Made by a program: the position numbers and the translations under genes. A stretch of DNA of 64,000 nucleotides from Aminobacterium sp. MB27-C1. GTDB taxonomy: Bacteria; Synergistota; Synergistia; Synergistales; Aminobacteriaceae. Under the pieces are notes generated by a model that did no database searches, had not been told where the DNA came from, and was given only the letters and a program-made list of their open reading frames with translations. Of the stretch, positions 1 to 64,000 are shown piece after piece; the stretch's first letter is position 1; every line of letters starts with the position of its first letter. The stretch is from contig NZ_CP133089.1 in assembly GCF_030908405.1 (NCBI RefSeq), positions 62,001 to 126,000 on the forward strand. The letters run 5' to 3'.

Positions 1-360
1 AACAATTTCGTCAGGGTCCTGTGATTTGATGCAGATAGGAAAGGCATCGACTCCGGCAAAACGTTTGAAAAGAACAGCTTTTCCCTCCATAACGGGCAAT
101 GCTGCTTCAGGTCCGATATCGCCGAGTCCGAGAACGGCAGAACCATCGGTAACGACGGCAACCATATTCCCTTTTGACGTAACGTCATAGACGGCTTCAG
201 GATTCCTTTCTATTTCACGGCAAGGTTCGGCAACTCCTGGAGTATAGGCAATGGCCAGATCGGCCATGCTCTCTACGGGAAGCTTGCTCGTAATGGCAAC
301 TTTCCCTTTGGATTCCTGATGGGCAGATAGTGCTTTAGCGTAAATTTCCTCTTTGCGCAT
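1..360 (-). CDS. NAD-type malic enzyme, N-terminal part (runs off the window)
   Basis: The minus-strand frame starts at the ATG at 360-358 and runs out of the window at base 1, so only the first 120 residues are visible. They include AIAYTPGVAEPC, the conserved substrate-binding region with the catalytic tyrosine, then TDGSAVLGLGDIGPEAALPV and EGKAVLFKRFAGVDA, all typical of the short bacterial malic enzymes that oxidatively decarboxylate malate to pyruvate. A strong Shine-Dalgarno (GAGGAGG) lies about 6 bases upstream of the ATG. The gene is divergent from the secreted protein at 516. NAD versus NADP preference cannot be read from this part. The family assignment is confident. Confidence 0.9.
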   Translation of the reverse strand, partial: MRKEEIYAKALSAHQESKGKVAITSKLPVESMADLAIAYTPGVAEPCREIERNPEAVYDVTSKGNMVAVVTDGSAVLGLGDIGPEAALPVMEGKAVLFKRFAGVDAFPICIKSQDPDEIV

Positions 361-515
361 AAAAATCCTCCTCATTTATAATACATAATAGTTCTTGTTA
401 AATTTGCAATAATGAATGTCTAAATTATCATACGGCGTGAAAAATTTCTTTATCCTGATATTCTACACGTCTTACCGTTCTTTCGTCAGAAAATATTTAT
501 AAAGAGGTGATATTG

Positions 516-1109
516 ATGGTAAAAAGGCTCCTTCATCTGTTGTCTGTTTGTTGTGTTTGCTGTGTATTCTTTTTCTTGCCATTTGCTTCTTGGGCACAAT
601 CGTCAGAACAAACAGAAAAAATAGAGATTCCTGAATCGCTTCAAACTCCTAATACTCCATTGACATTTTTTATTGAGGAAGATGAGAGTTCTTTCCCTCA
701 AGGTCTTCGTCAGAAGTTGACCTATTCGGCTAAGGGAACTCGCTCAGAAGCCAGACATAGTTTCCTCTACATAGAAGATAATCTTGTTCCTGATACTTTT
801 ACCTACGTGGAATATAAAAAATCTGCATGGTTTTTTGAAAGCCGGAATTATATGTGGGGAGATGACGGCTATTGGCCCACAGAAGCGCATAATGTGATTG
901 AAAGTTCTCAAAAGTTTACAGAGGAGATGGAAAAACAAGGTTGGTATAAAGGGAATCAGATTTTACGGGGAACTCCTGATCATTGGGTATATGTTGAATG
1001 GAGAGGCGGCAGTGCGTTTATAGCTCCTGATAAAATTGAGTCCTTTTTAGAAAATTATAGTCTGCCCATTCTCCCCAGAGAAGGACAAGTAGAGATACGA
1101 CGTTCTTGA
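516..1109 (+). CDS. Secreted protein of unknown function
   Basis: A 197-residue protein that I do not recognise. It begins with a clear Sec signal peptide: basic VKR, then a hydrophobic stretch containing two Cys pairs (CCVCC), then a likely signal peptidase I site after SWA near residue 29. The mature part is rich in aromatic residues (Tyr, Trp, Phe), with no visible metal or catalytic motif and no later membrane segment, so it is probably a soluble extracytoplasmic protein. I chose the ATG at 516 over the in-frame GTG at 507 because the AGAGGTG ribosome binding site overlaps 507. It precedes the sensor kinase by about 100 bases and is followed by a hairpin, so it is probably monocistronic. 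A link to signal sensing is only a guess from position. Confidence 0.75.
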   Translation: MVKRLLHLLSVCCVCCVFFFLPFASWAQSSEQTEKIEIPESLQTPNTPLTFFIEEDESSFPQGLRQKLTYSAKGTRSEARHSFLYIEDNLVPDTFTYVEYKKSAWFFESRNYMWGDDGYWPTEAHNVIESSQKFTEEMEKQGWYKGNQILRGTPDHWVYVEWRGGSAFIAPDKIESFLENYSLPILPREGQVEIRRS

Positions 1110-1120
1110 TAAAGAAAAGA

Positions 1121-1139
1121 AGACTCCGGTTCGGAGTCT
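1121..1139 (+). terminator. Hairpin after the secreted protein gene
   Basis: Perfect 8-bp inverted repeat (AGACTCCG / CGGAGTCT) with a 3-base loop, 12 bases after the stop codon. The following T-tract is poor, so termination is likely but not certain. Confidence 0.5.
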
Positions 1140-1215
1140 GTTAAAGATAATAGCTATAAGTGATCATGATAGAATAGGCAATATCCATTCTACCTTTATT
1201 CAAGGGGGCACATAT

Positions 1216-4200
1216 GTGACGTGGCTCAAGATAAGAAATAAGGTTTTTCTCATAAGCCTTTTCTTTCTGTTGCTTTTTTTGCCTTCCTCTGCTCAAGGAC
1301 GGGATGAGATTATTTTCGAACATCTCTCCCTTGAGGAGGGACTCTCGCAAACGACAGTAAATACTATTCTAAAAGACCATAAAGGGTATCTCTGGTTTGG
1401 AACAAATGGTGGCTTAAATCGCTATGACGGGTATAGTTTCAGGGTTTACCGTCATGAACCTTTTTCTTCAAATAGTCTCTCGAACAATATGGTCACGTCT
1501 CTTTATGAAGATAAAAATGGTATTTTCTGGATAGGAACATTTGGAGGGGGTCTTAATAGATTTGATCCCTCTCGAGAAATTTTTCAATCATATAGATACT
1601 CGAAAGATGCTTCTTCTCCACCTGACGATCTCATTTCTCATGTAATAGGAGATAAAAAGGGGTATATCTGGGTTGGTACGTTTCAGAATGGTCTGGGGTG
1701 TTTTGACCCTGAAAGAGAGACGTGGAATATATACCTTGATGATGATTCTTCAGGATTTAGCGGAGAGGGAGTGTTAAACCTCTATGTTGATTCAAAGCAT
1801 CAATTGTGGGTTGGTACCAATAAGGCACTGAACTTCCACACGAAACGAGATACGTTTATCCCATATTATGCTCATTCAAAAGAAGCCCTACCTGTTACTG
1901 CCATAACTGAGGGTAGAAAAGGCTTCTTATGGATTGGTACCGCTTCTGGAAAACTCTATCGATTCTACCCCCAAGAGGAAAAATTTGAAGAAGTTCCCCT
2001 AAAAGAGAAGGGAGAAGATGTTTCTATTCATGCCATTTCAGGCCTTTACGAAGATATCTTTGAAGATGTGTGGATAGCTACTGATGGCGGAGGTTTACTG
2101 CGTTTTGACCGTGCAACGGAAGAGGCCCTTGTCTATCGTCATGAGCAAAATAATCCCAGGGCTTTGCGGGACAATAAAATACTCTCTATACACGGAGACA
2201 GAAAAGATACAATCTTTCTGGGAGACCTCACTGGCATCGTCTGGTTGGGAACCCACTCCAAAGGCATTGAAAAATTTCATTTGAAACGTCCCTTTCAGAG
2301 ATATAACGGTAAATCTTTTCTTCTTCGTGAAGTTGCAGGAGATAATGTCTATGCCATCTATAAAGAAGGGTACGATAATCTCTGGATAGGAACATTTGGA
2401 AATGGAGTGAAGCTTATTTCCAAGGAAGGTGAAACACAACATTTTCTATCAGATATAGATGATGAGCATAGTCTTGCGAGCAATAGGGTCTTTTCTATTT
2501 TTCAAGACAAAGCAGGCGACATATGGATAGGAACTGACAGAGGACTCTGTCGTTATAACAAGGTAGATAGCAATTTTACGACTTATGAAAATACTCTTTT
2601 CCCGTCTTCATTTGGGGGATCGAATAAGATCACGACACTTTTAGAAGATTTTAAAGGTACCTTTTGGGTAGGAACATCAGAAGGTCTCTATCGTTTCGTT
2701 AGAAAAGCAGGCCTTTTTGAAGCCATTCCCTGGTCAGCAGACGAAGCTTCGTATTTAAGAGAGGATATCATATCGTGTCTTTTTGAAGACAGCCGCCATA
2801 ATTTATGGATAGGAACATCAAATAACGGCTTCTTTAGAATTAACCCCGTTGAAGGCAGAGTAGAACACTATGTAAATGATCCTCTTAATTCCAAGAGTCT
2901 TCCTGCCAATCGGATCTTCTCTATTTATGAAGATAGAGAGGGCGTTTTTTGGCTGGGCACAGATGTGGGGTTATGCCAATTCGACGAAACCAGCAAAAAA
3001 TTTCTGCTCTTAACAAAAGAAGATGGATTTAGGGGAGATTCGATTCGAGGCATTTTGGAAGATAACTACCGCAACTTATGGATAAGTACGAACAATGGAC
3101 TTTCTTGTTATGACATCAGAATGAATACGGTAAGAAACTACAATCTTGGGGATGGCCTTCAAGCAAAAGAGTTTAATGCCTCAGCGACCTTTAAGGATTC
3201 TTTTGGCCGAATGTATTTTGGTGGTATCAACGGATGTAACAGCTTTTTTTCAACAGATGTCTGGGAAAATTCTCATGTGCCGCCTATTGTTATTAATGAG
3301 GTTCTTGTAATGAACAAGCCAGTTCAGCCTTTTTGGGCTGCGGGAGGAAGACGACGGGTTATATTAAATTATAGCGATAAATTTCTTTCAATAGACTTTT
3401 CGGCTCTTGACTATACACACCCTGAGTCTAACCAATATCGCTACAAACTTGAAGGGCTAGATAGAGATTGGGTCAATGCTGGAAACAGGCACTTTGCTTA
3501 TTATACTAACCTCCCTCCGGGGGAATATACTTTTCGAGTTGTAGGTTCAAATAATAATGGAGTGTGGAATCAGGATGGAACGGAACTCGACATTGAGGTA
3601 ATCCCTCCTCTTTGGAAGACGCCTCTCGCTTATACTGGATATGGCTTTCTCCTTCTCGCTTTACTCTGGTTTATTCGAAAATATCTTATGAACAGGCAGG
3701 AAAAAGAGACGGAGCAGCGGCTACGTATTGTAACGGAACGAACAAATGAACAATTACGTTTTATAAATAAAAAACTTGAGGAAGCTCGAAATCATGAAGA
3801 AACATATCGAAATCAATTGCGAAGCCTCGCCTCTGCTCTTTCTATGGCCGAAGAAAAAGAGAGACGTAGAATAGCGGAAGTAGTTCACGATTCCATAGGT
3901 CAGAATTTAGCCTTAACAAAGATTCGACTGGCATTGCTTCAAGAGGGAATAAACGATGATTCTCAAAAAGACGAAGTGACGGCAATACTGTCTTCTCTTG
4001 AGGAATCTATCAAGAGCACTCGAACACTCACTTTCGAGTTAGGCTCCCCTATCTTATATCGTTTGGGATTTGCTGCATCAGTAGAGTGGCTTGCCGAAAA
4101 GATGCAGGAAAACTACAGTCTAAGTATCTTATATGAAAACCAGGGGTTACCAGAAGAAATGAGCGATGATTTAAAGGCATTTTTATTCAGGGCCCTTCAT

Positions 4201-4476
4201 GAATTGTTGCTTAATGTTGCTAAACACTCTGGTGCTGATAAGGCGTATGTTAAAACGTCGTATTCTGGAAAGATGATTCGGATGACAGTCTGTGACGAAG
4301 GAAGAGGTTTTGATACGCATAATATAGATGAAGGAATAACCAATAAGCAGTCATTTGGGCTTTTTAGCTTGAGAGAACGACTCTGTTCTCTGGGAGGCTA
4401 TATGATTATTAAGTCAAAGGAAAACAAAGGGGTACGAATCACCCTTTTTGTGCCGGCTGATTCCTTTAATGTATAG
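1216..4476 (+). CDS. Sensor histidine kinase with periplasmic beta-propeller (Reg_prop/Y_Y_Y) domain
   Basis: This 1086-residue membrane sensor starts at GTG 1216, preceded by AAGGGGG. A hydrophobic signal segment (about residues 8-25) is followed by a long extracytoplasmic region with many repeats of the form LWFGTxGGLNRYD, i.e. the two-component-regulator propeller, to about residue 670. A Y_Y_Y domain follows (YRYKLEGLDRDWVNAG and PGEYTFRV). A single membrane span lies near residues 800-820, then a coiled coil, then a HisKA_3 dimerisation/phosphoacceptor domain with VVHDSIGQ (His891) and a HATPase domain (HELLLNVAKHSGA, DEGRGF). This is the NarX/DesK type of kinase. It lacks the receiver domain found in many Bacteroidetes propeller hybrids; its partner is the NarL-type regulator 14 bases downstream. 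The ligand is unknown; an extracellular nutrient is plausible because a symporter gene follows. Confidence 0.92.
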   Translation: MTWLKIRNKVFLISLFFLLLFLPSSAQGRDEIIFEHLSLEEGLSQTTVNTILKDHKGYLWFGTNGGLNRYDGYSFRVYRHEPFSSNSLSNNMVTSLYEDKNGIFWIGTFGGGLNRFDPSREIFQSYRYSKDASSPPDDLISHVIGDKKGYIWVGTFQNGLGCFDPERETWNIYLDDDSSGFSGEGVLNLYVDSKHQLWVGTNKALNFHTKRDTFIPYYAHSKEALPVTAITEGRKGFLWIGTASGKLYRFYPQEEKFEEVPLKEKGEDVSIHAISGLYEDIFEDVWIATDGGGLLRFDRATEEALVYRHEQNNPRALRDNKILSIHGDRKDTIFLGDLTGIVWLGTHSKGIEKFHLKRPFQRYNGKSFLLREVAGDNVYAIYKEGYDNLWIGTFGNGVKLISKEGETQHFLSDIDDEHSLASNRVFSIFQDKAGDIWIGTDRGLCRYNKVDSNFTTYENTLFPSSFGGSNKITTLLEDFKGTFWVGTSEGLYRFVRKAGLFEAIPWSADEASYLREDIISCLFEDSRHNLWIGTSNNGFFRINPVEGRVEHYVNDPLNSKSLPANRIFSIYEDREGVFWLGTDVGLCQFDETSKKFLLLTKEDGFRGDSIRGILEDNYRNLWISTNNGLSCYDIRMNTVRNYNLGDGLQAKEFNASATFKDSFGRMYFGGINGCNSFFSTDVWENSHVPPIVINEVLVMNKPVQPFWAAGGRRRVILNYSDKFLSIDFSALDYTHPESNQYRYKLEGLDRDWVNAGNRHFAYYTNLPPGEYTFRVVGSNNNGVWNQDGTELDIEVIPPLWKTPLAYTGYGFLLLALLWFIRKYLMNRQEKETEQRLRIVTERTNEQLRFINKKLEEARNHEETYRNQLRSLASALSMAEEKERRRIAEVVHDSIGQNLALTKIRLALLQEGINDDSQKDEVTAILSSLEESIKSTRTLTFELGSPILYRLGFAASVEWLAEKMQENYSLSILYENQGLPEEMSDDLKAFLFRALHELLLNVAKHSGADKAYVKTSYSGKMIRMTVCDEGRGFDTHNIDEGITNKQSFGLFSLRERLCSLGGYMIIKSKENKGVRITLFVPADSFNV

Positions 4477-4490
4477 GGAGGTATCTTGCC

Positions 4491-5147
4491 ATGGCAATAC
4501 GGGTTTTACTTGCAGATGATCATCAGATTGTACGTGAAGGCTTGCGGCTTCTCTTAAGCAGACATCCTGAAATAGAAGTTATAGCTGAAGCCAAGGATGG
4601 TTCAGAGACAGTTGCTCTTGCGGAATCTTTACGCCCCGACATTGTTGTTATGGATATTAAAATGCCTGTAATGGACGGTATTGAGGCAACCGAAGAAATT
4701 CAAAAAAGGGCTTCAGGAACAAAGGTTGTTGCTTTGTCTATGTATGCTGATAGAAACTTTATTTCTGAGATGTTTAAAGCTGGCGCAAAAGGATTTTTAT
4801 TGAAGGATTGTGCTTCCTCCGAGTTGGTTGAAGCTGTTAAAACAGTTTATAATGACCGGGTGTATCTTGGCCCGAGTGTATCAGACATCGTTGCAAAAAT
4901 GTACATTCATTTTGTTCAGCAAGGTTCCTCTCCGAATGAAGAAAAATTGACAACGAGAGAGCGGGAAGTGTTGATGTATCTTGCAGAAGGCAAAACGAAC
5001 AGAGAAATAGCCGATTTGCTTCATGTAAGCATTAAAACGGTAGGAACCCACAGACAGAACCTTATGCGAAAATTAGGGCTTGAAACTATAGCTGATCTGG
5101 TAAAATATGCTATTCGAAAGGGGCTCGTTTCTCCGAGTCAGCACTAG
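4491..5147 (+). CDS. NarL/FixJ-type response regulator
   Basis: A 218-residue response regulator. The N-terminal receiver (about 1-120) has the acidic pair LLADDHQ, the phosphoacceptor Asp55 in VVMDIKMP, and the conserved Lys in FLLKD. A LuxR-type helix-turn-helix (about 150-212) carries LTTREREVLMYLAEGKTNRE and SIKTVGTHRQNLMRKL. Its ATG lies 14 bases after the kinase stop, with GGGAGG as ribosome binding site, so the two form a classical co-transcribed pair. Targets are unknown; the adjacent symporter gene is the simplest candidate. Confidence 0.95.
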   Translation: MAIRVLLADDHQIVREGLRLLLSRHPEIEVIAEAKDGSETVALAESLRPDIVVMDIKMPVMDGIEATEEIQKRASGTKVVALSMYADRNFISEMFKAGAKGFLLKDCASSELVEAVKTVYNDRVYLGPSVSDIVAKMYIHFVQQGSSPNEEKLTTREREVLMYLAEGKTNREIADLLHVSIKTVGTHRQNLMRKLGLETIADLVKYAIRKGLVSPSQH

Positions 5148-5181
5148 TTGTAGTTCTTAGGTACTATTGTCTGTTTCCTGT

Positions 5182-5204
5182 TTTGCTGAGAAAAATCAGC
5201 TTTT
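5182..5204 (+). terminator. Weak hairpin after the two-component operon
   Basis: Short inverted repeat GCTGA / TCAGC with an A-rich 6-base loop, followed by TTTTG. The stem is only 5 bp, so this is a tentative call. The rest of 5148-5308 is AT-rich leader of the symporter gene without another clear signal. Confidence 0.35.
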
Positions 5205-5308
5205 GTGAAAACGAAGCTTGTTTTTTTCAGTTCTTTTCCGATGGTTAGAGGGTAAGGCTGTACCTATTATTGGTAAATGCAGTACAATACAAAGGAGGGT
5301 GCAGTCGC

Positions 5309-6556
5309 ATGCAGGAAAAGAAAAAAAAGCTAGGTCTTCTTCCACGTCTTATCATCGCTATTATTTTAGGTATTATAATCGGTTCTTTTATGCCTGAAGT
5401 GGTGATAAGGGTTTTAGCTACGTTTAATGGGATTTTTGGTAACTTTTTGGGCTTTGTTATTCCTCTTATCATTGTTGGATTTGTGGCTCCTGGTATTGGC
5501 GACTTGGGGAAGAGTGCCGGTAAAATTTTGTTAGTTACCGTGGTGCTTGCCTATGTTTCAACTCTTATAGCAGGTTCTTTAGCTTATGGAGTTGATTCAA
5601 TCATTTTCCCCAATATCATAAAGGAGGGCAGTATGCTGGCATCGGCATCAAACCCTGGAGAAGCGCTTCTTGCTCCCTATTTCAAAGTTGAAATGCCGCC
5701 ACTCATGGGGGTTATGAGTGCCTTGCTCATTGCCTTCACGTTGGGTATTGGTATGGCCGTTATTGATGGGAAACGTCTTAATGAAGTAATGCACGAGTTC
5801 CAGAATATTATAGAGAAGCTTATCAGTGCCATTATTATTCCTCTTCTTCCTGTACATATTTGCGGTATCTTTGCCAATATGACCCAGGCTGGTGAAGTTC
5901 AGATGTTAATGGCAGTTTTCCTCAAAGTGTATGTGGTTATTATCGCTCTTCACGTTGCTATTATTCTTTTACAGTATTTTGTGGCTGGTACAGTAGCAAA
6001 GACCAACCCGTTCAAAGCTATTAAAAACATGATTCCTGCCTATTTGACAGCTATCGGAACACAATCTTCCGCAGCTACAATTCCCGTGACGTTAAGACAG
6101 ACGTTACAGAATAATGTGTCTCCACGTGTTGCGCAGTTTGTTATTCCTTTGTGTGCTACAATTCACCTTTCAGGAAGTACAATAACGTTAACGAGTTGCG
6201 CATTGGCCGTCATGATGCTTCATGGAATGCCCTTTTCCTTTGCGACAATGTTCCCCTTTATCATCATGCTTGGCGTAACAATGGTTGCCGCTCCTGGAGT
6301 ACCGGGCGGTGCTGTTATGGCAGCTCTGGGGGTGCTTGAATCAATGCTTCACTTCAATCCCACTATGCTTTCGCTTATGATCGCACTCTATCTGGCACAG
6401 GATAGTTTTGGCACGGCATGTAATATCACAGGTGATGGAGCCATCGCTTTGATTGTAAATAAGATTGCAGGTAAAGAATCAACATCAACGTCGTCATCGT
6501 CATCAACTATGACGACGTCAACGTCGACGTCAACGTCAGGAGCATATACAGAATAA
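5309..6556 (+). CDS. Dicarboxylate/amino acid:cation symporter (DAACS/SDF family)
   Basis: A 415-residue multi-spanning transporter of the glutamate/dicarboxylate:cation symporter family. The ATG at 5309 is chosen because AAAGGAGGG lies about 9 bases upstream; an upstream in-frame codon at 5270 lacks a site. The family signature is visible in the C-terminal half: a Ser-rich re-entrant loop AIGTQSSAATIPVTLR (about 250-265), a second loop near PGVPGGAVMA, and the cation-site helix with AQDSFGTACNITGDGAIALIV. Substrate is probably a C4-dicarboxylate or acidic/neutral amino acid. The last 20 or so residues form a Ser/Thr-only tail, which is unusual for the family. A good terminator follows. Confidence 0.9.
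   Translation: MQEKKKKLGLLPRLIIAIILGIIIGSFMPEVVIRVLATFNGIFGNFLGFVIPLIIVGFVAPGIGDLGKSAGKILLVTVVLAYVSTLIAGSLAYGVDSIIFPNIIKEGSMLASASNPGEALLAPYFKVEMPPLMGVMSALLIAFTLGIGMAVIDGKRLNEVMHEFQNIIEKLISAIIIPLLPVHICGIFANMTQAGEVQMLMAVFLKVYVVIIALHVAIILLQYFVAGTVAKTNPFKAIKNMIPAYLTAIGTQSSAATIPVTLRQTLQNNVSPRVAQFVIPLCATIHLSGSTITLTSCALAVMMLHGMPFSFATMFPFIIMLGVTMVAAPGVPGGAVMAALGVLESMLHFNPTMLSLMIALYLAQDSFGTACNITGDGAIALIVNKIAGKESTSTSSSSSTMTTSTSTSTSGAYTE
6479..6538 (+). repeat. Ser/Thr codon repeat at the 3' end of the symporter gene
   Basis: About 60 bases of near-repetitive tca/acg/tcg/act codons (ACGTC-type units) encode alternating Ser and Thr from residue 391 onward, interrupted by one Met, before a final GAYTE. 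It looks like a microsatellite that expanded in frame after the last transmembrane helix. Confidence 0.8.
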
Positions 6557-6566
6557 GGTATATTCA

Positions 6567-6600
6567 GGGACCTCTTCGGAGGTCCCTTCTTTTTGTTTTA
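6567..6600 (+). terminator. Rho-independent terminator after the symporter
   Basis: 8-bp GC-rich stem (GGGACCTC / GAGGTCCC) closed by a stable UUCG tetraloop, followed by a T-rich tract from 6587. Confidence 0.9.
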
Positions 6601-6638
6601 GCAATTCATCATAATGAATTGTGAAGGAGGAATGAGTA

Positions 6639-7598
6639 GTGAAAAACATTTTAGTTACAGGGTGTTTGGGACAAATTGGAACAGAGTTAGTTAAAAAGTT
6701 ACGTTCACAGTATGGAGCTGCTCATGTTGTAGGTTCAGACATTAAGACAGCAGGTGTGGAAAAACTCGGCGATGGCCCCTTCGAAATTCTTGACGTTCGA
6801 GAGAGCGATGCTCTTGCCAATCTTGTGGAAAAATATAATATAGATACCGTTATGCACTTGGCAGGTCTTCTTTCGGCTGTTGGAGAAATGAAACCTCAGC
6901 TTGCCTGGCAAATAAATGCAGGTGGACTTTTTAATACTTTGGAAATTGCAAGAGAAAAAGGGTGTTCTGTATTTTTCCCAAGTTCCATTGCGGCCTTTGG
7001 GCCTAATACCCCTCTTGATCACACGCCACAAGATACAATCCAGCGGCCAACAACTATGTATGGCATTACAAAAGTGGCGGGAGAACTTCTTTGTGATTAC
7101 TATCATAAAAAATATAATCTCGATACACGAGGAGTGCGTTTCCCCGGCCTTATTTCTTATGAAACGGAACCAGGTGGAGGAACAACGGATTATGCGGTAG
7201 AAATTTACTATAAAGCTGTAACAGATAAACATTATGATTCTTTTATTGCGGCAGGCACCTATATGGACATGATGTATATGCCAGATGCCATTGATGCAGT
7301 AATACAGCTTATGGAAGCGGATTCATCACGACTGAAGCACCGTAATGCTTTTAATATTTCTGCTATGAGTTTTGACCCTGAAGAAATAGCTGCCTCTATC
7401 AGAAAGTTTATGCCCAATTTTACGTTTGGATATAATGTGGACCCTGTTCGTCAATCTATAGCCGAATCGTGGCCTAACTCTCTTGATGTGAGTGCGGCCC
7501 ATGAAGAGTGGGGATTTAACCCTCTATATGATCTTGATAAGATGACGAAAGATATGTTGGTTCACTTAGAGGAGAAACTTCTTAAAAAAGCAAAATAA
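6639..7598 (+). CDS. L-threonine 3-dehydrogenase, SDR (epimerase-like) type
   Basis: A 319-residue NAD-dependent extended short-chain dehydrogenase. N-terminal Rossmann motif VTGCLGQIGTEL (about 5-16); catalytic Tyr-x3-Lys in MYGITKVAGE; Ser-Ser in FFPSSIAAFG. The overall sequence matches the epimerase-like threonine dehydrogenases rather than the zinc-dependent MDR type. It would oxidise L-threonine to 2-amino-3-ketobutyrate. The start is GTG 6639 behind AAGGAGG with 8-base spacing. It is followed 54 bases later by kbl and then glyA, which fixes its role as the first step from threonine to glycine. Confidence 0.93.
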   Translation: MKNILVTGCLGQIGTELVKKLRSQYGAAHVVGSDIKTAGVEKLGDGPFEILDVRESDALANLVEKYNIDTVMHLAGLLSAVGEMKPQLAWQINAGGLFNTLEIAREKGCSVFFPSSIAAFGPNTPLDHTPQDTIQRPTTMYGITKVAGELLCDYYHKKYNLDTRGVRFPGLISYETEPGGGTTDYAVEIYYKAVTDKHYDSFIAAGTYMDMMYMPDAIDAVIQLMEADSSRLKHRNAFNISAMSFDPEEIAASIRKFMPNFTFGYNVDPVRQSIAESWPNSLDVSAAHEEWGFNPLYDLDKMTKDMLVHLEEKLLKKAK

Positions 7599-7652
7599 GA
7601 AAGAAGAGTAAAGACCGAGTTACATGTGACTCGTAAGAAGGGGGAAGGATGT

Positions 7653-8846
7653 ATGACGGTACAAAAAGCTTTTATTACGGAAGAACTCGAAAGATTGAAG
7701 CGGGAAGGTTTATATACGAATATTCCTGTAATTTCCAGTCCCCAAGGAGCCTGGGTCGAAATGAACGGGAAGAAATATCTTTCTTGCTGCTCTAATAACT
7801 ATTTGGGCTTTTGTAACGATTCGGCTCTTAAAGAAGCTGTAAAGAAATATGTTGATACATGGGGAGTTGGTCCGGGAGCAGTTCGGACAATAGCCGGAAC
7901 ATTAGCTCTTCATCTTGAACTTGAAAAGAAGTTGGCGGAATTTAAAGGAACCGAAGCGACAATGTTGCTTCAATCTGGCTTTTGCGCCAATCTCGCAGCT
8001 ATTCCAACACTTGTTAATAAAAACGATCTTATTTTTAGCGACGAGTTGAATCACGCGTCTATTATTGATGGATGCCGTTTAAGCAGGGCAGAAATTGTAC
8101 GCTTTAAACATGCGGATCCCAAAGACCTTGATGTTCAGCTGACGAAATATGATAAACATGATTGCCATAAGCTTGTTATTACAGATGGTGTCTTCTCTAT
8201 GGACGGAGACATTGCTCCTCTGCCAGAACTTGTTGAAGTAGCAGAAAAACATGGTGCCATGATTATGGTTGATGATGCCCATGGAGAAGGAGTTCTTGGT
8301 CGAGGCGGACGAGGGATAGTTGATCATTTTAATCTTCACGGTCGAGTAGATGTAGAAGTCGGAACGCTCTCAAAGGCTTTTGGTGTTGTTGGAGGATTTG
8401 TAGCGGGTAATGCGGATGTTATTGACTATATGCGTCAAAAAGCTCGCCCCAATCTTTTCAGCAGCGCTATGACAGTTCCCGATCTTGCAGCAAATATGGC
8501 AGCTCTTGAAGAGCTCTCAAAGAGCGAAGATCGAGTGAAACGTCTGTGGGAGAATGGTCGCTATCTTAAAGAGGGCTTGAAGAATATGGGATTCGATATC
8601 GGACATAGCGAAACTCCGATTACCCCGGTTATTATTGGAGAAGCTCTTGATGCAAAGAAGTTTAGTGCCCGACTTTTTGAAGAGGGAATATTTGCCAGTG
8701 CCATTACGTTCCCCACGGTACCTATGGGAACAGCTCGTATTCGAGTGATGGTCTCGGCTGCACATACACGAGAAGATCTTGATTTTGCCCTTGAGAAATT
8801 TCAGCTTGTTGGGGAGGAAATGAAGATCATTTCATCATCAAGATAG
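7653..8846 (+). CDS. kbl: Glycine C-acetyltransferase (2-amino-3-ketobutyrate CoA ligase)
   Basis: A 397-residue PLP enzyme of the alpha-oxoamine synthase family, the usual length for Kbl. It converts 2-amino-3-ketobutyrate plus CoA to glycine plus acetyl-CoA. Visible motifs: [11 protein letters not shown] near the N-terminus, [11 protein letters not shown], the PLP-aspartate region [11 protein letters not shown], and the Schiff-base lysine in [15 protein letters not shown] 7653 is preferred over an in-frame GTG 27 bases upstream because the AAGGGGGAAGG site lies directly before it. Its position between threonine dehydrogenase and glyA distinguishes it from 8-amino-7-oxononanoate synthase, the main alternative. 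Confidence 0.93.
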
Positions 8847-8872
8847 GCGTAGAGTGAAAGGAGAGGTTTTGT

Positions 8873-10129
8873 ATGTTTGAAAAAGCATGGGAAGAACTTA
8901 CAAAGACAGATCAAGCGATAGCCGATGTTATAACTAGGGAAAGAGAACGTCAGGAGCATGGTATAGAGTTAATAGCTTCGGAAAATTTTGTGTCCCCTGC
9001 AGTTATGTGCGCAATGGGATCTGTGTTGACAAACAAGTACGCGGAAGGATACCCTGCACATCGCTATTATGGTGGATGCCACATTGTCGATGAAGCAGAA
9101 AATCTTGCTCGGGATCGTGCCAAAAAACTTTTTGGCTGCGACCATGTTAACGTTCAGCCTCACTCTGGTTCCCAGGCAAATATGGCAGTTTACTTCACAT
9201 GTTTGCAGCCTGGAGATACCATATTGGCCATGAATTTGGCTCATGGTGGGCACTTGACCCACGGTTCACCTGTTAATTTCTCTGGAAAGCTTTATAACAT
9301 CATTCCCTATGGAGTAAATAAAGAGACAGAAACAATAGATTTTGCAGAGGTAGAACGCCTTGCCCTTGAACATCATCCGAAGCTTATCGTTTGTGGCGCT
9401 AGTGCTTATCCTCGCGAAATAGATGCGGAAAAGTTTCGAGAGATAGCCGACAAAGTTGGCGCTCTTCTCATGTTTGATATTGCTCATATAGCAGGCCTGG
9501 TCGCTGCTGGCCTTCATAAAGACCCAGTTCCTTTCTGTGATTTTGTAACGACTACAACGCACAAAACTCTGCGTGGTCCCCGCGGTGGAATGATCATGTG
9601 CAGAGAGCAATACGCCAAGGATCTTGATAAGAGTATCTTCCCCGGAATGCAGGGTGGTCCTCTTATGCATATCATTGCGGCGAAGGCAGTGGCTTTTGAA
9701 GAAGCTCTTCGTCCTTCATTTAAAGAGTATCAGAAGAAAGTTATAGAGAATGCCGCAGTTTTAGCAGAAGAATTGAAACAGCATAATTTCCATCTTGTTT
9801 CAGGAGGAACAGATAATCATCTGATCCTCATCAATCTTACAAGTCGTGGAGTAACAGGTAAGGCGGTAGAGGCTGCTCTTGATAAGGCGGGTATCACTGC
9901 CAATAAGAATACTGTTCCCTTCGATACTCAAAGCCCCTTCATTACAAGTGGCGTCAGAATTGGAACGCCAGCTGTTACAACGCGAGGATTCGGTGTAGCA
10001 GAAATGAAACAGATTGCAAAATGGATAGATGATGTTGTAACAAACGTAGAAAACGAAAAGGTGTTGGAAAGAATTCGCTCAGAAGTCCTTGAGCTCTGTG
10101 GAAAATATCCCCTCTACGCAGGGCTATAA
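8873..10129 (+). CDS. glyA: Serine hydroxymethyltransferase
   Basis: A 418-residue PLP enzyme interconverting glycine and serine with tetrahydrofolate. Hallmarks: [29 protein letters not shown], the PLP-lysine in [14 protein letters not shown], and [12 protein letters not shown] near the C-terminus. ATG with AAAGGAGAGG upstream, 26 bases after kbl. Last gene of the threonine operon, which it links to serine and one-carbon metabolism; serine can then be deaminated by the dehydratase at 48517. A strong terminator follows. Confidence 0.97.
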
Positions 10130-10150
10130 AAACGACACTCTTTTCTTTTT

Positions 10151-10183
10151 AAGGTCGGGATTTATTCCCGACCTTATTTTTTT
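10151..10183 (+). terminator. Rho-independent terminator after glyA
   Basis: Perfect 10-bp stem (AAGGTCGGGA / TCCCGACCTT), 5-base loop, followed by a run of seven T. The remaining bases to 10297 form the leader of the ABC operon, without a convincing further signal. Confidence 0.93.
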
Positions 10184-10297
10184 ACAGACCTGTAACTTGA
10201 AGATTTTGACCTTACAGTGTATTCTTTGGTCCGGATTCCGCTAGAAACTTTGTAGAGATACAGAAATAAAATGTTGTAAGAAAATGGAGGAAACACT

Positions 10298-11122
10298 TTG
10301 CATTCGTTTGTTCGTCGTTCGTTGTCTTTTTCATTAGGTGTTGTTTATTTTACATATGTTCTGGCTCCCATTTTTCTCATACTCGTTGGTTCTTTTGGAG
10401 CCAAATGGTTTGGAACGCTGCTTCCCGAAGGTTTTACGTGGTCATGGTATAAAGAACTTTTCTCTCAACCAATGTATATTGATGCCTTGAAGAGAAGCCT
10501 TGTTGTTGCCTTTTTAACAGTGATTGGAAATGCCTTTGTTTGCCTTCCCGCTGTTTATGCAGTGCACATTATAGATAAGCGATGGTTACGTTCTCTTTTC
10601 AACTTTACAATTCTTCTGCCCATTGCCATTCCTCCTGTAGTCATGGGATTGGGTATGATTCAGGCTTTCAACTGGCCAGGGTTTTCCCTTATCGGAACGT
10701 GGCAAATCTTGGTAGTAGCTCATATGGTCTATACCCTTCCCTTTATGCTTCGTCCGCTCATGGCAAATATGGATCTTATCAATTGGAAAACCTTAGAAGA
10801 AGCAGGGGCATCTCTTGGTGCCGATACCATGATAATGATGCGAAGGGTTCTGGTTCCTAATTTATTACCGGGCCTTGTTTCCGGAGCTCTTATGACTTTT
10901 GCTATGTCCCTTGGAGAATTTCAGCTTTCAGTAATGCTTACAGGATCTCAAAGTCAAACATACCCCGTAGTTTTATATCAGGCATTTTATGTAAGTACTG
11001 GTTTTGCTTGTGCAGCAACGACAGTTTTAGCCGGACTTTCACTCTTCTCCCTCTTCGGAGTTATGGGATTGGGAGCACTCTTTGGTAAATCAGGACACAA
11101 ACAGACCCTTCTTGGGAGTTGA
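10298..11122 (+). CDS. ABC transporter permease (PotC/ThiP-like, MetI fold)
   Basis: A 274-residue inner-membrane permease with about six spans and the EAA-type cytoplasmic loop LEEAGASLGADTMIMMRRVLVPNLLPG that contacts the ATPase. The start is TTG 10298, behind ATGGAGG with 7-base spacing; no better start is available. First gene of a five-gene operon resembling spermidine/putrescine or ferric/thiamine importers (permease, LOG-like protein, ATPase, binding protein, permease). Substrate unknown. Confidence 0.9.
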   Translation: MHSFVRRSLSFSLGVVYFTYVLAPIFLILVGSFGAKWFGTLLPEGFTWSWYKELFSQPMYIDALKRSLVVAFLTVIGNAFVCLPAVYAVHIIDKRWLRSLFNFTILLPIAIPPVVMGLGMIQAFNWPGFSLIGTWQILVVAHMVYTLPFMLRPLMANMDLINWKTLEEAGASLGADTMIMMRRVLVPNLLPGLVSGALMTFAMSLGEFQLSVMLTGSQSQTYPVVLYQAFYVSTGFACAATTVLAGLSLFSLFGVMGLGALFGKSGHKQTLLGS

Positions 11123-11126
11123 AAAT

Positions 11127-11612
11127 ATGAGAATAGTTAGTGTAATCGGTACATCTACCGCAGATCAGGCTATTTGGAACAATGCGTATCAAGTAGGCCG
11201 GCTTCTTGCGGAGCATAACTGTGTAGTGGTTTGTGGAGGACGCGGTGGAGTTATGGAGGCCGTGTGTAAAGGAGTGGCCGAAAAAGGCGGACTTTCCATC
11301 GGGATTTTGCCGGGAGACCGTTCTGAAGCCAATAAATGGGTAACATTTCCTCTGTCTACATGTCTTGGTGAAGCTCGCAACACTGTTGTGGTTTCCTCTG
11401 GAGAAGTGGTTATCTCTATTGGAGGGGCCTATGGAACTCTGTCAGAGATAGGTTTTGCCCTCAAAATGGGGCGCACTGTAATTGCTCTCGGAACATGGCA
11501 GATTTGTGACGAAAATGGGCAGCCTGCACCATTACTTCATGCTCAAACGCCTGAAGAAGCCGTAGCTATGGCTTTAGAAAAACTTAAAGAAGAAAGGAAC
11601 GAAAACGAGTGA
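11127..11612 (+). CDS. LOG/TIGR00725-family protein (possible nucleotide-hydrolysing Rossmann protein)
   Basis: A 161-residue protein with the lysine-decarboxylase-like/LOG Rossmann fold: VIGTST at the N-terminus, CGGRGGVMEAVCKG at about 45-58 and IGGAYGTLSEIGFALKMG near 104. LOG relatives release free base from N6-modified adenosine monophosphate, but TIGR00725 members lack assigned function, and the typical PGGxGT motif is IGGAYGT here. ATG 11127 follows the permease stop by 4 bases, and its own stop overlaps the GTG start of the ATPase. This tight coupling inside an importer operon suggests it acts on, or senses, the imported compound. Confidence 0.82.
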   Translation: MRIVSVIGTSTADQAIWNNAYQVGRLLAEHNCVVVCGGRGGVMEAVCKGVAEKGGLSIGILPGDRSEANKWVTFPLSTCLGEARNTVVVSSGEVVISIGGAYGTLSEIGFALKMGRTVIALGTWQICDENGQPAPLLHAQTPEEAVAMALEKLKEERNENE

Positions 11613-12652
11613 GTAATGTAGACCTTCAACACGTCGTAAAACGATTCGGTCGGTTTACGGCTGTAAACGATATATCATTGAGTGTTGAAAAAGCAGAATT
11701 TCTTTCTCTTCTCGGCCCTTCAGGCTGTGGAAAAACAACAACACTTAGACTTATTGCCGGTTTTCTTGCCCCTGAAGAAGGGCACATCTTTATCGGCGGA
11801 GAAGATAAGACGAATACAGGGCCCCGAAATCGTCAGGTTGGCCTCGTATTTCAGAATTATGCCCTTTTCCCCAACCTGGATGTTTTTGAGAATGTTGCCT
11901 TTGGACTTCGAGTTCGTAAAGTAGCTGCATCTGAAATAGAAAAAAGAGTATTGGAGCTCTTAGAGATGGTGGGGTTGGCTGACAAGCAGAGGTCTTTTCC
12001 TCGCCAACTTTCGGGCGGTCAACAACAGCGTGTAGCTTTGGCAAGAGCTTTGGCCATACGTCCGGATGTTCTCCTTTTAGACGAGCCTCTTTCCGCACTT
12101 GATGCAAAGGTAAGAAATGCCCTTCGTTTTGAGATTAAAAAAATACAGAGAGAGAGCGCAATCACGACAATTTACGTAACGCACGATCAGGAGGAAGCCC
12201 TTTCTATTTCAGACAGAGTCGCCGTTATGAACAAAGGGAAAATTGAGCAGGTAGGTACGGCTTGGGATATCTATGCAGCTCCTCAATCTCTCTTTGTGGC
12301 TGATTTTGTTGGGGTAAATAATATCTTAAGCATAACAAGCGATGGAAGTGGATGTGGACGCTGGAGAGACACGGAAGTGCGTTTGGCCTGTCTGAACAAC
12401 CGTCCTTCAGGAGAGTATAAAATTATGATTCGTCCAGAGCGGTTGAAGATTGCAGAAACTATAGAAAATAATAACGTGCTTACTGGAGTTGTTGAAGGAA
12501 GAGTCTTTCTTGGCCCTCTTTCTCGTATTGCCGTGGCAATAGGCGAAGAACGCCTATTGGTTGATGCTCTTAACATGCAAACGACTTCTGTTGAAATGGG
12601 CTCAACCATTCATTTGACTTTTACTCCGGAAGATGGGCACGTTCTAGAATAA
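11609..12652 (+). CDS. ABC transporter ATP-binding protein (PotA/FbpC-like)
   Basis: A 347-residue ATPase. Walker A GPSGCGKTT (about 33-41), Q-loop in VFQNYALFP, signature [15 protein letters not shown], Walker B LLLDEPLSALD and the switch His in YVTHDQEEALS. A C-terminal TOBE-like domain (about 240-347, IRPERLKI) places it in the PotA/FbpC/CysA group of importer ATPases. The GTG start overlaps the preceding stop (GTGA). It energises the two permeases at 10298 and 13836. Confidence 0.95.
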   Translation: MSNVDLQHVVKRFGRFTAVNDISLSVEKAEFLSLLGPSGCGKTTTLRLIAGFLAPEEGHIFIGGEDKTNTGPRNRQVGLVFQNYALFPNLDVFENVAFGLRVRKVAASEIEKRVLELLEMVGLADKQRSFPRQLSGGQQQRVALARALAIRPDVLLLDEPLSALDAKVRNALRFEIKKIQRESAITTIYVTHDQEEALSISDRVAVMNKGKIEQVGTAWDIYAAPQSLFVADFVGVNNILSITSDGSGCGRWRDTEVRLACLNNRPSGEYKIMIRPERLKIAETIENNNVLTGVVEGRVFLGPLSRIAVAIGEERLLVDALNMQTTSVEMGSTIHLTFTPEDGHVLE

Positions 12653-12682
12653 AAATAAAAAATATCAAGGGAGGTAGAAACA

Positions 12683-13765
12683 ATGAAAAAAATAGCTATT
12701 CTAGCTCTTTTAGTAATGGCTTTAGCTACATTTGTTGGTGGGGCAGCATTTGCTTTTGACCAGGAAATGTATGCTGGAGAAAAGGAACTTTGGGAAATGG
12801 CAAAACAGGAAAAAGGTTTGAGCAGTTACGATACAGGGCCTACATGGGCTAACTGGAAGGGCCTTTTCGATGGTTTTGCAGCCCGTTATGGTATCAAACT
12901 TGTTTATAACGACCTGGGCAGTGGAGCTACTGTTGTTCGCCTTGAGAAAGAGCTTAATAACCCTCAGGCTGACACAGCGTATTACTTTATGCCTTTCGGT
13001 GCCCTTGCAAAGGAACGAGGCGTAACTCAGGCTTACAAACCAGTGAACTTCGATAAAATTCCTGAAATCCTTAGAGATCCCGAAGGAAACTGGTTCTCTA
13101 TTCACAAAGGGACTGTAGTTTTCGTAGTCAACAAGAGATTGGTAAAAGAGGCCCCTACTTCATGGAAGGCTCTTCTTGATCCCAAATTTAAAAAATCCAT
13201 CGTATATCTTGATCCTCGAACAGCTGGAATCGGATATGCAATCGTAATTGCTACAGCCTATTCTCATGGTGGATCTATAGAGAATCTTGACCCTGGTATC
13301 GACTATCTTGCCGAACTTCAAAAGAGCAATAATGTACGTATGATCGAGAAGACTACGCCCTTTGATAAGTTCATTAAGGGAGAAATTCCAGTATGGATTA
13401 CCTACGACTGGAACGGATATCGTGCAAAATATATTGCCGGTCTTGGTGATGACGTAGAAATAGTGATTCCAGAAGAAGGAACAATTACATCTCCTTATGC
13501 CATAAGCATGGCCAAAGGTGCTCCCAATCCAAACAGTGCTAAATTGTGGCTGAACTACATTCTTTCTGACGAAGGCCAGCAGACCTTTGCCAAAGGATAT
13601 GTACGTCCTATTCGTGACGACGTAGAGCTTCCTGCAGAAGTTGTAGATAAGTTCCTTCCTGCTTCTGAGTACGAGAAGGCGAAGAATGTAGACTGGGTTG
13701 CCGCTCAGAAAGTTCAGAAAGAAGCTGCCCAGAAATGGGGAAGCAAGGTTTTAGGCGAAAACTAG
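12683..13765 (+). CDS. Extracellular solute-binding protein (family 1, PotD/AfuA-like)
   Basis: A 360-residue periplasmic binding protein with a Sec signal peptide (MKKIAILALL, cleavage after AFA near residue 24). Mature sequence shows the family-1 pattern: FAARYGIKLVYNDLGSG near the N-terminus, a hinge near KGTVVFVVNKRLVKEAPTSW and GEIPVWITYDWNGYRAKY, and a late LWLNYILSDEGQQTFAKGY. ATG with AAGGGAGG upstream. It delivers the unknown ligand to the permeases of this operon; similar proteins bind polyamines, phosphorylated sugars or iron, and I cannot decide among these. Confidence 0.9.
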   Translation: MKKIAILALLVMALATFVGGAAFAFDQEMYAGEKELWEMAKQEKGLSSYDTGPTWANWKGLFDGFAARYGIKLVYNDLGSGATVVRLEKELNNPQADTAYYFMPFGALAKERGVTQAYKPVNFDKIPEILRDPEGNWFSIHKGTVVFVVNKRLVKEAPTSWKALLDPKFKKSIVYLDPRTAGIGYAIVIATAYSHGGSIENLDPGIDYLAELQKSNNVRMIEKTTPFDKFIKGEIPVWITYDWNGYRAKYIAGLGDDVEIVIPEEGTITSPYAISMAKGAPNPNSAKLWLNYILSDEGQQTFAKGYVRPIRDDVELPAEVVDKFLPASEYEKAKNVDWVAAQKVQKEAAQKWGSKVLGEN

Positions 13766-13781
13766 AAATAGCAATAAATAA

Positions 13782-13818
13782 GGGAGGCGGCTCTCTTTTT
13801 TGCCGCTTCCCTCTTTTT
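13782..13818 (+). terminator. Intra-operon attenuator after the binding protein
   Basis: 10-bp stem with one G-U pair (GGGAGGCGGC / GCCGCTTCCC), loop of 10 bases rich in T, then TCTTTTT. It lies between the binding-protein gene and the last permease and probably keeps binding-protein mRNA in excess. Confidence 0.75.
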
Positions 13819-13835
13819 GAAGGAGTTGAACGTAG

Positions 13836-14666
13836 GTGGAACGACGAAGCACAGCTTTTTTATTTCTGATGCCCCTTATTCTTTTGTTGGGGGTGTTTCT
13901 TATATATCCGCTTGTCTTGGTTTTTGGAGAAAGTGTGACTGTGGATGGAGGTTTCTCTCTTGCCAATTATCTTTTGATTTTTACGAAAAAACTTTATAGA
14001 GAATCTCTGGGAACAAGCCTTATGCTTTCTCTTTCTACTGCTGTGTTAGGTACTGTTATCGGACTACCTCTTTCATACGTTGTTTATAAGAGCAAAGGGA
14101 GACTTCATCGTTTTCTTATGGCTCTTACAGCTGTTCCTCTTACCTTCAGTGGCCTCGTTATTGGTTTCATGTTTATTATCCTTTTAGGAACGAGCGGCTT
14201 CATTACCATGATATTCAGTCGTCTTTTTGGAATTAATGCTTTAGAATTTTCAGCCTTTCTCTTCACATGGCGAGGTCTTGTTGTTGCGTATCTCTACTTT
14301 TTGATCCCTCGAATGATTCTTACCATGACAGCTGCATGGAGTAACGCAAACTGGAGCCTTATTGAAGCTGCGGTGAATTTAGGTGCTTCACGTGCCACTA
14401 TCCTGTTTAAAGTTCTTCTGCCCATGTTGGGGCCAGCAATATTTGCAGGTTCGTCTCTTCTTTTCGCGGTAAGTATGGGAGCTTTTGGTACAGCTTTTGC
14501 TCTTACGGGAACAGGAGTTAAAATACTTCCTCTTGTTATTTATACTCACGTTTCAGAAGTTTCTGTAGATATTGGGCGGGCTGACGCCATAGCCGTTGTT
14601 CTTGCCGTGGTAACCACTCTGGTTATCATGCTTTACGAGCGCTTTTTTGCCGCCAAGGAAAGATAG
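13836..14666 (+). CDS. ABC transporter permease (PotB-like)
   Basis: A 276-residue membrane protein with about six spans. EAA loop: LIEAAVNLGASRATILFKVLLPMLGPAI. Second permease of the 10298-14666 importer, at the far end of the operon. Start is GTG 13836; AAGGAG lies 10 bases upstream. Pairs with the permease at 10298 as a heterodimer. Confidence 0.9.
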   Translation: MERRSTAFLFLMPLILLLGVFLIYPLVLVFGESVTVDGGFSLANYLLIFTKKLYRESLGTSLMLSLSTAVLGTVIGLPLSYVVYKSKGRLHRFLMALTAVPLTFSGLVIGFMFIILLGTSGFITMIFSRLFGINALEFSAFLFTWRGLVVAYLYFLIPRMILTMTAAWSNANWSLIEAAVNLGASRATILFKVLLPMLGPAIFAGSSLLFAVSMGAFGTAFALTGTGVKILPLVIYTHVSEVSVDIGRADAIAVVLAVVTTLVIMLYERFFAAKER

Positions 14667-14733
14667 CTCTTCTAAAATCCCCTTCTCATTGTGATAGAAT
14701 GTTTTGAATACTACCACTAGGGAGGGGAGAGGC

Positions 14734-15609
14734 ATGAAGTTTTTTATAACGGGAGGTGGCGGCCAGTTAGCTTTTGCCTTTCAGCGTCTTTTTAAGGAAG
14801 AAGACCTGCCTTTCACCATCTATTCCCGTCAGGAACTAGATATAACGGATATTTCCAGAGTTCGGCGACGAATACATGAAGATCAGCCCAATGTAATCAT
14901 AAATTGCGCAGCCTGGAACGATATAGATGGGGCAGAACAGAACTGGCGAGATGCGTATCTTGTTAATGCTATTGGCCCTAAAAATTTAGCTATAGCAGCA
15001 GAAGAACAGAACATTCCCCTTGTGACATTCAGTTCAGATTATGTTTTTAATGGAAAAAGCGTACGTTCATGGACCATTGCTGACACTCCCGATCCAATTA
15101 ACGTCTATGGCCGAACAAAGCTTCTGGGTGAAGATTTTGTTAAAAATCACATCCATCGATTTCTTATTGTACGAATAAGCTGGCTTTTTGGTCCTGAGGG
15201 AAAAGAAGAGTCGAACTTTTTGAAACAGGTTTTGCGATTGAGTCGGGAACAAAACGAATTGAAAGTTGTATCAGATCAGATATCAAGCCCGACATATGCT
15301 CCAGACCTTGCTGAAAGAGTGATGGATCTCTTATCTCTTCGTGCATGGGGAGTCTACCATCTTTCGTGTAGTGGGCGATGCAGCAAATATGATTGGGCTT
15401 CTTTTGCGCTGAAAGAGCTTGGTGTGACAAAGAATATATATCAGGTCCAGAGCGATGAGTTCAGACCCATTGCGCAAAGGCCCTCTATGAGCGCTCTTGA
15501 TCCTTTCCCTCTCGATACATTAGGTATATACATGCCTCGCTGGGAAGATGCAACATTGCGTTTTCTCAAGTCTATTGGACAGAAAAATGGTGATATTGAC
15601 GATGCTTAA
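14734..15609 (+). CDS. rfbD: dTDP-4-dehydrorhamnose reductase (RfbD-like)
   Basis: A 291-residue extended SDR. FFITGGGGQLAFAFQ at the N-terminus is the Gly-rich NADP motif, SSDYVFNGK contains the catalytic Ser region, and NVYGRTKLLGE has the catalytic Tyr-x3-Lys. In the pathway it reduces dTDP-4-keto-L-rhamnose to dTDP-L-rhamnose. The usual partners rfbA, rfbB and rfbC are not next to it here, so use of another 4-keto sugar is possible. ATG 14734 follows GGGAGGGGAGAGG; its 3' end overlaps the next gene by a few bases. Confidence 0.85.
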   Translation: MKFFITGGGGQLAFAFQRLFKEEDLPFTIYSRQELDITDISRVRRRIHEDQPNVIINCAAWNDIDGAEQNWRDAYLVNAIGPKNLAIAAEEQNIPLVTFSSDYVFNGKSVRSWTIADTPDPINVYGRTKLLGEDFVKNHIHRFLIVRISWLFGPEGKEESNFLKQVLRLSREQNELKVVSDQISSPTYAPDLAERVMDLLSLRAWGVYHLSCSGRCSKYDWASFALKELGVTKNIYQVQSDEFRPIAQRPSMSALDPFPLDTLGIYMPRWEDATLRFLKSIGQKNGDIDDA

Positions 15610-16252
15610 AGGTCATTTTGATGGTGCATCACGGGGCAATCCTGGCGATGCAGGGGCAGGGGCCCTTTTATACGACGAAAATAATCATATTATCTGGCAA
15701 CAAAAGCTCTATCTTGGCTCCAAAACCAACAATGAAGCCGAATATGAAGCTCTTCTTATGTTGCTTCGGGAAATTGATAATAGGGGATTTCAGCGTGTTA
15801 CTATCCGAGGGGATAGTCGTCTTGTTGTTTGCCAAATGAATAAGGAATGGAAGATTAATAGCCTTCATCTTAAAGAACTCTGGCAGAGGGCCCAAGAGTT
15901 GTCGCGTGGAAAAAATCTTTCTTATGAATGGGTTCCGAGAAATGAAAATAGTGACGCTGACAGACTCTCAAACGAGGCGATAGACGACCACTACGGTGCG
16001 AAGAAGATGGAAACAATAGAATTTGTAGAAGTGGTTGATAAGGTAGAAACAGGGCGAAATCGAAGTGTTGAATTTGACCTTTCCCTCCTTGAGCAGATTA
16101 CTGACACTCTTTTCATCGCTCATGGTACAGAAGATTATGCCGTAGATATTCTTCATAGGGCGTGTACGTGTCCTGCTTTTGTGCATCGCAGACGATGTAA
16201 GCATTTGGATGCAGCATTGAAAAAGAAGTCGCAGGAGATGAACATGAAGTGA
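15602..16252 (+). CDS. RNase HI-like protein with C-terminal SWIM zinc-finger motif
   Basis: A 216-residue protein. Residues 1-130 are an RNase HI domain of the short bacterial/archaeal type: FDGASRGNPGDAGAG with Asp7, TNNEAEYEAL with Glu45 or Glu47, IRGDSRLVV with Asp71 and NSDADRLSN with the last Asp, so the D-E-D-D active site is complete. It should cut RNA in RNA-DNA hybrids. After a linker, residues 170-205 fit the SWIM consensus CxCx(n)CxH: C188, C190, C199 and H201 in ACTCPAFVHRRRCKHLDA, a zinc-binding nucleic-acid or protein interaction module. The ATG at 15602 overlaps the end of rfbD; in-frame starts at 15587 or 15590 are possible. The stop overlaps the MFS start (GTGA). Confidence 0.85.
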   Translation: MLKGHFDGASRGNPGDAGAGALLYDENNHIIWQQKLYLGSKTNNEAEYEALLMLLREIDNRGFQRVTIRGDSRLVVCQMNKEWKINSLHLKELWQRAQELSRGKNLSYEWVPRNENSDADRLSNEAIDDHYGAKKMETIEFVEVVDKVETGRNRSVEFDLSLLEQITDTLFIAHGTEDYAVDILHRACTCPAFVHRRRCKHLDAALKKKSQEMNMK

Positions 16253-17442
16253 CAACAACCCTTGATCGTAGAACGTTTTGGCTCTGCTGGCTCGTAACCT
16301 ATCTTGGGCAGGCCTATGTTTCTATGTTTTTTATGTACCCCGTGGCCTTGCAGCAACAAGGTATTTCTCTCGCTTTGACAGGATGGCTTATGAGTATCTT
16401 CAGCGTGGCTTCAACTCTGATCCGTCCTGTTGGAAGCCTGATGAGCGAGAGGATTGGTGTTCGCAAAAGCCTTCTTTTTGCCTCTCTATTGCTTTTTGTT
16501 TGTTCTCTCCCCTTTCTTTTCTTTAACTCTTTTAGCTCTCTTATGGTTATTCGGGGGAGTGTGGGGCTTTTTTATGGAATAGTTATGGTCGCCGTAACCA
16601 CGTATCAGGCTTTGAGTATTCCTTCGGAACGCCGAGGGAGTCTCTATGCGTGGATAGCCATTGCCTATGTTTTGCCGCAACTCTCAGTGCTTCCTTTGAG
16701 TGAGTTTTTCCTTTCTAAAGTAGGAACCTTTGCCTTCCTGACTCTTGCTCCAATTATTGCTATAGCAACATTTGCAGTGTCAAAACAGCTTCCGAGATTG
16801 AAAGATCTCAAAAAAGAAAGTAAAGAGACAGAGGATACATACTTGACACAAAGTAGCTCTGAACAAGAAGAAAATTGGGGAAGCTGGAAGGAAATGTTTT
16901 ATGTTCCGGGTTTCTGGCCTCTTGTGCTCACCCTTTTATCGTGGTCTTTCCTCAATTCTTCCACGTTACAGTATATGCCAGCTTTTATCCGTTCTCGCGG
17001 CTTGATTGCTTCTTCCTTTATGGCTGCCAATGCCGGAGTTGCCCTTCTTTTACGTCTTTTCGCCATTCGCCTTATGGATAAGCTTGATAGAAAAATTGGC
17101 AGCGGTTTTACCATAGCCTTAATGGGGGCTATTGTTATCGTGACACGTTTTGCCTCCTCTAACCACTCTTTCTTCCTATTGGGAGCAATATATGGTTTAG
17201 GAATGGGAATTGGGTTTCCAATGATATTGGCTCTTATGCCCGATATTTTTCCTGAGAGGCTTAGGCCTAAAGGAGTTGCTGCAGGAACACTGCTTATCGA
17301 GTTCGGTTTTATCTTTACCCCCTTTCTTATGAGCTACGGCGGATCGATCTTCGGATTGGGCAATATGTTGGCTTTTATGGGGTGTATAGGTTGTGCAGGA
17401 GGTTTGTTCTTGAGTCTCTTTGTATGGCGGAAGAAAGCGTAG
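16249..17442 (+). CDS. MFS transporter
   Basis: A 397-residue major facilitator with twelve predicted hydrophobic segments and a hydrophilic central loop (about 178-218, KESKETEDTYLTQSSSEQEE). A loop 2-3 motif variant appears as GSLMSERIGVRKSLL. Substrate cannot be inferred. GTG start overlaps the RNase H stop, with AGGAGA about 10 bases upstream. Its last 68 bases overlap the 3' end of the convergent ABC ATPase gene. Confidence 0.85.
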   Translation: MTTTLDRRTFWLCWLVTYLGQAYVSMFFMYPVALQQQGISLALTGWLMSIFSVASTLIRPVGSLMSERIGVRKSLLFASLLLFVCSLPFLFFNSFSSLMVIRGSVGLFYGIVMVAVTTYQALSIPSERRGSLYAWIAIAYVLPQLSVLPLSEFFLSKVGTFAFLTLAPIIAIATFAVSKQLPRLKDLKKESKETEDTYLTQSSSEQEENWGSWKEMFYVPGFWPLVLTLLSWSFLNSSTLQYMPAFIRSRGLIASSFMAANAGVALLLRLFAIRLMDKLDRKIGSGFTIALMGAIVIVTRFASSNHSFFLLGAIYGLGMGIGFPMILALMPDIFPERLRPKGVAAGTLLIEFGFIFTPFLMSYGGSIFGLGNMLAFMGCIGCAGGLFLSLFVWRKKA

Positions 17443-18214
17443 GAAGAGCAGCTACGAGGGCCTTCGTGTAGTTGTGTTGGGGGGCGGTAAGAAGAGTTTT
17501 TGTGCTGTTTTCTTCACAACACTCTCCTTTGAGCAAGACCATGCCGTGGCTGGCTGCCGCTCTGGCCAGATAGAGGTCATGGGTAACAAATATCATCGAC
17601 ATTCCCTCTTTTACCCTCTTGTTAAGCACTTCGATAATTTCACTTCGTGTTGAAGCGTCCTGCATGCTTGTTGGCTCATCACAGAGCAAAAGTCGAGGTT
17701 CAAGAATCAAGGCTCTGGCTATTGCCACTCGTTGCCGTTGACCTCCAGATAAGCCGAAGCGCACTTGAGAAAAGAGCAGCCTCTCTTCAGTTATACCTAA
17801 CGTATGTAAAAGGTGACGTGCTTTACTATACGCATCCAAGCGACTCTTTCGTCCATAAACTATAAGCCAGGGTTCAGCAACGGCATCTATAACAGAAAGA
17901 GTTGGAGGAAGGCTCCCATAAGGATCTTGAGGAACATACCCACATTTCCTACGTAGCTCTATTAAAGAGTGGTGTGTGCATGTATTGATATTTTCGCCAA
18001 AAAGCTCTACATACCCTGACGTCGATTGAATGAGTCCAAGAATAACCCTAAGCAAAGATGTCTTCCCGCTCCCAGATTCTCCTATTAAAGCGAGGCTTTC
18101 ACCTTGCTTCAAAATAAGAGAAATATCTTTGAGGGCCCAAATGCCCTCCATTTTAGGGTCTCTTGAGGGGTAGAAGAGGCTGACCTTATTTGCCGTTAAA
18201 ATTGTGTTTGTCAT
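17375..18214 (-). CDS. Peptide/nickel-type ABC ATPase (OppF/NikE-like)
   Basis: A 279-residue ATPase with Walker A IGESGSGKTSL, signature GLSGGQRQRVAIARAL, Walker B LLLCDEPTSMQD and switch His FVTHDLYLA. The usual 'DEPxSALD' D-loop reads TSMQDAS here, a small deviation. The C-terminal OppF-type extension is short. Its start overlaps the stop of the partner ATPase by 4 bases. Last gene of a five-gene minus-strand operon (binding protein, permease, permease, ATPase, ATPase). Confidence 0.9.
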   Translation of the reverse strand: MTNTILTANKVSLFYPSRDPKMEGIWALKDISLILKQGESLALIGESGSGKTSLLRVILGLIQSTSGYVELFGENINTCTHHSLIELRRKCGYVPQDPYGSLPPTLSVIDAVAEPWLIVYGRKSRLDAYSKARHLLHTLGITEERLLFSQVRFGLSGGQRQRVAIARALILEPRLLLCDEPTSMQDASTRSEIIEVLNKRVKEGMSMIFVTHDLYLARAAASHGMVLLKGECCEENSTKTLLTAPQHNYTKALVAALPTLSSAIQRDSRTNLLHNLYTP

Positions 18215-18993
18215 ATCTCTTCACCTTCCAAATGAAGTAATGCTTTTACAAGTTGTTTGGTGTGCTCATGGTGCGGATTTTTCACAATTTCTTCAGGAGA
18301 ACCCTTTTCCACTATTTCTCCCTCATGCATAACGGCGATTTTATCGCAGATTTGGGCAGCAAGAGGAAGGTCGTGGGTGACGAAAAGAAGCCCCATATCC
18401 TTCTCTTTTGTTAATGTAGCTAGTGTTTCTACTATCTCTCTTTGGGTAATGACATCTAAAGCGGTAGTTGGTTCGTCGGCAAGAAGAAACGTTGGATTAC
18501 ATGCTAAGGCTGTGGCTATAGCTGCCCGTTGTTTCTGTCCCCCCGAAAGCTCATGGGGATAACGATTAAGATATGATGCATCAAGCCCAGCTTCTTTCAT
18601 AACCCTTTCACATCGTTGCTTTATTGCATGGGGTGGAAGTTCCATGTGAAACGTCAAAACCTCTTCAATATGTTTCCCGATAGTTAATACTGGCGTAAAA
18701 GAGTTCATGGCTCCCTGAGGAATAAGAGCAATCTCTTTCCAACGTATGGTATTGAGAGTGTCTTTTTTAAGAGAGAGAATGTCGAGATCGTCAAGAAGAA
18801 TAGCTCCAGAGACTTCAGTATTAGAAGGAAGAAGCCTTGGAATAGCCATAAGTAAAGAACTTTTCCCACTGCCGGATTCTCCGACAAGACCGATGATTTC
18901 CCCCTTGGGAATAGAAAGTGAGGCGTTGTTTACGGCAAATACGCTTTTTGATGGCGTTATATATGTAATGGAAAGATCGATGATTTGTATCAT
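18211..18993 (-). CDS. Peptide/nickel-type ABC ATPase (OppD/NikD-like)
   Basis: A 260-residue ATPase: Walker A LVGESGSGKSSL, Q-loop ALIPQGAMNSF (typical of OppD/DppD), signature ELSGGQKQRAAIATAL, Walker B LLADEPTTALD, switch His FVTHDLPLA. It lacks the C-terminal Cys-containing oligopeptide extension seen in the DppD at 27329. Overlaps both neighbours by 4 bases, so translation is coupled through the operon. Confidence 0.93.
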   Translation of the reverse strand: MIQIIDLSITYITPSKSVFAVNNASLSIPKGEIIGLVGESGSGKSSLLMAIPRLLPSNTEVSGAILLDDLDILSLKKDTLNTIRWKEIALIPQGAMNSFTPVLTIGKHIEEVLTFHMELPPHAIKQRCERVMKEAGLDASYLNRYPHELSGGQKQRAAIATALACNPTFLLADEPTTALDVITQREIVETLATLTKEKDMGLLFVTHDLPLAAQICDKIAVMHEGEIVEKGSPEEIVKNPHHEHTKQLVKALLHLEGEEI

Positions 18994-20186
18994 TGTTTAA
19001 GTGCTCCCTTCAATTGGGGGTCAATCTGCTCTTCAAGAAATTTCCCGAGATCAAGAAAAATCAGACAGAGTAGGGTTATGCCAAGACCAGGGGGCAGAAG
19101 CATCCACCATGCTCCACGGGTAAAAGCTCCGAAAGAATGGGCTTCGTGAAGCATCCTTCCCCACGAAATGATTCTGGGGTCTGAAAGGCCGAGGAAAGAT
19201 ATTCCCGCCTCGGCTAAAATAGCACCTGGAACACCGAGTGCTATGTTGGCCAGAAGTAGTGGAAGAGTCTCTGGAAGCAGGTGTCGCCAGAGAATGTAAA
19301 AGGTCGGCGCGCCGAGACCACGAAGACCTTCTATATAACTACTGTCGCGGAGAGATAAAGTCATGGCTCTGACAGTGCGTGCTGTTCCCATCCACGAGAA
19401 GAGCGATAAGATAAGAACGAGTTGCCATAATCCCTTTCCCCAATAGGCGGCAAGTACCATAAGAATGGGAAGAATGGGTATAGAAAGAAGAATATCGACA
19501 CCCCTCATAATGATGGTATCTGTCCAGCCGCCGGCATAGCCACTGATCAAACCGAAGAAAAGGCCGAGCAGGGAGGCCAAAAGTGTTGCTGATATTCCCA
19601 CAATGAGAGAAACACGGATTCCGGCAATGAAGAGCGAAAAAATATCTCTTCCCCGTTGATCGGTTCCTAAAAGGCCCCACCGTCCTCCCTTAATATCAAA
19701 TGTTATCGTTCCTCTCATTTCCGGTGGAGCTGAAAAATCAGGTTCGACGCGAAAGATATATTCACCTTTTTCTGAAAAAAGTTCGCTCGGAATCTGGGCG
19801 AAAGGAGAAAAATTAAGCCTTTGTTTAAAGGAAAGGTCTCGTCCGTCTATGTCAAAAGTATTTTTCCCAACAGTTAAGTGGTGCAAAACAAATTTTTGTG
19901 TCGGAGTTTCGAGAACAAGGGCAGATGGAACAGAGAGCGTTATCTCACCTGAAAGATGAATTTGTGTCGGAGGATTGTAGGGCCAGGCAATATTTTTTTT
20001 CAGGATATTTTCTGAAAGAGTTATTTTCATTGTGGGAGGAAGATTCCTCTTGAGCCATAATGGTGTTGAAAAAGGTGGTGCAACCTCTTGGTTGGGAGAA
20101 ACCGACAATGAAAAAGGGGCCAAAATGCTCAAAACTGCTATAAAGAGAAGAAGTAAAAAACTCCATCGTCGAAAGAGGCTCATCAT
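18990..20186 (-). CDS. OppC-type permease with a large inserted extracytoplasmic domain
   Basis: A 398-residue permease. After the first span (about 8-28) comes about 135 residues (36-170) of beta-rich, presumably periplasmic sequence (THLSGE-like strands, FRVEPDF), then the family motif LLGTDQRGRDIFS at about 172-184, five more spans, and the EAA loop EGLRGLGAPTFYILWRHLLPE. Ordinary OppC/DppC proteins have under 100 residues between the first span and GTDxxGRD and total near 300 residues; the DppC at 26467 is an example. The extra domain may dock the unusual permuted binding protein of this operon. Confidence 0.88.
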   Translation of the reverse strand: MMSLFRRWSFLLLLFIAVLSILAPFSLSVSPNQEVAPPFSTPLWLKRNLPPTMKITLSENILKKNIAWPYNPPTQIHLSGEITLSVPSALVLETPTQKFVLHHLTVGKNTFDIDGRDLSFKQRLNFSPFAQIPSELFSEKGEYIFRVEPDFSAPPEMRGTITFDIKGGRWGLLGTDQRGRDIFSLFIAGIRVSLIVGISATLLASLLGLFFGLISGYAGGWTDTIIMRGVDILLSIPILPILMVLAAYWGKGLWQLVLILSLFSWMGTARTVRAMTLSLRDSSYIEGLRGLGAPTFYILWRHLLPETLPLLLANIALGVPGAILAEAGISFLGLSDPRIISWGRMLHEAHSFGAFTRGAWWMLLPPGLGITLLCLIFLDLGKFLEEQIDPQLKGALKQ

Positions 20187-21169
20187 TAGCGCCCTCTCCT
20201 TTCGAAACGAACACGGGGATCGACTATACCGTAGAGAAGGTCAGCGGCAAGGTTGCAAAAGATAGTGAGAAGGGCCAGAAGATAAAAGGAAGCACCTGCC
20301 GATGGGTAGTCTTGCCCTGTAATGGCTTCCAGCAGAAAACGGCCTACCCCATGGAGGGAAAAGACTGTTTCTGTAATGACGGCTCCAGAGATAATGCCAG
20401 GTAACGAAAGAAGAAAAATCGTTAGAAGAGGAGGAAGCAGTGTACGAAAAGCGTGATTCCAGACAATATGTTTTTCAGGAAGTCCCCGAGCTTCTCCCAT
20501 AAGAATGAAGTCTTCGCTTAGCACTTTAACCATAAGATTGCGAACATAGAGAGCCCATCCCCCGAATCCCAGAAGAACAAGCGATCCCACAGGCAAGATT
20601 AAGTGCCATATATAATCTGTTAACTGAGCCCAGAATCCAATGGGAGGAGGAACAGAAACACTTCCCCGCAAAGGGAAAAGGGGAATGGCATACGCAAAAA
20701 TGAGAAGAAGCAGCAACTGAACAAAAAACGAAGGGAAAGAAAAAGAGACAGCTCCACTCCAAAGAACGATCTTTTCGATCCATTTACCACGTTTTAAAGC
20801 CGCCTGTATGCCAAGCCAAGTTCCCAGAAAGGCTGAAAGTAAGAGGGCACTCCCCAATAGAGTAATCGTGTTGGGAAGACGGGTTGCCAATTCTTCCCAT
20901 ACGGTACGTCCCGTTAAAAAGGAGTAGCCGAAATTAAAAGTTATCATTTGCTTAAGGTAAAGCAAAAACTGAAAACTCAAGGGCTTATCAAGGCCGTAAA
21001 GTTTCGATAGTTCTGCCTTCGCCTCAGGAGAGAATCGAGGGTCGAGCATGGTTGCTACAGGATCTCCTGGCATAAGTCGAAAGAGAAAAAAATTTAAAAT
21101 GAGAACCACAAACAAGACGAGCAGAGAACCTGCGATACGTCGCCACCAGTAGCTTTTCATTTCTGTCAC
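20186..21169 (-). CDS. OppB-type permease
   Basis: A 327-residue permease with six spans. Family features: FFLFRLMPGDPV near the N-terminus, LYGLDKPLSFQFLLYL, and an EAA loop around FILMGEARGLPEKHIVWNHAFRTLLPP. Partner of the OppC-like permease, with which it shares one base at the gene junction; its start overlaps the binding-protein stop by 4 bases. Confidence 0.93.
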   Translation of the reverse strand: MTEMKSYWWRRIAGSLLVLFVVLILNFFLFRLMPGDPVATMLDPRFSPEAKAELSKLYGLDKPLSFQFLLYLKQMITFNFGYSFLTGRTVWEELATRLPNTITLLGSALLLSAFLGTWLGIQAALKRGKWIEKIVLWSGAVSFSFPSFFVQLLLLLIFAYAIPLFPLRGSVSVPPPIGFWAQLTDYIWHLILPVGSLVLLGFGGWALYVRNLMVKVLSEDFILMGEARGLPEKHIVWNHAFRTLLPPLLTIFLLSLPGIISGAVITETVFSLHGVGRFLLEAITGQDYPSAGASFYLLALLTIFCNLAADLLYGIVDPRVRFERRGR

Positions 21170-22833
21170 CGGTTATTTAAGAGCCAGAAAAGAGGATTCT
21201 TCGTGAGGTGTACATACTCCCCAGGCCTGTATTCTCTAAAGATAAACGGACCTGACCCCATAAGCTGAGTTAGTTTTTTCTCTTTATCAAGCCATGTTTG
21301 AGATGGTTTCCAGCTCCGCCAATCTTTCACCTGCTCTAAAACGTGCCGGGGAAAGAGAGGAAGGCCTCCTATGTTATGAAGATGCCAGTAGCTTGTAGAG
21401 TTCATTGTAACAATAAGAGTTTGAGCATCGGGAGTTTCAATGTTTTCTACATCTCGTACCGAATCGTAATAGCGGGGTAATTGATGGTTTTTCAGATATT
21501 CAATAGTGTAGGCTGCGTCTGATGAGGTTAATGGGCGTCCATCCTGCCAAAGCATCCCCTTCTTCATATGAAATGTAAGTTGGGTAACATTATGTTTATC
21601 TTTTTTCACGGTATCGACAGACCATGATTCTGCTACCCAAGGAAGATCTGTTAACGTCTCTGGATCAATAGCGAGAAGAGAATCATAGATAAAGGCCAAT
21701 ACATTCCAGTCGTAGGCAGAACTCGTATCAAGGGGGTTGAGAGAGCGTGGCTCGTCAAGTAAAACCCATCGGAGAGGTTTCATGGAGCCCTGCGCAGGTT
21801 CCAACTGGAAAAGACTCCAAATATTATCAGCTGTCGTATAAGACGTTGTAACATATCCCTTCCACGATGATGTGGCCGCCGTAATAAAATATCTACTATA
21901 AATTGGAATAACAGGAACAAGTTCTGAAAGGAGCTTTTGGCTTTCGGAAGCTGCTTCTCGAGCTGCTTCTTCGTCAGGGGCCCATCGAAGTCGAGATACA
22001 ACATCATCAAGTTGAGGATGGGATATTCCAGAAATGTTATAGCCGCCTTGTACATCCATGGAAGAATGATAAAAAGCGAAAAGAGAATCGGGATCGCGAG
22101 TCATTTGCCATGCTAAAACATACGTATCGAACTTCCGTTCGTCAAGACGGGCAATCATGGCTGAAAAGTCCATAGGCTCTACCTCTAGGGGAATTCCAAT
22201 TGCACGTAGAGACGTTGCTATCCGTTCAGCTATTTCAGCCGTTGTCGGTGAAACTTGAGCTGTGGGAGAGAGCATCTTCATTGGAGGTAGCTCTCGGTGT
22301 TCTTCTGGATCTGTAAGAATTCCTTTGTTATTCCACGTCCAACCGGCATCTTTCAACCTTTTTTTAGCCTTCTCCGGATCAGAAAAATAATGAATAACAT
22401 CTTTTTCATAGTAGGGAGAAGCAGGTGGTAAAAATGTGGAAAGGGGCTCTGCGTAACCTGAGAAGAGATCACGAACTATCTTTTCGCGGGGAATAGCTTC
22501 CCATGCAGCTTGTCTGAGTTCTTGCCGATTCCACGGAAACATTCGAAGATTCATTCCGAAGAAAAAACCATGAAAGCCTTTTGCCAATGACATCTGAATT
22601 GATGCATTTTGTGATAATCGCTCTATATCAGCGGGACGGGCAATATCTGTAAGCATCTGTATTTCATCTTTTTCGAGGGCCAAAAGCTGAGCGTCAGGAT
22701 CACGAATAATGACAAGGTACAGATCCTTGATTTTAGGGCCTCTAAACAGAGACATATCAAAACTGTACCCCTCTTGGGGAAAAGACAAACTGAGCAGAAA
22801 AGCAACGCTGAATAATATAAAGAAACGCTTCAT
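21166..22833 (-). CDS. Family-5 solute-binding protein in circularly permuted order
   Basis: A 555-residue exported protein: Sec signal peptide (1-24), then sequence in the family SBP_bac_5 but with its two parts swapped. Residues 31-345 correspond to the usual second part (IKDLYLVIIRDPDAQLLALE, then a GMNLRMFPWNRQELRQAAW segment, then DPEKAKKRLKDAGW). Residues 354-555 correspond to the usual first part (LRWVLLDEPRSLNPLD, DGRPLTSSDAAYTIEYL, and the end GSGPFIFREYRPGEYVHLT). The last residues lead naturally into residue 31. The canonical order can be compared in the same window at 31158. It is one open frame with no break. ATG 22833 follows GGGGGTG; an upstream in-frame ATG at 22863 lacks a site. 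First gene of the operon; probably binds peptides or a related ligand. Confidence 0.88.
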   Translation of the reverse strand: MKRFFILFSVAFLLSLSFPQEGYSFDMSLFRGPKIKDLYLVIIRDPDAQLLALEKDEIQMLTDIARPADIERLSQNASIQMSLAKGFHGFFFGMNLRMFPWNRQELRQAAWEAIPREKIVRDLFSGYAEPLSTFLPPASPYYEKDVIHYFSDPEKAKKRLKDAGWTWNNKGILTDPEEHRELPPMKMLSPTAQVSPTTAEIAERIATSLRAIGIPLEVEPMDFSAMIARLDERKFDTYVLAWQMTRDPDSLFAFYHSSMDVQGGYNISGISHPQLDDVVSRLRWAPDEEAAREAASESQKLLSELVPVIPIYSRYFITAATSSWKGYVTTSYTTADNIWSLFQLEPAQGSMKPLRWVLLDEPRSLNPLDTSSAYDWNVLAFIYDSLLAIDPETLTDLPWVAESWSVDTVKKDKHNVTQLTFHMKKGMLWQDGRPLTSSDAAYTIEYLKNHQLPRYYDSVRDVENIETPDAQTLIVTMNSTSYWHLHNIGGLPLFPRHVLEQVKDWRSWKPSQTWLDKEKKLTQLMGSGPFIFREYRPGEYVHLTKNPLFWLLNNR

Positions 22834-23007
22834 ATTTTCACCCCCGGAGAATGCATATAACATTGTTCATTTATTCTAACAAAAAATGGGAAGATTCTTA
22901 TGAAGTTTTCAAAAAAGTTTACGTTATGCTTCCTTACTCACGTTCTATATTTTAGTTTTATAATAGGCATACTATTTGTAATGCTTCTTTAGTGAAGGAG
23001 GGATGAG

Positions 23008-23463
23008 ATGGCTATTTTAAAGGAGTTTAAAGAATTTGCAGTTAAGGGAAATGCAATGGATATGGCTGTAGGCATCATTATAGGAGGTGCTTTCGGAGGT
23101 GTCGTATCGTCTTTAGTGAAGGATGTTATTATGCCTCCTATTGGCATGGCGCTTGGTAATGTGGATTTTAAAGATATCTTTATGGTACTCAGAGAGGGAG
23201 CAACTCCAGGCCCATATCTTTCTTTGGCTCAAGCGCAAGAGGCTGGGGCGATTACTATGAATATCGGCGTTTTTGTAAACTCTGTAATCAGCTTTCTCAT
23301 TGTGGCTTTTGCTGTTTTTATTTTGGTTAAAAATTTAAATCGTCTACGAAGACCGCCAGCACCAGCTCCTAAGCCACCTGTTAAAATATGTCCCTATTGT
23401 TTTACTGAAATTCCAGAAAAGGCATTACGGTGTCCTGCTTGTACTTCAACTTTGGAAAAATAA
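23008..23463 (+). CDS. mscL: Large-conductance mechanosensitive channel with C-terminal zinc ribbon
   Basis: A 151-residue Msc[22 protein letters not shown] is the pore-lining first helix, and a second span lies at about 85-108. The pentameric channel opens on hypo-osmotic shock. After a Pro-rich linker the C-terminus carries two CxxC knuckles (CPYC and CPAC), which should form a zinc ribbon; some other MscL proteins have this too. ATG with AAGGAGGG upstream. Divergent from the permuted binding protein across 174 bases that hold only AT-rich promoter-like sequence. Confidence 0.95.
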
Positions 23464-23494
23464 TATTTTATGATCTGAACAGGTGAATAGTCTA

Positions 23495-25270
23495 ATGAAG
23501 AAACTTTCAAATTTTGCAGTGGTTTTCGTCTCTGCAATTGCTCTTACATTTGCATTTATTGCAACTCCATCTTTGGCGATGACGGCCCTTTCATCTCAGG
23601 GTATGGTTGTCGCTATGAATTTTGATGCGGCCAAAGTTGGTGCGGAAATTTTGGAAAAGGGTGGCAATGCCTTCGATGCTGCTATAGCTGTCAGCCTGGC
23701 TTTAGGTGTAGTGGAACCCTACGGTTCAGGTTTGGGGGGAGAAGGATATATTGTTGCCCGAACAGCTGATGGCAATCGCTTCGCTTTGGATTTTAGAAGC
23801 GTGGCGCCGCGAATGGCAACATATGGAAGCATAGAAAAATCTGGTCTTTCTTTTGCAGAGGCAATGCAGACGTTAAAAGGTGTTGGAGTTTTTAGCTTAC
23901 CGGCAGCCTTAGAGTACATTCACCAAAAGGCAGCAACTATGCCTATGGAAGCACTTGCTGAACCGGCAATTCATTTGGCGCAAGATGGATTTGCAGTGAA
24001 TAAACAGTTTGCTCAGGCTGTAACTCTTGAGTATGAAAAGCTTCTTCGTTCAGCTCAGGGCTTTTTGAAAGAGAGCATTTTACCTTGGGAGGAAGGAGAT
24101 TGGTATTCAAATCCCTCTTTAGCAGAGACACTTCGTATCTTTGGCAGAGAAGGAGCAAAAGCTTTCTATAATGGCTCTATTGCTGATTCCATTGAATTTT
24201 TTATGAAAAAAAACGGAGGTTGGCTCAGAAAAGAAGATTTTCAAAACTATCGTGTAATTGAAAAAGTACCTCTTCATGGAACATATCGTGGATATGATAT
24301 TTATGTTTCAGATATGCCAGCAGGCGGTCCGCGTCTTATCGAAACCTTGAATATTTTGGAAAAATTCAACATGTCAGCCTTTGACTGGGATGATCCCCTC
24401 AGAATCCATATCATGCAGGAAGTTTTTATTTTGACAGCTCTGGATCAGGAAAAATACGTTGGTGATCGAGACTTCAGTTCTTTACCTAAGCAAGCTTTGA
24501 CAGATAAAAAATATGCAGAGCGTCGATTTATGGAAATTAACTTATCGAAAGCTTCTTTACCGCAAAGTTGGAAAAAACGATACGGAAATCCTTTGCCTTT
24601 TGAAGAGAACCAAGGATTTACGGATGTACTTCTACAAGAAATAGATACAACATCTACACGTGCGAAATCTATTGAAAAGGAAGAAGCTTTTTCTGTTGAA
24701 TCACCAACAACAACTCACTTTGCTGTTATGGATAAAGATGGGAACGTTGTTTCATGTACTCAGACCATATCTGATTTTTTCGGAACAGGATATTGGATTA
24801 ACGGTTTCTTCCTTAATAATGAGTTAAATAATTTTAGTGGAGATGCTACATATGGTGCTCCTCTTTATCTGGAAGGTGGCAAACGTCCACGAACAACAAT
24901 CGCGCCGTTAATTATTGAAAAAGACGGAAAGGTTGCTTGGGTTCTCGGAACTCCTGGCGGAGGTCGCATCGTTTCTACCCTCGTTCAGATTATTGTCGAT
25001 CTTATTGATTTTGATATGTCTTTAGAAGATGCTGTAAAGTCTCCAAAGTTTGTAGGCTATGTTCTATATCCAGAATTGCGAATGGAGAAGGGCTTTTCAA
25101 CGAAGACAGTTGATTGCCTTCAGAACTTTTTTGGACACGTTGTCAAAGTCTATGAGTATCCGGATATGTTTTTCGGGGGATTAAATATGATTGAAGTTCA
25201 AGAAAACGGTAGTATAAAAGGAGTGGGGTCATTTCGGCGCAGCGGTTCAGCAGTTGCTCCTGAAAATTAG
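23495..25270 (+). CDS. ggt: Gamma-glutamyltransferase
   Basis: A 591-residue secreted Ntn-hydrolase precursor. Signal peptide to about residue 28 (ATPSLA). The large-subunit motif YGSGLGGEGYIV is near the N-terminus. The autoprocessing and catalytic Thr is in SPTTTHFAVMDKDGNVVS (Thr406, as judged from the TTH alignment to known enzymes). Downstream, GTGYWINGFFLNNELNNF, RPRTTIAPLI and LGTPGGGRI match the small subunit. It cleaves gamma-glutamyl bonds, e.g. in glutathione, outside the cytoplasm and would feed the peptide and amino acid importers nearby. ATG 23495 is preferred over GTG 23483 because AGGTG sits between them. Confidence 0.93.
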   Translation: MKKLSNFAVVFVSAIALTFAFIATPSLAMTALSSQGMVVAMNFDAAKVGAEILEKGGNAFDAAIAVSLALGVVEPYGSGLGGEGYIVARTADGNRFALDFRSVAPRMATYGSIEKSGLSFAEAMQTLKGVGVFSLPAALEYIHQKAATMPMEALAEPAIHLAQDGFAVNKQFAQAVTLEYEKLLRSAQGFLKESILPWEEGDWYSNPSLAETLRIFGREGAKAFYNGSIADSIEFFMKKNGGWLRKEDFQNYRVIEKVPLHGTYRGYDIYVSDMPAGGPRLIETLNILEKFNMSAFDWDDPLRIHIMQEVFILTALDQEKYVGDRDFSSLPKQALTDKKYAERRFMEINLSKASLPQSWKKRYGNPLPFEENQGFTDVLLQEIDTTSTRAKSIEKEEAFSVESPTTTHFAVMDKDGNVVSCTQTISDFFGTGYWINGFFLNNELNNFSGDATYGAPLYLEGGKRPRTTIAPLIIEKDGKVAWVLGTPGGGRIVSTLVQIIVDLIDFDMSLEDAVKSPKFVGYVLYPELRMEKGFSTKTVDCLQNFFGHVVKVYEYPDMFFGGLNMIEVQENGSIKGVGSFRRSGSAVAPEN

Positions 25271-25390
25271 ACAAAATAGTAAAACATTACATAATGTGTA
25301 AAAGGGCTTTTCTCTAAAAGGAGGTTTCCTTCCTAAATAATCGTCTCTTTTCAATAAAGAAAGATAAGAGAGGTGGAAAATCGATTTTAA

Positions 25391-25419
25391 TTGACCGGTG
25401 TTATGGAGCGTGATAGACT
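25391..25419 (+). promoter_or_regulatory. Predicted promoter of the dpp peptide operon
   Basis: TTGACC at 25391-25396, 17-base spacer, TAGACT at 25414-25419. The same TTGACC plus 17-base arrangement precedes the gntR gene at 35131. The position 5 bases upstream of a perfect palindrome suggests the palindrome covers the transcription start. Confidence 0.55.
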
Positions 25420-25424
25420 AATTT

Positions 25425-25452
25425 TCAAATGGTCGACCGGTCGACCATTTGA
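25425..25452 (+). promoter_or_regulatory. 28-bp perfect palindrome, predicted GntR operator
   Basis: Bases 25425-25452 read identically on both strands; the core is two adjacent copies of GGTCGACC flanked by TCAAAT and ATTTGA. It lies between the predicted promoter and the GTG of dppB. The same GGTCGACC core occurs upstream of the GntR gene at 35204, so this is the likely operator of that regulator. The rest of the 258-base gap 25271-25528 shows no gene. Confidence 0.75.
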
Positions 25453-25528
25453 CTAAAAAGCATACAGAAGTTTTTTTGAGCGCGCTTTTCTATATATAAA
25501 TCATGCTTCTAGTGAGAGGTGGTTATTT

Positions 25529-26452
25529 GTGCTTAGGTATGTCTTTCGAAGAATCTTGCTACTCATACCCGTTGTTCTAAGTGTCATGGTTATCATCTTC
25601 ACGATTTTGTACTTTACTCCTGGAGATCCTGCGCAAATTGCTCTTGGTCAAGAGGCGACCGTCGAGACTGTCGCAGCATTCCGTGCTGAACGAGGTTTGG
25701 ATGACCCATTCTTTGTTCAGTTGGGGCGCTATCTTTATCGGGCAGTTTTCCATGGGGATCTTGGGTACTCGTACGCGATGAAGAGCCCTGTTTCTATGGA
25801 GTTGGCTTCACGCATTCCGGTAACTATGAAACTAGCCTTTTGGGCTGTTGCTTTTAGTACTTTGGTGGGAATCCCATTGGGGGTTATTTGCGCAATACGT
25901 CAATATTCTATTTTGGATAGTATTACGACCCTTATAACCCTTCTCGGTGTTTCTATGCCTACTTTCTGGAGTGGCCTTCTATTTATTCTTGCTTTTTCAG
26001 TGTATCTCGGATGGTTGCCATCCATGGGATTCGATACGGTGAGCCAGATGGTTATGCCCATTATTACGTTGTCCGGATCTGCCGTAGCCCTCATAGCCAG
26101 AATAACAAGGTCGAGTATGCTAGAGGTTATTCACTCAGACTATATTCGTACCGCTCGTGCCAAGGGTCAAAAAGAGAGTATCGTCATTATGCGCCACGCT
26201 TTGCCAAATGCCATGATTCCCATTCTTACCATCATTAGTATGCAATTTGGAATGCTTCTTGGCGGTTCTATTGTTACAGAAGCTATATTCTCCATCTCTG
26301 GCGTGGGCCGTCTCATGTTAGAGGCTATTAATATGCGCGACTATCCCATCATTCAAGGTGGCGTTCTCTTTATTTCTATCGCGTTCTGCCTTGTCAACTT
26401 AACGGCAGATATCCTCTACGCGTTTGTTGACCCTCGTATTCATGTGAAATAG
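25529..26452 (+). CDS. dppB: Dipeptide-type ABC permease (DppB/OppB-like)
   Basis: A 307-residue permease with six spans: ILYFTPGDPAQIALGQEA near the N-terminus and an EAA loop IRTARAKGQKESIVIMRHALPNAMIPI. Start GTG 25529 with GAGAGGTGG upstream. First gene of the peptide island; downstream come dppC, dppD, dppF, a small membrane protein, an M20 hydrolase and the binding protein. Probably under the operator at 25425. Confidence 0.93.
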   Translation: MLRYVFRRILLLIPVVLSVMVIIFTILYFTPGDPAQIALGQEATVETVAAFRAERGLDDPFFVQLGRYLYRAVFHGDLGYSYAMKSPVSMELASRIPVTMKLAFWAVAFSTLVGIPLGVICAIRQYSILDSITTLITLLGVSMPTFWSGLLFILAFSVYLGWLPSMGFDTVSQMVMPIITLSGSAVALIARITRSSMLEVIHSDYIRTARAKGQKESIVIMRHALPNAMIPILTIISMQFGMLLGGSIVTEAIFSISGVGRLMLEAINMRDYPIIQGGVLFISIAFCLVNLTADILYAFVDPRIHVK

Positions 26453-26466
26453 AGGTGGGAAGCTCA

Positions 26467-27318
26467 ATGTTTAAAAATAATTCTATGATGAAATATACCC
26501 TTATACGGTTGAGAAGAAACTATCTTGCAGTGCTTGGTATTGTTATTCTTCTCATATTGATAGGTATGGCCATATTTGCAGATCAAGTTGCTCCTTATGG
26601 TTATGCTGACCAAGACTACATGATGATCCGTAAACCGCCTTCCACGACCCATCTTTTGGGAACCGACGAATTTGGGCGAGATGTTCTCAGCCGAATTATT
26701 TTCGGTTCAAGGGTTTCTTTGCAAGTCGGTCTGATCGCTGTTTCAATTTCTCTTATTGCAGGTGGTGCTATCGGAGCTATTGCCGGATATTTTGGTGGCA
26801 AAATTGATAACTTCCTGATGCGTATCATGGATATCCAACTTGCTATCCCAACCATACTTTTGGCAATCGTTATATCTGCCGCCCTTGGGCCTGGTCTGTT
26901 CAACCTGATGGTAGCTGTTGGTATAACATCAATTCCTCGTTTTGCCCGTCTGATGAGAGCTTCCGTTCTCTCGATAAAGGGAATGGAGTTTATTGAAGCG
27001 GCGCGGGCTATGGGCGCGAGTCATACGCGCATCATTTTGTTATATATATTGCCAAACTGTGCGGCACCCCTGATTGTTCAGTCTACCCTCAGTGTCGCAA
27101 ACGCAATACTTTTTGCAGCTACATTAAGTTTCCTTGGCTTGGGTATTCAGCCTCCCTATCCGGAATGGGGTGGAATGCTTTCTGCTGCGAGACCGTATCT
27201 CAGAAACAGTGCGTACTTAAGTATTGCTCCCGGATTGGCAATTATGATCACCATTATGGCTTTGAACTGCGTTGGCGATGGACTTCGGGATGCCCTTGAT
27301 CCGAAGCAGAAACGGTAG
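26467..27318 (+). CDS. dppC: Dipeptide-type ABC permease (DppC/OppC-like)
   Basis: A 283-residue permease of normal length: first span at about 20-40, LLGTDEFGRDVLSRIIFGSR, then an EAA loop EAARAMGASHTRIILLYILPNCAAP. The ATG at 26467 follows AGAGGTGG by 8 bases; an in-frame GTG at 26455 overlaps the ribosome binding site. Heterodimer partner of the permease at 25529. Confidence 0.94.
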   Translation: MFKNNSMMKYTLIRLRRNYLAVLGIVILLILIGMAIFADQVAPYGYADQDYMMIRKPPSTTHLLGTDEFGRDVLSRIIFGSRVSLQVGLIAVSISLIAGGAIGAIAGYFGGKIDNFLMRIMDIQLAIPTILLAIVISAALGPGLFNLMVAVGITSIPRFARLMRASVLSIKGMEFIEAARAMGASHTRIILLYILPNCAAPLIVQSTLSVANAILFAATLSFLGLGIQPPYPEWGGMLSAARPYLRNSAYLSIAPGLAIMITIMALNCVGDGLRDALDPKQKR

Positions 27319-27328
27319 GTGTACTAAA

Positions 27329-28333
27329 ATGACGAACATGGTAGATGATAACTCTCCCCTTCTTGATATTCGCAATCTTTCCGTGCGTTTTAATACAGAT
27401 TCGGGTGTTGTCGAAGCTGTAAATAACCTGAATCTTTTTCTGCGCAAGGGAAAAGCTCTTGGTCTCGTTGGTGAGACTGGAGCGGGTAAGACTACCACAG
27501 CTCTTGCCGTCCTTCGCCTTATTCAATCTCCTCCTGGAGAAGTAACAAACGGAGAAATCATTTTCGAAGGTCAGGATATTATGAAAATGACCGAAGCCGA
27601 AATGCGGCATATTCGTGGAGACAGGATCGCTATGATTTTCCAGGATCCCATGTCCTCTCTTAACCCCATTATGACTGTTGAAGAACAAATAATGGAAATG
27701 ATTTCACTCCATTCTGACTTAAATAAAGAACAAGCTCACGAACGTGCTCTTGAAATGTTGAAGCTTGTCGGAATACGCACAGAACGAGCAAAGGATTTCC
27801 CTCACCAGTTTTCCGGCGGAATGCGCCAAAGGGTAGGTATTGCCATTGCTCTTGCATGTAAGCCAAGTCTTTTGATTGCAGACGAAGCAACTACGGCTCT
27901 CGATGTAACAATACAGGCACAGGTTTTGGAGCTTATTAAAGAACTTCAGTCTGTTGTTAACACGTCATTGATTTTAATTACCCACGATTTGGGAATTGTT
28001 TCTGAGATCTGCGATGACGTAGCGATTATGTACGCTGGCCGTTTGGTCGAGTATTCAGATATTCGGAGTTTGTACAGTAAACCCATGCATCCTTACACAC
28101 AGGGCCTTTTTAATGCTGTCCCTAGCCTTGATAGTGATATTAGCCAAAAATTACATGTTATTCCTGGGTTGCCGCCCGATCCTACCGATTTGCCGAAGGG
28201 GTGCTGTTTCTCCCCCCGTTGTCCCTATGCTCGGGATATTTGCCACGAAAAAGCTTGTGGCATGAAAGAGTATGAGCCCAATCACTTTGTCGATTGTTAT
28301 TTCCCATTGGGTGTTGAAGGGAGGCGGCCGTAG
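27329..28333 (+). CDS. dppD: Dipeptide ABC ATPase (DppD-like)
   Basis: A 334-residue ATPase. Walker [19 protein letters not shown]-loop [12 protein letters not shown], signature [16 protein letters not shown], Walker [13 protein letters not shown], switch His LITHDLGIV. The C-terminal oligopeptide/dipeptide extension carries the Cys-rich motif [15 protein letters not shown], which in relatives binds a [4Fe-4S] cluster. ATG 27329 is preceded by TAGGTG; upstream in-frame codons fall inside dppC. Confidence 0.94.
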
Positions 28334-29319
28334 TGTGTGCACAGGTCGAAAAAACAGAAACTTTCATAGAGATTAAGCATCTTAAGAAATATTTCAACGT
28401 CCATAAGGGCCTTTTACATGCCGTAGATGATGTCAACCTCTCGATCCCAAGGGGGAAAACTCTGGGATTAGTCGGAGAATCCGGTTGTGGAAAGTCAACA
28501 CTGGGAAGAGTTGTCATTGGTCTTATTGAAGCAACGGGCGGAGAAGTTCTTTTTGATGGAGAAGATACTCTTAAATATAACAAAGAAGAAAGAAACGAAT
28601 TCAGAAAAAGAGCTCAGATCGTATTTCAGGATCCCTTCTCTTCATTGAATCCGAGAATGTCTGTCTCTCAGCTTATTGCCGAACCATTGTTGATTAACAA
28701 GACATGCTCAGGCAAAAAAGAGATAGATGCCAAAATTAAAAAATTAATGGATACGGTAGGACTTGCCGAGAGGCTTGCTACTTCTTTTCCTCATGAGCTT
28801 GACGGTGGTCGTCGTCAGCGCATTGGAGTAGCCAGGGCCCTTGCTCTTGATCCTGATTTTATAGTGCTTGACGAACCCGTTTCGGCGCTTGATGTCTGCA
28901 TTCAGGCTCAGATTCTCAATTTGCTTGGCGATTTGCAAAAAGAACGTGAGTACACCTATCTGTTTATATCTCACGATTTGAGTGTTGTTCGTTACGTTTC
29001 TGATGAAGTGGCTGTTATGTACTTGGGGCAGGTTGTTGAAAAGGCTGAAAATATAGCACTTTTTAAAGAACCGCTTCATCCCTACACGCAGGCTTTACTT
29101 TCAGCTGTTCCCGTTGTGGATTTAGACAACAAAAAGAAAAGAATATTGCTTGAAGGTGATGTCCCTAGTCCAATTAATCCTCCAGCTGGATGTCGCTTTG
29201 CAGGACGTTGTGCCTATCGTCAGGATATATGCACGAAGGAAACGCCGCTTCTTAATGAGATAGAACCAGGGCACTTCGTTTCGTGTCACTTTACTAAACA
29301 TCTAGAACGTCATAAATAA
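28333..29319 (+). CDS. dppF: Dipeptide ABC ATPase (DppF-like)
   Basis: A 328-residue ATPase. Walker A LVGESGCGKSTLGRVV, Q-loop IVFQDPFSSLNP, Walker B FIVLDEPVSALD, switch His FISHDLSVV. The signature region reads LDGGRRQRIGVARAL instead of the usual LSGGxxQR: the conserved Ser is Asp, which is odd because that Ser contacts ATP; the partner site is normal. C-terminal Cys motif GCRFAGRCAYRQDIC. The GTG start shares one base with the dppD stop. Confidence 0.93.
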   Translation: MCAQVEKTETFIEIKHLKKYFNVHKGLLHAVDDVNLSIPRGKTLGLVGESGCGKSTLGRVVIGLIEATGGEVLFDGEDTLKYNKEERNEFRKRAQIVFQDPFSSLNPRMSVSQLIAEPLLINKTCSGKKEIDAKIKKLMDTVGLAERLATSFPHELDGGRRQRIGVARALALDPDFIVLDEPVSALDVCIQAQILNLLGDLQKEREYTYLFISHDLSVVRYVSDEVAVMYLGQVVEKAENIALFKEPLHPYTQALLSAVPVVDLDNKKKRILLEGDVPSPINPPAGCRFAGRCAYRQDICTKETPLLNEIEPGHFVSCHFTKHLERHK

Positions 29320-29331
29320 CGGAGAAAAATT

Positions 29332-29913
29332 ATGCGCTCAAATGCCGAACAGACATCAGAACACATGCGATGGTTTACAGGTGTACCCATAGGAACAAAT
29401 CCTCTCATACTTTTAGATATGGGAATTTCTTCCGTGATTTTGTGGAGCCTTGCTGTTGTTCTTGTCATTTTGCTTCAGGCATTTTTCGGCAAGTCGATGA
29501 GTGGGGCATATATTCGTTCTGCTGTTCTTTTTGCCAATTATCTTGTTGCTTTCGTAGTTGGAGCTTTTTTGATTGTTGCTTTTTTGCTTTTCCCAAATCA
29601 TTACGTGGTTCTCTATCGATTCGACCCTGAGTATGCATATAGCGAAAGCATGAAAGGGAAGAGGTTTTCTTTGAGAGAGAGTATGCACTGGCGTCCCTTT
29701 CAAGTAAACGCTATAGAGAAGTTTAAACGTAACGTTACCAAAAAAGTTCAATGGAGTGACGTGCGTTGCTTCCAGACAATGGATACAATGCACGTTATCT
29801 TCCTGAAAGGAACAAAAGGCACTCTTATGCGAATTTATTGCCCCGATGAGCATGTCTATAGGCAAGCAGTGGCCTATATTCAGCAAAGAGAAATAAAGGA
29901 GATCAAAAAATGA
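29332..29913 (+). CDS. Small membrane protein of unknown function in the peptide operon
   Basis: A 193-residue protein I do not recognise. Two hydrophobic spans at about 30-52 and 60-87 are followed by a cytoplasmic-looking, basic domain of about 100 residues (KFKRNVTKKVQWSDVRCF, KGTKGTLMRIYCPDEHVY) with a beta-alpha feel like a small PH-type or sensor fold. It lies 12 bases after dppF, and its stop overlaps the start of the M20 hydrolase (ATGA), so it is a true operon member. It may help the transporter or hydrolase; no function is claimed. Confidence 0.75.
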   Translation: MRSNAEQTSEHMRWFTGVPIGTNPLILLDMGISSVILWSLAVVLVILLQAFFGKSMSGAYIRSAVLFANYLVAFVVGAFLIVAFLLFPNHYVVLYRFDPEYAYSESMKGKRFSLRESMHWRPFQVNAIEKFKRNVTKKVQWSDVRCFQTMDTMHVIFLKGTKGTLMRIYCPDEHVYRQAVAYIQQREIKEIKK

Positions 29914-31097
29914 ACTCTATCCTTGCTCAGAAGGTTCAGGAATTTGCACAAGATGTCATTGAGTGGAGACATCAGATTCATCAGAACCCTGAATTAGGTT
30001 TTTGTGAATTTGAGACATCCAATTTGATAGAAGAGAAACTTCGTTCTTTTAATGTCGATAAAATTCAAAGAATCGGAAGAAGCAAAACGGGTATCTGTGC
30101 TGAACTTTATGGAACGGGAAACGGGCCAAAGCGCTGTATTGGTCTTCGTGCAGATATTGACGCATTGCCGATTCAAGAACAATCCGGAGTCTCATATGCT
30201 TCTAAAAAAGATGGAGTTTTTCATGGTTGTGGCCATGATTCTCATGCTGCTATTTTGCTTGGTACAGCCTGGCTCCTCAGTGAATTGCGGGATCAGTTTT
30301 CAGGGTGTGTGAAATTCTTTTTTCAACATGCCGAAGAGCTTTCAGGCGGTGGTAAAGAGTTTATAGAAGCAGGAGTAATGGAAAATCCCCACGTTGATGG
30401 AGTGTTGGCCCTCCATGCCCTTCCAGATATATACCTGGGAGAAATAGGCGTTCGAGATGACTTCATGACTGCTGGTATTGACCGAATAAAGATTACTGTA
30501 GAGGGTAAACAGGCTCATGGTGGATATCCTCACTATGGAGTCGATACAATTCTGGCAGCTTCAACCATAGTGACCACACTTCAGAGTCTAGGCTCACGAG
30601 AGCTGGCTCCTACCGATTGTGCTTTTGTAACTTTTGGTCGCATCGAAGGTGGAATATCAAATGCCTATATAGGAGGTCCCGTCGTTATTGAGGGTTCCAT
30701 TCGTTATCTCCGCAAAACGACGCAGGAACGTTTCCATCGGCGAGTCAGAGAAATTGCGACGAATGTTGGGCAAGCGTTACGAGCAAAAGTCACAGTGGAA
30801 ATAACGCCCAATATAATCCCGACATGCGTTGACAAGGAATGGGTAAATCGCGTTCGAAGAGTTTGTCGTGATATTGAATCAGTTGAGAGAGTTGTAGATT
30901 TGCCTTCACCCGCTATGGGAGGGGAGGATTACGCATATTTCTTGGAAAAGGCTCCTGGAACTTTTTTCAGATTAGGAGTCAGAACTCCTGGTGGGCCCCA
31001 TTGTCCAACACATTCAATAGATTTTTATATAGATGATCGAGCTATTCCTATTGGCATGGAGGTGATGGCAGCCGCGACACTTGATGCTTTGCGGTAA
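29910..31097 (+). CDS. M20 family amidohydrolase/aminoacylase
   Basis: A 395-residue zinc hydrolase of the M20D group (IAA-amino acid hydrolase, N-acyl-L-amino acid amidohydrolase). Visible: WRHQIHQNPELGFCEFET, metal ligands in GCGHDSHAAILLGTAWLL, a catalytic Glu pair in FFQHAEELSGG (usually PAEE), LALHALPD, a dimerisation domain with GKQAHGGYPHYGVD, and AMGGEDYAYFLEKAPGTFF with the C-terminal His in THSIDF. It would release amino acids from N-acylated or dipeptide substrates brought in by Dpp. ATG overlaps the preceding stop. Paralogue at 33931. Confidence 0.92.
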   Translation: MNSILAQKVQEFAQDVIEWRHQIHQNPELGFCEFETSNLIEEKLRSFNVDKIQRIGRSKTGICAELYGTGNGPKRCIGLRADIDALPIQEQSGVSYASKKDGVFHGCGHDSHAAILLGTAWLLSELRDQFSGCVKFFFQHAEELSGGGKEFIEAGVMENPHVDGVLALHALPDIYLGEIGVRDDFMTAGIDRIKITVEGKQAHGGYPHYGVDTILAASTIVTTLQSLGSRELAPTDCAFVTFGRIEGGISNAYIGGPVVIEGSIRYLRKTTQERFHRRVREIATNVGQALRAKVTVEITPNIIPTCVDKEWVNRVRRVCRDIESVERVVDLPSPAMGGEDYAYFLEKAPGTFFRLGVRTPGGPHCPTHSIDFYIDDRAIPIGMEVMAAATLDALR

Positions 31098-31157
31098 AAT
31101 TTGATTTTACTCACTTTTGTTTGGCATTACTTACTACTTTTTAAGGAGTGAAGGGAT

Positions 31158-32687
31158 ATGAAGGGAAAGAAATTTTTACACTTGTTCTTTGCTGCAGCTA
31201 TGTTACTCGTAGTCGCAACCGCTGGTTTCGCTGCTACGATGGATACTTTCACTCTCGGTCTTCCGGGAGACGCGAAAAGCCTCGATCCTCAGAAGGCTAT
31301 GGACACCATGTCATTTGCTGTTACTAAACATATTAATGAGCCTCTTGTAACAGTAGATGGTAAAACCAAAAAATTGGTTCCGGTGTTGGCTGAGCGTTGG
31401 GAAATTCTTGACGATCACACGTACAAGTTTTATCTCAAAAAAGGTGTAAAGTTCCATAACGGAGATGAACTTACAGCAGAAGATGTAGTGTATTCTCTGA
31501 AGCGTGTAACGACATCTGAATCTGTTTTCGCCAAGTCAAAGGGCAAATTCATAGATCCTGAGGGATTTGAGATTATCGACAAATATACGGTGATTGTAAG
31601 AACCCGCGGTCCTGTTGGTGGCTGGCTTGACTCTATGAAGCACCCCTACGCCAGTATCTTTTGTAAAAGAGCCGTTGAAGAAGGTGGCAAAGAGTATTTC
31701 CGTAACCCAGTAGGAACAGGCCCCTTCAAATTTAAGAGCTGGATAAAAGGTGAGCGAATTGAACTCACAGCCTTTGAAGACTATCACGGCAAAAAACCGA
31801 ACTTCAAGAACTTCAATATTCTCGTTCTTCCTGACGATAGCAGCAGAGTTATTGCTCTTGAGACAGGCACAGTAGATATGATCTACTCTGTACCACCCAA
31901 TGACTGCCAGAGATTGAAAGAGTCTGAAAAGGTTAAAGTTGTAGAAGCTCCGGGACTTGTTTTGACTTTCCTTGATATGAATACACAGAAGAAACCTCTT
32001 AACGATCCTAAGGTTCGCCTTGCTCTTGAGTATGCTGTTAATAAAGAGGCTTATAACGCTGTTGTCTACCAGGGAACCTCTTCTATTCCCAACGGGCCAC
32101 TGCTTTCTGCCTGTACCTTTAGCCCGGAGAATGTGAAGACATATCCCTACAACCTTGAGAAGGCGAAAGAACTTCTTAAAGAAGCAGGTTATCCAGATGG
32201 CATGACATTAGAGCTCTGGGTCAGCAATTTCCAAGATCAGGTAAATGGAGCTACAGTCATTCAGTCTATGCTTGCTCAGATAGGTATTAAAGTTAATATC
32301 CAGGTTTTCGAATCAGCTGTATTTGACGATCACGTGAAGAAACATACACACGATCTTCTTATCAGCAGATGGGGAATGCAGACAAACCGCGACGCTGGAC
32401 AGTATTGGCTTCCTCTTTTCCATTCTTCAAACGTCAACTCTTCAAACTGGACATTATTGAGCGATAAAGAACTTGATACATATATCGATACAGCGAATAT
32501 AACAATAGATACTGAAAAGAGAACAGAGCTCTTCCAGAAAGCATGGGATAGACTTGATGTTCTTCACCCTGTTGTTGTTCTTGCAGTGCCTCACGAATTG
32601 TATGGCGCCAGAAAAGATTTGGTAGGCGTAGAAGACCTTTATGACGGTCGTTTGAATTACTTGGGGAACCTTTCTTTAGCAGATTAA
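31158..32687 (+). CDS. dppA: Peptide ABC transporter substrate-binding protein (DppA-like, SBP_bac_5)
   Basis: A 509-residue periplasmic binding protein in the normal family order: signal peptide to about residue 26 (AGFAA), FTLGLPGDAKSLDPQ, FYLKKGVKFHNGDELTAEDV, NPVGTGPFKFKSW, then LPDDSSRVIALETGTVDM, MNTQKKPLNDPKVRLALEYA, YNLEKAKELLKEAGYPDG. It feeds peptides to DppBCDF. AAGGAG lies upstream of the ATG. A 60-base gap separates it from the M20 gene, and a strong terminator follows. It serves as the internal reference that shows the permutation of the protein at 21166. Confidence 0.94.
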   Translation: MKGKKFLHLFFAAAMLLVVATAGFAATMDTFTLGLPGDAKSLDPQKAMDTMSFAVTKHINEPLVTVDGKTKKLVPVLAERWEILDDHTYKFYLKKGVKFHNGDELTAEDVVYSLKRVTTSESVFAKSKGKFIDPEGFEIIDKYTVIVRTRGPVGGWLDSMKHPYASIFCKRAVEEGGKEYFRNPVGTGPFKFKSWIKGERIELTAFEDYHGKKPNFKNFNILVLPDDSSRVIALETGTVDMIYSVPPNDCQRLKESEKVKVVEAPGLVLTFLDMNTQKKPLNDPKVRLALEYAVNKEAYNAVVYQGTSSIPNGPLLSACTFSPENVKTYPYNLEKAKELLKEAGYPDGMTLELWVSNFQDQVNGATVIQSMLAQIGIKVNIQVFESAVFDDHVKKHTHDLLISRWGMQTNRDAGQYWLPLFHSSNVNSSNWTLLSDKELDTYIDTANITIDTEKRTELFQKAWDRLDVLHPVVVLAVPHELYGARKDLVGVEDLYDGRLNYLGNLSLAD

Positions 32688-32720
32688 TTTTTCTTTCTCC
32701 GAGCAATTGATCTTATGAAT

Positions 32721-32757
32721 CCTGCTTCGCCTTGTATTCAAGGCGAAGCAGGTTTTT
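32721..32757 (+). terminator. Rho-independent terminator after dppA
   Basis: Perfect 13-bp stem (CCTGCTTCGCCTT / AAGGCGAAGCAGG), 6-base loop, then TTTTT. Confidence 0.95.
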
Positions 32758-32804
32758 CGGCTTTATTGGCAACCTCATGATCAGAGGAATAGCAGGAGGA
32801 AAAA

Positions 32805-33899
32805 ATGATAGATCATAATCGTTTCCAAACACTAGTGGAACTTCTAAACCAAAAAGAGCTGGACGCTGTTTTTCTTGCCCCCTCTTCTGATTTGAAATAT
32901 ATGACCGGATTAAACTTTCATCCAGATTCACGGCTGAAAGGTGCTCTTGTTACCAGAGAAGGAAAGAGTTTTTTCTTATGCCCCTCTCTTCACAGAACAG
33001 ATATGAAAAGTATCGAAGACGATATTCCTATTTTGGAATGGAATGACACTGACTGGTTCCAAGGCGCATTTAAAAAGGGACTTCAGCTTGTAGGTCTCTC
33101 TTCTTCTTGCCGAATTGCCTTTTCTCGAGGAATAGAGGCCGGCGACATGATTGATGCAGTAAAGGGATTAAATGTGGAGTGTGTTAACGGTTTCTTCCTT
33201 CTGGCACCTATGCGTTCCATTAAGAATAAAAAAGAATTAGAACTTATGAGAAAAGCATCTTCCATGAACGATAAAATGATGGAAGCTCTCACTACATATA
33301 TTCGGCCTGGTATATACGAGAGAGACATCATTAAATTTATTATGAATTTTCATGAATCTCATGGCGGTTCTCCTCGCGTACCTTGCGTTGCTTCGGGTAT
33401 TAACAGCGGCAGAGCCCATTATGGAAGAGATAACAATCGCCTTATAGAAAAACAAGACATAGTGATGGTAGATTCTGGCGGATGGTACGATGGATATAGC
33501 CATGATATGACCAGAACATTCTTTGTTGGGGCTCCTACAGATACACAAAGAAAAGTCTATGAAATTGTCTTGGAAGCTCAACTTGCCGCAGAAGAAAAAG
33601 TTCAGATAGGGGCTATCCCCAAGGATATTGATAGCACAGCTCGGGATATTATTACTGAACATGGATACGGAGAAGCTTTTACCCATCGTTTAGGACATGG
33701 TATTGGTATGGATGGTCAGGAGAGTCCCTATATTTCTCAGGCAAATGAAACTCCTCTTGTTGAGGGCAACTGTTTCAGCATAGAACCGGGAATTTATCTC
33801 GAAGGAAAATTTGGAGTTCGTATAGAGGATTTGGTGATGTTAACAGAATCGGGACGAGAGGTTATCAATCTCTTTCCGAAGGAACTCACTATTCTGTAA
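32805..33899 (+). CDS. M24 family aminopeptidase/Xaa-Pro dipeptidase
   Basis: A 364-residue pita-bread metallopeptidase. An N-terminal creatinase-like domain (about 1-130) precedes the catalytic domain with all five metal ligands: Asp in MVDSGGWYDG, Asp in SHDMTRTFFVG, His in HRLGHGIGMDG, Glu in SIEPGIYLEG and Glu in VRIEDLVM. It probably removes residues from proline-containing peptides taken up by Dpp, finishing their degradation in the cytoplasm. AGGAGG precedes the ATG. It starts after the dppA terminator, so it may have its own promoter; the next M20 gene follows by 31 bases. Confidence 0.93.
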   Translation: MIDHNRFQTLVELLNQKELDAVFLAPSSDLKYMTGLNFHPDSRLKGALVTREGKSFFLCPSLHRTDMKSIEDDIPILEWNDTDWFQGAFKKGLQLVGLSSSCRIAFSRGIEAGDMIDAVKGLNVECVNGFFLLAPMRSIKNKKELELMRKASSMNDKMMEALTTYIRPGIYERDIIKFIMNFHESHGGSPRVPCVASGINSGRAHYGRDNNRLIEKQDIVMVDSGGWYDGYSHDMTRTFFVGAPTDTQRKVYEIVLEAQLAAEEKVQIGAIPKDIDSTARDIITEHGYGEAFTHRLGHGIGMDGQESPYISQANETPLVEGNCFSIEPGIYLEGKFGVRIEDLVMLTESGREVINLFPKELTIL

Positions 33900-33930
33900 G
33901 GATATATGAAATAACGAAAGGACGGCGATT

Positions 33931-35118
33931 GTGATGGCTTCTGAAATTCTTCAGAAAGCTCTTGATATAAAAGAGTATATAGTTGAGGCAAAACGTAAAA
34001 TTCACAGAGAACCAGAACTGAGCATGAAAGAGTTTGCAACAACAGCCTTTGTTCAGTCCGAACTGAAAAAAATGGGAGTAGAAATGATTCCCCTTGGTTC
34101 TAATGTTGGCGTTTTGGGAATTATAAAAGGTGAGAAAAAAGGGGAAGGAAAAGTTATTGCTCTTCGTGCCGATATGGATGCTCTTCCCATTCAGGAGACA
34201 ACCGATATTCCCGATAAGTCGATTGTTTCAGGTGTAATGCATGCTTGTGGACACGACTGCCATACAGCGATGTTGCTCGGGGCAGCCAAACTGCTCATGT
34301 CAATGAAGGATCGTTTCTCTGGAACAGTCAAACTTCTCTTCCAGCCAGCAGAAGAAAATCTTGACGGTTCGAAATATATGATAGATCAGGGTGTTCTTGA
34401 TAATCCGAAAGTGGATTACATTTTGGGTCTCCATGGACATTCTTCTTACAATGTAGGAGAAATAGCTCTTAGAGAAGGACCTTATATGGCTTCATCAGAC
34501 TTCTTTACCGCAAAAATTACGGGGAAGAGTGGTCATGGAGCATATCCTCATCGTATAGGCTGCGACCCGATTCTGGCAGCTTCAAATTGTGTTATGGCTA
34601 TTCAGAGTATTATTACTCGTCAAATCGATGCTCTTGATAACCTTGTTATTTCTATTTGTGAGATACATGGTGGTACTGCCAAAAACATTATTCCCGAGAC
34701 TGTTGAATTTTCGGGATCTATCAGATGCCAGAATATGGAAGTAAGAAATTCCATAGAACAGCGTATTCGCGACGTTATTGAGGGTGTAGCGTCTAGCTAT
34801 AAATGTAAGGCGGAGCTTGACTATCATTATGGAGTTCCTCCGCTGAGCAATTCTCCAGAAGTTGTTGAGATTGTTCGCACAAGCGCCAAAAAGGTCATTG
34901 GATCAGAGAACGTTAAATATATAGATATCCCTGCGATGGGGTCCGAAGACTTTTCCAGATATCTTGAGGTTGTTCCAAAAGGCGTTTTTGCCAGAATGGG
35001 AATTTGCGTTCCTGGGAAAAACGTTCCTGTTTTTCATAATGGGAATTTTATCTTCCCTGAAGAAGCTCTTCCTTACGGAACAGCTCTCTTTGTGCAGTTT
35101 GTAATTGATGCTAATTAA
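33931..35118 (+). CDS. M20 family amidohydrolase/aminoacylase (second copy)
   Basis: A 395-residue paralogue of the enzyme at 29910, with the standard motifs: AKRKIHREPELSMKEF, GCDC-free metal site HACGHDCHTAMLLGAAKLL, LFQPAEENLDGSKYM (canonical PAEE), LGLHGH, GKSGHGAYPHRIGCD and AMGSEDFSRYLE. The GTG at 33931 has the best spacing to AAAGGA, but the next codon is ATG (33934), so either may be used. Acts with the M24 peptidase upstream. No terminator is evident before gntR; the gntR promoter lies just after its stop. Confidence 0.92.
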   Translation: MMASEILQKALDIKEYIVEAKRKIHREPELSMKEFATTAFVQSELKKMGVEMIPLGSNVGVLGIIKGEKKGEGKVIALRADMDALPIQETTDIPDKSIVSGVMHACGHDCHTAMLLGAAKLLMSMKDRFSGTVKLLFQPAEENLDGSKYMIDQGVLDNPKVDYILGLHGHSSYNVGEIALREGPYMASSDFFTAKITGKSGHGAYPHRIGCDPILAASNCVMAIQSIITRQIDALDNLVISICEIHGGTAKNIIPETVEFSGSIRCQNMEVRNSIEQRIRDVIEGVASSYKCKAELDYHYGVPPLSNSPEVVEIVRTSAKKVIGSENVKYIDIPAMGSEDFSRYLEVVPKGVFARMGICVPGKNVPVFHNGNFIFPEEALPYGTALFVQFVIDAN

Positions 35119-35130
35119 CAGATTTTTAGG

Positions 35131-35159
35131 TTGACCACTGTATTCATAGATGATATTTT
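35131..35159 (+). promoter_or_regulatory. Predicted promoter of the gntR gene at 35204
   Basis: TTGACC at 35131-35136, 17-base spacer, TATTTT at 35154-35159, with an operator-like palindrome 2 bases further on. The arrangement copies that at 25391-25452. Confidence 0.55.
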
Positions 35160-35161
35160 AA

Positions 35162-35189
35162 TCTTGGTCGACCGATTAATCGACCAAGA
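35162..35189 (+). promoter_or_regulatory. Imperfect palindrome, predicted autoregulatory GntR operator
   Basis: TCTTGGTCGA at 35162-35171 is mirrored by TCGACCAAGA at 35180-35189, with 8 bases between. It contains the same GGTCGACC core as the palindrome at 25425 and lies between the promoter and the gntR ATG. Confidence 0.7.
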
Positions 35190-35203
35190 CGGGGGAAATA
35201 TTA

Positions 35204-35905
35204 ATGGCAGATAATCAAAGGCGCCAATCCCATTCTCAGGGGAAATTGAAAGATCTCGTTACTCGCTATATACGAGAACAGGTTTTTGAAAAAAAGACTT
35301 TACGGTGTGGAGATCAAATCAATGAAAGAGAACTTTCTCGTATTTTGGGTATAAGTCGCTCCCCAGTTCGAGAAGCATTAAATGAACTTGAAGAGCAAGG
35401 TTTAATTTCTTCCATAAGATATAAGGGCTGGTTTGTCTCGACTTTCCGCGAGGAAGATTTTACAGAAATAACTAAGCTTCGTGTTCTTTTGGAACATACC
35501 ATTTTGGAAGCTGTTATTGTAGAGGGCGGACCAAGTGACGAGGAAATAGAGCATCTTGAAGAACTGAATGAAGAGTTATATGCGATTATAAATAGCGACG
35601 TTTTAGGAGAGAAGAAAGCATTCGAATTTGCTGAGAAAGAGATGACTTTCCACGTCTATCTTTGCTCTCTTGCAAAGGATAATTGTATATGGACTCAGAA
35701 AATGCTTAGAAATCTTTTTTATCAAATTCGTTGTTCGTTTGATAGATGGCTTTATCGGGATTGGCAGATGAAAGCCAGTGTTGAAGTTCACGATATGATC
35801 ATTGAATGTTTGCGTAAGAAAGAAGTGATCAAATTACGTGAATTGCTCTTCCGAAGACTTGGAAGAGGAGCTGTTATTTCACCACAAGAGGAAGACGACC
35901 GTTAA
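35204..35905 (+). CDS. GntR-family (FCD/VanR-type) transcriptional regulator of the peptide operon
   Basis: A 233-residue regulator. Winged helix-turn-helix at about 12-78 (LSRILGISRSPVREALNELEEQGLI), then an all-helical FCD-type ligand domain (80-225) with VLLEHTILEAVI and FHVYLCSLAKDN, which likely holds a metal-dependent acid-binding site. GGGGGAAA ribosome binding site before the ATG. Its own upstream region and that of dppB share a GGTCGACC operator, so it probably represses both itself and the peptide genes until a peptide-derived ligand binds. Followed by a bidirectional terminator. Confidence 0.93.
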   Translation: MADNQRRQSHSQGKLKDLVTRYIREQVFEKKTLRCGDQINERELSRILGISRSPVREALNELEEQGLISSIRYKGWFVSTFREEDFTEITKLRVLLEHTILEAVIVEGGPSDEEIEHLEELNEELYAIINSDVLGEKKAFEFAEKEMTFHVYLCSLAKDNCIWTQKMLRNLFYQIRCSFDRWLYRDWQMKASVEVHDMIIECLRKKEVIKLRELLFRRLGRGAVISPQEEDDR

Positions 35906-35920
35906 AAAGACTGAAAAGGA

Positions 35921-35956
35921 AAAAGGGGGCGGATTTCAAAAATCCGCTCCCTTTTT
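35921..35956. terminator. Bidirectional terminator between gntR and the convergent lyase gene
   Basis: 16-bp stem with one G-U pair (A-run, GGGGGCGGATTT paired with AAATCCGCTCCC, T-run) and a 3-base loop. A and T tracts on both flanks allow use from either strand. Confidence 0.9.
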
Positions 35957-35992
35957 AATATCTATTTCTTGTACTGTATGATATCACTCAAT

Positions 35993-37303
35993 TTAGCAGG
36001 CAGTACGAGAAGCCATAATATCGAGAATGATTCTATCTACGTCTCTCATCCCTTTGGCATTGACGGCAACAACGTTGGCGACAGTATCTTCAATCTTTTC
36101 GTTAATAACACCCTGGCTCATTTCGATATGATGACCATTCATAACGAGCTCAGCTGCTTGAACAGCTTCGAAAGCGCCTGTTCCAACTTTTAATGCACAT
36201 GTTTCTTTAGCTCCGTCGCAGAGCATTCCGACGAGGTTTCCAAGAACAAGTTCCATGGCTTTGGCTGCTTGAACCTCAGAGCCACCCATAAGATGCACGA
36301 GACCTCCAGCTGCACCGGCACCGGCTGCAACGGCACAACCGCAAACAGGACTCAAACGGCCCATTCTGCTCTTTACAAAGCTGGTGCAAAGATGGCTGTA
36401 AATGATTCCTTCAGCAATCTCTCTATCACTTTTTCCTAACTCACGTCCCAAAATATAGATGGGAAGAATGGCAGTAATTCCGTGGTTTCCACTTCCTGCA
36501 CTGCTCATGACAGGGTAGGGGGCTCCGGCCATACGAGCGTCGGAGGCAGCAGCACTGATAGCACGAATTTTAAGGGAGTGATCCATTGTTTTCCAATCAG
36601 CGGCTGATTTCCTCAGAGTTTTGCCTACCTCTAAACCTTGCATTTGATTCTCATCAAAGCCTTGTTCAGCAATCGTCATGTTCATCTCTGCTCCCTTGAG
36701 AGCGTAAGCAACATCTTCATCATCCATTTCTTGAACAAGAGCAACAACAGAGGAAAAGGGCATCTGAGATATTTCCTGGGCAGCGGAAAGTTCTTTTTTA
36801 GTTTCTGCTTTATCAGTAGAATTGTTTGACTTGGTAGAGAAAACCACATCATTATTAAGTGTTACCTCTACAATGCCCGTATGACTGCCTTCAATAGTAC
36901 ATGTTGCAGTTGTATCTTTGCTCTTTACATCGGCTTTTACATAGATTCCATTTCGGTCAGGGTCAGGAAGAACCTGTACCTTCCCATCAGAAACCATTTT
37001 CTGAGCGTTCTGAACGTCGTTCTCTGTGGAATTTTTAAGAACCTCAAGGCCCAAAGCGCTTTTGCCACAAAGAGCAGCTAGAGCGGCCGCTATGGTGTTT
37101 CCTCGAAGTCCGTTTGTTCCCGGAATGCCTACAGACATTCCGTTTTTAAAAATGTTACCGCTGACCAATACTTTAATAGAATCCACGGGAGCGTTATGTA
37201 ACTCTTCCGTAGCCCGAGCGACAGCCAAAGCCACCGCACCGGGCTCAGTACACCCTAATGCAGGTTTAACCTCTTCTTTGAGAAATTTTTTGAGTGATAT
37301 CAT
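35993..37303 (-). CDS. CyuA/UPF0597-family Fe-S lyase (L-cysteine desulfidase or serine dehydratase-like)
   Basis: A 436-residue protein of the UPF0597/CdsB family, related to the alpha domain of bacterial L-serine dehydratase. Characteristic segments: PALGCTEPGAVALAVARA at the N-terminus, SVGIPGTNGLRG, AASDARMAGAPYPVMSSAGSGNHGIT, and Cys-bearing segments GRLSPVCGCAVAAGAGAAGG and GMLCDGAKETCALKVG that likely ligate a [4Fe-4S] cluster. Members eliminate H2S or water from cysteine, serine or related amino acids. ATG 37303 follows AGAAGGAG. Last gene of the minus-strand gntR-uroD-like-cyuA operon; a paralogue is at 51208. The exact substrate is open. Confidence 0.88.
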   Translation of the reverse strand: MISLKKFLKEEVKPALGCTEPGAVALAVARATEELHNAPVDSIKVLVSGNIFKNGMSVGIPGTNGLRGNTIAAALAALCGKSALGLEVLKNSTENDVQNAQKMVSDGKVQVLPDPDRNGIYVKADVKSKDTTATCTIEGSHTGIVEVTLNNDVVFSTKSNNSTDKAETKKELSAAQEISQMPFSSVVALVQEMDDEDVAYALKGAEMNMTIAEQGFDENQMQGLEVGKTLRKSAADWKTMDHSLKIRAISAAASDARMAGAPYPVMSSAGSGNHGITAILPIYILGRELGKSDREIAEGIIYSHLCTSFVKSRMGRLSPVCGCAVAAGAGAAGGLVHLMGGSEVQAAKAMELVLGNLVGMLCDGAKETCALKVGTGAFEAVQAAELVMNGHHIEMSQGVINEKIEDTVANVVAVNAKGMRDVDRIILDIMASRTAC

Positions 37304-37328
37304 ATGTAAACTCCTTCTCTCTGTAAAT

Positions 37329-38318
37329 TTATTTTGCTGTCTCTTCAACGAATTTTTTCAGAAGCATTAAGCGATCTTCTGGCGTATTAGGATCGACTAC
37401 GCATCCGGGAGTGAAGATTACAGCTTTACCGTTGTTATGCTTCCATGTATCCATAACCTGAGCACGAAGCTCTTCCTCTGTTCCGTTAGGGAGAGTATTT
37501 TTATGGCTTAAGCCACCGCAGAAGCAACGGTCGGTCTTTGTTCTGACATCGTTCATTGCAGGGCCATCATCTCTATCGTGCCAGTTGAAAGCCTGAACCG
37601 GATAGTCGAAAAGTTCTTCAAAATAGACATTCGTGCCGTGAATGTGGAGAACGTTAAACCACGACTTATCTTTGATCGCATTAAGAACTTCAAGATCATA
37701 CTTTTTCATAAACTCTTCAAGCTGGGCACTGTTCAAACGATCGTGGCTTGCCATCTGTGTTGCAAAGAATACGCCAGATGCACCATTTTCTACTGCTGCC
37801 AATGCGAACTCTTTAGTCGTTTCTGTAATAATTTCGAGTCCTTTATGAACTTTTTCGGGGCACTCCTCTAAATGTTTCTTTAATGTCTCTTCTCCGGCCA
37901 TCTTTACTACAGTTGTAAGAGGGCTGAAAACTGTCTGTATAATTGGCACCTGGCAATGAAGCTCTTCAAGAGCAATGCGCTGGGATTCAAGAACGATGGA
38001 GTATTCTCCAGAAGTTCCAGATCTCGGTGTGATTTTATCCCAATCTTCCGGTGTAGCGATGGGGAAGTTTGCAGCTACAGGCGGCTCTCCGAAGCCTTCA
38101 AATACCTTGAGATCAGATCCCCAGTCAACAGTGGAGAACATTCCGTAAGGCATATACTTAATAAAGTCAAGATCAAGCATTTCCTGATAATGAATGGAAA
38201 GTTCAGCCAATCTTCGTGGCATTCTGTCTTTGTTTGGGAAATGCCACCATAAGCTGTAGGGTAAACGATCAGTTTCTTTTCCAGCAATAGCGTGTTCAAT
38301 TCGTTCATGATGATTCAT
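37329..38318 (-). CDS. Uroporphyrinogen decarboxylase-family protein (probable methyltransferase)
   Basis: A 329-residue TIM-barrel protein of the UroD superfamily, closer to corrinoid methyltransferases (MtaA/MtbA group) than to haem-pathway HemE. N-terminus RIEHAIAGKETDRLPYSLWW; C-terminal features NVLHIHGTNV and FTPGCVVDPNTPEDRLMLL. In MtaA proteins zinc is held by His-x-Cys plus a later Cys; here the pair is His-x-His with the later Cys kept. No corrinoid protein is adjacent. ATG behind AAGGAGG; 25 bases before the lyase gene, so co-transcribed. Role unknown; it may demethylate a methylated amino acid before the lyase acts. Confidence 0.83.
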   Translation of the reverse strand: MNHHERIEHAIAGKETDRLPYSLWWHFPNKDRMPRRLAELSIHYQEMLDLDFIKYMPYGMFSTVDWGSDLKVFEGFGEPPVAANFPIATPEDWDKITPRSGTSGEYSIVLESQRIALEELHCQVPIIQTVFSPLTTVVKMAGEETLKKHLEECPEKVHKGLEIITETTKEFALAAVENGASGVFFATQMASHDRLNSAQLEEFMKKYDLEVLNAIKDKSWFNVLHIHGTNVYFEELFDYPVQAFNWHDRDDGPAMNDVRTKTDRCFCGGLSHKNTLPNGTEEELRAQVMDTWKHNNGKAVIFTPGCVVDPNTPEDRLMLLKKFVEETAK

Positions 38319-38383
38319 TGATAGGATCCTCCTTGATAGTAAAGAGATTTAGCATAGAAAATGTATGCCTCCACAAAATTCAC

Positions 38384-39058
38384 TTATCGCGTTAAATATT
38401 GAATTATGTGATTTTCTGCATTCTTTAAGTGTGCCTTTAGCAGAGATACCGCTTTTTCAATATCTCGATTACGTAATGCCGCAATGAGCTGCCTATGAGC
38501 TTCAAGAGATTCAGATTGAAAACTAAGAGTTCTCAGATAAATGCGAATATAACGATCAACGTTTTGGTTTAAAGATTCAATCATTGCTAGAAGGCGTGGT
38601 CTTTTGGCATAAAGATAGAGGAAAGAGTGAAATTTCCAGTTTTGATCACTCCAATTTGCAGAATCCTTTTCTGAATCAGCCTCTTCTATAAGTTGTTCAG
38701 CTTCATCAAGAACTTCATCTGTAAGCTGGGGAAAGGCAAAACGCAGGGCTTCAGATTCCAGAATAAAACGAATTTCAAAAATTTCTCTGGCTTCATCAGG
38801 GGAAAGAGTAGATACGATAGCTCCTTTATAAGGATAAAAGGTAACAAGCCCCTCTGTTTCCAGTTGCATTAAGGCTTCTCGAACGGGAATGCGACTTACT
38901 CCGAGCTGGAAGGCAATTTCATCTTGGCGCAACTGTTGTCCACTCTCAAAATAGCCTCTCATAATGGCATCCCTAATGCTCTCTAACACCTTTTGTTTTA
39001 TTGTTTTTTCTCCATCAGAGCTGATAGGGCTTAATTGGGCTAAAGACAAAAAACCCAC
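38384..39058 (-). CDS. GntR-family (FCD) transcriptional regulator
   Basis: A 224-residue regulator: winged helix at about 18-85 (IAFQLGVSRIPVREALMQLETEGLV), FCD domain after 90 (FEIRFILESEALRFAFPQL, KFHSFLYLYAKRPRL). It precedes the UroD-like and lyase genes by 65 bases and diverges from the amino acid ABC operon at 39310, so it may control either or both. The start is uncertain: GTG at 39058 sits very close to GGAAGG, and the in-frame TTG at 39049 has better spacing. The 250-base region 39059-39309 is AT-rich, with no gene and no clear operator. Confidence 0.9.
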   Translation of the reverse strand: MGFLSLAQLSPISSDGEKTIKQKVLESIRDAIMRGYFESGQQLRQDEIAFQLGVSRIPVREALMQLETEGLVTFYPYKGAIVSTLSPDEAREIFEIRFILESEALRFAFPQLTDEVLDEAEQLIEEADSEKDSANWSDQNWKFHSFLYLYAKRPRLLAMIESLNQNVDRYIRIYLRTLSFQSESLEAHRQLIAALRNRDIEKAVSLLKAHLKNAENHIIQYLTR

Positions 39059-39309
39059 CTTCCTTCTTTATTTTTAATTGGTAATCTAGTGGATCAATTA
39101 TTTTATACGATATTTTATATTATATTTTATCCCAACTATACTAGAGATTATAGAGATGTCAATTAAAAATTTTTATTCGATGATGGGTACCTTTTTAGAG
39201 TAGGTCATAAATAATTAGAAGGGGGCTTTTGTTTTATAGTTATAGATATTATAATGCTAAGGCATAATTACATGTGGTATGCAATATATTTTCACAGGAG
39301 GGATTTATA

Positions 39310-40110
39310 GTGCGCGTCTCAACAAAATGTACATTCTTTCTTACTTTAATTGCGGTTTTAGCATCTCTTTTCTTCGTGGTTGGTTGTAATCAAGCTTCTG
39401 CACAATCTTCGCTACAGGGAAAGACCATTATTGTAGGAACATCAGGAGCTTATGCCCCATGGACATTTACGAAAGTTGGAAAGTTACAGGGGTTTGAAAT
39501 TGATGTATGGGAAGAAATGGCTAGAAGAAATGGTTTTAAAGTCGAGTACAAATTAGCAAAGTTTAGCGGTCTTCTTGGAATGTTGAATGCTGGACAAATT
39601 GATACGATTGCACACCAGATGTCAATTACAGAGAAGCGAAAAGAGCTTTATGATTTTACGGAACCGTATGCATATAGCTATTATGATTTTTCGGTGAAAA
39701 AAGATAGTTCAATAAAAACGGTTGACGATCTCAAAGGGAAAAAAATTGGCTGCTGGCTTGGAGGAAACGGAGAAGCTACTCTGCGTCAGGTCAATAAAGA
39801 CTACAACTTGAATCTGGATATAAAAACTTATGATGGAGCTCCTATAGAAAAAGAAACTGAGCTTGGTCGAGTAGATGCCTGCTGGCAGGGAGAGATAAAA
39901 ACAAAGACAATCATTGAACAAGAAAATCTTGATCTCAGATTGCTTGGTCAAAGACTCACTTTTGAAGTTAATGCCTATCCCTTTACAAAAAAGGCTGAAA
40001 ATAAGGCTCTTTTAGAGCAGATCAGCAAGACGATTCATGAAATGCACGAAGATGGAACGTTGAGTGCCCTTTCTGAAAAGTGGTTTGGTCTTGATACGAC
40101 GAAAAATTAA
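39310..40110 (+). CDS. Polar amino acid ABC transporter, binding lipoprotein (SBP_bac_3)
   Basis: A 266-residue family-3 binding protein. A lipoprotein signal ends at VVGC (Cys near residue 26). Mature protein: KTIIVGTSGAYAPWTF, GKLQGFEIDVWEEMARR, the characteristic AHQMSITEKRKELYDFTEPY, and DDLKGKKIGCWLGG. Ligand likely a polar amino acid. The GTG at 39310 is chosen because AGGAGGG precedes it. First gene of an importer operon; a terminator-like attenuator follows. Confidence 0.92.
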   Translation: MRVSTKCTFFLTLIAVLASLFFVVGCNQASAQSSLQGKTIIVGTSGAYAPWTFTKVGKLQGFEIDVWEEMARRNGFKVEYKLAKFSGLLGMLNAGQIDTIAHQMSITEKRKELYDFTEPYAYSYYDFSVKKDSSIKTVDDLKGKKIGCWLGGNGEATLRQVNKDYNLNLDIKTYDGAPIEKETELGRVDACWQGEIKTKTIIEQENLDLRLLGQRLTFEVNAYPFTKKAENKALLEQISKTIHEMHEDGTLSALSEKWFGLDTTKN

Positions 40111-40135
40111 AAGAGAGAGGCAAAAATAATAGAAT

Positions 40136-40174
40136 CAAAAAGACCCATCATCTTTTTCTGCATGGGTCTTTTTG
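40136..40174 (+). terminator. Attenuator between binding-protein and permease genes
   Basis: Perfect 13-bp stem (CAAAAAGACCCAT / ATGGGTCTTTTTG) with a 13-base loop, ending in a T-run. It lies inside the operon, 26 bases after the binding-protein stop, and should reduce downstream transcription. Confidence 0.8.
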
Positions 40175-40204
40175 TTGCTTTTGTAAAGATTGGAGGTTCC
40201 ACTA

Positions 40205-40873
40205 TTGCCTGGGTTCGATATAGATTTTGCGGTCATGCTCTTTCCTCTCATGCTCAAATATCTCAAAGTAACCTTATTGCTTTCTATAGGGGCTGCTTTT
40301 TGGGGTATTTTAGCGGCAGTCTTCATTGCGCTGTGTATTGATTTAAAGGTAAAGTTACTGGCCCCTTTCGTAAAAGTTTATGTCTCTTTTTTTAGAGGTA
40401 CCCCGCTCATAGCTCAATTGTTTTTGATGTATTTTGGATTCGTGCAAGTTATCCCAAGTTTCAAAAATATGTCTTCTTTTACGGCAGCGTTGATTGTCTT
40501 GAGTTTAAATGCAGCGGCTTTTATGTCTGAAACAATACGAGGTTCCATATCCTCGGTCAATAAAGGACAAATGGAGGCCTGTGTTTCTGTAGGAATGTCA
40601 TATTTGCAAGCGATGCGAAGAGTTATTCTCCCTCAGGCAACACGAGTCGCGATTCCGGCTCTTTTTAATAGTTTTATTAGCATAGTAAAAAATTCATCTT
40701 TGGCTTTTACCATAGGTGTTACGGAAATGATAGCTGTTGCCCAGCTAGAAGCGGCGTCAAGTTATAGATATTTAGAAGCTTTTATTGATATTGCTGTTGT
40801 TTATTGGGCATTAACGCTTGTTTTAGGAAAGGTGCAACAACGTATTGAACGAAATTTAAGTGTTCAAAATTAA
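40205..40873 (+). CDS. Polar amino acid ABC transporter permease (HisM/GlnP-like)
   Basis: A 222-residue permease of the polar amino acid group: FFRGTPLIAQLFLMYFG and the family EAA loop QMEACVSVGMSYLQAMRRVILPQATRVAIPA. Start: TTG 40205, with TGGAGG 8 bases upstream; the TTG at 40190 overlaps this site. Forms a homodimer or pairs with itself, as only one permease gene is present. Confidence 0.9.
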   Translation: MPGFDIDFAVMLFPLMLKYLKVTLLLSIGAAFWGILAAVFIALCIDLKVKLLAPFVKVYVSFFRGTPLIAQLFLMYFGFVQVIPSFKNMSSFTAALIVLSLNAAAFMSETIRGSISSVNKGQMEACVSVGMSYLQAMRRVILPQATRVAIPALFNSFISIVKNSSLAFTIGVTEMIAVAQLEAASSYRYLEAFIDIAVVYWALTLVLGKVQQRIERNLSVQN

Positions 40874-40892
40874 GATTTAGGTGGTTTGTCAA

Positions 40893-41630
40893 ATGATAGA
40901 AATTAAGAGTTTATATAAAAGTTTTGGAGATCTGAAAGTTTTAAAAGACATCAACCTCAATGTTAAAAAAGGAGAAATAGTTGCAATTATAGGCCCTTCC
41001 GGAACTGGAAAATCAACATTACTAAGATGTATAAATTTTTTGGAGGAAGCAGATAAGGGAAAAATTCGAATAGGTGCCATTGAGGTGGATGTAGAAAAGG
41101 CGGCAAAGAAAGAGATAAGGGAACTTCGCCAACAGACAGCGATGGTATTTCAATCCTTCAACCTCTTTAATAATAAAACTGTTTTGGAAAATATCATAGA
41201 AGCCTTAATTATAGTGAAGAAAGAAAACAAGAATCAGGCAGTTGAAAAAGGACTTCAGATTTTAGAGAAAATCGGACTTAAGGATAAAGCAGATTCATAT
41301 CCATCCAAACTCTCTGGCGGTCAGCAACAACGTGTAGGTATAGGTAGGGCTATTGCGCTTAACCCTAAGGTTATTTTATTTGATGAGCCTACTTCCGCCC
41401 TTGATCCGGAGCTTGTCGGAGAAGTCCTTGACCTTATTCGCGAGCTTGCTCATGAGCATATGACCATGATGATTGTTACTCATGAAATTGCCTTTGCCAA
41501 AGAAGTGGCCGACACGGTAGTTTTTATGGACGAGGGAAGGATTGTTGAAACTGGCAGTCCTAAAGAGATATTTGCATCTCCTAAAAATCAGAGAACAGAG
41601 CAATTTTTGAGCCGTTTTACGAAGCAATAA
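40893..41630 (+). CDS. glnQ: Polar amino acid ABC transporter ATPase (GlnQ-like)
   Basis: A 245-residue ATPase: Walker [16 protein letters not shown]-loop MVFQSFNLF, signature [16 protein letters not shown], Walker [16 protein letters not shown], switch His [17 protein letters not shown] 40893 follows AGGTGG. Completes the importer at 39310-41630. The gene symbol denotes family resemblance only; the transported amino acid is unknown. The Tm-1-like gene follows after 88 bases in the same direction with no terminator visible. Confidence 0.93.
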
Positions 41631-41718
41631 CAGAGCAAGTATACTTTCTCTCTTCAGTATGGCGACATTATTTTTTGTATAATTAAAGAGTCAATCATGA
41701 TAGTAGAGGAGGGGAATG

Positions 41719-42915
41719 ATGAAAAAGGTTTATGTTGTCGGAACATGCGACACAAAATCCAGCGAATTGCTTTATGTGCGAGATCTTATTCGTTCAGAGG
41801 GTATCGACGCTTTTCTTGTAGATGTTGCCACTCGTCCACACTCCTTTAGCGCGGATATCTTAAACACTCAGGTCGCTTCCCATCACCCCGATAATCCACA
41901 TTTTCTTGGCTCTATCACAGATCGAGGACAAGCCATTATAGCTATGTCACAGGCCTTGTCCGCTTTTCTTTCACAACAGAATGACATTGCAGGCGTTATT
42001 GGCCTTGGCGGTTCTGGAGGAACCTCTCTTATTACGGCAGGTATGAGAACTCTTCCAATTGGAGTTCCTAAACTTATGGTTTCTACTGTGGCGTCAGGCA
42101 ATGTGGCTCCTTATGTGGGGCCTAACGATATTTGCATGATGTACTCTGTAACCGATGTAGCTGGCCTCAATCGTATATCTCGTATAGTGCTTGGGAATGC
42201 TGCTCATGCTATTGCCGGTATGGCGAAAACAACGATCCCAGCGCCATCCATAGAACGTGAACCAGTAGGCATGACAATGTTTGGAGTGACCACTCCCTGT
42301 GTTGATATGATTCGTCACGAACTGGAAAAAGAATATGATTGTCTTGTATTTCATGCTACAGGAACGGGCGGTCAGTCTATGGAAAAGCTCATTGATTCTG
42401 GTATTCTCAAGAAAGTAATAGACGTGACTACAACTGAAGTTTGTGATCTTTTCATGGGCGGTGTTATGAGTGCTGGGGAAGATCGTTTCGGAGCAATTAT
42501 TCGAATGGCCATTCCCTATGTTGGTTCTGTAGGCGCCCTTGATATGGTTAATTTTGGTGCTTTAGAGACTGTTCCAGAGAAATATAAAAACCGCAATCTT
42601 TATGTTCATAATCCTCAGGTAACATTGATGAGAACTACTGCTGATGAGAATGCCCGGATGGGACGCTGGATCGGAGAAAAGCTTAACCACTGTTCAGGGC
42701 CTGTACGCTTTTTGTTGCCAGAAAAGGGTGTTTCGATGATTGACGCTCCAGGTCAGCCCTTCTATGATCCCGATGCGGATGCCGTTCTTTTCGAGGCTAT
42801 CGAAGAAACGGTGTATCAGACTGACATGCGCAAAGTTATCTGCTTACCCTATCATATTAACGACCCGGAATTTGCTCAGGCGCTGTTTCAGAATTTTAAG
42901 GAGGTTGCGAAATGA
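41719..42915 (+). CDS. Tm-1-like ATP-binding protein (UPF0261)
   Basis: A 398-residue UPF0261 protein: [19 protein letters not shown] at the N-terminus, [20 protein letters not shown] and [29 protein letters not shown], then ATTEV-like [17 protein letters not shown]. The family is named after the tomato Tm-1 resistance protein N-terminal domain; bacterial members are of unknown biochemical role and nearly always accompany the TIM-barrel partner found next. ATG 41719 has better spacing to GGAGGGG than the ATG three bases before. The stop overlaps the next start (ATGA). A TATAAT at 41678 may be its -10 box. Confidence 0.88.
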
Positions 42916-43742
42916 CCTATAAAACACGATCTGAAATAATGTCATTTTTTAGAGAAAAAGTAAGTAAGAAAGAACCTATTATAGGCGGCGGTGCAGGAAC
43001 CGGCATCTCTGCCAAGTGGGAGGAAGCTGGCGGCATCGACCTCATTGTCATATATAATTCTGGCCGTTACAGAATGGCTGGAAGAGGTTCTCTTGCGGGG
43101 CTTCTAGCCTACGGAAATGCTAATGAGATTGTAAAAGAGATGGCCAGAGAAGTTATTCCTGTGGTGAAAAATACGCCAGTATTAGCTGGGATCAATGGAA
43201 CTGACCCTTTCGTAAAATGGGACTACTTTCTAAGTGAGTTGAGAGCTCTGGGATTCGCGGGAGTTCAGAATTTCCCTACCGTAGGTCTTATTGACGGAGT
43301 CTTCAGAGCGAACCTTGAAGAAACTGGAATGGGATATGCCCTCGAAGTTGAAGCTATTCGTATGGCACGAGAGATGGATTTACTTACAACTCCCTACGTT
43401 TTCAGTGTTGAAGATGCCATGGCCATGACTGAAGCTGGAGCCGATATTATCGTATGCCATATGGGACTCACCACAAAGGGTGGCATTGGAGCCCAGACAT
43501 CAAAAACGTTGGAAGAATGCGTGCCTCTTATTGATCAATGGGCAGAAGCGGCGAGAAGCGTTCGTAAAGATGTTATAGTCCTCTGCCACGGAGGCCCTAT
43601 CGCTATGCCAGAAGATGCTGAATATATTTTAAAACATTGTAAAGAGGTTAACGGGTTTTACGGCGCAAGCAGTATGGAACGTCTTCCAACTGAACAAGCC
43701 ATAAAAAAACAGACAGAACTTTTTAAAACAATAAAATATTAA
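42912..43742 (+). CDS. Phosphoenolpyruvate hydrolase-like TIM-barrel protein (Tm-1 partner)
   Basis: A 276-residue TIM-barrel protein of the PEP_hydrolase-like family. Features: [88 protein letters not shown] and VLCHGGPIA. Close homologues are annotated as signal-transduction or phosphoenolpyruvate hydrolase proteins, with little experimental support. The ATGA overlap with the UPF0261 gene implies a complex or sequential reaction. Its position behind an amino acid importer suggests a catabolic role. Confidence 0.87.
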
Positions 43743-43760
43743 CTAACACCAATAAATACC

Positions 43761-43796
43761 AAAAAGCAGGGGAGACAAAAACCTCCCCTGCTTTTT
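43761..43796. terminator. Bidirectional terminator
   Basis: Perfect 14-bp stem (A-run, GCAGGGGAG paired with CTCCCCTGC, T-run) and 8-base loop between the Tm-1 operon and the convergent gntR gene; usable from both sides. Confidence 0.93.
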
Positions 43797-43812
43797 GTAT
43801 TTATCATAATTT

Positions 43813-44553
43813 TTAGTTCGGGTTTTTTATGCTTCCCAAAGTGTCTTTTTCGGTCTTTGTACGTTTTGATTTTTTATGAAGACGTTCCAGAATCTCATCT
43901 TGACCACGTGAAACGTGCCTATGAATAATTTCTCGCGCTTTTTCTGAATCCCGGTTTTTAATAGCTTGGCAAATTTCCATATTTTCTTTTCTATGTTGTT
44001 TTAAAGCTTCTGGACTAAAATTTTTAAAGATAAGCCTTTGTGTTGCCAGTTCATTTCTGATTGATTCCAAGAGCCTCAAAATGAAGCGATTCCCTGCCAT
44101 TTCAGCTAAAATATTATGAAACTTGTTGTGTATATCGGCATCTGGATTTTTTTCATTTTCAAGTAAGAGCTTTTCCAGCTTCTCTATCTCTTCTGATGTG
44201 GCGCGTTCCGCAGCCCAATAGGCAATCTGACCTTCCAGTAAAGATCGAGCTTCAACAAGTTCTTTTAAGGTCGATTCTTCAAAAAGATTCGCGACAAATT
44301 CCATATTAGCGATGTTACGAAGAGCGTTTAGCGATAAATACGTTCCGTCTCCAGGGTGTGCTTCTACAATTCCGGATAATTCCAATGCTTTCAATACTTC
44401 CCTGATGCAATTTCTACTTACGCCGAATGTTTTCGCGAGTGACTGTTCACCGGGTAGTTTCATCCCAGGTTCCCAAACGCCTTTTTTTATTGCCTCTATA
44501 ATTTGATTAAGAACATTCTCATGAAGTGTTGATTTACTTGCAGGCTTGAACAT
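43813..44553 (-). CDS. GntR-family (FadR/FCD) regulator, tandem copy 1
   Basis: A 246-residue regulator. Winged helix at about 8-75, including SLAKTFGVSRNCIREVLKAL and GDGTYLS, and an FCD ligand domain from about 85 (EARSLLEGQIAYWAAERA, FHNILAEMAGNRFIL). ATG 44553 is chosen because AAGGAGGACTTT precedes it. The protein is a close paralogue of the next gene upstream; their recognition helices are the same. Two genes in tandem, divergent from the TRAP/Grd operon at 45558, point to control of that operon. Confidence 0.92.
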   Translation of the reverse strand: MFKPASKSTLHENVLNQIIEAIKKGVWEPGMKLPGEQSLAKTFGVSRNCIREVLKALELSGIVEAHPGDGTYLSLNALRNIANMEFVANLFEESTLKELVEARSLLEGQIAYWAAERATSEEIEKLEKLLLENEKNPDADIHNKFHNILAEMAGNRFILRLLESIRNELATQRLIFKNFSPEALKQHRKENMEICQAIKNRDSEKAREIIHRHVSRGQDEILERLHKKSKRTKTEKDTLGSIKNPN

Positions 44554-44665
44554 AAAGTCCTCCTTGCTTGACATAAATTTCTCTAATTAAGTTTATACTA
44601 CATTGAACTCAATAAAGCGATTAAAACCTTAACTTATTCTACTACATAATAAAATATATTACTTT

Positions 44666-45370
44666 TTATACTTCTTTCCTTCTGCCTTCTCTCCTGTTTC
44701 TTTCTAATATTTCATTTTGTGAGCGGAGAAGGTGTTGAATCATAGCTTCCTGAGCTTTTTCAGGGGCTCTTTCTTTTATGGCCTGACAAATTTCCCAATG
44801 ATCTTTTTTAAATAGTTCTAATTCGGTAGATGGCCATGATTTAAAAACAATTCTTTGAGCAGAAACTTCTGTGCGAAGAGAATCGAGAAGACGCAACAGA
44901 AAAGGATTGCCTGCAATTTCTGCAAGGTAATTATGAAAGTGATAGTGAACTTCCACATTTGGTGTTTCTGGCTCCTCAACCAAGATGCGTTCGAGATTCA
45001 TTATTTCTTCATCGCTTGCACGTTGTGCTGCCCAGTAAGCGAGTTGTCCCTCCAACAATTGGCGAGCCTCTATAAGTTCCATAAGTGTGCTTTCTTCGAA
45101 AAGAGAAGCCACAAGATCCGAATTGGCAATGTTGCGCAGTGCATTTTCAGAAAGATAAGTTCCGTCACCAGCCCGCGCTTCTACTATTCCTGTAAGTTCA
45201 AGAGCTTTTAAAACTTCTCTAATGCAATTTCGGCTTACTTCAAAGGCGTTTGCCAGACTTTGTTCCCCAGGAAGTTTGCTTCCCGGTTCCCATTCATTTT
45301 CTTTTATTGCGGTAATCATTTGATTAAGTACATTTTGATGCAAAGTTGCTTTGTTAGCAGGTTTAAACAT
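44666..45370 (-). CDS. GntR-family (FadR/FCD) regulator, tandem copy 2
   Basis: A 234-residue paralogue of the regulator at 43813, with nearly the same DNA-binding domain (SLANAFEVSRNCIREVLKAL, GDGTYLSENALRNIAN) and a more diverged FCD domain (EARQLLEGQLAYWAAQRA, FHNYLAEIAGNPFLL). GGGGGTC lies before the ATG. Separated by about 110 AT-rich bases from copy 1, enough for its own promoter. Direct repeats in the 187-base divergent region toward 45558 are candidate operators. Confidence 0.92.
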   Translation of the reverse strand: MFKPANKATLHQNVLNQMITAIKENEWEPGSKLPGEQSLANAFEVSRNCIREVLKALELTGIVEARAGDGTYLSENALRNIANSDLVASLFEESTLMELIEARQLLEGQLAYWAAQRASDEEIMNLERILVEEPETPNVEVHYHFHNYLAEIAGNPFLLRLLDSLRTEVSAQRIVFKSWPSTELELFKKDHWEICQAIKERAPEKAQEAMIQHLLRSQNEILERNRREGRRKEV

Positions 45371-45424
45371 AGGGACCCCCTGTATTCAATACAATTTATT
45401 TCTAAATTTTTTATTTTTTCTATA

Positions 45425-45472
45425 TTGACGTTATTAAATGACTGTGATAATGTTCAATTGTTCAACAGCAGT
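45425..45472 (+). promoter_or_regulatory. Candidate promoter and direct repeats of the Grd/TRAP operon
   Basis: TTGACG at 45425 and an extended -10-like TGTGATAAT ending near 45450 are followed by two copies of TGTTCAA one base apart. The repeats could be operators for the divergent GntR pair. The -35/-10 spacing is short, so this is tentative. Nothing else clear lies in 45371-45557. Confidence 0.35.
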
Positions 45473-45557
45473 GCAGAAGAACATTGTTACTATACGGCAC
45501 CTTTTACAATCAGTAAAGCAAAAATATCATTAAACTACAATGAAGGGGGAAGACTCT

Positions 45558-46553
45558 ATGAAAACGTTGTTATTGAGCCAAGATGAAATCAAAGAGCTTA
45601 TCACAATGAAAGACGTAGTAGAAGCCTGCGACAAAACCTTCCAAGGTATGGGCGATGGAACTGTTGTAAACCCCACAAAAGTTAACCTTGATCTCGGAGA
45701 AACGGCACCATTCCCACCATATAGCGGATTTATGAACGCTATGCCAGCTTACGTCGGATGGTCAGACACGGCAGGCATAAAATGGGCCGGAGGTTTCCTA
45801 GGAGAACGTAAAAAGGCTGGCCTTCCCTATATTACCTCTCTTATTATGCTTATTAATCCCCAAATGGGCAACTTTACGGCTGTATTAGACGGATCTTATA
45901 TTACAAATATGCGTACCGGTGCGCAAACTGCTGTTTCCCTCAAATATCTTTATCCCAAAAAATCTCTTCGTTTAAGCCTTTATGGAGCCGGAATGCAGGG
46001 ACATACCCAGACAATGGCTATTTCTGAACTTTTCGATTTAGAGGAAGTACGTGTATACGACATTAGCAAAGCTTCTGCAGAGCGTTACGCTTCTGATATG
46101 GAGCCATATGTGAAAGGAAAAATTCACATTGCCGAAACACCTGAAGAGGCTGCCGATGGTGGTGACGTAGCAGTTTGTGTAACTCAGTCTAAAGAAAAAT
46201 TCTTTAAAAATGAGTGGTTTAAACCAGGCAAATTGCTTTTCCCCATGGGCTCTTACCAGGAATGTGACAACGATTGCATATTAAACGCTGATAAGATCAT
46301 TGTTGATCACATTGGACAGACCCTTCACCGTGGAGCCCTTGCCGAGCTCGGTATAGCCGGAAGAATTACAGAAAAAGACATTTATTCTACCATTGGCGAA
46401 CTGGCCGCAGGGAAGAAAAAGGCATCAGTTGCTGACGGTGAAAAAATCCTTTGTATTCCTATTGGAACAGGTGCTATGGATATTGGCGTTGCTTCTGTTG
46501 TTCTTGAGCGCGCACGTAAGAATAACATTGGAGGGACGTATGAATTCGTGTAA
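45558..46553 (+). CDS. Ornithine cyclodeaminase/mu-crystallin family enzyme
   Basis: A 331-residue NAD(P)-dependent protein. NPTKVNLDLGETAPFPPYSG and MPAYVGWSDTAGIKWAGGF form the substrate domain; LDGSYITNMRTGAQTAVSLKYL and LYGAGMQGHTQTMAI (Rossmann motif) are diagnostic. Family members include ornithine cyclodeaminase, alanine dehydrogenase, ketimine reductases and lysine cyclodeaminase, so it forms or breaks a C-N bond next to a carboxylate. ATG 45558 follows AAGGGGGA. It heads the operon carrying a TRAP importer and Grd proteins and probably processes the same imported amino or imino acid. Confidence 0.87.
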   Translation: MKTLLLSQDEIKELITMKDVVEACDKTFQGMGDGTVVNPTKVNLDLGETAPFPPYSGFMNAMPAYVGWSDTAGIKWAGGFLGERKKAGLPYITSLIMLINPQMGNFTAVLDGSYITNMRTGAQTAVSLKYLYPKKSLRLSLYGAGMQGHTQTMAISELFDLEEVRVYDISKASAERYASDMEPYVKGKIHIAETPEEAADGGDVAVCVTQSKEKFFKNEWFKPGKLLFPMGSYQECDNDCILNADKIIVDHIGQTLHRGALAELGIAGRITEKDIYSTIGELAAGKKKASVADGEKILCIPIGTGAMDIGVASVVLERARKNNIGGTYEFV

Positions 46554-46635
46554 CAAGTAGCGTCACAATGCATGATGGGTGTCATATGGCGAGTGTGACA
46601 CCCATATTTAAAAAGTCGAGAGGGGAGGGAATTAC

Positions 46636-47178
46636 ATGTCTGAACCGAAGGGCCTTTTTAGCAATATTTTGCATTGGGCGGGACAAGCCCAAGATATGGT
46701 ACTTGTTTTCCTTATGTCGTTTATTGCTATTCTCGTTTTTGGCCAGGTTGTTTTAAGATACGTATTTAAAGCGCCTCTTATGGGAATAGAGGAATTGCTT
46801 CTTTTTCCTACCACATGGGCCTACCTCATAGGCTCCATCAAAGCTTCAGCTGATAAGAATCAAATAGTAGCCCGCGTGCTTGAAGTTTTTATGAAAAAAC
46901 AAAAAACAATCTATTTAGTACGAACTGTTGCTTCTGTTTTAAGTGGGATCGTTCTTATCTGGCTTTCCTACTGGGGATATGACTATCTTAAATATGCGTT
47001 GAGAGTGCAAAAAGAGAGTCCAACTCTTTTTATCCCCATGATATGGTCTGAAGCTTTGGTTTTTATAAGCATGGCTTGTATGACTTTTTACACCGTTCTT
47101 GAATTTTTAGAACACCTCAATAGTTTTGTCCACACACCCAAAGATATGTTGGCCCAAACGGAAGAGGAGGTTTTTTAA
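46636..47178 (+). CDS. dctQ: TRAP transporter small membrane subunit (DctQ-like)
   Basis: A 180-residue four-span protein: VFLMSFIAILVFGQVVLRYVFK and GIEELLLFPTTWAYLIGS are typical of DctQ. It partners the large subunit whose ATG follows its stop directly (TAA then ATG). GGGGAGGG lies upstream of the ATG. With DctM and the DctP protein at 50139 it forms a sodium-driven importer. Confidence 0.9.
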   Translation: MSEPKGLFSNILHWAGQAQDMVLVFLMSFIAILVFGQVVLRYVFKAPLMGIEELLLFPTTWAYLIGSIKASADKNQIVARVLEVFMKKQKTIYLVRTVASVLSGIVLIWLSYWGYDYLKYALRVQKESPTLFIPMIWSEALVFISMACMTFYTVLEFLEHLNSFVHTPKDMLAQTEEEVF

Positions 47179-48483
47179 ATGATATCTGTTGCACTTGTAG
47201 CGTTGCTTATTCTTGTTGTATTCCTCTCCTTTGGAGTGCCTTTGCCTTTCTGCTTTGGTGGAGCCCTCATGTATATGAGTATTGTCGGCGGAGTTTCAAT
47301 GAAAGGTATGATGATGTGGGGGTTGCAACAAATTTTAAGTCCAGTTCTTTTGTGTGTTCCTCTATTTATCTTTGCAGGAAGCCTCATGAGTCAAAGTGGC
47401 ATTGCGAAATATCTTCTTGACTTAGTTGATGTTTTTGTCGGACGAGTACGTGGTGGTTTAGGTGTTGTAGCCGCTATAAGCTGTGCCATTATTGGAGCTA
47501 TTTCAGGCAGTGGCTTTACGGGTGTTGCAGCAACTGGCCCCATTCTCATTCCACGCATGGTCGAGCAGGGGTATCCAAGAGGATATGCAACAGCACTAGT
47601 TACCGACTCTTCAATTTTGGGACTTCTTATTCCTCCAAGCGTCATTATGATCGTTTATGGGTGGGTAACAGAAACGTCGATATTAGCGTGCTTTTTAGCG
47701 ACAGTTGGTCCCGGAATTCTTGTCACCATTCTTTTTTCTGTAATCAACCTTGTATGGGCCAAGCATTTTCCTCTTAAACTGGAACCTGAACTTAAAAAAG
47801 AAGAAAAGGTACGCGAAATAGCCCGTCGTGGTTGGAAGGCCTTACCTGCTCTTATGATGCCCGTTATTATTCTTGGCGGTATCTATGGAGGCATTATGAC
47901 TCCTACAGAAGCGGCGGCAGTTGCCGTTATCTATGCTATCCCAGTAGGATTTTTGATTTATAAAGGTCTTAAAGCTAAAAATTATTACGAAGTGGCCAGA
48001 GATTCCGCTATCTCGGTAGGATCAATCATGGTTATGATCTTGTGCAGCCTCATGTTGAGTCAAACCTTTGTTATGCTGCAAATTCCTCAGGCTATTGTCA
48101 AAGCCATGTTCGGAATTACCCAGAGTAAGGTCATACTTTTAATTCTTATTAATTTCCTTCTTTTCTTTATCGGAATGATAGTTAACGACCTTACGGGAGT
48201 TATTCTGGTTGCCCCTCTGCTTTTACCTCTGGCTCAGGCCATTGGAATTCATCCGATTCACTTTGCTTCAATTCTCGGAGTTAATCTTGCAGTTGGCGGT
48301 GTTACCCCTCCCTATGCAAGCATTCTCTATCTGGGAATGAAAATAGGTAATGTGGAGTTCGTAGAAATATTGCGACCTGCCATGACTTTCCTCCTGTTAG
48401 GGTATGTACCTGTGATGATCCTTACGACATTTTGGCCGGCGCTATCGCTCTTCCTGCCTGGTCTCATGGGGTATGTGCAGTAG
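47179..48483 (+). CDS. dctM: TRAP transporter large membrane subunit (DctM-like)
   Basis: A 434-residue protein with about 12 spans. Hallmarks: FGVPLPFCFGGALMYMS, CAIIGAISGSGFTGVAATGPILIPRM, DSSILGLLIPPSVIMIVYG, GGIMTPTEAAAVAVIYA and the C-terminal GVNLAVGGVTPPYASILYLG. It uses sodium to carry a carboxylate-bearing substrate. Immediate neighbours suggest an amino-acid-like substrate, not a C4-dicarboxylate. Confidence 0.93.
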   Translation: MISVALVALLILVVFLSFGVPLPFCFGGALMYMSIVGGVSMKGMMMWGLQQILSPVLLCVPLFIFAGSLMSQSGIAKYLLDLVDVFVGRVRGGLGVVAAISCAIIGAISGSGFTGVAATGPILIPRMVEQGYPRGYATALVTDSSILGLLIPPSVIMIVYGWVTETSILACFLATVGPGILVTILFSVINLVWAKHFPLKLEPELKKEEKVREIARRGWKALPALMMPVIILGGIYGGIMTPTEAAAVAVIYAIPVGFLIYKGLKAKNYYEVARDSAISVGSIMVMILCSLMLSQTFVMLQIPQAIVKAMFGITQSKVILLILINFLLFFIGMIVNDLTGVILVAPLLLPLAQAIGIHPIHFASILGVNLAVGGVTPPYASILYLGMKIGNVEFVEILRPAMTFLLLGYVPVMILTTFWPALSLFLPGLMGYVQ

Positions 48484-48516
48484 TAAGTGCCGTGTTTGTA
48501 AAGGAGAGTGAAAAGC

Positions 48517-50124
48517 GTGACCCTTTGTCGAAATCGAACGAGACTCGTTAGTCTTTTTGATTCACTCGGTCCCATAATGACCGGACCTTCAAGTTCTCAT
48601 ACAGCAGGAGTTCTTCGCATTGGACGTATGGGATGTTCCTTTCTTGGAGGAGAACCGGAAAAAGTAGACCTCTTTTTCTACGGGGCGCTGGCTGAAACCT
48701 ATAAAGGGCACATGAGTGACTCTGCCATAGTTGGTGGCTTACTTGGTATGCATGAGGATTCGCCTGAGATAGGTGATGCTTTGGCTATTGCGGAGCAAAA
48801 AAATATCCCCGTATCTTATCACCTGGAACCACTGTCAGAGAGGAATCCTAACACAGTAGATATGCTGCTAACCGATAAAAAGCATTCTGTTCGTGTTGTT
48901 GGAATCTCAGTCGGTGGTGGCGAGATTCTCATGACAGAGTTGGAAGGATACCCGATCTCTTTACGTGGAAGTGAAGACGGAGTTGTCTTTATTGCCGAAA
49001 GTGATTTTTCAATAAAAACGCTTTCGGAGGTTTTAAAAGTCTCTGTTATCTCTTGCGAGAAGAGCGTTTCTTCTGATTCAAATGTTAAGGATTGTTTATA
49101 TACCTGCCTTACAGAAAAGAGTTTAAAAAAAGAACAACTCAATGAACTGGAAAAGGTTACGGGGATTAAGAGAGTATTTTCTCTTTCTAGCTTGCTTGAT
49201 TATAAATTGAAAGACGATATGCCTCTTTTCTCCTCATTTCAGGGATGGATCGATTACGCTTCATCGCACCAGATATCTTTAGCTGAAGCTGCCATAGCCT
49301 ACGAAACAAAAAGAAGTGGTCTGACAAAAGAGTTTATACGCTCAAAAATTCAAGATGCATGGAAGGTTATGAGTCAATCAGTTTCTGATGGGATGAAAGA
49401 AAATTTGACTCTACTGGGAAATCTTATGCCTCATGATGAAGGTTTGAAGCTTATGAAATTAGTGGAACAAAAACGGGCTCTGTCTGGACCTACAGTTGGC
49501 AAATCCATAGCAAGAGCATTAGGAGTAATGACTCTCAATGGGTGTATGGGGTGTGTTGTGGCAGCGCCAACGGCCGGATCATGTGGAGTGTTGTCAGGGG
49601 CTCTCTTCACAGCAGCGGAGTACTTGAATTCAGAAAGCTCTCAGATAGAAGATGCTTTGCTCGTTGCAGCAATGGTCGGAGCCTTAATTGCTATGAGAGC
49701 TCCTGTTTCCGGCGCGCTAGGTGGGTGCCAGTCAGAGATTGGTGTTGCTTCGGCTATGACTGCATCTGCGTTGGCACAGCTTTCTGGCGGATCAGAGAGT
49801 CAGATTGTACATGCAGCATCTCTGGCCTTGAAAAACATTCTGGGGCTTATCTGCGATCCCGTAGCTGGACCAGTAGAAATTCCGTGTATCAAGCGTAATG
49901 CCATTGGTGTTGCTAACGCATATGCAGCTGGCGATATGGCGGTTGCGGGCATAGAAAGCATCATTCCGCCAGACGAAGTAGTAGGTGCTCTCATCAATGT
50001 TCAAAAGCTTCTACCTGTTGAATTAAGGGGAAGTATGCGTGGTGGTTTGGCTTCAACGCCTACAGCGGAGAAGCTTAAAGAAAAATGGTTCGCAAAATTG
50101 GCAGCAAAGAGTCACAAATCATAA
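48517..50124 (+). CDS. L-serine ammonia-lyase (iron-sulfur, single chain)
   Basis: A 535-residue fused beta-alpha L-serine dehydratase. Beta domain: SLFDSLGPIMTGPSSSHTAG and FYGALAETYKGHMSD; an ACT-like middle; alpha domain from about 270 with GCMGCVVAAPTAGSCGVLSG, APVSGALGGCQSEIG and LICDPVAGPVEIPCIKRNA, whose cysteines hold the [4Fe-4S] cluster. It converts serine to pyruvate and ammonia. GTG 48517 has proper spacing to AAGGAG; the in-frame GTG at 48508 lies on the site. Located between the TRAP subunits and DctP, so serine or a serine-like compound may be an intermediate of this pathway. Confidence 0.94.
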   Translation: MTLCRNRTRLVSLFDSLGPIMTGPSSSHTAGVLRIGRMGCSFLGGEPEKVDLFFYGALAETYKGHMSDSAIVGGLLGMHEDSPEIGDALAIAEQKNIPVSYHLEPLSERNPNTVDMLLTDKKHSVRVVGISVGGGEILMTELEGYPISLRGSEDGVVFIAESDFSIKTLSEVLKVSVISCEKSVSSDSNVKDCLYTCLTEKSLKKEQLNELEKVTGIKRVFSLSSLLDYKLKDDMPLFSSFQGWIDYASSHQISLAEAAIAYETKRSGLTKEFIRSKIQDAWKVMSQSVSDGMKENLTLLGNLMPHDEGLKLMKLVEQKRALSGPTVGKSIARALGVMTLNGCMGCVVAAPTAGSCGVLSGALFTAAEYLNSESSQIEDALLVAAMVGALIAMRAPVSGALGGCQSEIGVASAMTASALAQLSGGSESQIVHAASLALKNILGLICDPVAGPVEIPCIKRNAIGVANAYAAGDMAVAGIESIIPPDEVVGALINVQKLLPVELRGSMRGGLASTPTAEKLKEKWFAKLAAKSHKS

Positions 50125-50138
50125 AGGAGGCGGTAACA

Positions 50139-51155
50139 GTGAAAAAGTTTTTTGCAGCGTTGTTGGGGATTTCTTTTGTTTTCGCAGCTCTCTCTATGGT
50201 CGGTGGGCAGGCTATGGCTAAAGAAAAATCGTATACGTGGAAAATCTCTCATATCCGCCCGGCAGATACGGCAATTGACAAAGATGTGAAATGGTTTGCA
50301 GAGAAATTAGAGCAGGAATCCAATGGTCGTATCAAGCTTCAGATATTTGATAATGCTCAGCTTGGCGATTACACCGTTGTACACGAGAGAGTCAGTGTAG
50401 GCGCTGTAGAAATGGCTATTCAGCCAGTTGTTACAACCGCTGATAAAATGCTTCAGATTCTTAACCTTCCTTATATTGTTAGTGACTGGGAAGGCGTTAA
50501 GAAAAACTATGTAAGCGGTACGCCTCTTATGAATTGGGCTGCTGAAAGATATGCCAAACAGGATCTCAAAATTATTAGCGTATGGCCAGTCTATTTTGGT
50601 GGAACTGCTCTTATGAAAGAACCTAACAAACCTGGAGATCCTTCAGTATCCAAGGGGTTGAAGGTTCGTGTCCCGACTCAAAAGGCTTTTGAATTGTTAG
50701 CTGATGCACAGGGATATATGGCAACTCCTCTTGCATTTGCAGAAACATTTACAGCTTTGCAGACAGGTATCGTTGATGGTGCTTTTGGTGCTGGTGCTGA
50801 AGGCTATTATGCAAATTTCCGTGACATTATCAAATGCTACGTTCCATCAAATACACATTTTGAACAGTGGTATCTCATTATGAATATGGAGCTTTGGAAC
50901 TCTCTTTCCAAAGAAGATCAGGCACTTATCTCCAAATTGGCTCTTGAAATGGAAAATCGCCGAGTAGCTCAGGCTGAAGCAGATCAGGCTGCCAATGAGA
51001 AACGTATGGAAGATTACGGAATCAACGTTATACGTTTAAGCGGAGAAGAGCTAGGAGTTTTGACTCAGAACGCACGTGAAAAAGTATGGCCCGAGATGAG
51101 AAAAATATTGGGAGAAAAGAATTTCGACGAGGCAGTAAAACTCGTTCTCGATTAG
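50139..51155 (+). CDS. dctP: TRAP transporter substrate-binding protein (DctP-like)
   Basis: A 338-residue exported binding protein: signal peptide with cleavage after AMA (near residue 26), WKISHIRPADTAIDKDVKWFAEKL, GRIKLQIFDNAQLGDYTVVHERVSVG, KGLKVRVPTQKAFELLADAQG and TALQTGIVDGAFGAGAEG. The conserved Arg of KVRVPT normally pairs with the substrate carboxylate. GTG 50139 after AAAGGAGG; earlier in-frame codons lie within the serine dehydratase gene. Unusual gene order: binding protein is separated from dctQM by the dehydratase. Confidence 0.92.
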   Translation: MKKFFAALLGISFVFAALSMVGGQAMAKEKSYTWKISHIRPADTAIDKDVKWFAEKLEQESNGRIKLQIFDNAQLGDYTVVHERVSVGAVEMAIQPVVTTADKMLQILNLPYIVSDWEGVKKNYVSGTPLMNWAAERYAKQDLKIISVWPVYFGGTALMKEPNKPGDPSVSKGLKVRVPTQKAFELLADAQGYMATPLAFAETFTALQTGIVDGAFGAGAEGYYANFRDIIKCYVPSNTHFEQWYLIMNMELWNSLSKEDQALISKLALEMENRRVAQAEADQAANEKRMEDYGINVIRLSGEELGVLTQNAREKVWPEMRKILGEKNFDEAVKLVLD

Positions 51156-51167
51156 TAAATGTTTTAG

Positions 51168-51193
51168 GCAGGGGCTTCAAGCCCCTGCTTTTC
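51168..51193 (+). terminator. Intra-operon hairpin after dctP
   Basis: 8-10-bp GC-rich stem (GCAGGGGC / GCCCCTGC, extendable by AA/TT) with a 5-base loop and TTTTC. Probably a partial attenuator, since AAGGAGG of the next gene follows directly. Confidence 0.65.
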
Positions 51194-51207
51194 AAGGAGG
51201 AAGTATC

Positions 51208-52479
51208 ATGGCTGAATCGTTGCTGACTATTCTTAAAAAAGAAGTTAATCCTGCGCTTGGATGTACTGGTCCAACCTCTGTTTCTTTTGCGACAAGTGTT
51301 GCTCGTGCAGCTGTTGGTGGAGAAGTTGAGTCTGTCACTGTTGTAATGGATAGAGATACGTATAAAAATTCCATCGCTGTAGGTATTCCTGGAACAAAAC
51401 TTATGGGACTCGACATTGCAGCATCTCTTGGTGCTGTAGCTGGCGACGCTGAGGCTGGACTTGAAGTTTTGCATAACGTGACAGAAGAAGATGAAAAAAA
51501 AGCTGTTGATATGTTACCTAAAACTCTTATTTCTATTGATTGGAGTCGTAAAGAAGTCGGTCTCTACATTGATGCTAGCGTAAAAACTACAAAGGGCATT
51601 GGTCAAGCAGTCATCGTCAAAACGCATACAAATGTAGTTCTTGTCAAAGCTAACGATGAAACGATATTAAGCAAACCTGTAGAAGAAAAGGCCTCTTCCG
51701 ATTATTCAAAAGACGCTATTCTTTCTTACGTCCTTAAAGATCTTTATACATTTGCTTTAAATGAACCTGTTGAGAATTTATACTTCCTCCATAATGCCAT
51801 TTCCATGAATGAAAGCCTGGCTCTTGCTGGCCTTGAGCAGCAGGCAGGCGGTCGTTTTGGTCAAGGTTTTCTTGATTATCCTTACGCCAATTCGATAACT
51901 AAGGCAAAAGCCCTTACTGCAGCTGCATCAGATGCCCGTATGGACGGGGTAGGCTTGCCTGCCATGAGTTGTGCGACCAGTGGAAATGTTGGCATTACAG
52001 CTTCCCTTCCTCTCGTTGTTATGGCTCGCGAACTTGAAGCGAACCAAGAAGTTCTCATTCGAGCACTCGCCTTGAGCTTTCTTGTAACGATTTATCTGAA
52101 GAGTCATATTGGTCGTCTTTCTCCCATGTGTGCCTGTGCAATAGCAGCAGGATTGGGTGTAGCAGCAGGTATGGTGGTGGAATTAGGCGGTTCTTTCGAA
52201 CAGGTCGAAAAGGCCATTAATACCGTTGTGGGAAGTATTGGCGGAGTTTTATGCGATGGAGCAAAACTTGGTTGTGCAATGAAATTGGCAAATGCAGTAG
52301 GGACGGCTATCGAATCTGCATATCTTGCAATGAACGATATATCCATTCGTCCAGGCGATGGCCTTGTCTGTGAAAGGGCAGATGACACTATAGCTATTCT
52401 TGGCCGAATAGCGAGAAGGGGTATGGCACCTGCCGACGAAGAAATGTGTCGCGCCATTATTGAACGCGAACAGGCTTAG
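51208..52479 (+). CDS. CyuA/UPF0597-family Fe-S lyase, second copy
   Basis: A 423-residue paralogue of the protein at 35993: NPALGCTGPTSVSFATSVARAA, IAVGIPGTKLMGLDI, AASDARMDGVGLPAMSCATSGNVGIT, GRLSPMCACAIAAGLGVAAG and GVLCDGAKLGCAMKLA. Thr-Glu-Pro of the first copy is Thr-Gly-Pro here, so the substrate may differ. The Cys positions likely ligate a [4Fe-4S] cluster. Position in the Grd operon suggests a beta- or alpha,beta-elimination on the imported substrate or on a product. AAGGAGG precedes the ATG; grdE starts 12 bases after its stop. Confidence 0.88.
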   Translation: MAESLLTILKKEVNPALGCTGPTSVSFATSVARAAVGGEVESVTVVMDRDTYKNSIAVGIPGTKLMGLDIAASLGAVAGDAEAGLEVLHNVTEEDEKKAVDMLPKTLISIDWSRKEVGLYIDASVKTTKGIGQAVIVKTHTNVVLVKANDETILSKPVEEKASSDYSKDAILSYVLKDLYTFALNEPVENLYFLHNAISMNESLALAGLEQQAGGRFGQGFLDYPYANSITKAKALTAAASDARMDGVGLPAMSCATSGNVGITASLPLVVMARELEANQEVLIRALALSFLVTIYLKSHIGRLSPMCACAIAAGLGVAAGMVVELGGSFEQVEKAINTVVGSIGGVLCDGAKLGCAMKLANAVGTAIESAYLAMNDISIRPGDGLVCERADDTIAILGRIARRGMAPADEEMCRAIIEREQA

Positions 52480-52491
52480 GAGGAGTAAAAG

Positions 52492-53784
52492 ATGGAAACC
52501 TTGAAGCTGAGACGAATTAAAGTAGCAGACGTGCAATTTGGTTCAGTTACAGAAATTCAGGGAAAAACGCTTTTTATCAATAAAGAAGAACTCATCTCTC
52601 TTCTGCTCGAAGATAAACAGCTTCAAAGTGTTGATGTTAAGTTGGCGAGGCCCGGGGAAAGCAAACGAATAGTTCCTGTAAAAGATGTGATTGAACCACG
52701 GACAAAATTAGACGAAAAGACATACACCTTCCCGGGCTTTTTTTGTGATCCCGATTTTATTTCTGGTCGAGGAACGACTATTGTCCTTGATGGTGCTGCC
52801 ATCGTAACGTCAGGAAAACTTGTCAATTTTCAGGAAGGGCTTATCGACATGTCTGGCAAAGGGGCAGAGTATAGTGTCTTTTCGAAGAAAAATAATATTG
52901 TGCTTCTCTTCGAGCCCGTTCCTGGCCTGGGAAAACATGAACATGAACGAAGTGTACGGAACGGCGGAGTGAAAGCTGCTCGCTTCATTGCCGAAGCTGT
53001 TAAAAATTTCGGGGAATATGAAGAGGCAGAATATCCTGCAGCAACATTACTTGAACTTCTAGGTAGCAATGCTGCATTACCAAAGGTCGTCTATATTTGT
53101 CAGACCATCGCTCAGGGCCTGCTTCATGACAATTACTTTTATGGACTCAATGCCCAGGGGTGTCTTCCTGTGCTTATGAATCCAACGGAGCTTATGGACG
53201 GAGCAGTGGTAAGCGGAAACTGTGCGGCCCCCTGCCACAAGCACACCACTTACCACCACCAGAACAATCCCATTATAGAAGACCTTCTCTCTGAACACGA
53301 GAAAAAAATAACATTTCTTGGAGTTATCGTTGCACCTGTTCGTACTGCTTTTGTGGAAAAGGAAAGAATCTGTAATCAGGTTTTTAAGATAGCTCAGATG
53401 ATAGGAGCGGAAGGAGCCATTGTCTCTGAAGATGGAGGCGGCAATCCTGAAGCTGATCTTATGATGCTCACGAGACTCTTTGAAAAGAATGGCATAAAAA
53501 CTGTGTTGGTGACAGATGAATATGCTGGCTCTGATGGCGCTTCTGCCGGTCTCGCCGATGTAACGCCTGAAGCTGATGCTGTTGTGACGAATGGAAACGG
53601 TAATGAGCGAGTAATTCTTCCTCCTATGGATGAAGTTATTGGGCACATTGAATGTGTTGATGTAATTACTGGCGGTCATTCGGGAAGTTTGCTTCCTGAT
53701 GGGTCAGTTGCTATGGAAATAGCTGGCATCATGGGGTCGACGAACGAATTAGGAACAGAAAACCTCACCACTTGGGCCATATAG
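52492..53784 (+). CDS. grdE: Glycine/sarcosine/betaine reductase-type component B, pyruvoyl proprotein (GrdE-like)
   Basis: A 430-residue GrdE/GrdG/GrdI-family proprotein. In the characterised enzymes it is cleaved before a Cys that becomes a pyruvoyl group, giving two subunits of about 25 and 22 kDa. The processing region is visible as SGNCAAPCHKHTTYHHQNNP with Cys244 and Cys248 as candidates, consistent with that split. Later: ADAVVTNGNGNERVILPPMD and DVITGGHSGSLLPDGS. Together with GrdB it binds the substrate amine and cleaves the C-N bond. Stop at 53784; grdB starts 11 bases later behind AGGAGG. Whether the substrate is glycine, an N-methyl glycine or another compound is not decidable from sequence. 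Confidence 0.93.
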   Translation: METLKLRRIKVADVQFGSVTEIQGKTLFINKEELISLLLEDKQLQSVDVKLARPGESKRIVPVKDVIEPRTKLDEKTYTFPGFFCDPDFISGRGTTIVLDGAAIVTSGKLVNFQEGLIDMSGKGAEYSVFSKKNNIVLLFEPVPGLGKHEHERSVRNGGVKAARFIAEAVKNFGEYEEAEYPAATLLELLGSNAALPKVVYICQTIAQGLLHDNYFYGLNAQGCLPVLMNPTELMDGAVVSGNCAAPCHKHTTYHHQNNPIIEDLLSEHEKKITFLGVIVAPVRTAFVEKERICNQVFKIAQMIGAEGAIVSEDGGGNPEADLMMLTRLFEKNGIKTVLVTDEYAGSDGASAGLADVTPEADAVVTNGNGNERVILPPMDEVIGHIECVDVITGGHSGSLLPDGSVAMEIAGIMGSTNELGTENLTTWAI

Positions 53785-53795
53785 GAGGACAGACG

Positions 53796-55106
53796 ATGAC
53801 TAAGGTTAGAGTAGTTCATTACATGAATCAATTCTTCGGACAAATAGGAGGGGAAGACAAAGCTGGTATTCCTCCTTTTGCGACAAACGATCCAGTAGGT
53901 ATTGGTAACGTTTTTCAACTTGCATCGAATAATCGCTACGTTATCGTGAAAACCATTATTTGCGGAGATAACTACGCGGCAGAAAACCTTGAAGAAGTAA
54001 AAGCAAAGGTTCTTGAATGGATTAAAGAAGAAAATCCAGATCTGTTTATTGCAGGTCCCGCTTTTGCTGCTGGTCGTTATGGCACTTCATGTGGAACTTT
54101 ATGTCAGGCAGTTATAACGGAATTGGGTATTCCGGCAATAAGTGCAATGCATCCAGTTAATCCTGGCGTTGATATTGCCAAGAAAGATATGTTTATTGTC
54201 GAAACGGGCGACTCGGCGCGAGAAATCTCATCAGTTGTGCCTAAAATGATTCGCCTTGCTGACAAAGTGCTCAATAAAGAGCCTATTGGCGGCCCGGAAG
54301 AAGAGGGATACATTCCGAGGGGCATACGGATAAACGTTCGTAAAGCTAAAAGAGGTTCTCGTCGGGCAGTGGATATGCTCGTTAAGAAAATGAATAACGA
54401 GTCCTTCACAACAGAGCTCCCCATGCCGGTTTTTGATACAGTTCCTCCGGCTCCGCCTGTCTCTGATATGAGTGACGCAATCATTGCCATAGGTACGGAG
54501 GGAGGAATAGTTCCTCGCGGCAACCCTGATCGTATTGAAGCTCATAACGCATCTAAGTGGTGTCACTATTCCATAGAAGGCATTGAAAGCTTGAAAAAGG
54601 GCGATTACGAAGTTGCCCATGGCGGATATGATCCAGTGCCAGCCAATGAGAATCCCAATCGCGTATTACCTCTTGACGCAGCACGGGTTCTTGAAAAAGA
54701 AAAGGCCTTTGCACGACTCCATAATGAATATCCAGTAACTGTGGGAAATGTTACCGCCGTAAAATCAGCAGAGCGCTATGGAAAAGAAATGGGAGAAATG
54801 CTGATGAGCCAAGGGGTGCAGGGCGTAATTCTCACTTCAACCTGAGGAACAGGCACTCGTTGCGGTGCAACGCTCGCTCGCGAAATTGAACGCGTAGGTT
54901 TGCCAGCAGTGCTTATTACGGCTATTCCATCTGTTGCCTTCACTGTCGGAGCCAATCGGATTATTCGCGGGGTAGCTATTCCTTACCCTGTAGGTGCTCC
55001 TTCTGAAGAGCCCGCAGAAGAACTCTATATTCGAAAATGTCTGCTAGAAAGAGCTCTCAAGGCATTGGCAACTCCTATTTCAGAACAAACAATTTTTGAG
55101 GAATAA
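53796..55106 (+). CDS. grdB: Component B selenoprotein subunit (GrdB-like), in-frame UGA = selenocysteine 350
   Basis: A 436-residue selenoprotein read through TGA at 54843-54845. Before the UGA: VRVVHYMNQFFGQIGGEDKA, PAFAAGRYGTSCGTLC, HGGYDPVPANENPNRVLPLD and VILTST. After it the same frame continues GTRCGATLAREIERVGLPAV, SVAFTVGANRI and IPYPVG to TAA at 55104-55106, with clear GrdB homology on both sides. Length and Sec position fit the GrdB family. A hairpin just after the UGA matches a bacterial SECIS. The selenolate is thought to attack the substrate alpha-carbon and pass a carboxyalkyl group to GrdA. GrdA, GrdC, GrdD and the sel genes are not in the window. ATG 53796 is preceded by AGGAGG. 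Residues after Sec read U-G-T-R-C, shorter than the U-G-T-C-T-R-C I recall for classical GrdB. Confidence 0.95.
54843..54880 (+). promoter_or_regulatory. Selenocysteine UGA and bacterial SECIS-like hairpin
   Basis: TGA at 54843-54845, then 18 bases to a 3-base loop GGT (54864-54866) closed by a 5-bp stem GTTGC / GCAAC plus a C-G pair; an outer GGC/GCT helix can form below an internal loop. A G at the first loop position and a UGA-to-loop distance near 17 bases are the features SelB recognises in known bacterial SECIS elements. Confidence 0.8.
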
Positions 55107-55108
55107 CT

Positions 55109-55453
55109 ATGTTGGTTCTATCGAATAATCCTCGGGTGATCAGCGCCTATTCATGTGTAGAGTCAGTTGAGGGTACGGCGATTCAGGTTCTCGAAGCCGC
55201 ACAAAGATACATTTATACAGGATATACGCTTTACGGACATCCTTTGGCAGGTAACGCCCGCCTCTGTAGAAATCCATATCGTTCCGTTGCCCTTGAAGAA
55301 GGCCACAATGAAATATGTGTCCGGTCAGTCCTTTGGATAGAAGATGCTTTAGATCGTCTTTCCCGTGGAGAGTTCGATGCAGATAGCTCGAAAAGTGACG
55401 ATTACAGTCTTATCGATTTCGATTTATTTCTATCTATGATCCATATACATTGA
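55109..55453 (+). CDS. grdX: GrdX-family protein
   Basis: A 114-residue protein: VLSNNPRVISAY at the N-terminus and TLYGHPLAGNARLCRNPYRSV in the middle match GrdX, a small protein of unknown biochemical role that is found only next to glycine/sarcosine/betaine reductase genes. Two bases after the grdB stop, so co-transcribed. Supports that GrdE and GrdB here form a genuine reductase operon. Confidence 0.88.
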   Translation: MLVLSNNPRVISAYSCVESVEGTAIQVLEAAQRYIYTGYTLYGHPLAGNARLCRNPYRSVALEEGHNEICVRSVLWIEDALDRLSRGEFDADSSKSDDYSLIDFDLFLSMIHIH

Positions 55454-55467
55454 GGGGAGGACTAACT

Positions 55468-56553
55468 ATGAATCATAAATTTGCAGTACTTGGAAGTGGA
55501 AATGGAGCACGGGCTTTTTGCGCACAGATTGCAGCTAAAGGGTACGATGTTGTGATGTGGGAGCCTCTCGAAGCGACCGAAGATTACAAACGTCTTCGCG
55601 AAGAGAAAAAGATGCATCTCAAGGGAGATATTAATATAGAAGGAACTTTATCTGGAGTAACTATGGATATTGAAGAGGCAATGGATGGAGCAAAGGTCCT
55701 TTTCGTCGTGGTTCCCTCCTTTGCTCATGAACCTATCTTCAGAAAGATGCTTCCCCATCTTAAAGATGGTCAGCATATCGTTGTTGTTCCCGGAAACTAT
55801 GCAGGTTTCAGATTCCGCAAAATAATGAAAGAGGAAGGTATTGATGTAAAGGTATCTATCTCTGAAACAGCATCTATGCCTTATGCATGCAGAATCAGCA
55901 GCTACGATACGGTTATGATCTTCAAAAAGAAATTCAAATTACAGATGGCTACGTCTCCAGTATCCGATACAGAAGAAGTACATCGCATTGTTCAAGACAT
56001 CTTTGAAGGATATGTTGAATATATTCCAGCTGACAACCTGCTTGCCATTGATCTTGACAATATCAATTTTACGTTGCATCCATTCCCAGTACTCTTGAAC
56101 TATGGTGCCATTGAAAAGAATCCTAAGGGGTTCAGGCACTATATGGACGGAATTACTCCTGAAATAGCAAAAATCATGGAAAAGTTAGAAAAAGAGCGCA
56201 TAGCTATTGGTAAAGCCCTTGGAGTACACCTTATAGGCGCTCTTGATCAGTTGAAAATGTTTTATGGAGAAAACGAAGCTCACACATATTATGAGTATGT
56301 GCAGAGTCCGGAGTCGCCTTACGTCGATTTAGTTGGCCATAATATTAAAGGAAGATATTTGACAGAAGATGTACCGGGTGTACTTGTACCGGCCTATCTT
56401 CTTGCCCAGAAGGCAGGATATGATGCTACAACAGTAAAGCTTGCCATCGATCTGGCTTCCAAACTTCACGATGTCGATTATTTGAAGAATGGCACAACAC
56501 TTGAAACATTGGGAATCGCAGATCTTTCCATCGAAGAAATTCTCAATATATAA
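55468..56553 (+). CDS. NAD/NADP octopine/nopaline dehydrogenase-family protein
   Basis: A 361-residue two-domain dehydrogenase. N-terminal Rossmann motif FAVLGSGNGARAFCAQIAAKG (about 5-25); C-terminal octopine-DH domain from about 185 with DLDNINFTLHPFPVLLNYG, containing the conserved His of the catalytic pair, and HTYYEYVQSP. Family members reversibly cleave or form opines (N-carboxyalkyl amino acids) from an amino acid and a 2-oxoacid. ATG 55468 follows GAGGGGAGG, 14 bases after grdX. Its place at the end of the TRAP/OCD/Grd operon suggests the transported substrate is an N-substituted amino acid or that the enzyme balances NADH with a 2-oxoacid. Confidence 0.87.
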   Translation: MNHKFAVLGSGNGARAFCAQIAAKGYDVVMWEPLEATEDYKRLREEKKMHLKGDINIEGTLSGVTMDIEEAMDGAKVLFVVVPSFAHEPIFRKMLPHLKDGQHIVVVPGNYAGFRFRKIMKEEGIDVKVSISETASMPYACRISSYDTVMIFKKKFKLQMATSPVSDTEEVHRIVQDIFEGYVEYIPADNLLAIDLDNINFTLHPFPVLLNYGAIEKNPKGFRHYMDGITPEIAKIMEKLEKERIAIGKALGVHLIGALDQLKMFYGENEAHTYYEYVQSPESPYVDLVGHNIKGRYLTEDVPGVLVPAYLLAQKAGYDATTVKLAIDLASKLHDVDYLKNGTTLETLGIADLSIEEILNI

Positions 56554-56573
56554 AAGGAATATGAAGTCAAAGC

Positions 56574-56619
56574 AAGAAGGGCCTTGCTGAACAATAGAGC
56601 AAGGCCCTTCTTGTCTTTA
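56574..56619. terminator. Terminator between the Grd operon and arsM
   Basis: Perfect 15-bp stem (AAGAAGGGCCTTGCT / AGCAAGGCCCTTCTT), 9-base loop, then a T-rich stretch; convergent genes on both sides. Confidence 0.9.
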
Positions 56620-57429
56620 TTTTACTGCTTCAACATACGCGGAGCGGACAAATTTTTCTACGCCGCTTTCAGGAAACCAATCTTTTATATACTCTTGGCT
56701 CTCTTCTTTTATAGTAATTTTAAAACTTTTAAAACCAACACGTTTTAATATTTCTTCTACTTCTTGAACAGTAATAGCTCCTGCGACACAGCCACTATAA
56801 GCATCTAAATTATTTTTTATTTCTTGGGGAAGTTCTTGTAATGCTATGACATCTGCAATAGCTACACGCCCATTTTTTCGAAGAACACGATATATTTCTG
56901 AAAATACCTGCTCTTTTTCTGGGGAGAGATTAATAACACAGTTTGAAATAACGACATCAATAGAAGCATCAGCCACAGGTAGATGTTCTATTTCCCCAAG
57001 TCTGAACTCAACATTGGAATATCCCTCTTCTTCAGCCATTACGCGGGATTTGCTGACCATTTCAGGAGTCATATCGACCCCTATCACATGTCCATTCTCA
57101 CCGACAACTTGGGCTGCTAAAAAGCAGTCAAAACCGCCGCCGCTTCCTAAGTCTAAAACGACTTCGCCAGCTTGTAACTCTGCACTCTCTTGGGGGTTGC
57201 CACAGCCGAGCCCCATATTTGAGCCTTCTGGAGTAACAGAAAGTTCTTCTGAAGAATATCCTAATTCTTTAGAAATAAGAGTCTCAGGTGACGTTGAGCA
57301 ACAGGAAGAGGAACCGCTGCAACATGCACATCCCGATTGCATATTTGGGTTTTGAGCGATCTTCGCATATCGTTCACGAACTTTACTTCGAATTTCATCG
57401 GAACTTTTTTGTTTTGCCTGTTCAGACAT
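56617..57429 (-). CDS. arsM: Arsenite methyltransferase
   Basis: A 270-residue SAM-dependent methyltransferase. Cys-rich N-terminus (GCACCSGSSSCC, about 33-44); SAM motif VLDLGSGGGFDCF; and the three arsenic-binding cysteines expected for ArsM: Cys76 in GLGCGNP, Cys164 in ISNCVINLSPEK and Cys214 in YSGCVAGA. It methylates As(III) with SAM and thiols. 92 bases downstream of a MarR gene on the same strand, probably co-regulated. Confidence 0.95.
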   Translation of the reverse strand: MSEQAKQKSSDEIRSKVRERYAKIAQNPNMQSGCACCSGSSSCCSTSPETLISKELGYSSEELSVTPEGSNMGLGCGNPQESAELQAGEVVLDLGSGGGFDCFLAAQVVGENGHVIGVDMTPEMVSKSRVMAEEEGYSNVEFRLGEIEHLPVADASIDVVISNCVINLSPEKEQVFSEIYRVLRKNGRVAIADVIALQELPQEIKNNLDAYSGCVAGAITVQEVEEILKRVGFKSFKITIKEESQEYIKDWFPESGVEKFVRSAYVEAVK

Positions 57430-57521
57430 GTTTTCACCCCTAAGTATGTATTAGCTTTGTACTATATTGGAGGGCTTCATTGTGCAAAATATGTGTTTGG
57501 AATTAACTAAGGTTGAAATAA

Positions 57522-57965
57522 TCAAATATTATTTTCGTCATTTTCTGAGAGTGCTTTCTTGAAAATCTTAAATCCGGCAATAACTACGTCACGAAGAGGG
57601 TCATCTAAAGTTTTTAATGTGTTATCGATACGTGAAATAAAAGATTGATGAAGTGATTGTGCCATTCCTTCCCCCTTGGCTGTCAAACCTACGCAGCAAA
57701 CGCGTCCATCCCTTGAGTTCCGTTTTCTTTCGGCGTATTCTTTCTCTTCAAGTCTGTTTACAAGGCGAGTCCCCCCACTTTTTGTGAGAACAAGTTTTTC
57801 TGATAATTCGGATATAGAAATGTTCCCGTGTTGGTAAATGAAATAGAGAGCTCGATATTCCCCATAAGAAAGATTGCCACAACACTCTTCGTTGAAGCTT
57901 TTTCCGCTAAATTGCCAGACAATGTCTTCTATTAAAATTGCCAGATCTTGGGTTTGATGTAACAT
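57522..57965 (-). CDS. MarR-family regulator with two Cys-Cys pairs
   Basis: A 147-residue winged-helix regulator: SISELSEKLVLTKSGGTRLVNRLEEK (recognition helix) and the wing ERKRNSRDGRVCCVGLT. Vicinal cysteines occur at 28-29 (EECC) and 90-91 (RVCC, at the wing), unusual for ordinary MarR. Located directly upstream of arsM, it could sense As(III) or another thiophilic metal through these thiols. ATG 57965 follows ATGGAGG; an upstream in-frame ATG at 57995 lacks a site. Confidence 0.88.
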   Translation of the reverse strand: MLHQTQDLAILIEDIVWQFSGKSFNEECCGNLSYGEYRALYFIYQHGNISISELSEKLVLTKSGGTRLVNRLEEKEYAERKRNSRDGRVCCVGLTAKGEGMAQSLHQSFISRIDNTLKTLDDPLRDVVIAGFKIFKKALSENDENNI

Positions 57966-58051
57966 GAAGAACCTCCATATAGTTGATAAAATCAATTATA
58001 TGAGATGGGGCCCTCTTTTGTAAATATGTATTTAGAAAAATATGTGTGTTC

Positions 58052-59125
58052 TTATTTCGATGACATGATAATTGCTACGGGACGAAGAGAAGGAACATTT
58101 TCGCACACGATCTTTATAACCACAGCAATAGGAACAGCCAAAACAGCACCTACGCCGCCCCACAGCCAGCCCCAGAAAAGAAGGGAGACAAGCACGATAA
58201 TAGGATTTATATCGAGAGCATCTCCCATAACTTTGGGAGCTAAAATATTTCCGATACCAACCTGGATAGTCAACAAAGCAATGCTCGTTATGATGGCAGG
58301 TGTGAAGTCAGGATAAAACTTTACCAATGCAACCAGAATGGGGGGAATTGATGCCAATATAGAACCGATGTAGGGAATAAAGTTAAGCAAGAAGGCTAAC
58401 ACACCCCAGTTTACAGAGAAATCAACGCCTATAAACTTGAGAGCCAACCAGACAGCGACTCCTGTCAAAGAACTTATAATGACGGCTGTTGCCAAATAAC
58501 GCCCTATTTGTTTAGAAATTTTATCAATAATATGTTGAAATCGATAGGCAGTTCCTGGAGAGAATGCTCTTTTAAGCTTCCCAGATGAAGCGGGAGACCC
58601 CAGTAAAATAAAAATAAGAAAGACAATAACCAGAAACAAATTGCTCACGAGAGAAATAGCTGTTCCAGGCAGGGTCAGAAGCCACGTCGTGAGACGACTC
58701 CCCCAGTCAAATTCAAAGAGTAAATCTGTAGGGATATCATTAGCTTTGCCAATCTCTTCTACGAGAACTAAAAACTGGTCGTAGTACGAGGGAAAAGCAT
58801 TTACGAAAGGTACCAGACGCCTATATAAGAAGGTAAAACCTAGTAGGCAGAGTCCAAGGAAGATGGCTACTAGGGCCGTAATCGAAAGGATGGGCGGTAT
58901 TTTTTTGCGCTCAAGTGTCTGGATAATCGGTTTAAAAATATACGAAAGCAACCAAGCGACAACGAGAGGCATTACAACGCCTCTAGCAAAGCGTAATACC
59001 ATGCCACCAGCAACAATACTTAAAAAGCCCAAGAAAAATATCTGACTTCGTATACCATATCGACCAATAAATGGAACTTTTTCTTTTGTATCTTGGCCGT
59101 TGTCTTTTTCAAAAGGAGAACTCAT
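58052..59125 (-). CDS. AI-2E family transporter/PerM-like permease
   Basis: A 357-residue membrane protein of the AI-2E exporter (UPF0118) family: ARGVVMPLVVAWLLSYIFKPI, a large central amphipathic region, then LAFLLNFIPYIGSILASIPPILVALV and the conserved GDALDINPIIVLVSLLFWGWLWG. About eight spans. Relatives export AI-2, toxic compounds or act as Na+/H+ antiporters, so substrate is unassigned. Single gene in its own unit. Confidence 0.88.
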   Translation of the reverse strand: MSSPFEKDNGQDTKEKVPFIGRYGIRSQIFFLGFLSIVAGGMVLRFARGVVMPLVVAWLLSYIFKPIIQTLERKKIPPILSITALVAIFLGLCLLGFTFLYRRLVPFVNAFPSYYDQFLVLVEEIGKANDIPTDLLFEFDWGSRLTTWLLTLPGTAISLVSNLFLVIVFLIFILLGSPASSGKLKRAFSPGTAYRFQHIIDKISKQIGRYLATAVIISSLTGVAVWLALKFIGVDFSVNWGVLAFLLNFIPYIGSILASIPPILVALVKFYPDFTPAIITSIALLTIQVGIGNILAPKVMGDALDINPIIVLVSLLFWGWLWGGVGAVLAVPIAVVIKIVCENVPSLRPVAIIMSSK

Positions 59126-59210
59126 GATTTGCCTCCAACGATCATAATCTTTCGAAATCCAATATATAAATCATACCTTATTTTAAGGGATACGTGGCGA
59201 CAAATAGAGG

Positions 59211-59247
59211 AAAGGGGAAAACCTCATTTTTTAAGGTTTTCCCCTTT
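59211..59247. terminator. Terminator downstream of the EamA gene
   Basis: Perfect 14-bp stem (AAAGGGGAAAACCT / AGGTTTTCCCCTTT) with a 9-base loop, 4 bases beyond the EamA stop on the minus strand. Confidence 0.85.
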
Positions 59248-59250
59248 AGC

Positions 59251-60132
59251 TTACCCAAAGTTGATGGCTACTCCACCTGTAAGAATCAGAACAATTCCAA
59301 TCCATTGAGGAATGAGAATAGGTTCTCTATAGAGAAGTCTTCCCCAAAACGCTGCAAAGAGGGGGCTTGAAGCGGTAATGGGAGTAACGACAGATGCCGG
59401 AGCATATCGCATTGCTTCTGATGTAAGAAAACCACCTAATCCCATAGAGAGAACACCAACTGTTATCATCATGACCATATTTTTGAGAGGCATCCTGAAT
59501 AATGGTTCCTGGCGATTGTTTCTTTGCCAAGAAATACCCCAACATATCCAAATGGCTATGAAAAAAGATATCGATTGCCAAAAAACAAGAGCGTGGGGAG
59601 AAATATCTCCGATAGTCATTCCCCAACGGGTCAAAACAAAGTTAACACTCCAAAAGAATGCTGCAAAAAGAGATAAAAGAACTCCCTGTAGAGATTTTTG
59701 TTTTGGCTCCTCTCGTTTCATTCGAAAGACTACAAGCCCTACAAAGATACAGAAGGTACCGACAATAGTAGCTGTAGTTGCCCTTTCGCCAAGGAAAAGT
59801 ATTGCAGCAACACTTGCAAAAAACGGATAGGTACCTGTAATGGCTGTCGCTGTACCGGGACCTATAAGTCTAATCCCATGGAAAAAAAGTGAGTCACCAA
59901 TAAGAAGAGCGGAGAGCCCACCTATTGAAACCATAAGAGCAGAATGTGAAGCTACATGCAGCACATTTGGAGAGATAAGAGCAATAATGAGTCCACATCC
60001 CAGAAAACCAATACTGCGTATAGCTTGCATTTTCAACGCAGAACTATTGTTGATGCAATAACGATAAATGATTGGTGCGCTTCCCCATACAAAAGCGACG
60101 AGAAGGCTATAAAAAACTCCAAGTATATTCAC
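59251..60132 (-). CDS. EamA (DMT superfamily) transporter
   Basis: A 293-residue protein with ten hydrophobic segments in two EamA repeats; AFVWGSAPIIYRY at the first repeat and LSLFAAFFWSVNFVLTRWG at the second, ending with YREPILIPQWIGIVLILTGG. Members export amino acids or metabolites. Start: GTG 60132, with AAGG upstream. Last gene of a likely operon (dipeptidase, MFS, P5C reductase, EamA). Confidence 0.88.
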   Translation of the reverse strand: MNILGVFYSLLVAFVWGSAPIIYRYCINNSSALKMQAIRSIGFLGCGLIIALISPNVLHVASHSALMVSIGGLSALLIGDSLFFHGIRLIGPGTATAITGTYPFFASVAAILFLGERATTATIVGTFCIFVGLVVFRMKREEPKQKSLQGVLLSLFAAFFWSVNFVLTRWGMTIGDISPHALVFWQSISFFIAIWICWGISWQRNNRQEPLFRMPLKNMVMMITVGVLSMGLGGFLTSEAMRYAPASVVTPITASSPLFAAFWGRLLYREPILIPQWIGIVLILTGGVAINFG

Positions 60133-60174
60133 AGCGATACCTTCATTCGATTTTATTCAGTAAAGTAAAAAAAT

Positions 60175-60996
60175 TTACTTTTTTAAGCTTTCTCTAATTG
60201 CATCACTGTAGGCCTTAGTGCGGCTCCAGCCTTCCTCGTAATTTTCTTTGACAATGGCTTTGAAAGCCCGTTTTTCCAGTGCGTAAAGCTGACGAACAGA
60301 AATACCGCCAGGAGTGCTTGTCTCACGAAGAAGTCCAGCAATATCGTCGATCTGGCGTTCCCATACCTTTAGGCAACCTTCGACTGTTCCGAATGCCATG
60401 TGTGATGCACTCTTATAGTCAATGCCAAGAAGTAGTGCTGATTCAACCATGGCCTGGAAGAATGCATAAACTGGAGCAGGTCCGGTAGTTGCAGTAGCGA
60501 CGTTGATTTTCTCTTCATCAAGCATGTAGGCTTTTCCCATAGAATCGAAAAGTTGCATTAACATTGCTTTCTGCTCATCAGAAACATTCTTATTAAAAGC
60601 GACAGCAACAACCCCATGTCCAATTCTGCTGGGAGGGTTGGGAAGAGCTCTGGCTATTGCCAGGTCAGGGAAGATATCTCCATAGAGTTTCATGGGAATA
60701 CCAGAAGAGATAGAGATAAGAACCTTATTGCTGAAATCGGGCTGAATCTCACGAAGTTCCCCGGCAAGATCCATGGCGTTGTCAGAACGTACACAAACAA
60801 AAACTATATCTGCCGCTTTAATAACGTCAATTTTGCTTGCGGCAACAGTAAGACCGTAGCGTTCGTGCATTTCGTTCTCTCGAGCCTTGAAGATGTCTGT
60901 AATATGAATATCTTCAGCTTTAACAAGCCCGCTATTCAAAATGTTTTGAGTGATAATCTCGCAGATGAGACCAGAACCAATAAATCCGATTTTCAT
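60175..60996 (-). CDS. proC: Pyrroline-5-carboxylate reductase family protein
   Basis: A 273-residue NAD(P)-dependent reductase: KIGFIGSGLICEIITQNIL at the N-terminus, VFVCVRSDNAMDLAGEL, RALPNPPSRIGHGVVAV (usually RxMPNTP), and the C-terminal signature LRETSTPGGISVRQLYALE (usually VTSPGGTT). Reduces P5C to proline or a similar cyclic imine. The altered RALPNPP and STPGGIS motifs hint at a different substrate. GGAGG 8 bases before the ATG, 4 bases after the MFS stop. Confidence 0.83.
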   Translation of the reverse strand: MKIGFIGSGLICEIITQNILNSGLVKAEDIHITDIFKARENEMHERYGLTVAASKIDVIKAADIVFVCVRSDNAMDLAGELREIQPDFSNKVLISISSGIPMKLYGDIFPDLAIARALPNPPSRIGHGVVAVAFNKNVSDEQKAMLMQLFDSMGKAYMLDEEKINVATATTGPAPVYAFFQAMVESALLLGIDYKSASHMAFGTVEGCLKVWERQIDDIAGLLRETSTPGGISVRQLYALEKRAFKAIVKENYEEGWSRTKAYSDAIRESLKK

Positions 60997-61000
60997 AATT

Positions 61001-62185
61001 TTATACCTCCGATATTTCTATATTTTGTGAAGTTGCAGTTTTCTGTATGCGGTAGCTCCAGTGGAAAGCAGCAACATTCAGGCCGATTAAAACAATTGCC
61101 ACCAAACGGTAGGCTTTTGAATATCCCGCATATGCGGCGATTGAGCTTATAACTGCTGGCATGATAAAGAAGGTGCCAGAGTACAGTAGTCCATAGATGG
61201 CTGCCAATTTTGTTCGAGTTCTATCATCTCCCAAATCTCCAATAAGACATGTCATTGCAGGAAATCCCACTCCCATGCCTAAACCGAAAAAAACCCCTAA
61301 ACCTATTAGTTGAAAAGAAGATGTCGCAAAACTGGTGCCGAAAATACCCACAGCAGTGATAAATGTGGTAGCTCCCGCCATAAATCGACGAGGGAACCGA
61401 TTGAGAAAAGATCCTCCCAAGGTGCGAATCATCAATGAAGTGATTGCAGCTGGAAGAAAGAATGCCGTGGCTATAAGCTTTCGTTCATAAGCGAGAGAGA
61501 CAAACGTTATTTGCATGGCGTCTACCAATGAAAAAACAGCCATAACAGCCATAAAACCTAAAATTGGGCGCATTGAAAATATTTCTCTATAACTGGCACT
61601 TTTTGTCTCTTTTTTTGAAAGAACGGGCATCGTTTGTTCGCCCTTAAAGCCATAACACATTAGTAAGCCACCTGAAACAATCGCTACGAGAATAACCGCA
61701 TAGGTGCGAGGGTATCCCTTTAAGAGAATCCATTCGAGAATAGGGGCTAAGATTAATGAGGGTAAAACATAGCCCAGAGAGATGAGCCCTATATCTCTAC
61801 CCCTCGTTTGTTCAGGTACCATAACCATTTGATAGGCAATCATTGCGACTCCCTGAAGAGTCATTCCCAAACCCAAAAGAGTTTTATATAAAATGACGGT
61901 CCATACTTTGAGAGGACCGAAGGCTATTGCCAAAGATGCAGTAAGCAATAGAGTGAAACCGACTTTGAGAGAACGATCGAGCCCGATTCGATCAGCTACT
62001 GCAGGGGCAAAAAAACGTGATAATGCCGATATCCCATATCCTGCCCCCATTATCCAACCCAGCCAAGGACCTGCATAAAACCCCATTCCATCAAAATATG
62101 CAGGCAAAAAATAGTAACCGCTATCCATTGTTGCGGCTGCAAATGTTATAAAAAGAAGTTGGAATACTACCGGGCTATATCTCAT
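61001..62185 (-). CDS. MFS transporter
   Basis: A 394-residue 12-span transporter; loop 2-3 motif SRFFAPAVADRIGLDRSLKVG. ATG starts 2 bases after the dipeptidase stop, indicating a substrate related to amino acids or peptides. No specific motif for substrate. Confidence 0.85.
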   Translation of the reverse strand: MRYSPVVFQLLFITFAAATMDSGYYFLPAYFDGMGFYAGPWLGWIMGAGYGISALSRFFAPAVADRIGLDRSLKVGFTLLLTASLAIAFGPLKVWTVILYKTLLGLGMTLQGVAMIAYQMVMVPEQTRGRDIGLISLGYVLPSLILAPILEWILLKGYPRTYAVILVAIVSGGLLMCYGFKGEQTMPVLSKKETKSASYREIFSMRPILGFMAVMAVFSLVDAMQITFVSLAYERKLIATAFFLPAAITSLMIRTLGGSFLNRFPRRFMAGATTFITAVGIFGTSFATSSFQLIGLGVFFGLGMGVGFPAMTCLIGDLGDDRTRTKLAAIYGLLYSGTFFIMPAVISSIAAYAGYSKAYRLVAIVLIGLNVAAFHWSYRIQKTATSQNIEISEV

Positions 62186-62187
62186 CT

Positions 62188-63594
62188 CTAATCGTTTGCC
62201 AATTCCTTAAGAGCATGAGCCATGATACACGTGCTACGGAGTAACCTATCTATAAGCACTCTTTCGTCAGCTCCGTGGGCAAAGTCAGGCTCCCCATTGA
62301 AGGTTCCACCGAAAGGAACCATATTGGGCATCTTTTTGGAGTACGTGCTTCCACACATAGCAAGCAGTCGACTTTTTTCTCCTGTCGCATTTTCATACCC
62401 TCTGCTTAAAGCCTTAATTAAGCGATTATCAGGAGATACGTATAAAGGTGGAATCTTTGTCTTGATATCAAGATCAATGTGTTCATCAAGGCAGGCAGCT
62501 GCAATCTTAGAGCAAACGTCGTCAAAAGAAAGTGTTTGCGCTGGAATATATATTCCTACATAAAAAGAGGCGCTATCTCTGTCGCCTTCAAGAGTAGCTA
62601 AGTTACAGGTAATATTCCCTGTGTGAGGATGAGACGCTGCCAATTCTAATGTAGAGAGATCGGGACAAAAGGCGAAATTTTCACCAATAAACGAGAAAAA
62701 GCGCCGATAATTTTCCGCAATGTCCAATAATGACAATAGAGTGCAGAGACGACCAATAGCATTAACGCCTAACCCGGGCAACGTAGCATGAGCTGCTTTG
62801 CCTGTTACTGAAAAGCTGAGAAGAGGTCCTTCCCAGTTTAGAGAAAAAGGCCAGTTATTCTTTGTCGCCTCTTTTGTAAGAAGTGTAGATGCTTTTTCTA
62901 GGTCTTCTTTTGCTCCGCTGAGAGTGGCCTTAGCTTTAGCAGGAACTGAACCTGTTCCCTCTCCACCTTTATAAGAGACAAGTTCAATCTTGCCAGGCAG
63001 AAGATTATTAAAGCTGCAATAACCAGTAAATTTAAGAGCTCCCTTTTCGGCATTGACCACGGGATACTCTCCATCAGGAGTGTAGCCCATGAGAAGCGGC
63101 CCCTCAGAGTCAAGATATGTTGCAACATCTCTCATCTGTCCACTCTCTTCGTCTAGACCGAAAATGATTCTTACTCTGTGCTTTAGCGGTGCGTGAGAAT
63201 CAGCGAGAGCTTTTAGTGCAAAGAGAGAACTGAAAAGAGGTCCTTTATCATCTTGAGTTCCTCTTCCTCGTATGTGGTTGTCTACAATATCTCCACAAAA
63301 AGGATCAAAACTCCAGTTTTCTCCAGGAGGAACAACGTCGAGATGCCCCATTGCCCCAACTATTTTTTCTCCATCGCCATATTCTGCCCAAGCAACTTTC
63401 CCGTTGAGATTAGTAGTACGAAATCCCATAGATTGGGCCACGTTTAAAGCGTGATCTAGAGCATTAGCAATTTCTTCTCCATATGGATGTTGTGATGTAG
63501 GTTCAGAACATATGCTTGGAATTCGAACGCTTTCCTGCACAACTTTTATTAAATTATCAGCGTTTGCCAACACAAGTTCGTCGAGTTTTTTCAT
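62188..63594 (-). CDS. M20 family dipeptidase (PepV/Sapep-like)
   Basis: A 468-residue metallopeptidase: VRIPSICSEP, metal ligands in GHLDVVPPGENWSFDPF with Asp, GRGTQDDKGPLFSSLFALKAL (bridging Asp), FGLDEESGQM (catalytic Glu-Glu), and the lid domain near GKAAHATLPGLGVNAIG; the C-terminal His lies in PDFAHGADERV. It splits dipeptides in the cytoplasm. It is a longer subgroup than the M20D enzymes at 29910 and 33931. First gene of a probable four-gene operon to 59251. Confidence 0.93.
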   Translation of the reverse strand: MKKLDELVLANADNLIKVVQESVRIPSICSEPTSQHPYGEEIANALDHALNVAQSMGFRTTNLNGKVAWAEYGDGEKIVGAMGHLDVVPPGENWSFDPFCGDIVDNHIRGRGTQDDKGPLFSSLFALKALADSHAPLKHRVRIIFGLDEESGQMRDVATYLDSEGPLLMGYTPDGEYPVVNAEKGALKFTGYCSFNNLLPGKIELVSYKGGEGTGSVPAKAKATLSGAKEDLEKASTLLTKEATKNNWPFSLNWEGPLLSFSVTGKAAHATLPGLGVNAIGRLCTLLSLLDIAENYRRFFSFIGENFAFCPDLSTLELAASHPHTGNITCNLATLEGDRDSASFYVGIYIPAQTLSFDDVCSKIAAACLDEHIDLDIKTKIPPLYVSPDNRLIKALSRGYENATGEKSRLLAMCGSTYSKKMPNMVPFGGTFNGEPDFAHGADERVLIDRLLRSTCIMAHALKELAND

Positions 63595-63638
63595 TCTCTA
63601 AACCTCCGCTTCTTTTATATAGTGTAAAGAGAGATGAA

Positions 63639-63664
63639 GTTCTGCCGCTTTGAAGCGGCAGAAC
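63639..63664 (-). terminator. Hairpin after ppnP
   Basis: 12-bp inverted repeat (GTTCTGCCGCTT / AAGCGGCAGAAC) with a very short centre, 14 bases beyond the ppnP stop; T-tract on the minus strand is weak. Confidence 0.5.
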
Positions 63665-63677
63665 TTTGTATTGCTGA

Positions 63678-63992
63678 TTAAAGAAAATCACAGATATATT
63701 CCGAAATCTCCGAGCATCGAACTTTGAATTTCGTATTTTGGGGAACCATGTACACTTCACCTTTATTGATTCTTCTCCAATCAGAGTCTTGGGGGAAAAG
63801 AACTTCCACAGAACCCTTTGTCATAAGAACCTTTTCAGGACCATCGGAGTGAAATTCGTAATCTCCGGGAAGATATACTCCGAGGGTTTTTCTGCTTCCA
63901 TCTGGAAAAACTAATGTTCGACTTTGAACTTTCCCATCAAAGAAAATATTAACGGGTATCGATACTTTGACGGAGTCAAAGAATTCAGCCAT
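63678..63992 (-). CDS. ppnP: Pyrimidine/purine nucleoside phosphorylase (PpnP, UPF0345)
   Basis: A 104-residue single-domain cupin: VKVSIPVNIFFDGKVQSRTL, DGSRKTLGVYLPGDYEFHSD and GSVEVLFPQDSDWRRINKGE are diagnostic of PpnP (YaiE). It phosphorolyses nucleosides to base plus ribose-1-phosphate. Complete within the window; its ATG lies 8 bases from the window end, so no promoter is visible. Confidence 0.92.
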   Translation of the reverse strand: MAEFFDSVKVSIPVNIFFDGKVQSRTLVFPDGSRKTLGVYLPGDYEFHSDGPEKVLMTKGSVEVLFPQDSDWRRINKGEVYMVPQNTKFKVRCSEISEYICDFL

Positions 63993-64000
63993 GTGAAGTC

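Follow-up and report, generated by a model that had tools for sequence, protein, structure and literature searches.

The window analysed here, a stretch of 64,000 nucleotides from Aminobacterium sp. MB27-C1, contains a gene (21166..22833, minus strand) that we take, with a probability of about 0.9, to encode a family-5 substrate-binding protein (DppA/OppA type, structural cluster C) that has undergone circular permutation in nature. The 555-residue product, which defines the lineage we call T1, reads in one frame as signal peptide, C-terminal half and N-terminal half, and about nine residues link the old C terminus to the old N terminus. The initial annotation had proposed such a permutation, and the swapped profile matches, a rotation test, an order kept in 69 relatives and a single-fold model all speak for it.

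Swapped halves in the sequence and in the predicted fold

The T1 frame is unbroken from the ATG at 22833 to the TGA at 21166, as had been claimed, and a GGGGGTG stretch a few bases 5' of the ATG is a plausible ribosome site. By inspection of the translation, the N-terminal MKRFFILFSVAFLLSLSF is a putative export signal, giving a signal peptide of about residues 1-25 (22759..22833) without a lipobox cysteine. After the new N terminus comes the original C-terminal half (residues 33-349; 21787..22737), which runs through the junction EPAQGSMKP (residues 345-353; 21775..21801) into the original N-terminal half (residues 352-553; 21175..21780), all on the minus strand.

Against the Pfam profile SBP_bac_5 (PF00496) the protein scored 215.8 bits (E 1.3e-63; curated cut-off 32.4 bits) in two stretches, the better of which pairs residues 43-265 with profile positions 146-360. 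A genome-level scan of the frame found profile 146-360 and then, further downstream in the gene, profile 4-142, so that the co-linear order is inverted and a single co-linear match needs a rotation of the chain. For comparison we used the ordinary-order DppA of the window (31158..32687, plus strand), which lies outside the permuted operon and matches PF00496 1-366 in one stretch. In BLASTP, T1 residues 41-319 aligned with residues 212-473 of this DppA (E 1e-12), in line with the earlier statement that the protein starts in the middle of the family pattern at about DppA residue 212, and T1 residues 359-554 aligned with DppA residues 26-204 (E 8e-10). The comparison DppA belongs to another Dpp-type importer, an ordinary one, whose genes (25529-32687) include peptidase-like ones and adjoin the permuted operon on the opposite strand.

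The dot-plot-type check suggested for this protein was run numerically, as a rotation scan with an HMM built from 42 ordinary family-5 proteins (profile length 521). In its native order the T1 chain gave a best single match of 210.1 bits over profile positions 216-511; with residue 343 as its first residue, it reached 353.2 bits in one co-linear match over profile 34-511, a gain of 143 bits. The ordinary DppA, included as a control, stayed flat (437.5 bits native, 438.3 bits at the best rotation, a gain of less than 1 bit). No co-linear alignment of T1 in its native order appeared in the profile, BLASTP or rotation tests. Judged from these sequence comparisons, T1 is best classed as a permuted variant derived from SBP_bac_5 and not an ordinary member of that family.

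The breakpoints can be read from the chain itself. In an ordinary relative (L132:4782-6470) the C-terminal end is GNYWSFLFIKPLK and the start after the signal peptide is NILKIGMQNEPKTLNP; the T1 junction reads DNIWSLFQLEP-AQGSM-KPLRWVLLDEPRSLNP. Across the lineage the junction region is short and variable in sequence, and T1 retains no further signal peptide at this internal junction. The new ends lie in the loop that follows the strand pair GSGPFIFREYRPGEYVHL and a short NPLFWLL segment (NPxFWLL). The chain ends with NNR, just before the point at which the ordinary protein would enter its next strand, and that would-be strand, IKDLYLVII, sits here shortly after the signal peptide. The initial annotation was thus right that T1 ends with the normal N-terminal part, but its end point, VHLT, has to be moved, as eleven more residues (KNPLFWLLNNR) follow.

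Structure prediction, which had also been suggested as a check, returned a single compact fold. The AlphaFold model of T1, for which an alignment of 52 T1 relatives was used, has a mean pLDDT of 93.5 and a pTM of 0.87, with 477 of the 555 residues at a pLDDT of 90 or above. Using Foldseek and VIA-align, model residues 26-348 superposed on residues 205-520 of AppA (1xoc; Z 30.7, rmsd 4.8, 311 residues aligned), and the C half also superposed on the corresponding regions of DppA, NikZ and NikA. Both programs keep sequence order, so each match shows one half of T1 at a time, and the solved structures aligned over T1 residues 26-349 only. Taken together, the AlphaFold pTM and the profile evidence predict that both halves pack into one compact family-5 fold.

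Distribution of T1, its operon and its putative role in import

A scan of named species genomes yielded 15 relatives of T1 at 42-60% identity, with matches spanning nearly the whole query; all come from metagenome-assembled genomes titled Synergistaceae, Synergistetes, Synergistes or Pyramidobacter. Among 185 Synergistota genomes, 107 gave a match at E <= 1e-20 and 106 carry the permuted protein, the sole match in the remaining genome (G073) being an ordinary relative. The T1-bearing genomes, some of them single-contig genomes, belong to ten groups at family level. At the same threshold, the family of the window itself has matches in 28 of its 81 genomes (G073 included), and the permuted protein was absent from all 43 genomes of one genus of this family (g10; G019-G061), which suggests a loss. 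When relatives were checked for the order of the halves, the same swapped order was conserved in all 69 distinct full-length T1 sequences taken from the fetched loci. When 52 of them were aligned, column identity averaged 57% and many columns were invariant. Two further copies (L097:7280-8952 in G116 and L098:2-1607 in G175) are each broken into two frames, through either sequencing error or decay, and the copy in G113 contains one TAG.

T1 heads a five-gene operon on the minus strand with the order binding protein-B-C-D-F, in which consecutive genes overlap throughout. The start of the DppB/OppB-type permease gene (20186..21169; PF00528 and PF19300; Opp2B/Opp4B-like, below the respective cut-offs) overlaps the T1 stop, and it is followed by genes for a DppC/OppC-type permease of 398 residues (18990..20186; PF00528 at residues 208-384; Opp4C-like over 172-391, below the cut-off), a DppD/OppD-type ATPase (18211..18993; PF00005; CntF/NikD/OppD-like, below their cut-offs) and a DppF/OppF-type ATPase (17375..18214; PF00005 and PF08352). 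The locus therefore holds the binding protein, two BPD_transp_1 permeases and two ABC ATPases of an Opp/Dpp-type importer operon. Most of the 48 loci examined show this gene order too, the exceptions being contig ends and one locus (L065). In the latter (L065:4406-7031, G071), a gap of about 2.6 kb separates the dppB- and dppC-type genes.

The DppC-type permease carries an insert (19671..20099, minus strand) after its first hydrophobic segment. In all 44 sequences compared, the protein has about 390-400 residues and a spacer of 131-162 residues between the first hydrophobic segment and a GTDQRGRD motif. The insert is predicted to form a beta-sandwich (pLDDT 90.3); it had no match in the PDB at E <= 1e-3, and the best rows were nucleoplasmin-like domains (7vmf, E 1.1e-3, TM 0.36). 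Of 183 Synergistota genomes, 104 had the insert; in a broad sample of 290 genomes it occurred in one, itself a member of Synergistota, and none was found in the other phyla sampled. T1 and the insert co-occur in 103 genomes; three have T1 alone and one has the insert alone. A few genomes have the permease with the insert and the T1 binding protein on different contigs.

Given an operon of the Opp/Dpp importer type, capture of a small solute and its delivery to the permeases would be the natural reading of T1 function. The protein would be exported, take its solute between the two lobes and hand it to the cognate importer, as family-5 proteins do. Among the matches listed, none of the subunits of the T1 operon reached an NCBIfam cut-off, and T1 itself scored 84.5 bits against the DppA equivalog NF043070, far below its cut-off of 1005. 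In DppA, Asp436 and Arg383 (precursor numbering) bind the ends of the dipeptide. At the position of Asp436, two residues before a conserved Arg, T1 has Met and the variants have Met or Leu; the region of Arg383 reads SPTA or TPLA, in a gapped part of the alignment. Because the Asp436 position holds Met or Leu, the T1 ligand is unlikely to be a free dipeptide held in the manner of DppA. The genes flanking the operon are too poorly conserved to suggest a ligand.

Further permuted lineages and the origin of T1

Three further permuted lineages emerged among family-5 proteins. T2 (L080:6614-8293) comes from a Synergistota genome that has T1 too (G173), and its Pfam match 2-286 lies at residues 260-547 with the last part of the profile placed before it. 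T3 (L131:7648-9381 in G304) is a lipoprotein-like OppA homologue from another, small phylum that matches OppA structures such as 1b05 in two stretches (E 2.6e-96); it occurs in six of the seven genomes sampled of that phylum (L131, L135-L140) at 62-98% identity. T4 (L149:6235-7854 in G502) was full length in one of the 57 genomes of its family; T2, too, is represented by a single genome. All three have the order C2-N-C1, as opposed to C1-C2-N in T1, and are cut in a different loop, after a helix ending LLxxAGY. Their best rotation-scan scores rose from 276 to 385 bits (T2), from 309 to 465 bits (T3) and from 272 to 346 bits (T4). Each is followed by DppB- and DppC-type genes, the DppC-type proteins having 279-305 residues and lacking the length of the insert in the T1 operon.

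The broad scans with a T1 profile covered overlapping samples of 389, 289 and 388 genomes; in other phyla at most four or at most five candidates were scored per genome for most genomes, and the numbers of permutants there are therefore to be read as "at least". In G454, G401 and G470 matches ran across or beyond the junction, and on inspection these turned out to be ordinary-order proteins (a neighbouring pair in each of G454 and G401). Ordinary proteins also accounted for the matches in G213, G494 and G513 that reach slightly before the junction. A profile match over 137-370 in G262 contains two stops.

For the origin tree, 61 proteins were each cut into three parts that were set in the same order. 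T3 fell inside the OppA-like ordinary proteins (100/100), and each of its halves alone falls in the same OppA-like group with a support of 1.0. T1, T2 and three ordinary proteins were grouped (100/97), and T4 lay outside both the T3 and the T1/T2 groups. In topology tests, for which the clade groups were named after viewing a FastTree tree, a single origin of all four lineages as one clade was rejected (AU p 4.4e-6), whereas T1 and T2 as one clade (p 0.525) and T1, T2 and T4 as one clade (p 0.238) were not rejected. Since the four-lineage clade is rejected and the smaller ones are not, we count at least two, perhaps four, permutation events in family 5.

The initial annotation had attributed T1 to a tandem duplication followed by loss of both ends. 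In such a scheme, a family-5 gene would have been duplicated in tandem and the copies fused in frame, after which the outer halves were lost and the signal peptide of the first copy was kept. This fits the anatomy of T1, as there is a signal peptide at the new N terminus and none at the internal junction; no duplicated intermediate was seen in the genomes searched, and the duplication step is one that we infer. Alternatively, T1 could have been assembled from two family-5 paralogues, one giving the C half and the other the N half, and there are signs that might be taken this way: in the N-half tree T1 does not group with the ordinary G401 proteins, and the best ordinary N half (L081) and the best ordinary C half (L134) belong to different loci. 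We nevertheless consider a chimera improbable, since two ordinary G401 proteins take places 2 and 3 among 49 for each T1 half by itself, the C-half tree groups T1 with the G401 proteins (support 0.733) and the concatenated tree gives 100/97. As far as sequence ranks can tell, the positions of the G401 proteins for both halves fit one ancestor.

Other explanations concern the reality or the fate of the protein and not its parentage. That T1 is an assembly or base-calling artefact, or the nonfunctional remnant of a decayed tandem duplication, is scarcely credible: although a few relatives are broken as described above, the same swapped order in 106 of 185 genomes, the 52-sequence alignment with its many invariant columns and an operon found intact at most of the 48 loci all stand against it, and we rule out an artefact, pseudogene or frameshift on the strength of this conservation across Synergistota and the clean frame. 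Hardly any more weight can be given to the idea that cleavage within the junction yields two chains, which then associate. The shortness and variability of the junction would be compatible with cleavage, but the region is predicted with confidence, the block means of pLDDT being 95, 91 and 89 around residues 351-380 and 94 before that region, and it contains no second signal peptide. The replacement of the DppA-type ligand residues might also indicate that the permuted protein reuses the fold as a sensor or chaperone and no longer serves import, which we regard as very unlikely because T1 is the only binding-protein gene among the five genes of the transporter operon and shares an overlap with the permease gene. 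The reading we retain is that of an importer binding protein permuted as one chain and derived from a single family-5 ancestor.

Known systems and meaning for the family

Family-5 binding proteins are standard models of the relation between chain topology, hinge motion and transporter docking, and the solved structures matched here all share one order. T1 resembles DppA, OppA, AppA and NikA (cluster C, PF00496) in scoring far above the family cut-off, and it is like ordinary family-5 proteins in that its C half superposes on AppA, DppA and NikZ and that it heads an operon of the B-C-D-F type. It differs from them in its swapped halves, its new termini and the fusion of the old C and N termini, and from DppA in lacking the Asp and Arg and in reaching no NCBIfam equivalog cut-off among the matches listed. 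T2, T3 and T4 share with T1 the family-5 affiliation, the fused old termini and the adjoining permease genes.

A permuted importer binding protein is an already known kind of protein, and the closest published example found is one from Treponema. Going by its published description, MglB-2 (Tp0684) of Treponema pallidum, termed 'Type Ic / Cluster Bc', is a natural circularly permuted glucose-binding protein whose structure and ligand binding are published, which keeps the two-lobe fold and which is common to several taxa (PMC4990184). Like T1, it is a naturally permuted importer binding protein; unlike T1, whose listed sequence and fold matches are of the family-5 type, it is described as type I/cluster B and as permuted within the N lobe, which sets the two apart (PMC4990184). 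We found no description of a natural permutation within family 5 in the open-access literature searched, in agreement with the initial annotation, and within that literature the occurrence in family 5, the phylum-wide spread and the recurrence look new.

A wider scenario, which we offer tentatively and consider possible but rather doubtful, is that family-5 proteins have been repeatedly and viably permuted (in two to four events, at two preferred loops), that the Synergistota permutant was fixed early and co-evolved with the beta-sandwich permease, and that the relocated termini and the permease domain together make up a distinct docking arrangement. Profile annotation hides permuted binding proteins, because each half scores as an ordinary match. 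A phylum-wide permutant that exists beside ordinary relatives in the same genomes provides a natural test of which features of chain order matter, and the independent permutants cut at the second loop suggest where new chain ends can be placed in this fold, a useful guide for biosensor design.

Follow-up and report, generated by a model that had tools for sequence, protein, structure and literature searches.

The window analysed here is a stretch of 64,000 nucleotides from the genome of Aminobacterium sp. MB27-C1. It contains a + strand operon of ten genes (45558-56553), in the order OCD-family enzyme, DctQ, DctM, serine dehydratase, DctP, CyuA-like lyase, GrdE, GrdB, GrdX and opine dehydrogenase. 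All ten genes named in the initial annotation are present on this strand with short gaps between them (82, 0, 24, 5, 52, 12, 11, 2 and 14 nt along the operon), and most are preceded by a ribosome-binding-site-like sequence. Pfam/NCBIfam profile cut-offs confirmed their families (PF02423, PF04290, PF06808, PF03313+PF03315, PF03480, PF03313, PF09338, PF07355/TIGR01918, NF038093 and PF02317). The features of the locus are:

43813..44574, - strand: FadR/GntR-type (FCD) regulator
44666..45370, - strand: another FadR/GntR-type regulator, pointing away from the operon
45371..45557: intergenic region between the divergent genes; promoter-like site at 45503-45530
45558..46553, + strand: OCD/mu-crystallin-family NAD(P)-dependent enzyme (PF02423)
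46636..47178, + strand: TRAP small permease DctQ (Pfam/NCBIfam profiles)
47179..48483, + strand: TRAP large permease DctM (TIGR00786 over cut-off)
48508..50124, + strand: fused beta-alpha iron-sulfur L-serine dehydratase (TIGR00718, 250.9 against a cut-off of 243.2)
50130..51155, + strand: TRAP substrate-binding protein DctP (a longer ORF runs from 50085)
51208..52479, + strand: CyuA-like lyase with the serine dehydratase alpha fold (PF03313)
52492..53784, + strand: GrdE-type pro-protein subunit; cysteine motif GNCAAPCHK at the cleavage site
53796..55106, + strand: GrdB-type selenoprotein of 436 aa with Sec350 (profiles and conserved TGA)
54843..54845, + strand: in-frame TGA read as selenocysteine, motif STUGTGTRCG
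55109..55453, + strand: GrdX-family protein (NF038093, 76.6 against a cut-off of 40)
55468..56553, + strand: opine (octopine/CENDH-type) dehydrogenase with a conserved His/Arg/Asp triad (PF02317)

The GrdE-GrdB pair belongs to the GrdB/Gly_reductase superfamilies (PF07355, 497.4 against a cut-off of 22; PF09338, 564.8 against 22.2; TIGR01918, 538.7 against 65.45). Within these it forms a clade of its own, comprising 16 genes in 14 of 188 Synergistota genomes and recovered with maximal values both in the concatenated tree (100/100) and in each single-gene tree (SH-aLRT 100). Across the 188 genomes compared, identity drops from 64% to 51% at the clade edge. The diagnostic motifs of the clade are GNCAAPCHKH in GrdE and UGTGTRCG in GrdB, where UxxG stands in place of UxxC. 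The in-frame UGA that the initial annotation had read in GrdB lies at the codon for residue 350, all 15 clade pairs whose GrdB could be read have a TGA at the Sec motif, and the genome encodes a tRNA-Sec above the Rfam cut-off. Folding of the 53 nt from the UGA in search of a SECIS element gave a structure no better than shuffled sequences (z 0.59; z -1.79 for the related L045), and the selenocysteine call thus rests on the conserved TGA, the motif and the tRNA-Sec; an Rfam scan of the window returned zero matches. On the GrdE side, the GNC motif with the cleavage cysteine of the pyruvoyl precursor is kept in all 15 clade pairs shown. GrdE would therefore form a pyruvoyl group by cleavage at this site, and retention of the cysteine implies that the substrate should be an amine. 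No solved structure of GrdE or GrdB was found.

In the literature surveyed, the only substrates assigned to a component B are glycine, sarcosine, betaine and fluoroacetate. The pair resembles glycine reductase GrdE/GrdB in its pro-protein motif, Sec position (350), size and GrdX neighbour. In contrast, its GrdE is only ~47-51% identical, its motif reads UGTG and not UGTC, no trx, grdA, grdC or grdD adjoins it, and it scores below the TIGR01917 cut-off (513.5 against 602.2; positive control L008, 672.8) and falls outside the glycine clade in the trees. The top-scoring named NCBIfam models were those of sarcosine GrdG/GrdF, a component B that acts on a secondary amine. Both nevertheless fell below cut-off (NF040793/NF040794, 455.7 against 780 and 553.9 against 800; positive control L162, 843.7), and the pair lies outside the sarcosine clade; L162 itself groups with clostridial glycine reductases. 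Betaine GrdI/GrdH also feeds a shared GrdACD, and two betaine-type loci occur in this genome. However, GrdI lacks the pro-protein cysteine and is served by a BCCT transporter, whereas the window pair has the GNC motif and a TRAP neighbour, falls outside the betaine clade and reaches 469.8 with NF040795 against 775, a strict cut-off since the genome's own betaine-type L009 scores 739.8. D-proline reductase was rejected with the PrdA/PrdB models (63.3 against 700 and 77 against 300). The initial annotation had staked its reading on a separate clade with associated TRAP and OCD genes, outside the glycine- and betaine-specific ones, and this is where the pair is found.

The farACEB fluoroacetate reductase of Cloacibacillus is a component B whose operon has no GrdACD. 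Its GrdE/GrdB-type pair lies in an operon of a Synergistota genome that also includes a dedicated transporter; the pair is proposed to draw on shared GrdA/C, and its FarB lacks the UxxC cysteine (PMC10838667). A GrdEB pair without its own GrdACD is accordingly not new in kind. The two systems differ in that FarE lacks the pro-protein cysteines that the window GrdE keeps, and in that an MFS antiporter and a radical SAM protein accompany it in place of TRAP, opine dehydrogenase, OCD enzyme and lyases (PMC10838667). FarEB also forms a separate clade, and its model NF053623 gives 131.7 for the window GrdE against a cut-off of 675 (positive controls, 793 and 691). This precedent qualifies the initial interpretation. 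No opine or iminodiacetate reductase was found in the openly accessible literature, nor any report, in the literature searched, of an opine dehydrogenase beside a selenoenzyme.

As had been noted, neither trx genes nor grdA, grdC or grdD lie beside GrdEB, and no GrdA, GrdC or GrdD is encoded within the window; the word "complete" in the initial annotation thus holds for a component-B operon but not for a reductase. A profile search of the 2.43-Mb genome recovered two GrdA (597224 and 1778136), one GrdC (599132) and GrdD over cut-off. Alongside the betaine-type loci there is a complete glycine-reductase locus, grdX-trxA-grdE-grdA-grdB-grdC-grdD, which holds the sole GrdC and could supply GrdACD to the window GrdEB, with transfer to GrdA; this agrees with the earlier proposal of a specialised component B using a shared GrdACD. 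GrdA is found in 13 and GrdC in 12 of the 14 clade genomes, the exceptions being G007 (incomplete) and G180 (fragmented).

The partner genes are conserved with the clade. Among the 16 clade loci and 48 other GrdE loci, OCD lies beside GrdE in 13/16 against 2/48, opine dehydrogenase in 12/16 against 2/48, serine dehydratase in 10/16 against 0/48 and DctM in 13/16 against 4/48. OCD1 matches of at least 63% occur in 11 of the 14 clade genomes and in 5 of 174 others (p = 8e-12). The CyuA-like lyase is present in 4/16 clade loci and 0/48 controls; L045, L047/L012 and L055 are the only loci where its homologues lie close to GrdEB. Two clade loci, L049 and L052, consist of TRAP and GrdEBX only, with no dehydrogenases. 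The ODH-OCD-lyase-TRAP cassette is found also without GrdEB and may therefore have a substrate different from that of the reductase pair. A clostridial grdE-grdB clade is probably sister to that of the Synergistota (95/96 in the concatenated tree and 96 for GrdE, but only 37 for GrdB alone). In all five of its loci a PNT-type alanine dehydrogenase, one of them above the TIGR00518 cut-off, lies beside grdE-grdB, and three of the five carry a distant opine dehydrogenase; among 62 other GrdE loci, just one has such an alanine dehydrogenase nearby, ~7 kb off. This recurrence of opine dehydrogenases in the clade and its probable sister strengthens the initial guess of an opine substrate.

The nearest solved structures to the OCD enzyme are the archaeal alanine dehydrogenase 1omo and the pyrroline-2-carboxylate reductase 6t3e. 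A true alanine dehydrogenase was rejected, with TIGR02371 at 206 against 409.15 and an Asn in all members at the site of 1omo Arg52, which we take to be the substrate arginine. The marine-sponge tauropine dehydrogenase is a member of the OCD superfamily, and sponge strombine/tauropine enzymes have been put in PF02423 (PMC4575208, PMC4113996); the window OCD enzyme shares their fold. The opine dehydrogenase (PF02317, 127.1 against a cut-off of 30) has N-(1-carboxyethyl)norvaline dehydrogenase (CENDH, 1bg6) as its best structural kin, alike in fold and catalytic triad. This His/Arg/Asp triad, presumably H202/R292/D297 in CENDH, is intact in 36/36 opine dehydrogenases. By contrast with the window enzymes, CENDH and the sponge enzymes work alone as NAD(P) enzymes and, in animals, mostly make opines. 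Among solved binding proteins, an isethionate binder comes closest to DctP, others being named only TRAP DctP or sialic-acid proteins, and a single-sequence structure model (pLDDT 47.5) was discarded.

We tentatively favour the reading that GrdEB is a substrate-specific component B cleaving a TRAP-imported N-carboxymethyl amino acid and feeding the shared GrdACD. The gene neighbours suggest an N-substituted glycine of opine type as the substrate class, with strombine (N-carboxymethyl-alanine) as the leading candidate by guess and N-carboxymethyl-serine possibly a further substrate. DctPQM would import the compound, processed GrdE would bind its secondary amine via the pyruvoyl group, and the GrdB selenolate would attack the CH2 of the carboxymethyl group, whereupon the free amino acid (alanine or serine) would leave. 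The Se-carboxymethyl group would be handed to GrdA encoded at other loci and turned by GrdCD into acetyl-phosphate, hence ATP. The opine dehydrogenase and OCD enzyme may oxidise some of the compound, yielding NADH, a 2-keto acid and either glycine or another amino acid, while serine dehydratase or a dehydrogenase could deaminate the released amino acid to pyruvate. Partly oxidised and partly reduced, one compound would thus be both Stickland donor and acceptor. That such an energy-conserving opine reductase exists in two phyla, paired with opine and alanine dehydrogenases that were drawn from different families, is possible but doubtful. Against the opine reading stand the two clade loci that have no dehydrogenases, the cassettes that occur apart from GrdEB, the low alanine dehydrogenase score and missing Arg52 equivalent of the OCD enzyme, and the sister relation that GrdB alone does not support. 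In addition, a serine dehydratase is not required for strombine, and alanine or serine oxidation next to the reductase would also look like an ordinary Stickland donor-acceptor pair.

Alanine or serine with glycine is the classical Stickland pairing, and the pair could be a diverged component B for glycine or sarcosine, with the dehydrogenases and lyases supplying donors imported by TRAP. The sarcosine models score best, and the pro-protein motif suits primary or secondary amines. Nevertheless we regard this as unlikely: the pair misses every curated cut-off for glycine and sarcosine and lies outside both clades, the genome already has a glycine reductase, and opine dehydrogenases recur in two phyla although they do not serve common amino acids as Stickland donor enzymes. 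An N-substituted glycine with a non-alanine half (N-carboxymethyl-serine/-cysteine, or mycosporine-glycine-like), with serine dehydratase or CyuA consuming the released amino acid, would account for the lyases of the clade loci, which the controls lack. It seems quite unlikely, as the clostridial sister loci carry alanine dehydrogenase instead and the lyases also accompany ODH-OCD cassettes without GrdEB.

Of the amino-acid-specific neighbours, homologues of alanine dehydrogenase and serine dehydratase are the most frequent, which would suit a component B for a non-glycine primary alpha-amino acid such as alanine or serine, giving a Se-carboxyalkyl group and a propionyl-type acyl phosphate. 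GrdC in known systems acts on carboxymethyl groups, however, the genome's only one sits in the glycine locus, and the opine dehydrogenases are left unexplained, making this decidedly improbable. A xenobiotic or dehalogenating reductase resembling FarEB would share with FarB a GrdB without the UxxC cysteine (PMC10838667), but it is highly improbable given the low FarE model score, the different clade and the pro-protein cysteines present in the window GrdE and lacking in FarE (PMC10838667).

Overall, sequence comparisons suggest a new branch within the selenium-dependent glycine-reductase family; its gene neighbours point to anaerobes fermenting opine-like (N-carboxymethyl) amino acids for energy. 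Opines arise as end products of anaerobic metabolism in invertebrates. Were the opine reading true, it would give a first energy-conserving anaerobic route for them, together with a C-N-cleaving selenoenzyme of a new type. Because the clade is separate and its partners consistent, what the many orphan GrdEB pairs reduce can be tested directly.

Upstream of the operon, the divergent intergenic region contains an imperfect inverted repeat (45444-45455/45479-45490) that alone is not above chance. Homologues of the FCD regulator at 43813..44574 adjoin several clade loci, with GntR matches in L045, L046, L047, L049, L051, L054, L055, L057 and L058.

The GrdE/GrdB pair lies in an uninterrupted run of ten genes with intergenic gaps of 0-82 nt, all of them assigned with Pfam/NCBIfam models:

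45558-56553, + strand: operon of an OCD-family enzyme, DctQ, DctM, fused serine dehydratase, DctP, CyuA-like lyase, GrdE, GrdB, GrdX and opine dehydrogenase, in this order

Two FadR/GntR-type regulators are divergent from the operon. GrdB forms a single 436-aa frame when the TGA at 54843-54845 is taken as Sec, and a tRNA-Sec above the Rfam cut-off is present in the genome; SECIS folding at the window GrdB found nothing, and modelling of DctP yielded nothing usable. An upstream cluster (window 39274-43742) encodes an amino-acid-type ABC transporter, a UPF0261 (Tm-1-like) protein and a PEP-hydrolase-like protein; homologues of the latter two (69% and 82% identity) adjoin an OCD/opine-dehydrogenase/TRAP cassette at another locus, L070.

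Among GrdE matches in 188 genomes of the phylum, several of them incomplete, 16 genes in 14 genomes of six families showed 64-100% identity to the window GrdE, and all others 51% or less. The motifs GNCAAPCHKH (GrdE) and STUGTGTRCG (GrdB) are common to all clade pairs; the corresponding GrdB motif of glycine, sarcosine and betaine types is UGTCTRCG, as opposed to UGTGTRCG. In a concatenated tree of 61 pairs, the 15 window-type pairs formed one fully supported clade (100/100) on a long stem (0.42), separate from the glycine, sarcosine (marked by L162, which scores over NF040794), betaine and fluoroacetate reductase (Far; members over NF053623) groups, and single-gene trees under a mixture model recovered the same clade. 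The window pair also scored under all specific cut-offs for known types (TIGR01917, NF040793, NF040794, NF040795, NF053623, PrdA and PrdB). The pair therefore does not fall inside the glycine- or betaine-specific clade, the outcome that the initial annotation named as refuting its reading.

The rest of the reductase would be supplied from elsewhere in the genome, a single contig of 2.43 Mb with five GrdB, five GrdE and two GrdA. It holds one complete glycine reductase locus (grdX-trxA-grdE-grdA-grdB-grdC-grdD), two betaine-type loci (GrdI/GrdH with a BCCT transporter, one including grdA), and a fifth GrdEB pair with an OCD gene and a sodium:solute symporter in its vicinity. Since GrdC is single-copy and the complete set lies in another locus, the window pair can work only as a component B borrowing GrdACD. 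GrdA and GrdC exceed their cut-offs in 13 and 12 of the 14 clade genomes, respectively, the absences falling in G007 (56% complete) and G180 (fragmented). A component B using shared GrdACD has a published precedent in farACEB (PMC10838667), and the window GrdEB is very probably another such separate, substrate-specific component.

Within about 9 kb of GrdE, the 16 clade genes differed sharply from 48 other GrdE loci in their neighbours: OCD (13/16 versus 2/48), opine dehydrogenase (12/16 versus 2/48), serine dehydratase (10/16 versus 0/48), DctM (13/16 versus 4/48) and CyuA-like lyase (4/16 versus 0/48), with Fisher values of about 1e-8 that overstate independence, the loci being related by descent. 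The OCD subfamily (at least 63% identity) occurs in 11/14 clade genomes versus 5/174 others. Clade loci range from TRAP plus GrdEBX (L049, L052) to a fullest set of TRAP, two opine dehydrogenases, two OCD genes, serine dehydratase and GrdEBX (L053). Their gene order and orientation differ widely across families, which argues for selection having kept the partners together.

Opine dehydrogenase and OCD genes are also found without GrdEB, often with TRAP, CyuA-like lyase, serine dehydratase or UxaA-type dehydratase genes, including in the genome of the window (L072, G000:C1:1646000-1665000, at 1655279: TRAP, CyuA-like lyase, opine dehydrogenase and OCD). An opine-type catabolic cassette that also stands alone thus seems to have acquired GrdEB, and the substrates of the two may overlap and need not coincide. 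UxaA/galactarate-dehydratase-type proteins lie inside such GrdEB-less cassettes in L066 (5648-6952; under the TIGR03248 cut-off), L067 (4998-6464) and L063 (9575-10795), and a similar gene follows the fifth GrdEB pair, in L011.

The opine dehydrogenase in the window most resembles N-(1-carboxyethyl)-L-norvaline dehydrogenase (1bg6, E 9e-50); all 36 homologues checked retain the catalytic His, Arg and Asp residues. The OCD enzyme comes nearest to archaeal alanine dehydrogenase; it fails the cut-off for that activity and carries Asn in place of the Arg52 of 1omo. Judging by sequence, it therefore probably has a different activity within the superfamily. Tauropine dehydrogenase belongs to this superfamily, and PF02423 is the family given for sponge strombine/tauropine enzymes (PMC4113996, PMC4575208); both partner dehydrogenases thus belong to families in which opine enzymes are known.

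A pyruvoyl group has been shown for GrdE and PrdA, according to work cited in PMC3091704. The pro-protein cysteine is kept in the window clade, as opposed to the betaine and fluoroacetate enzymes, and predicts a pyruvoyl group, from which a primary or secondary amine is expected as substrate. In the glycine reductase mechanism, a component B feeding GrdA/GrdCD leaves a carboxymethyl group on selenium, so that an N-substituted glycine is expected as the GrdEB substrate. Given neighbours that process opines and alanine or serine, an N-carboxymethyl amino acid fits most simply, strombine (N-carboxymethyl-alanine) before others. Neighbours and motif together give an opine-type/N-carboxymethyl substrate a little under an even chance; strombine itself is unlikely. 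On strombine, GrdEB would yield alanine and acetyl-phosphate, and opine dehydrogenase glycine, pyruvate and NADH; the released amino acids would pass to pyruvate or to ordinary glycine reductase.

Beyond the Synergistota, sampling was confined to 391 genomes from the class to which one clostridial genome belongs, and to a single family within it. The nearest outside lineage comprises five clostridial pairs (L153, L192, L193, L194, L164; 95/96 in the concatenated tree, 96 in the GrdE tree), a relation unresolved in the GrdB tree (37). A PNT-type alanine dehydrogenase lies downstream in 5/5 of these loci (above the TIGR00518 cut-off in L194, just below in L153), an opine dehydrogenase directly 3' of grdB in 3/5 and an NhaC-type transporter in 4/5; a homologous alanine dehydrogenase occurs near 1/62 remaining GrdE loci only, about 7 kb away. 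An unrelated GrdB-GrdE pair in reversed order (L176, G009:C2:355000-373000) has as neighbours an opine dehydrogenase (53% to the ODH2 type) and a TRAP transporter, and its GrdE lacks the cysteine motif; it may be a second case of recruitment towards substrates of the opine type. As three of the sister loci and L176 carry opine dehydrogenases, the association has arisen or been retained in more than one lineage.

Further GrdEB clades without an assigned substrate occur in Synergistota and Clostridia (L182-L186; L147-L151, L154, L155, L166; L167/L168/L172/L175; L174/L178, both near TRAP genes; L160/L161; L011). In a clostridial glycine-type GrdE (L196, G430:C30:12058-12804, minus strand), with grdA and grdC on its contig, an in-frame TGA falls precisely on the cleavage cysteine of the pro-protein (DGAIASGN[TGA]VSACDKN); it stands either for Sec at the residue that forms the pyruvoyl group or for a sequencing or nonsense change. 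In L181 (G118:C1:2105000-2122000), an intact GrdB adjoins a betaine-type GrdE that a frameshift has broken in two.
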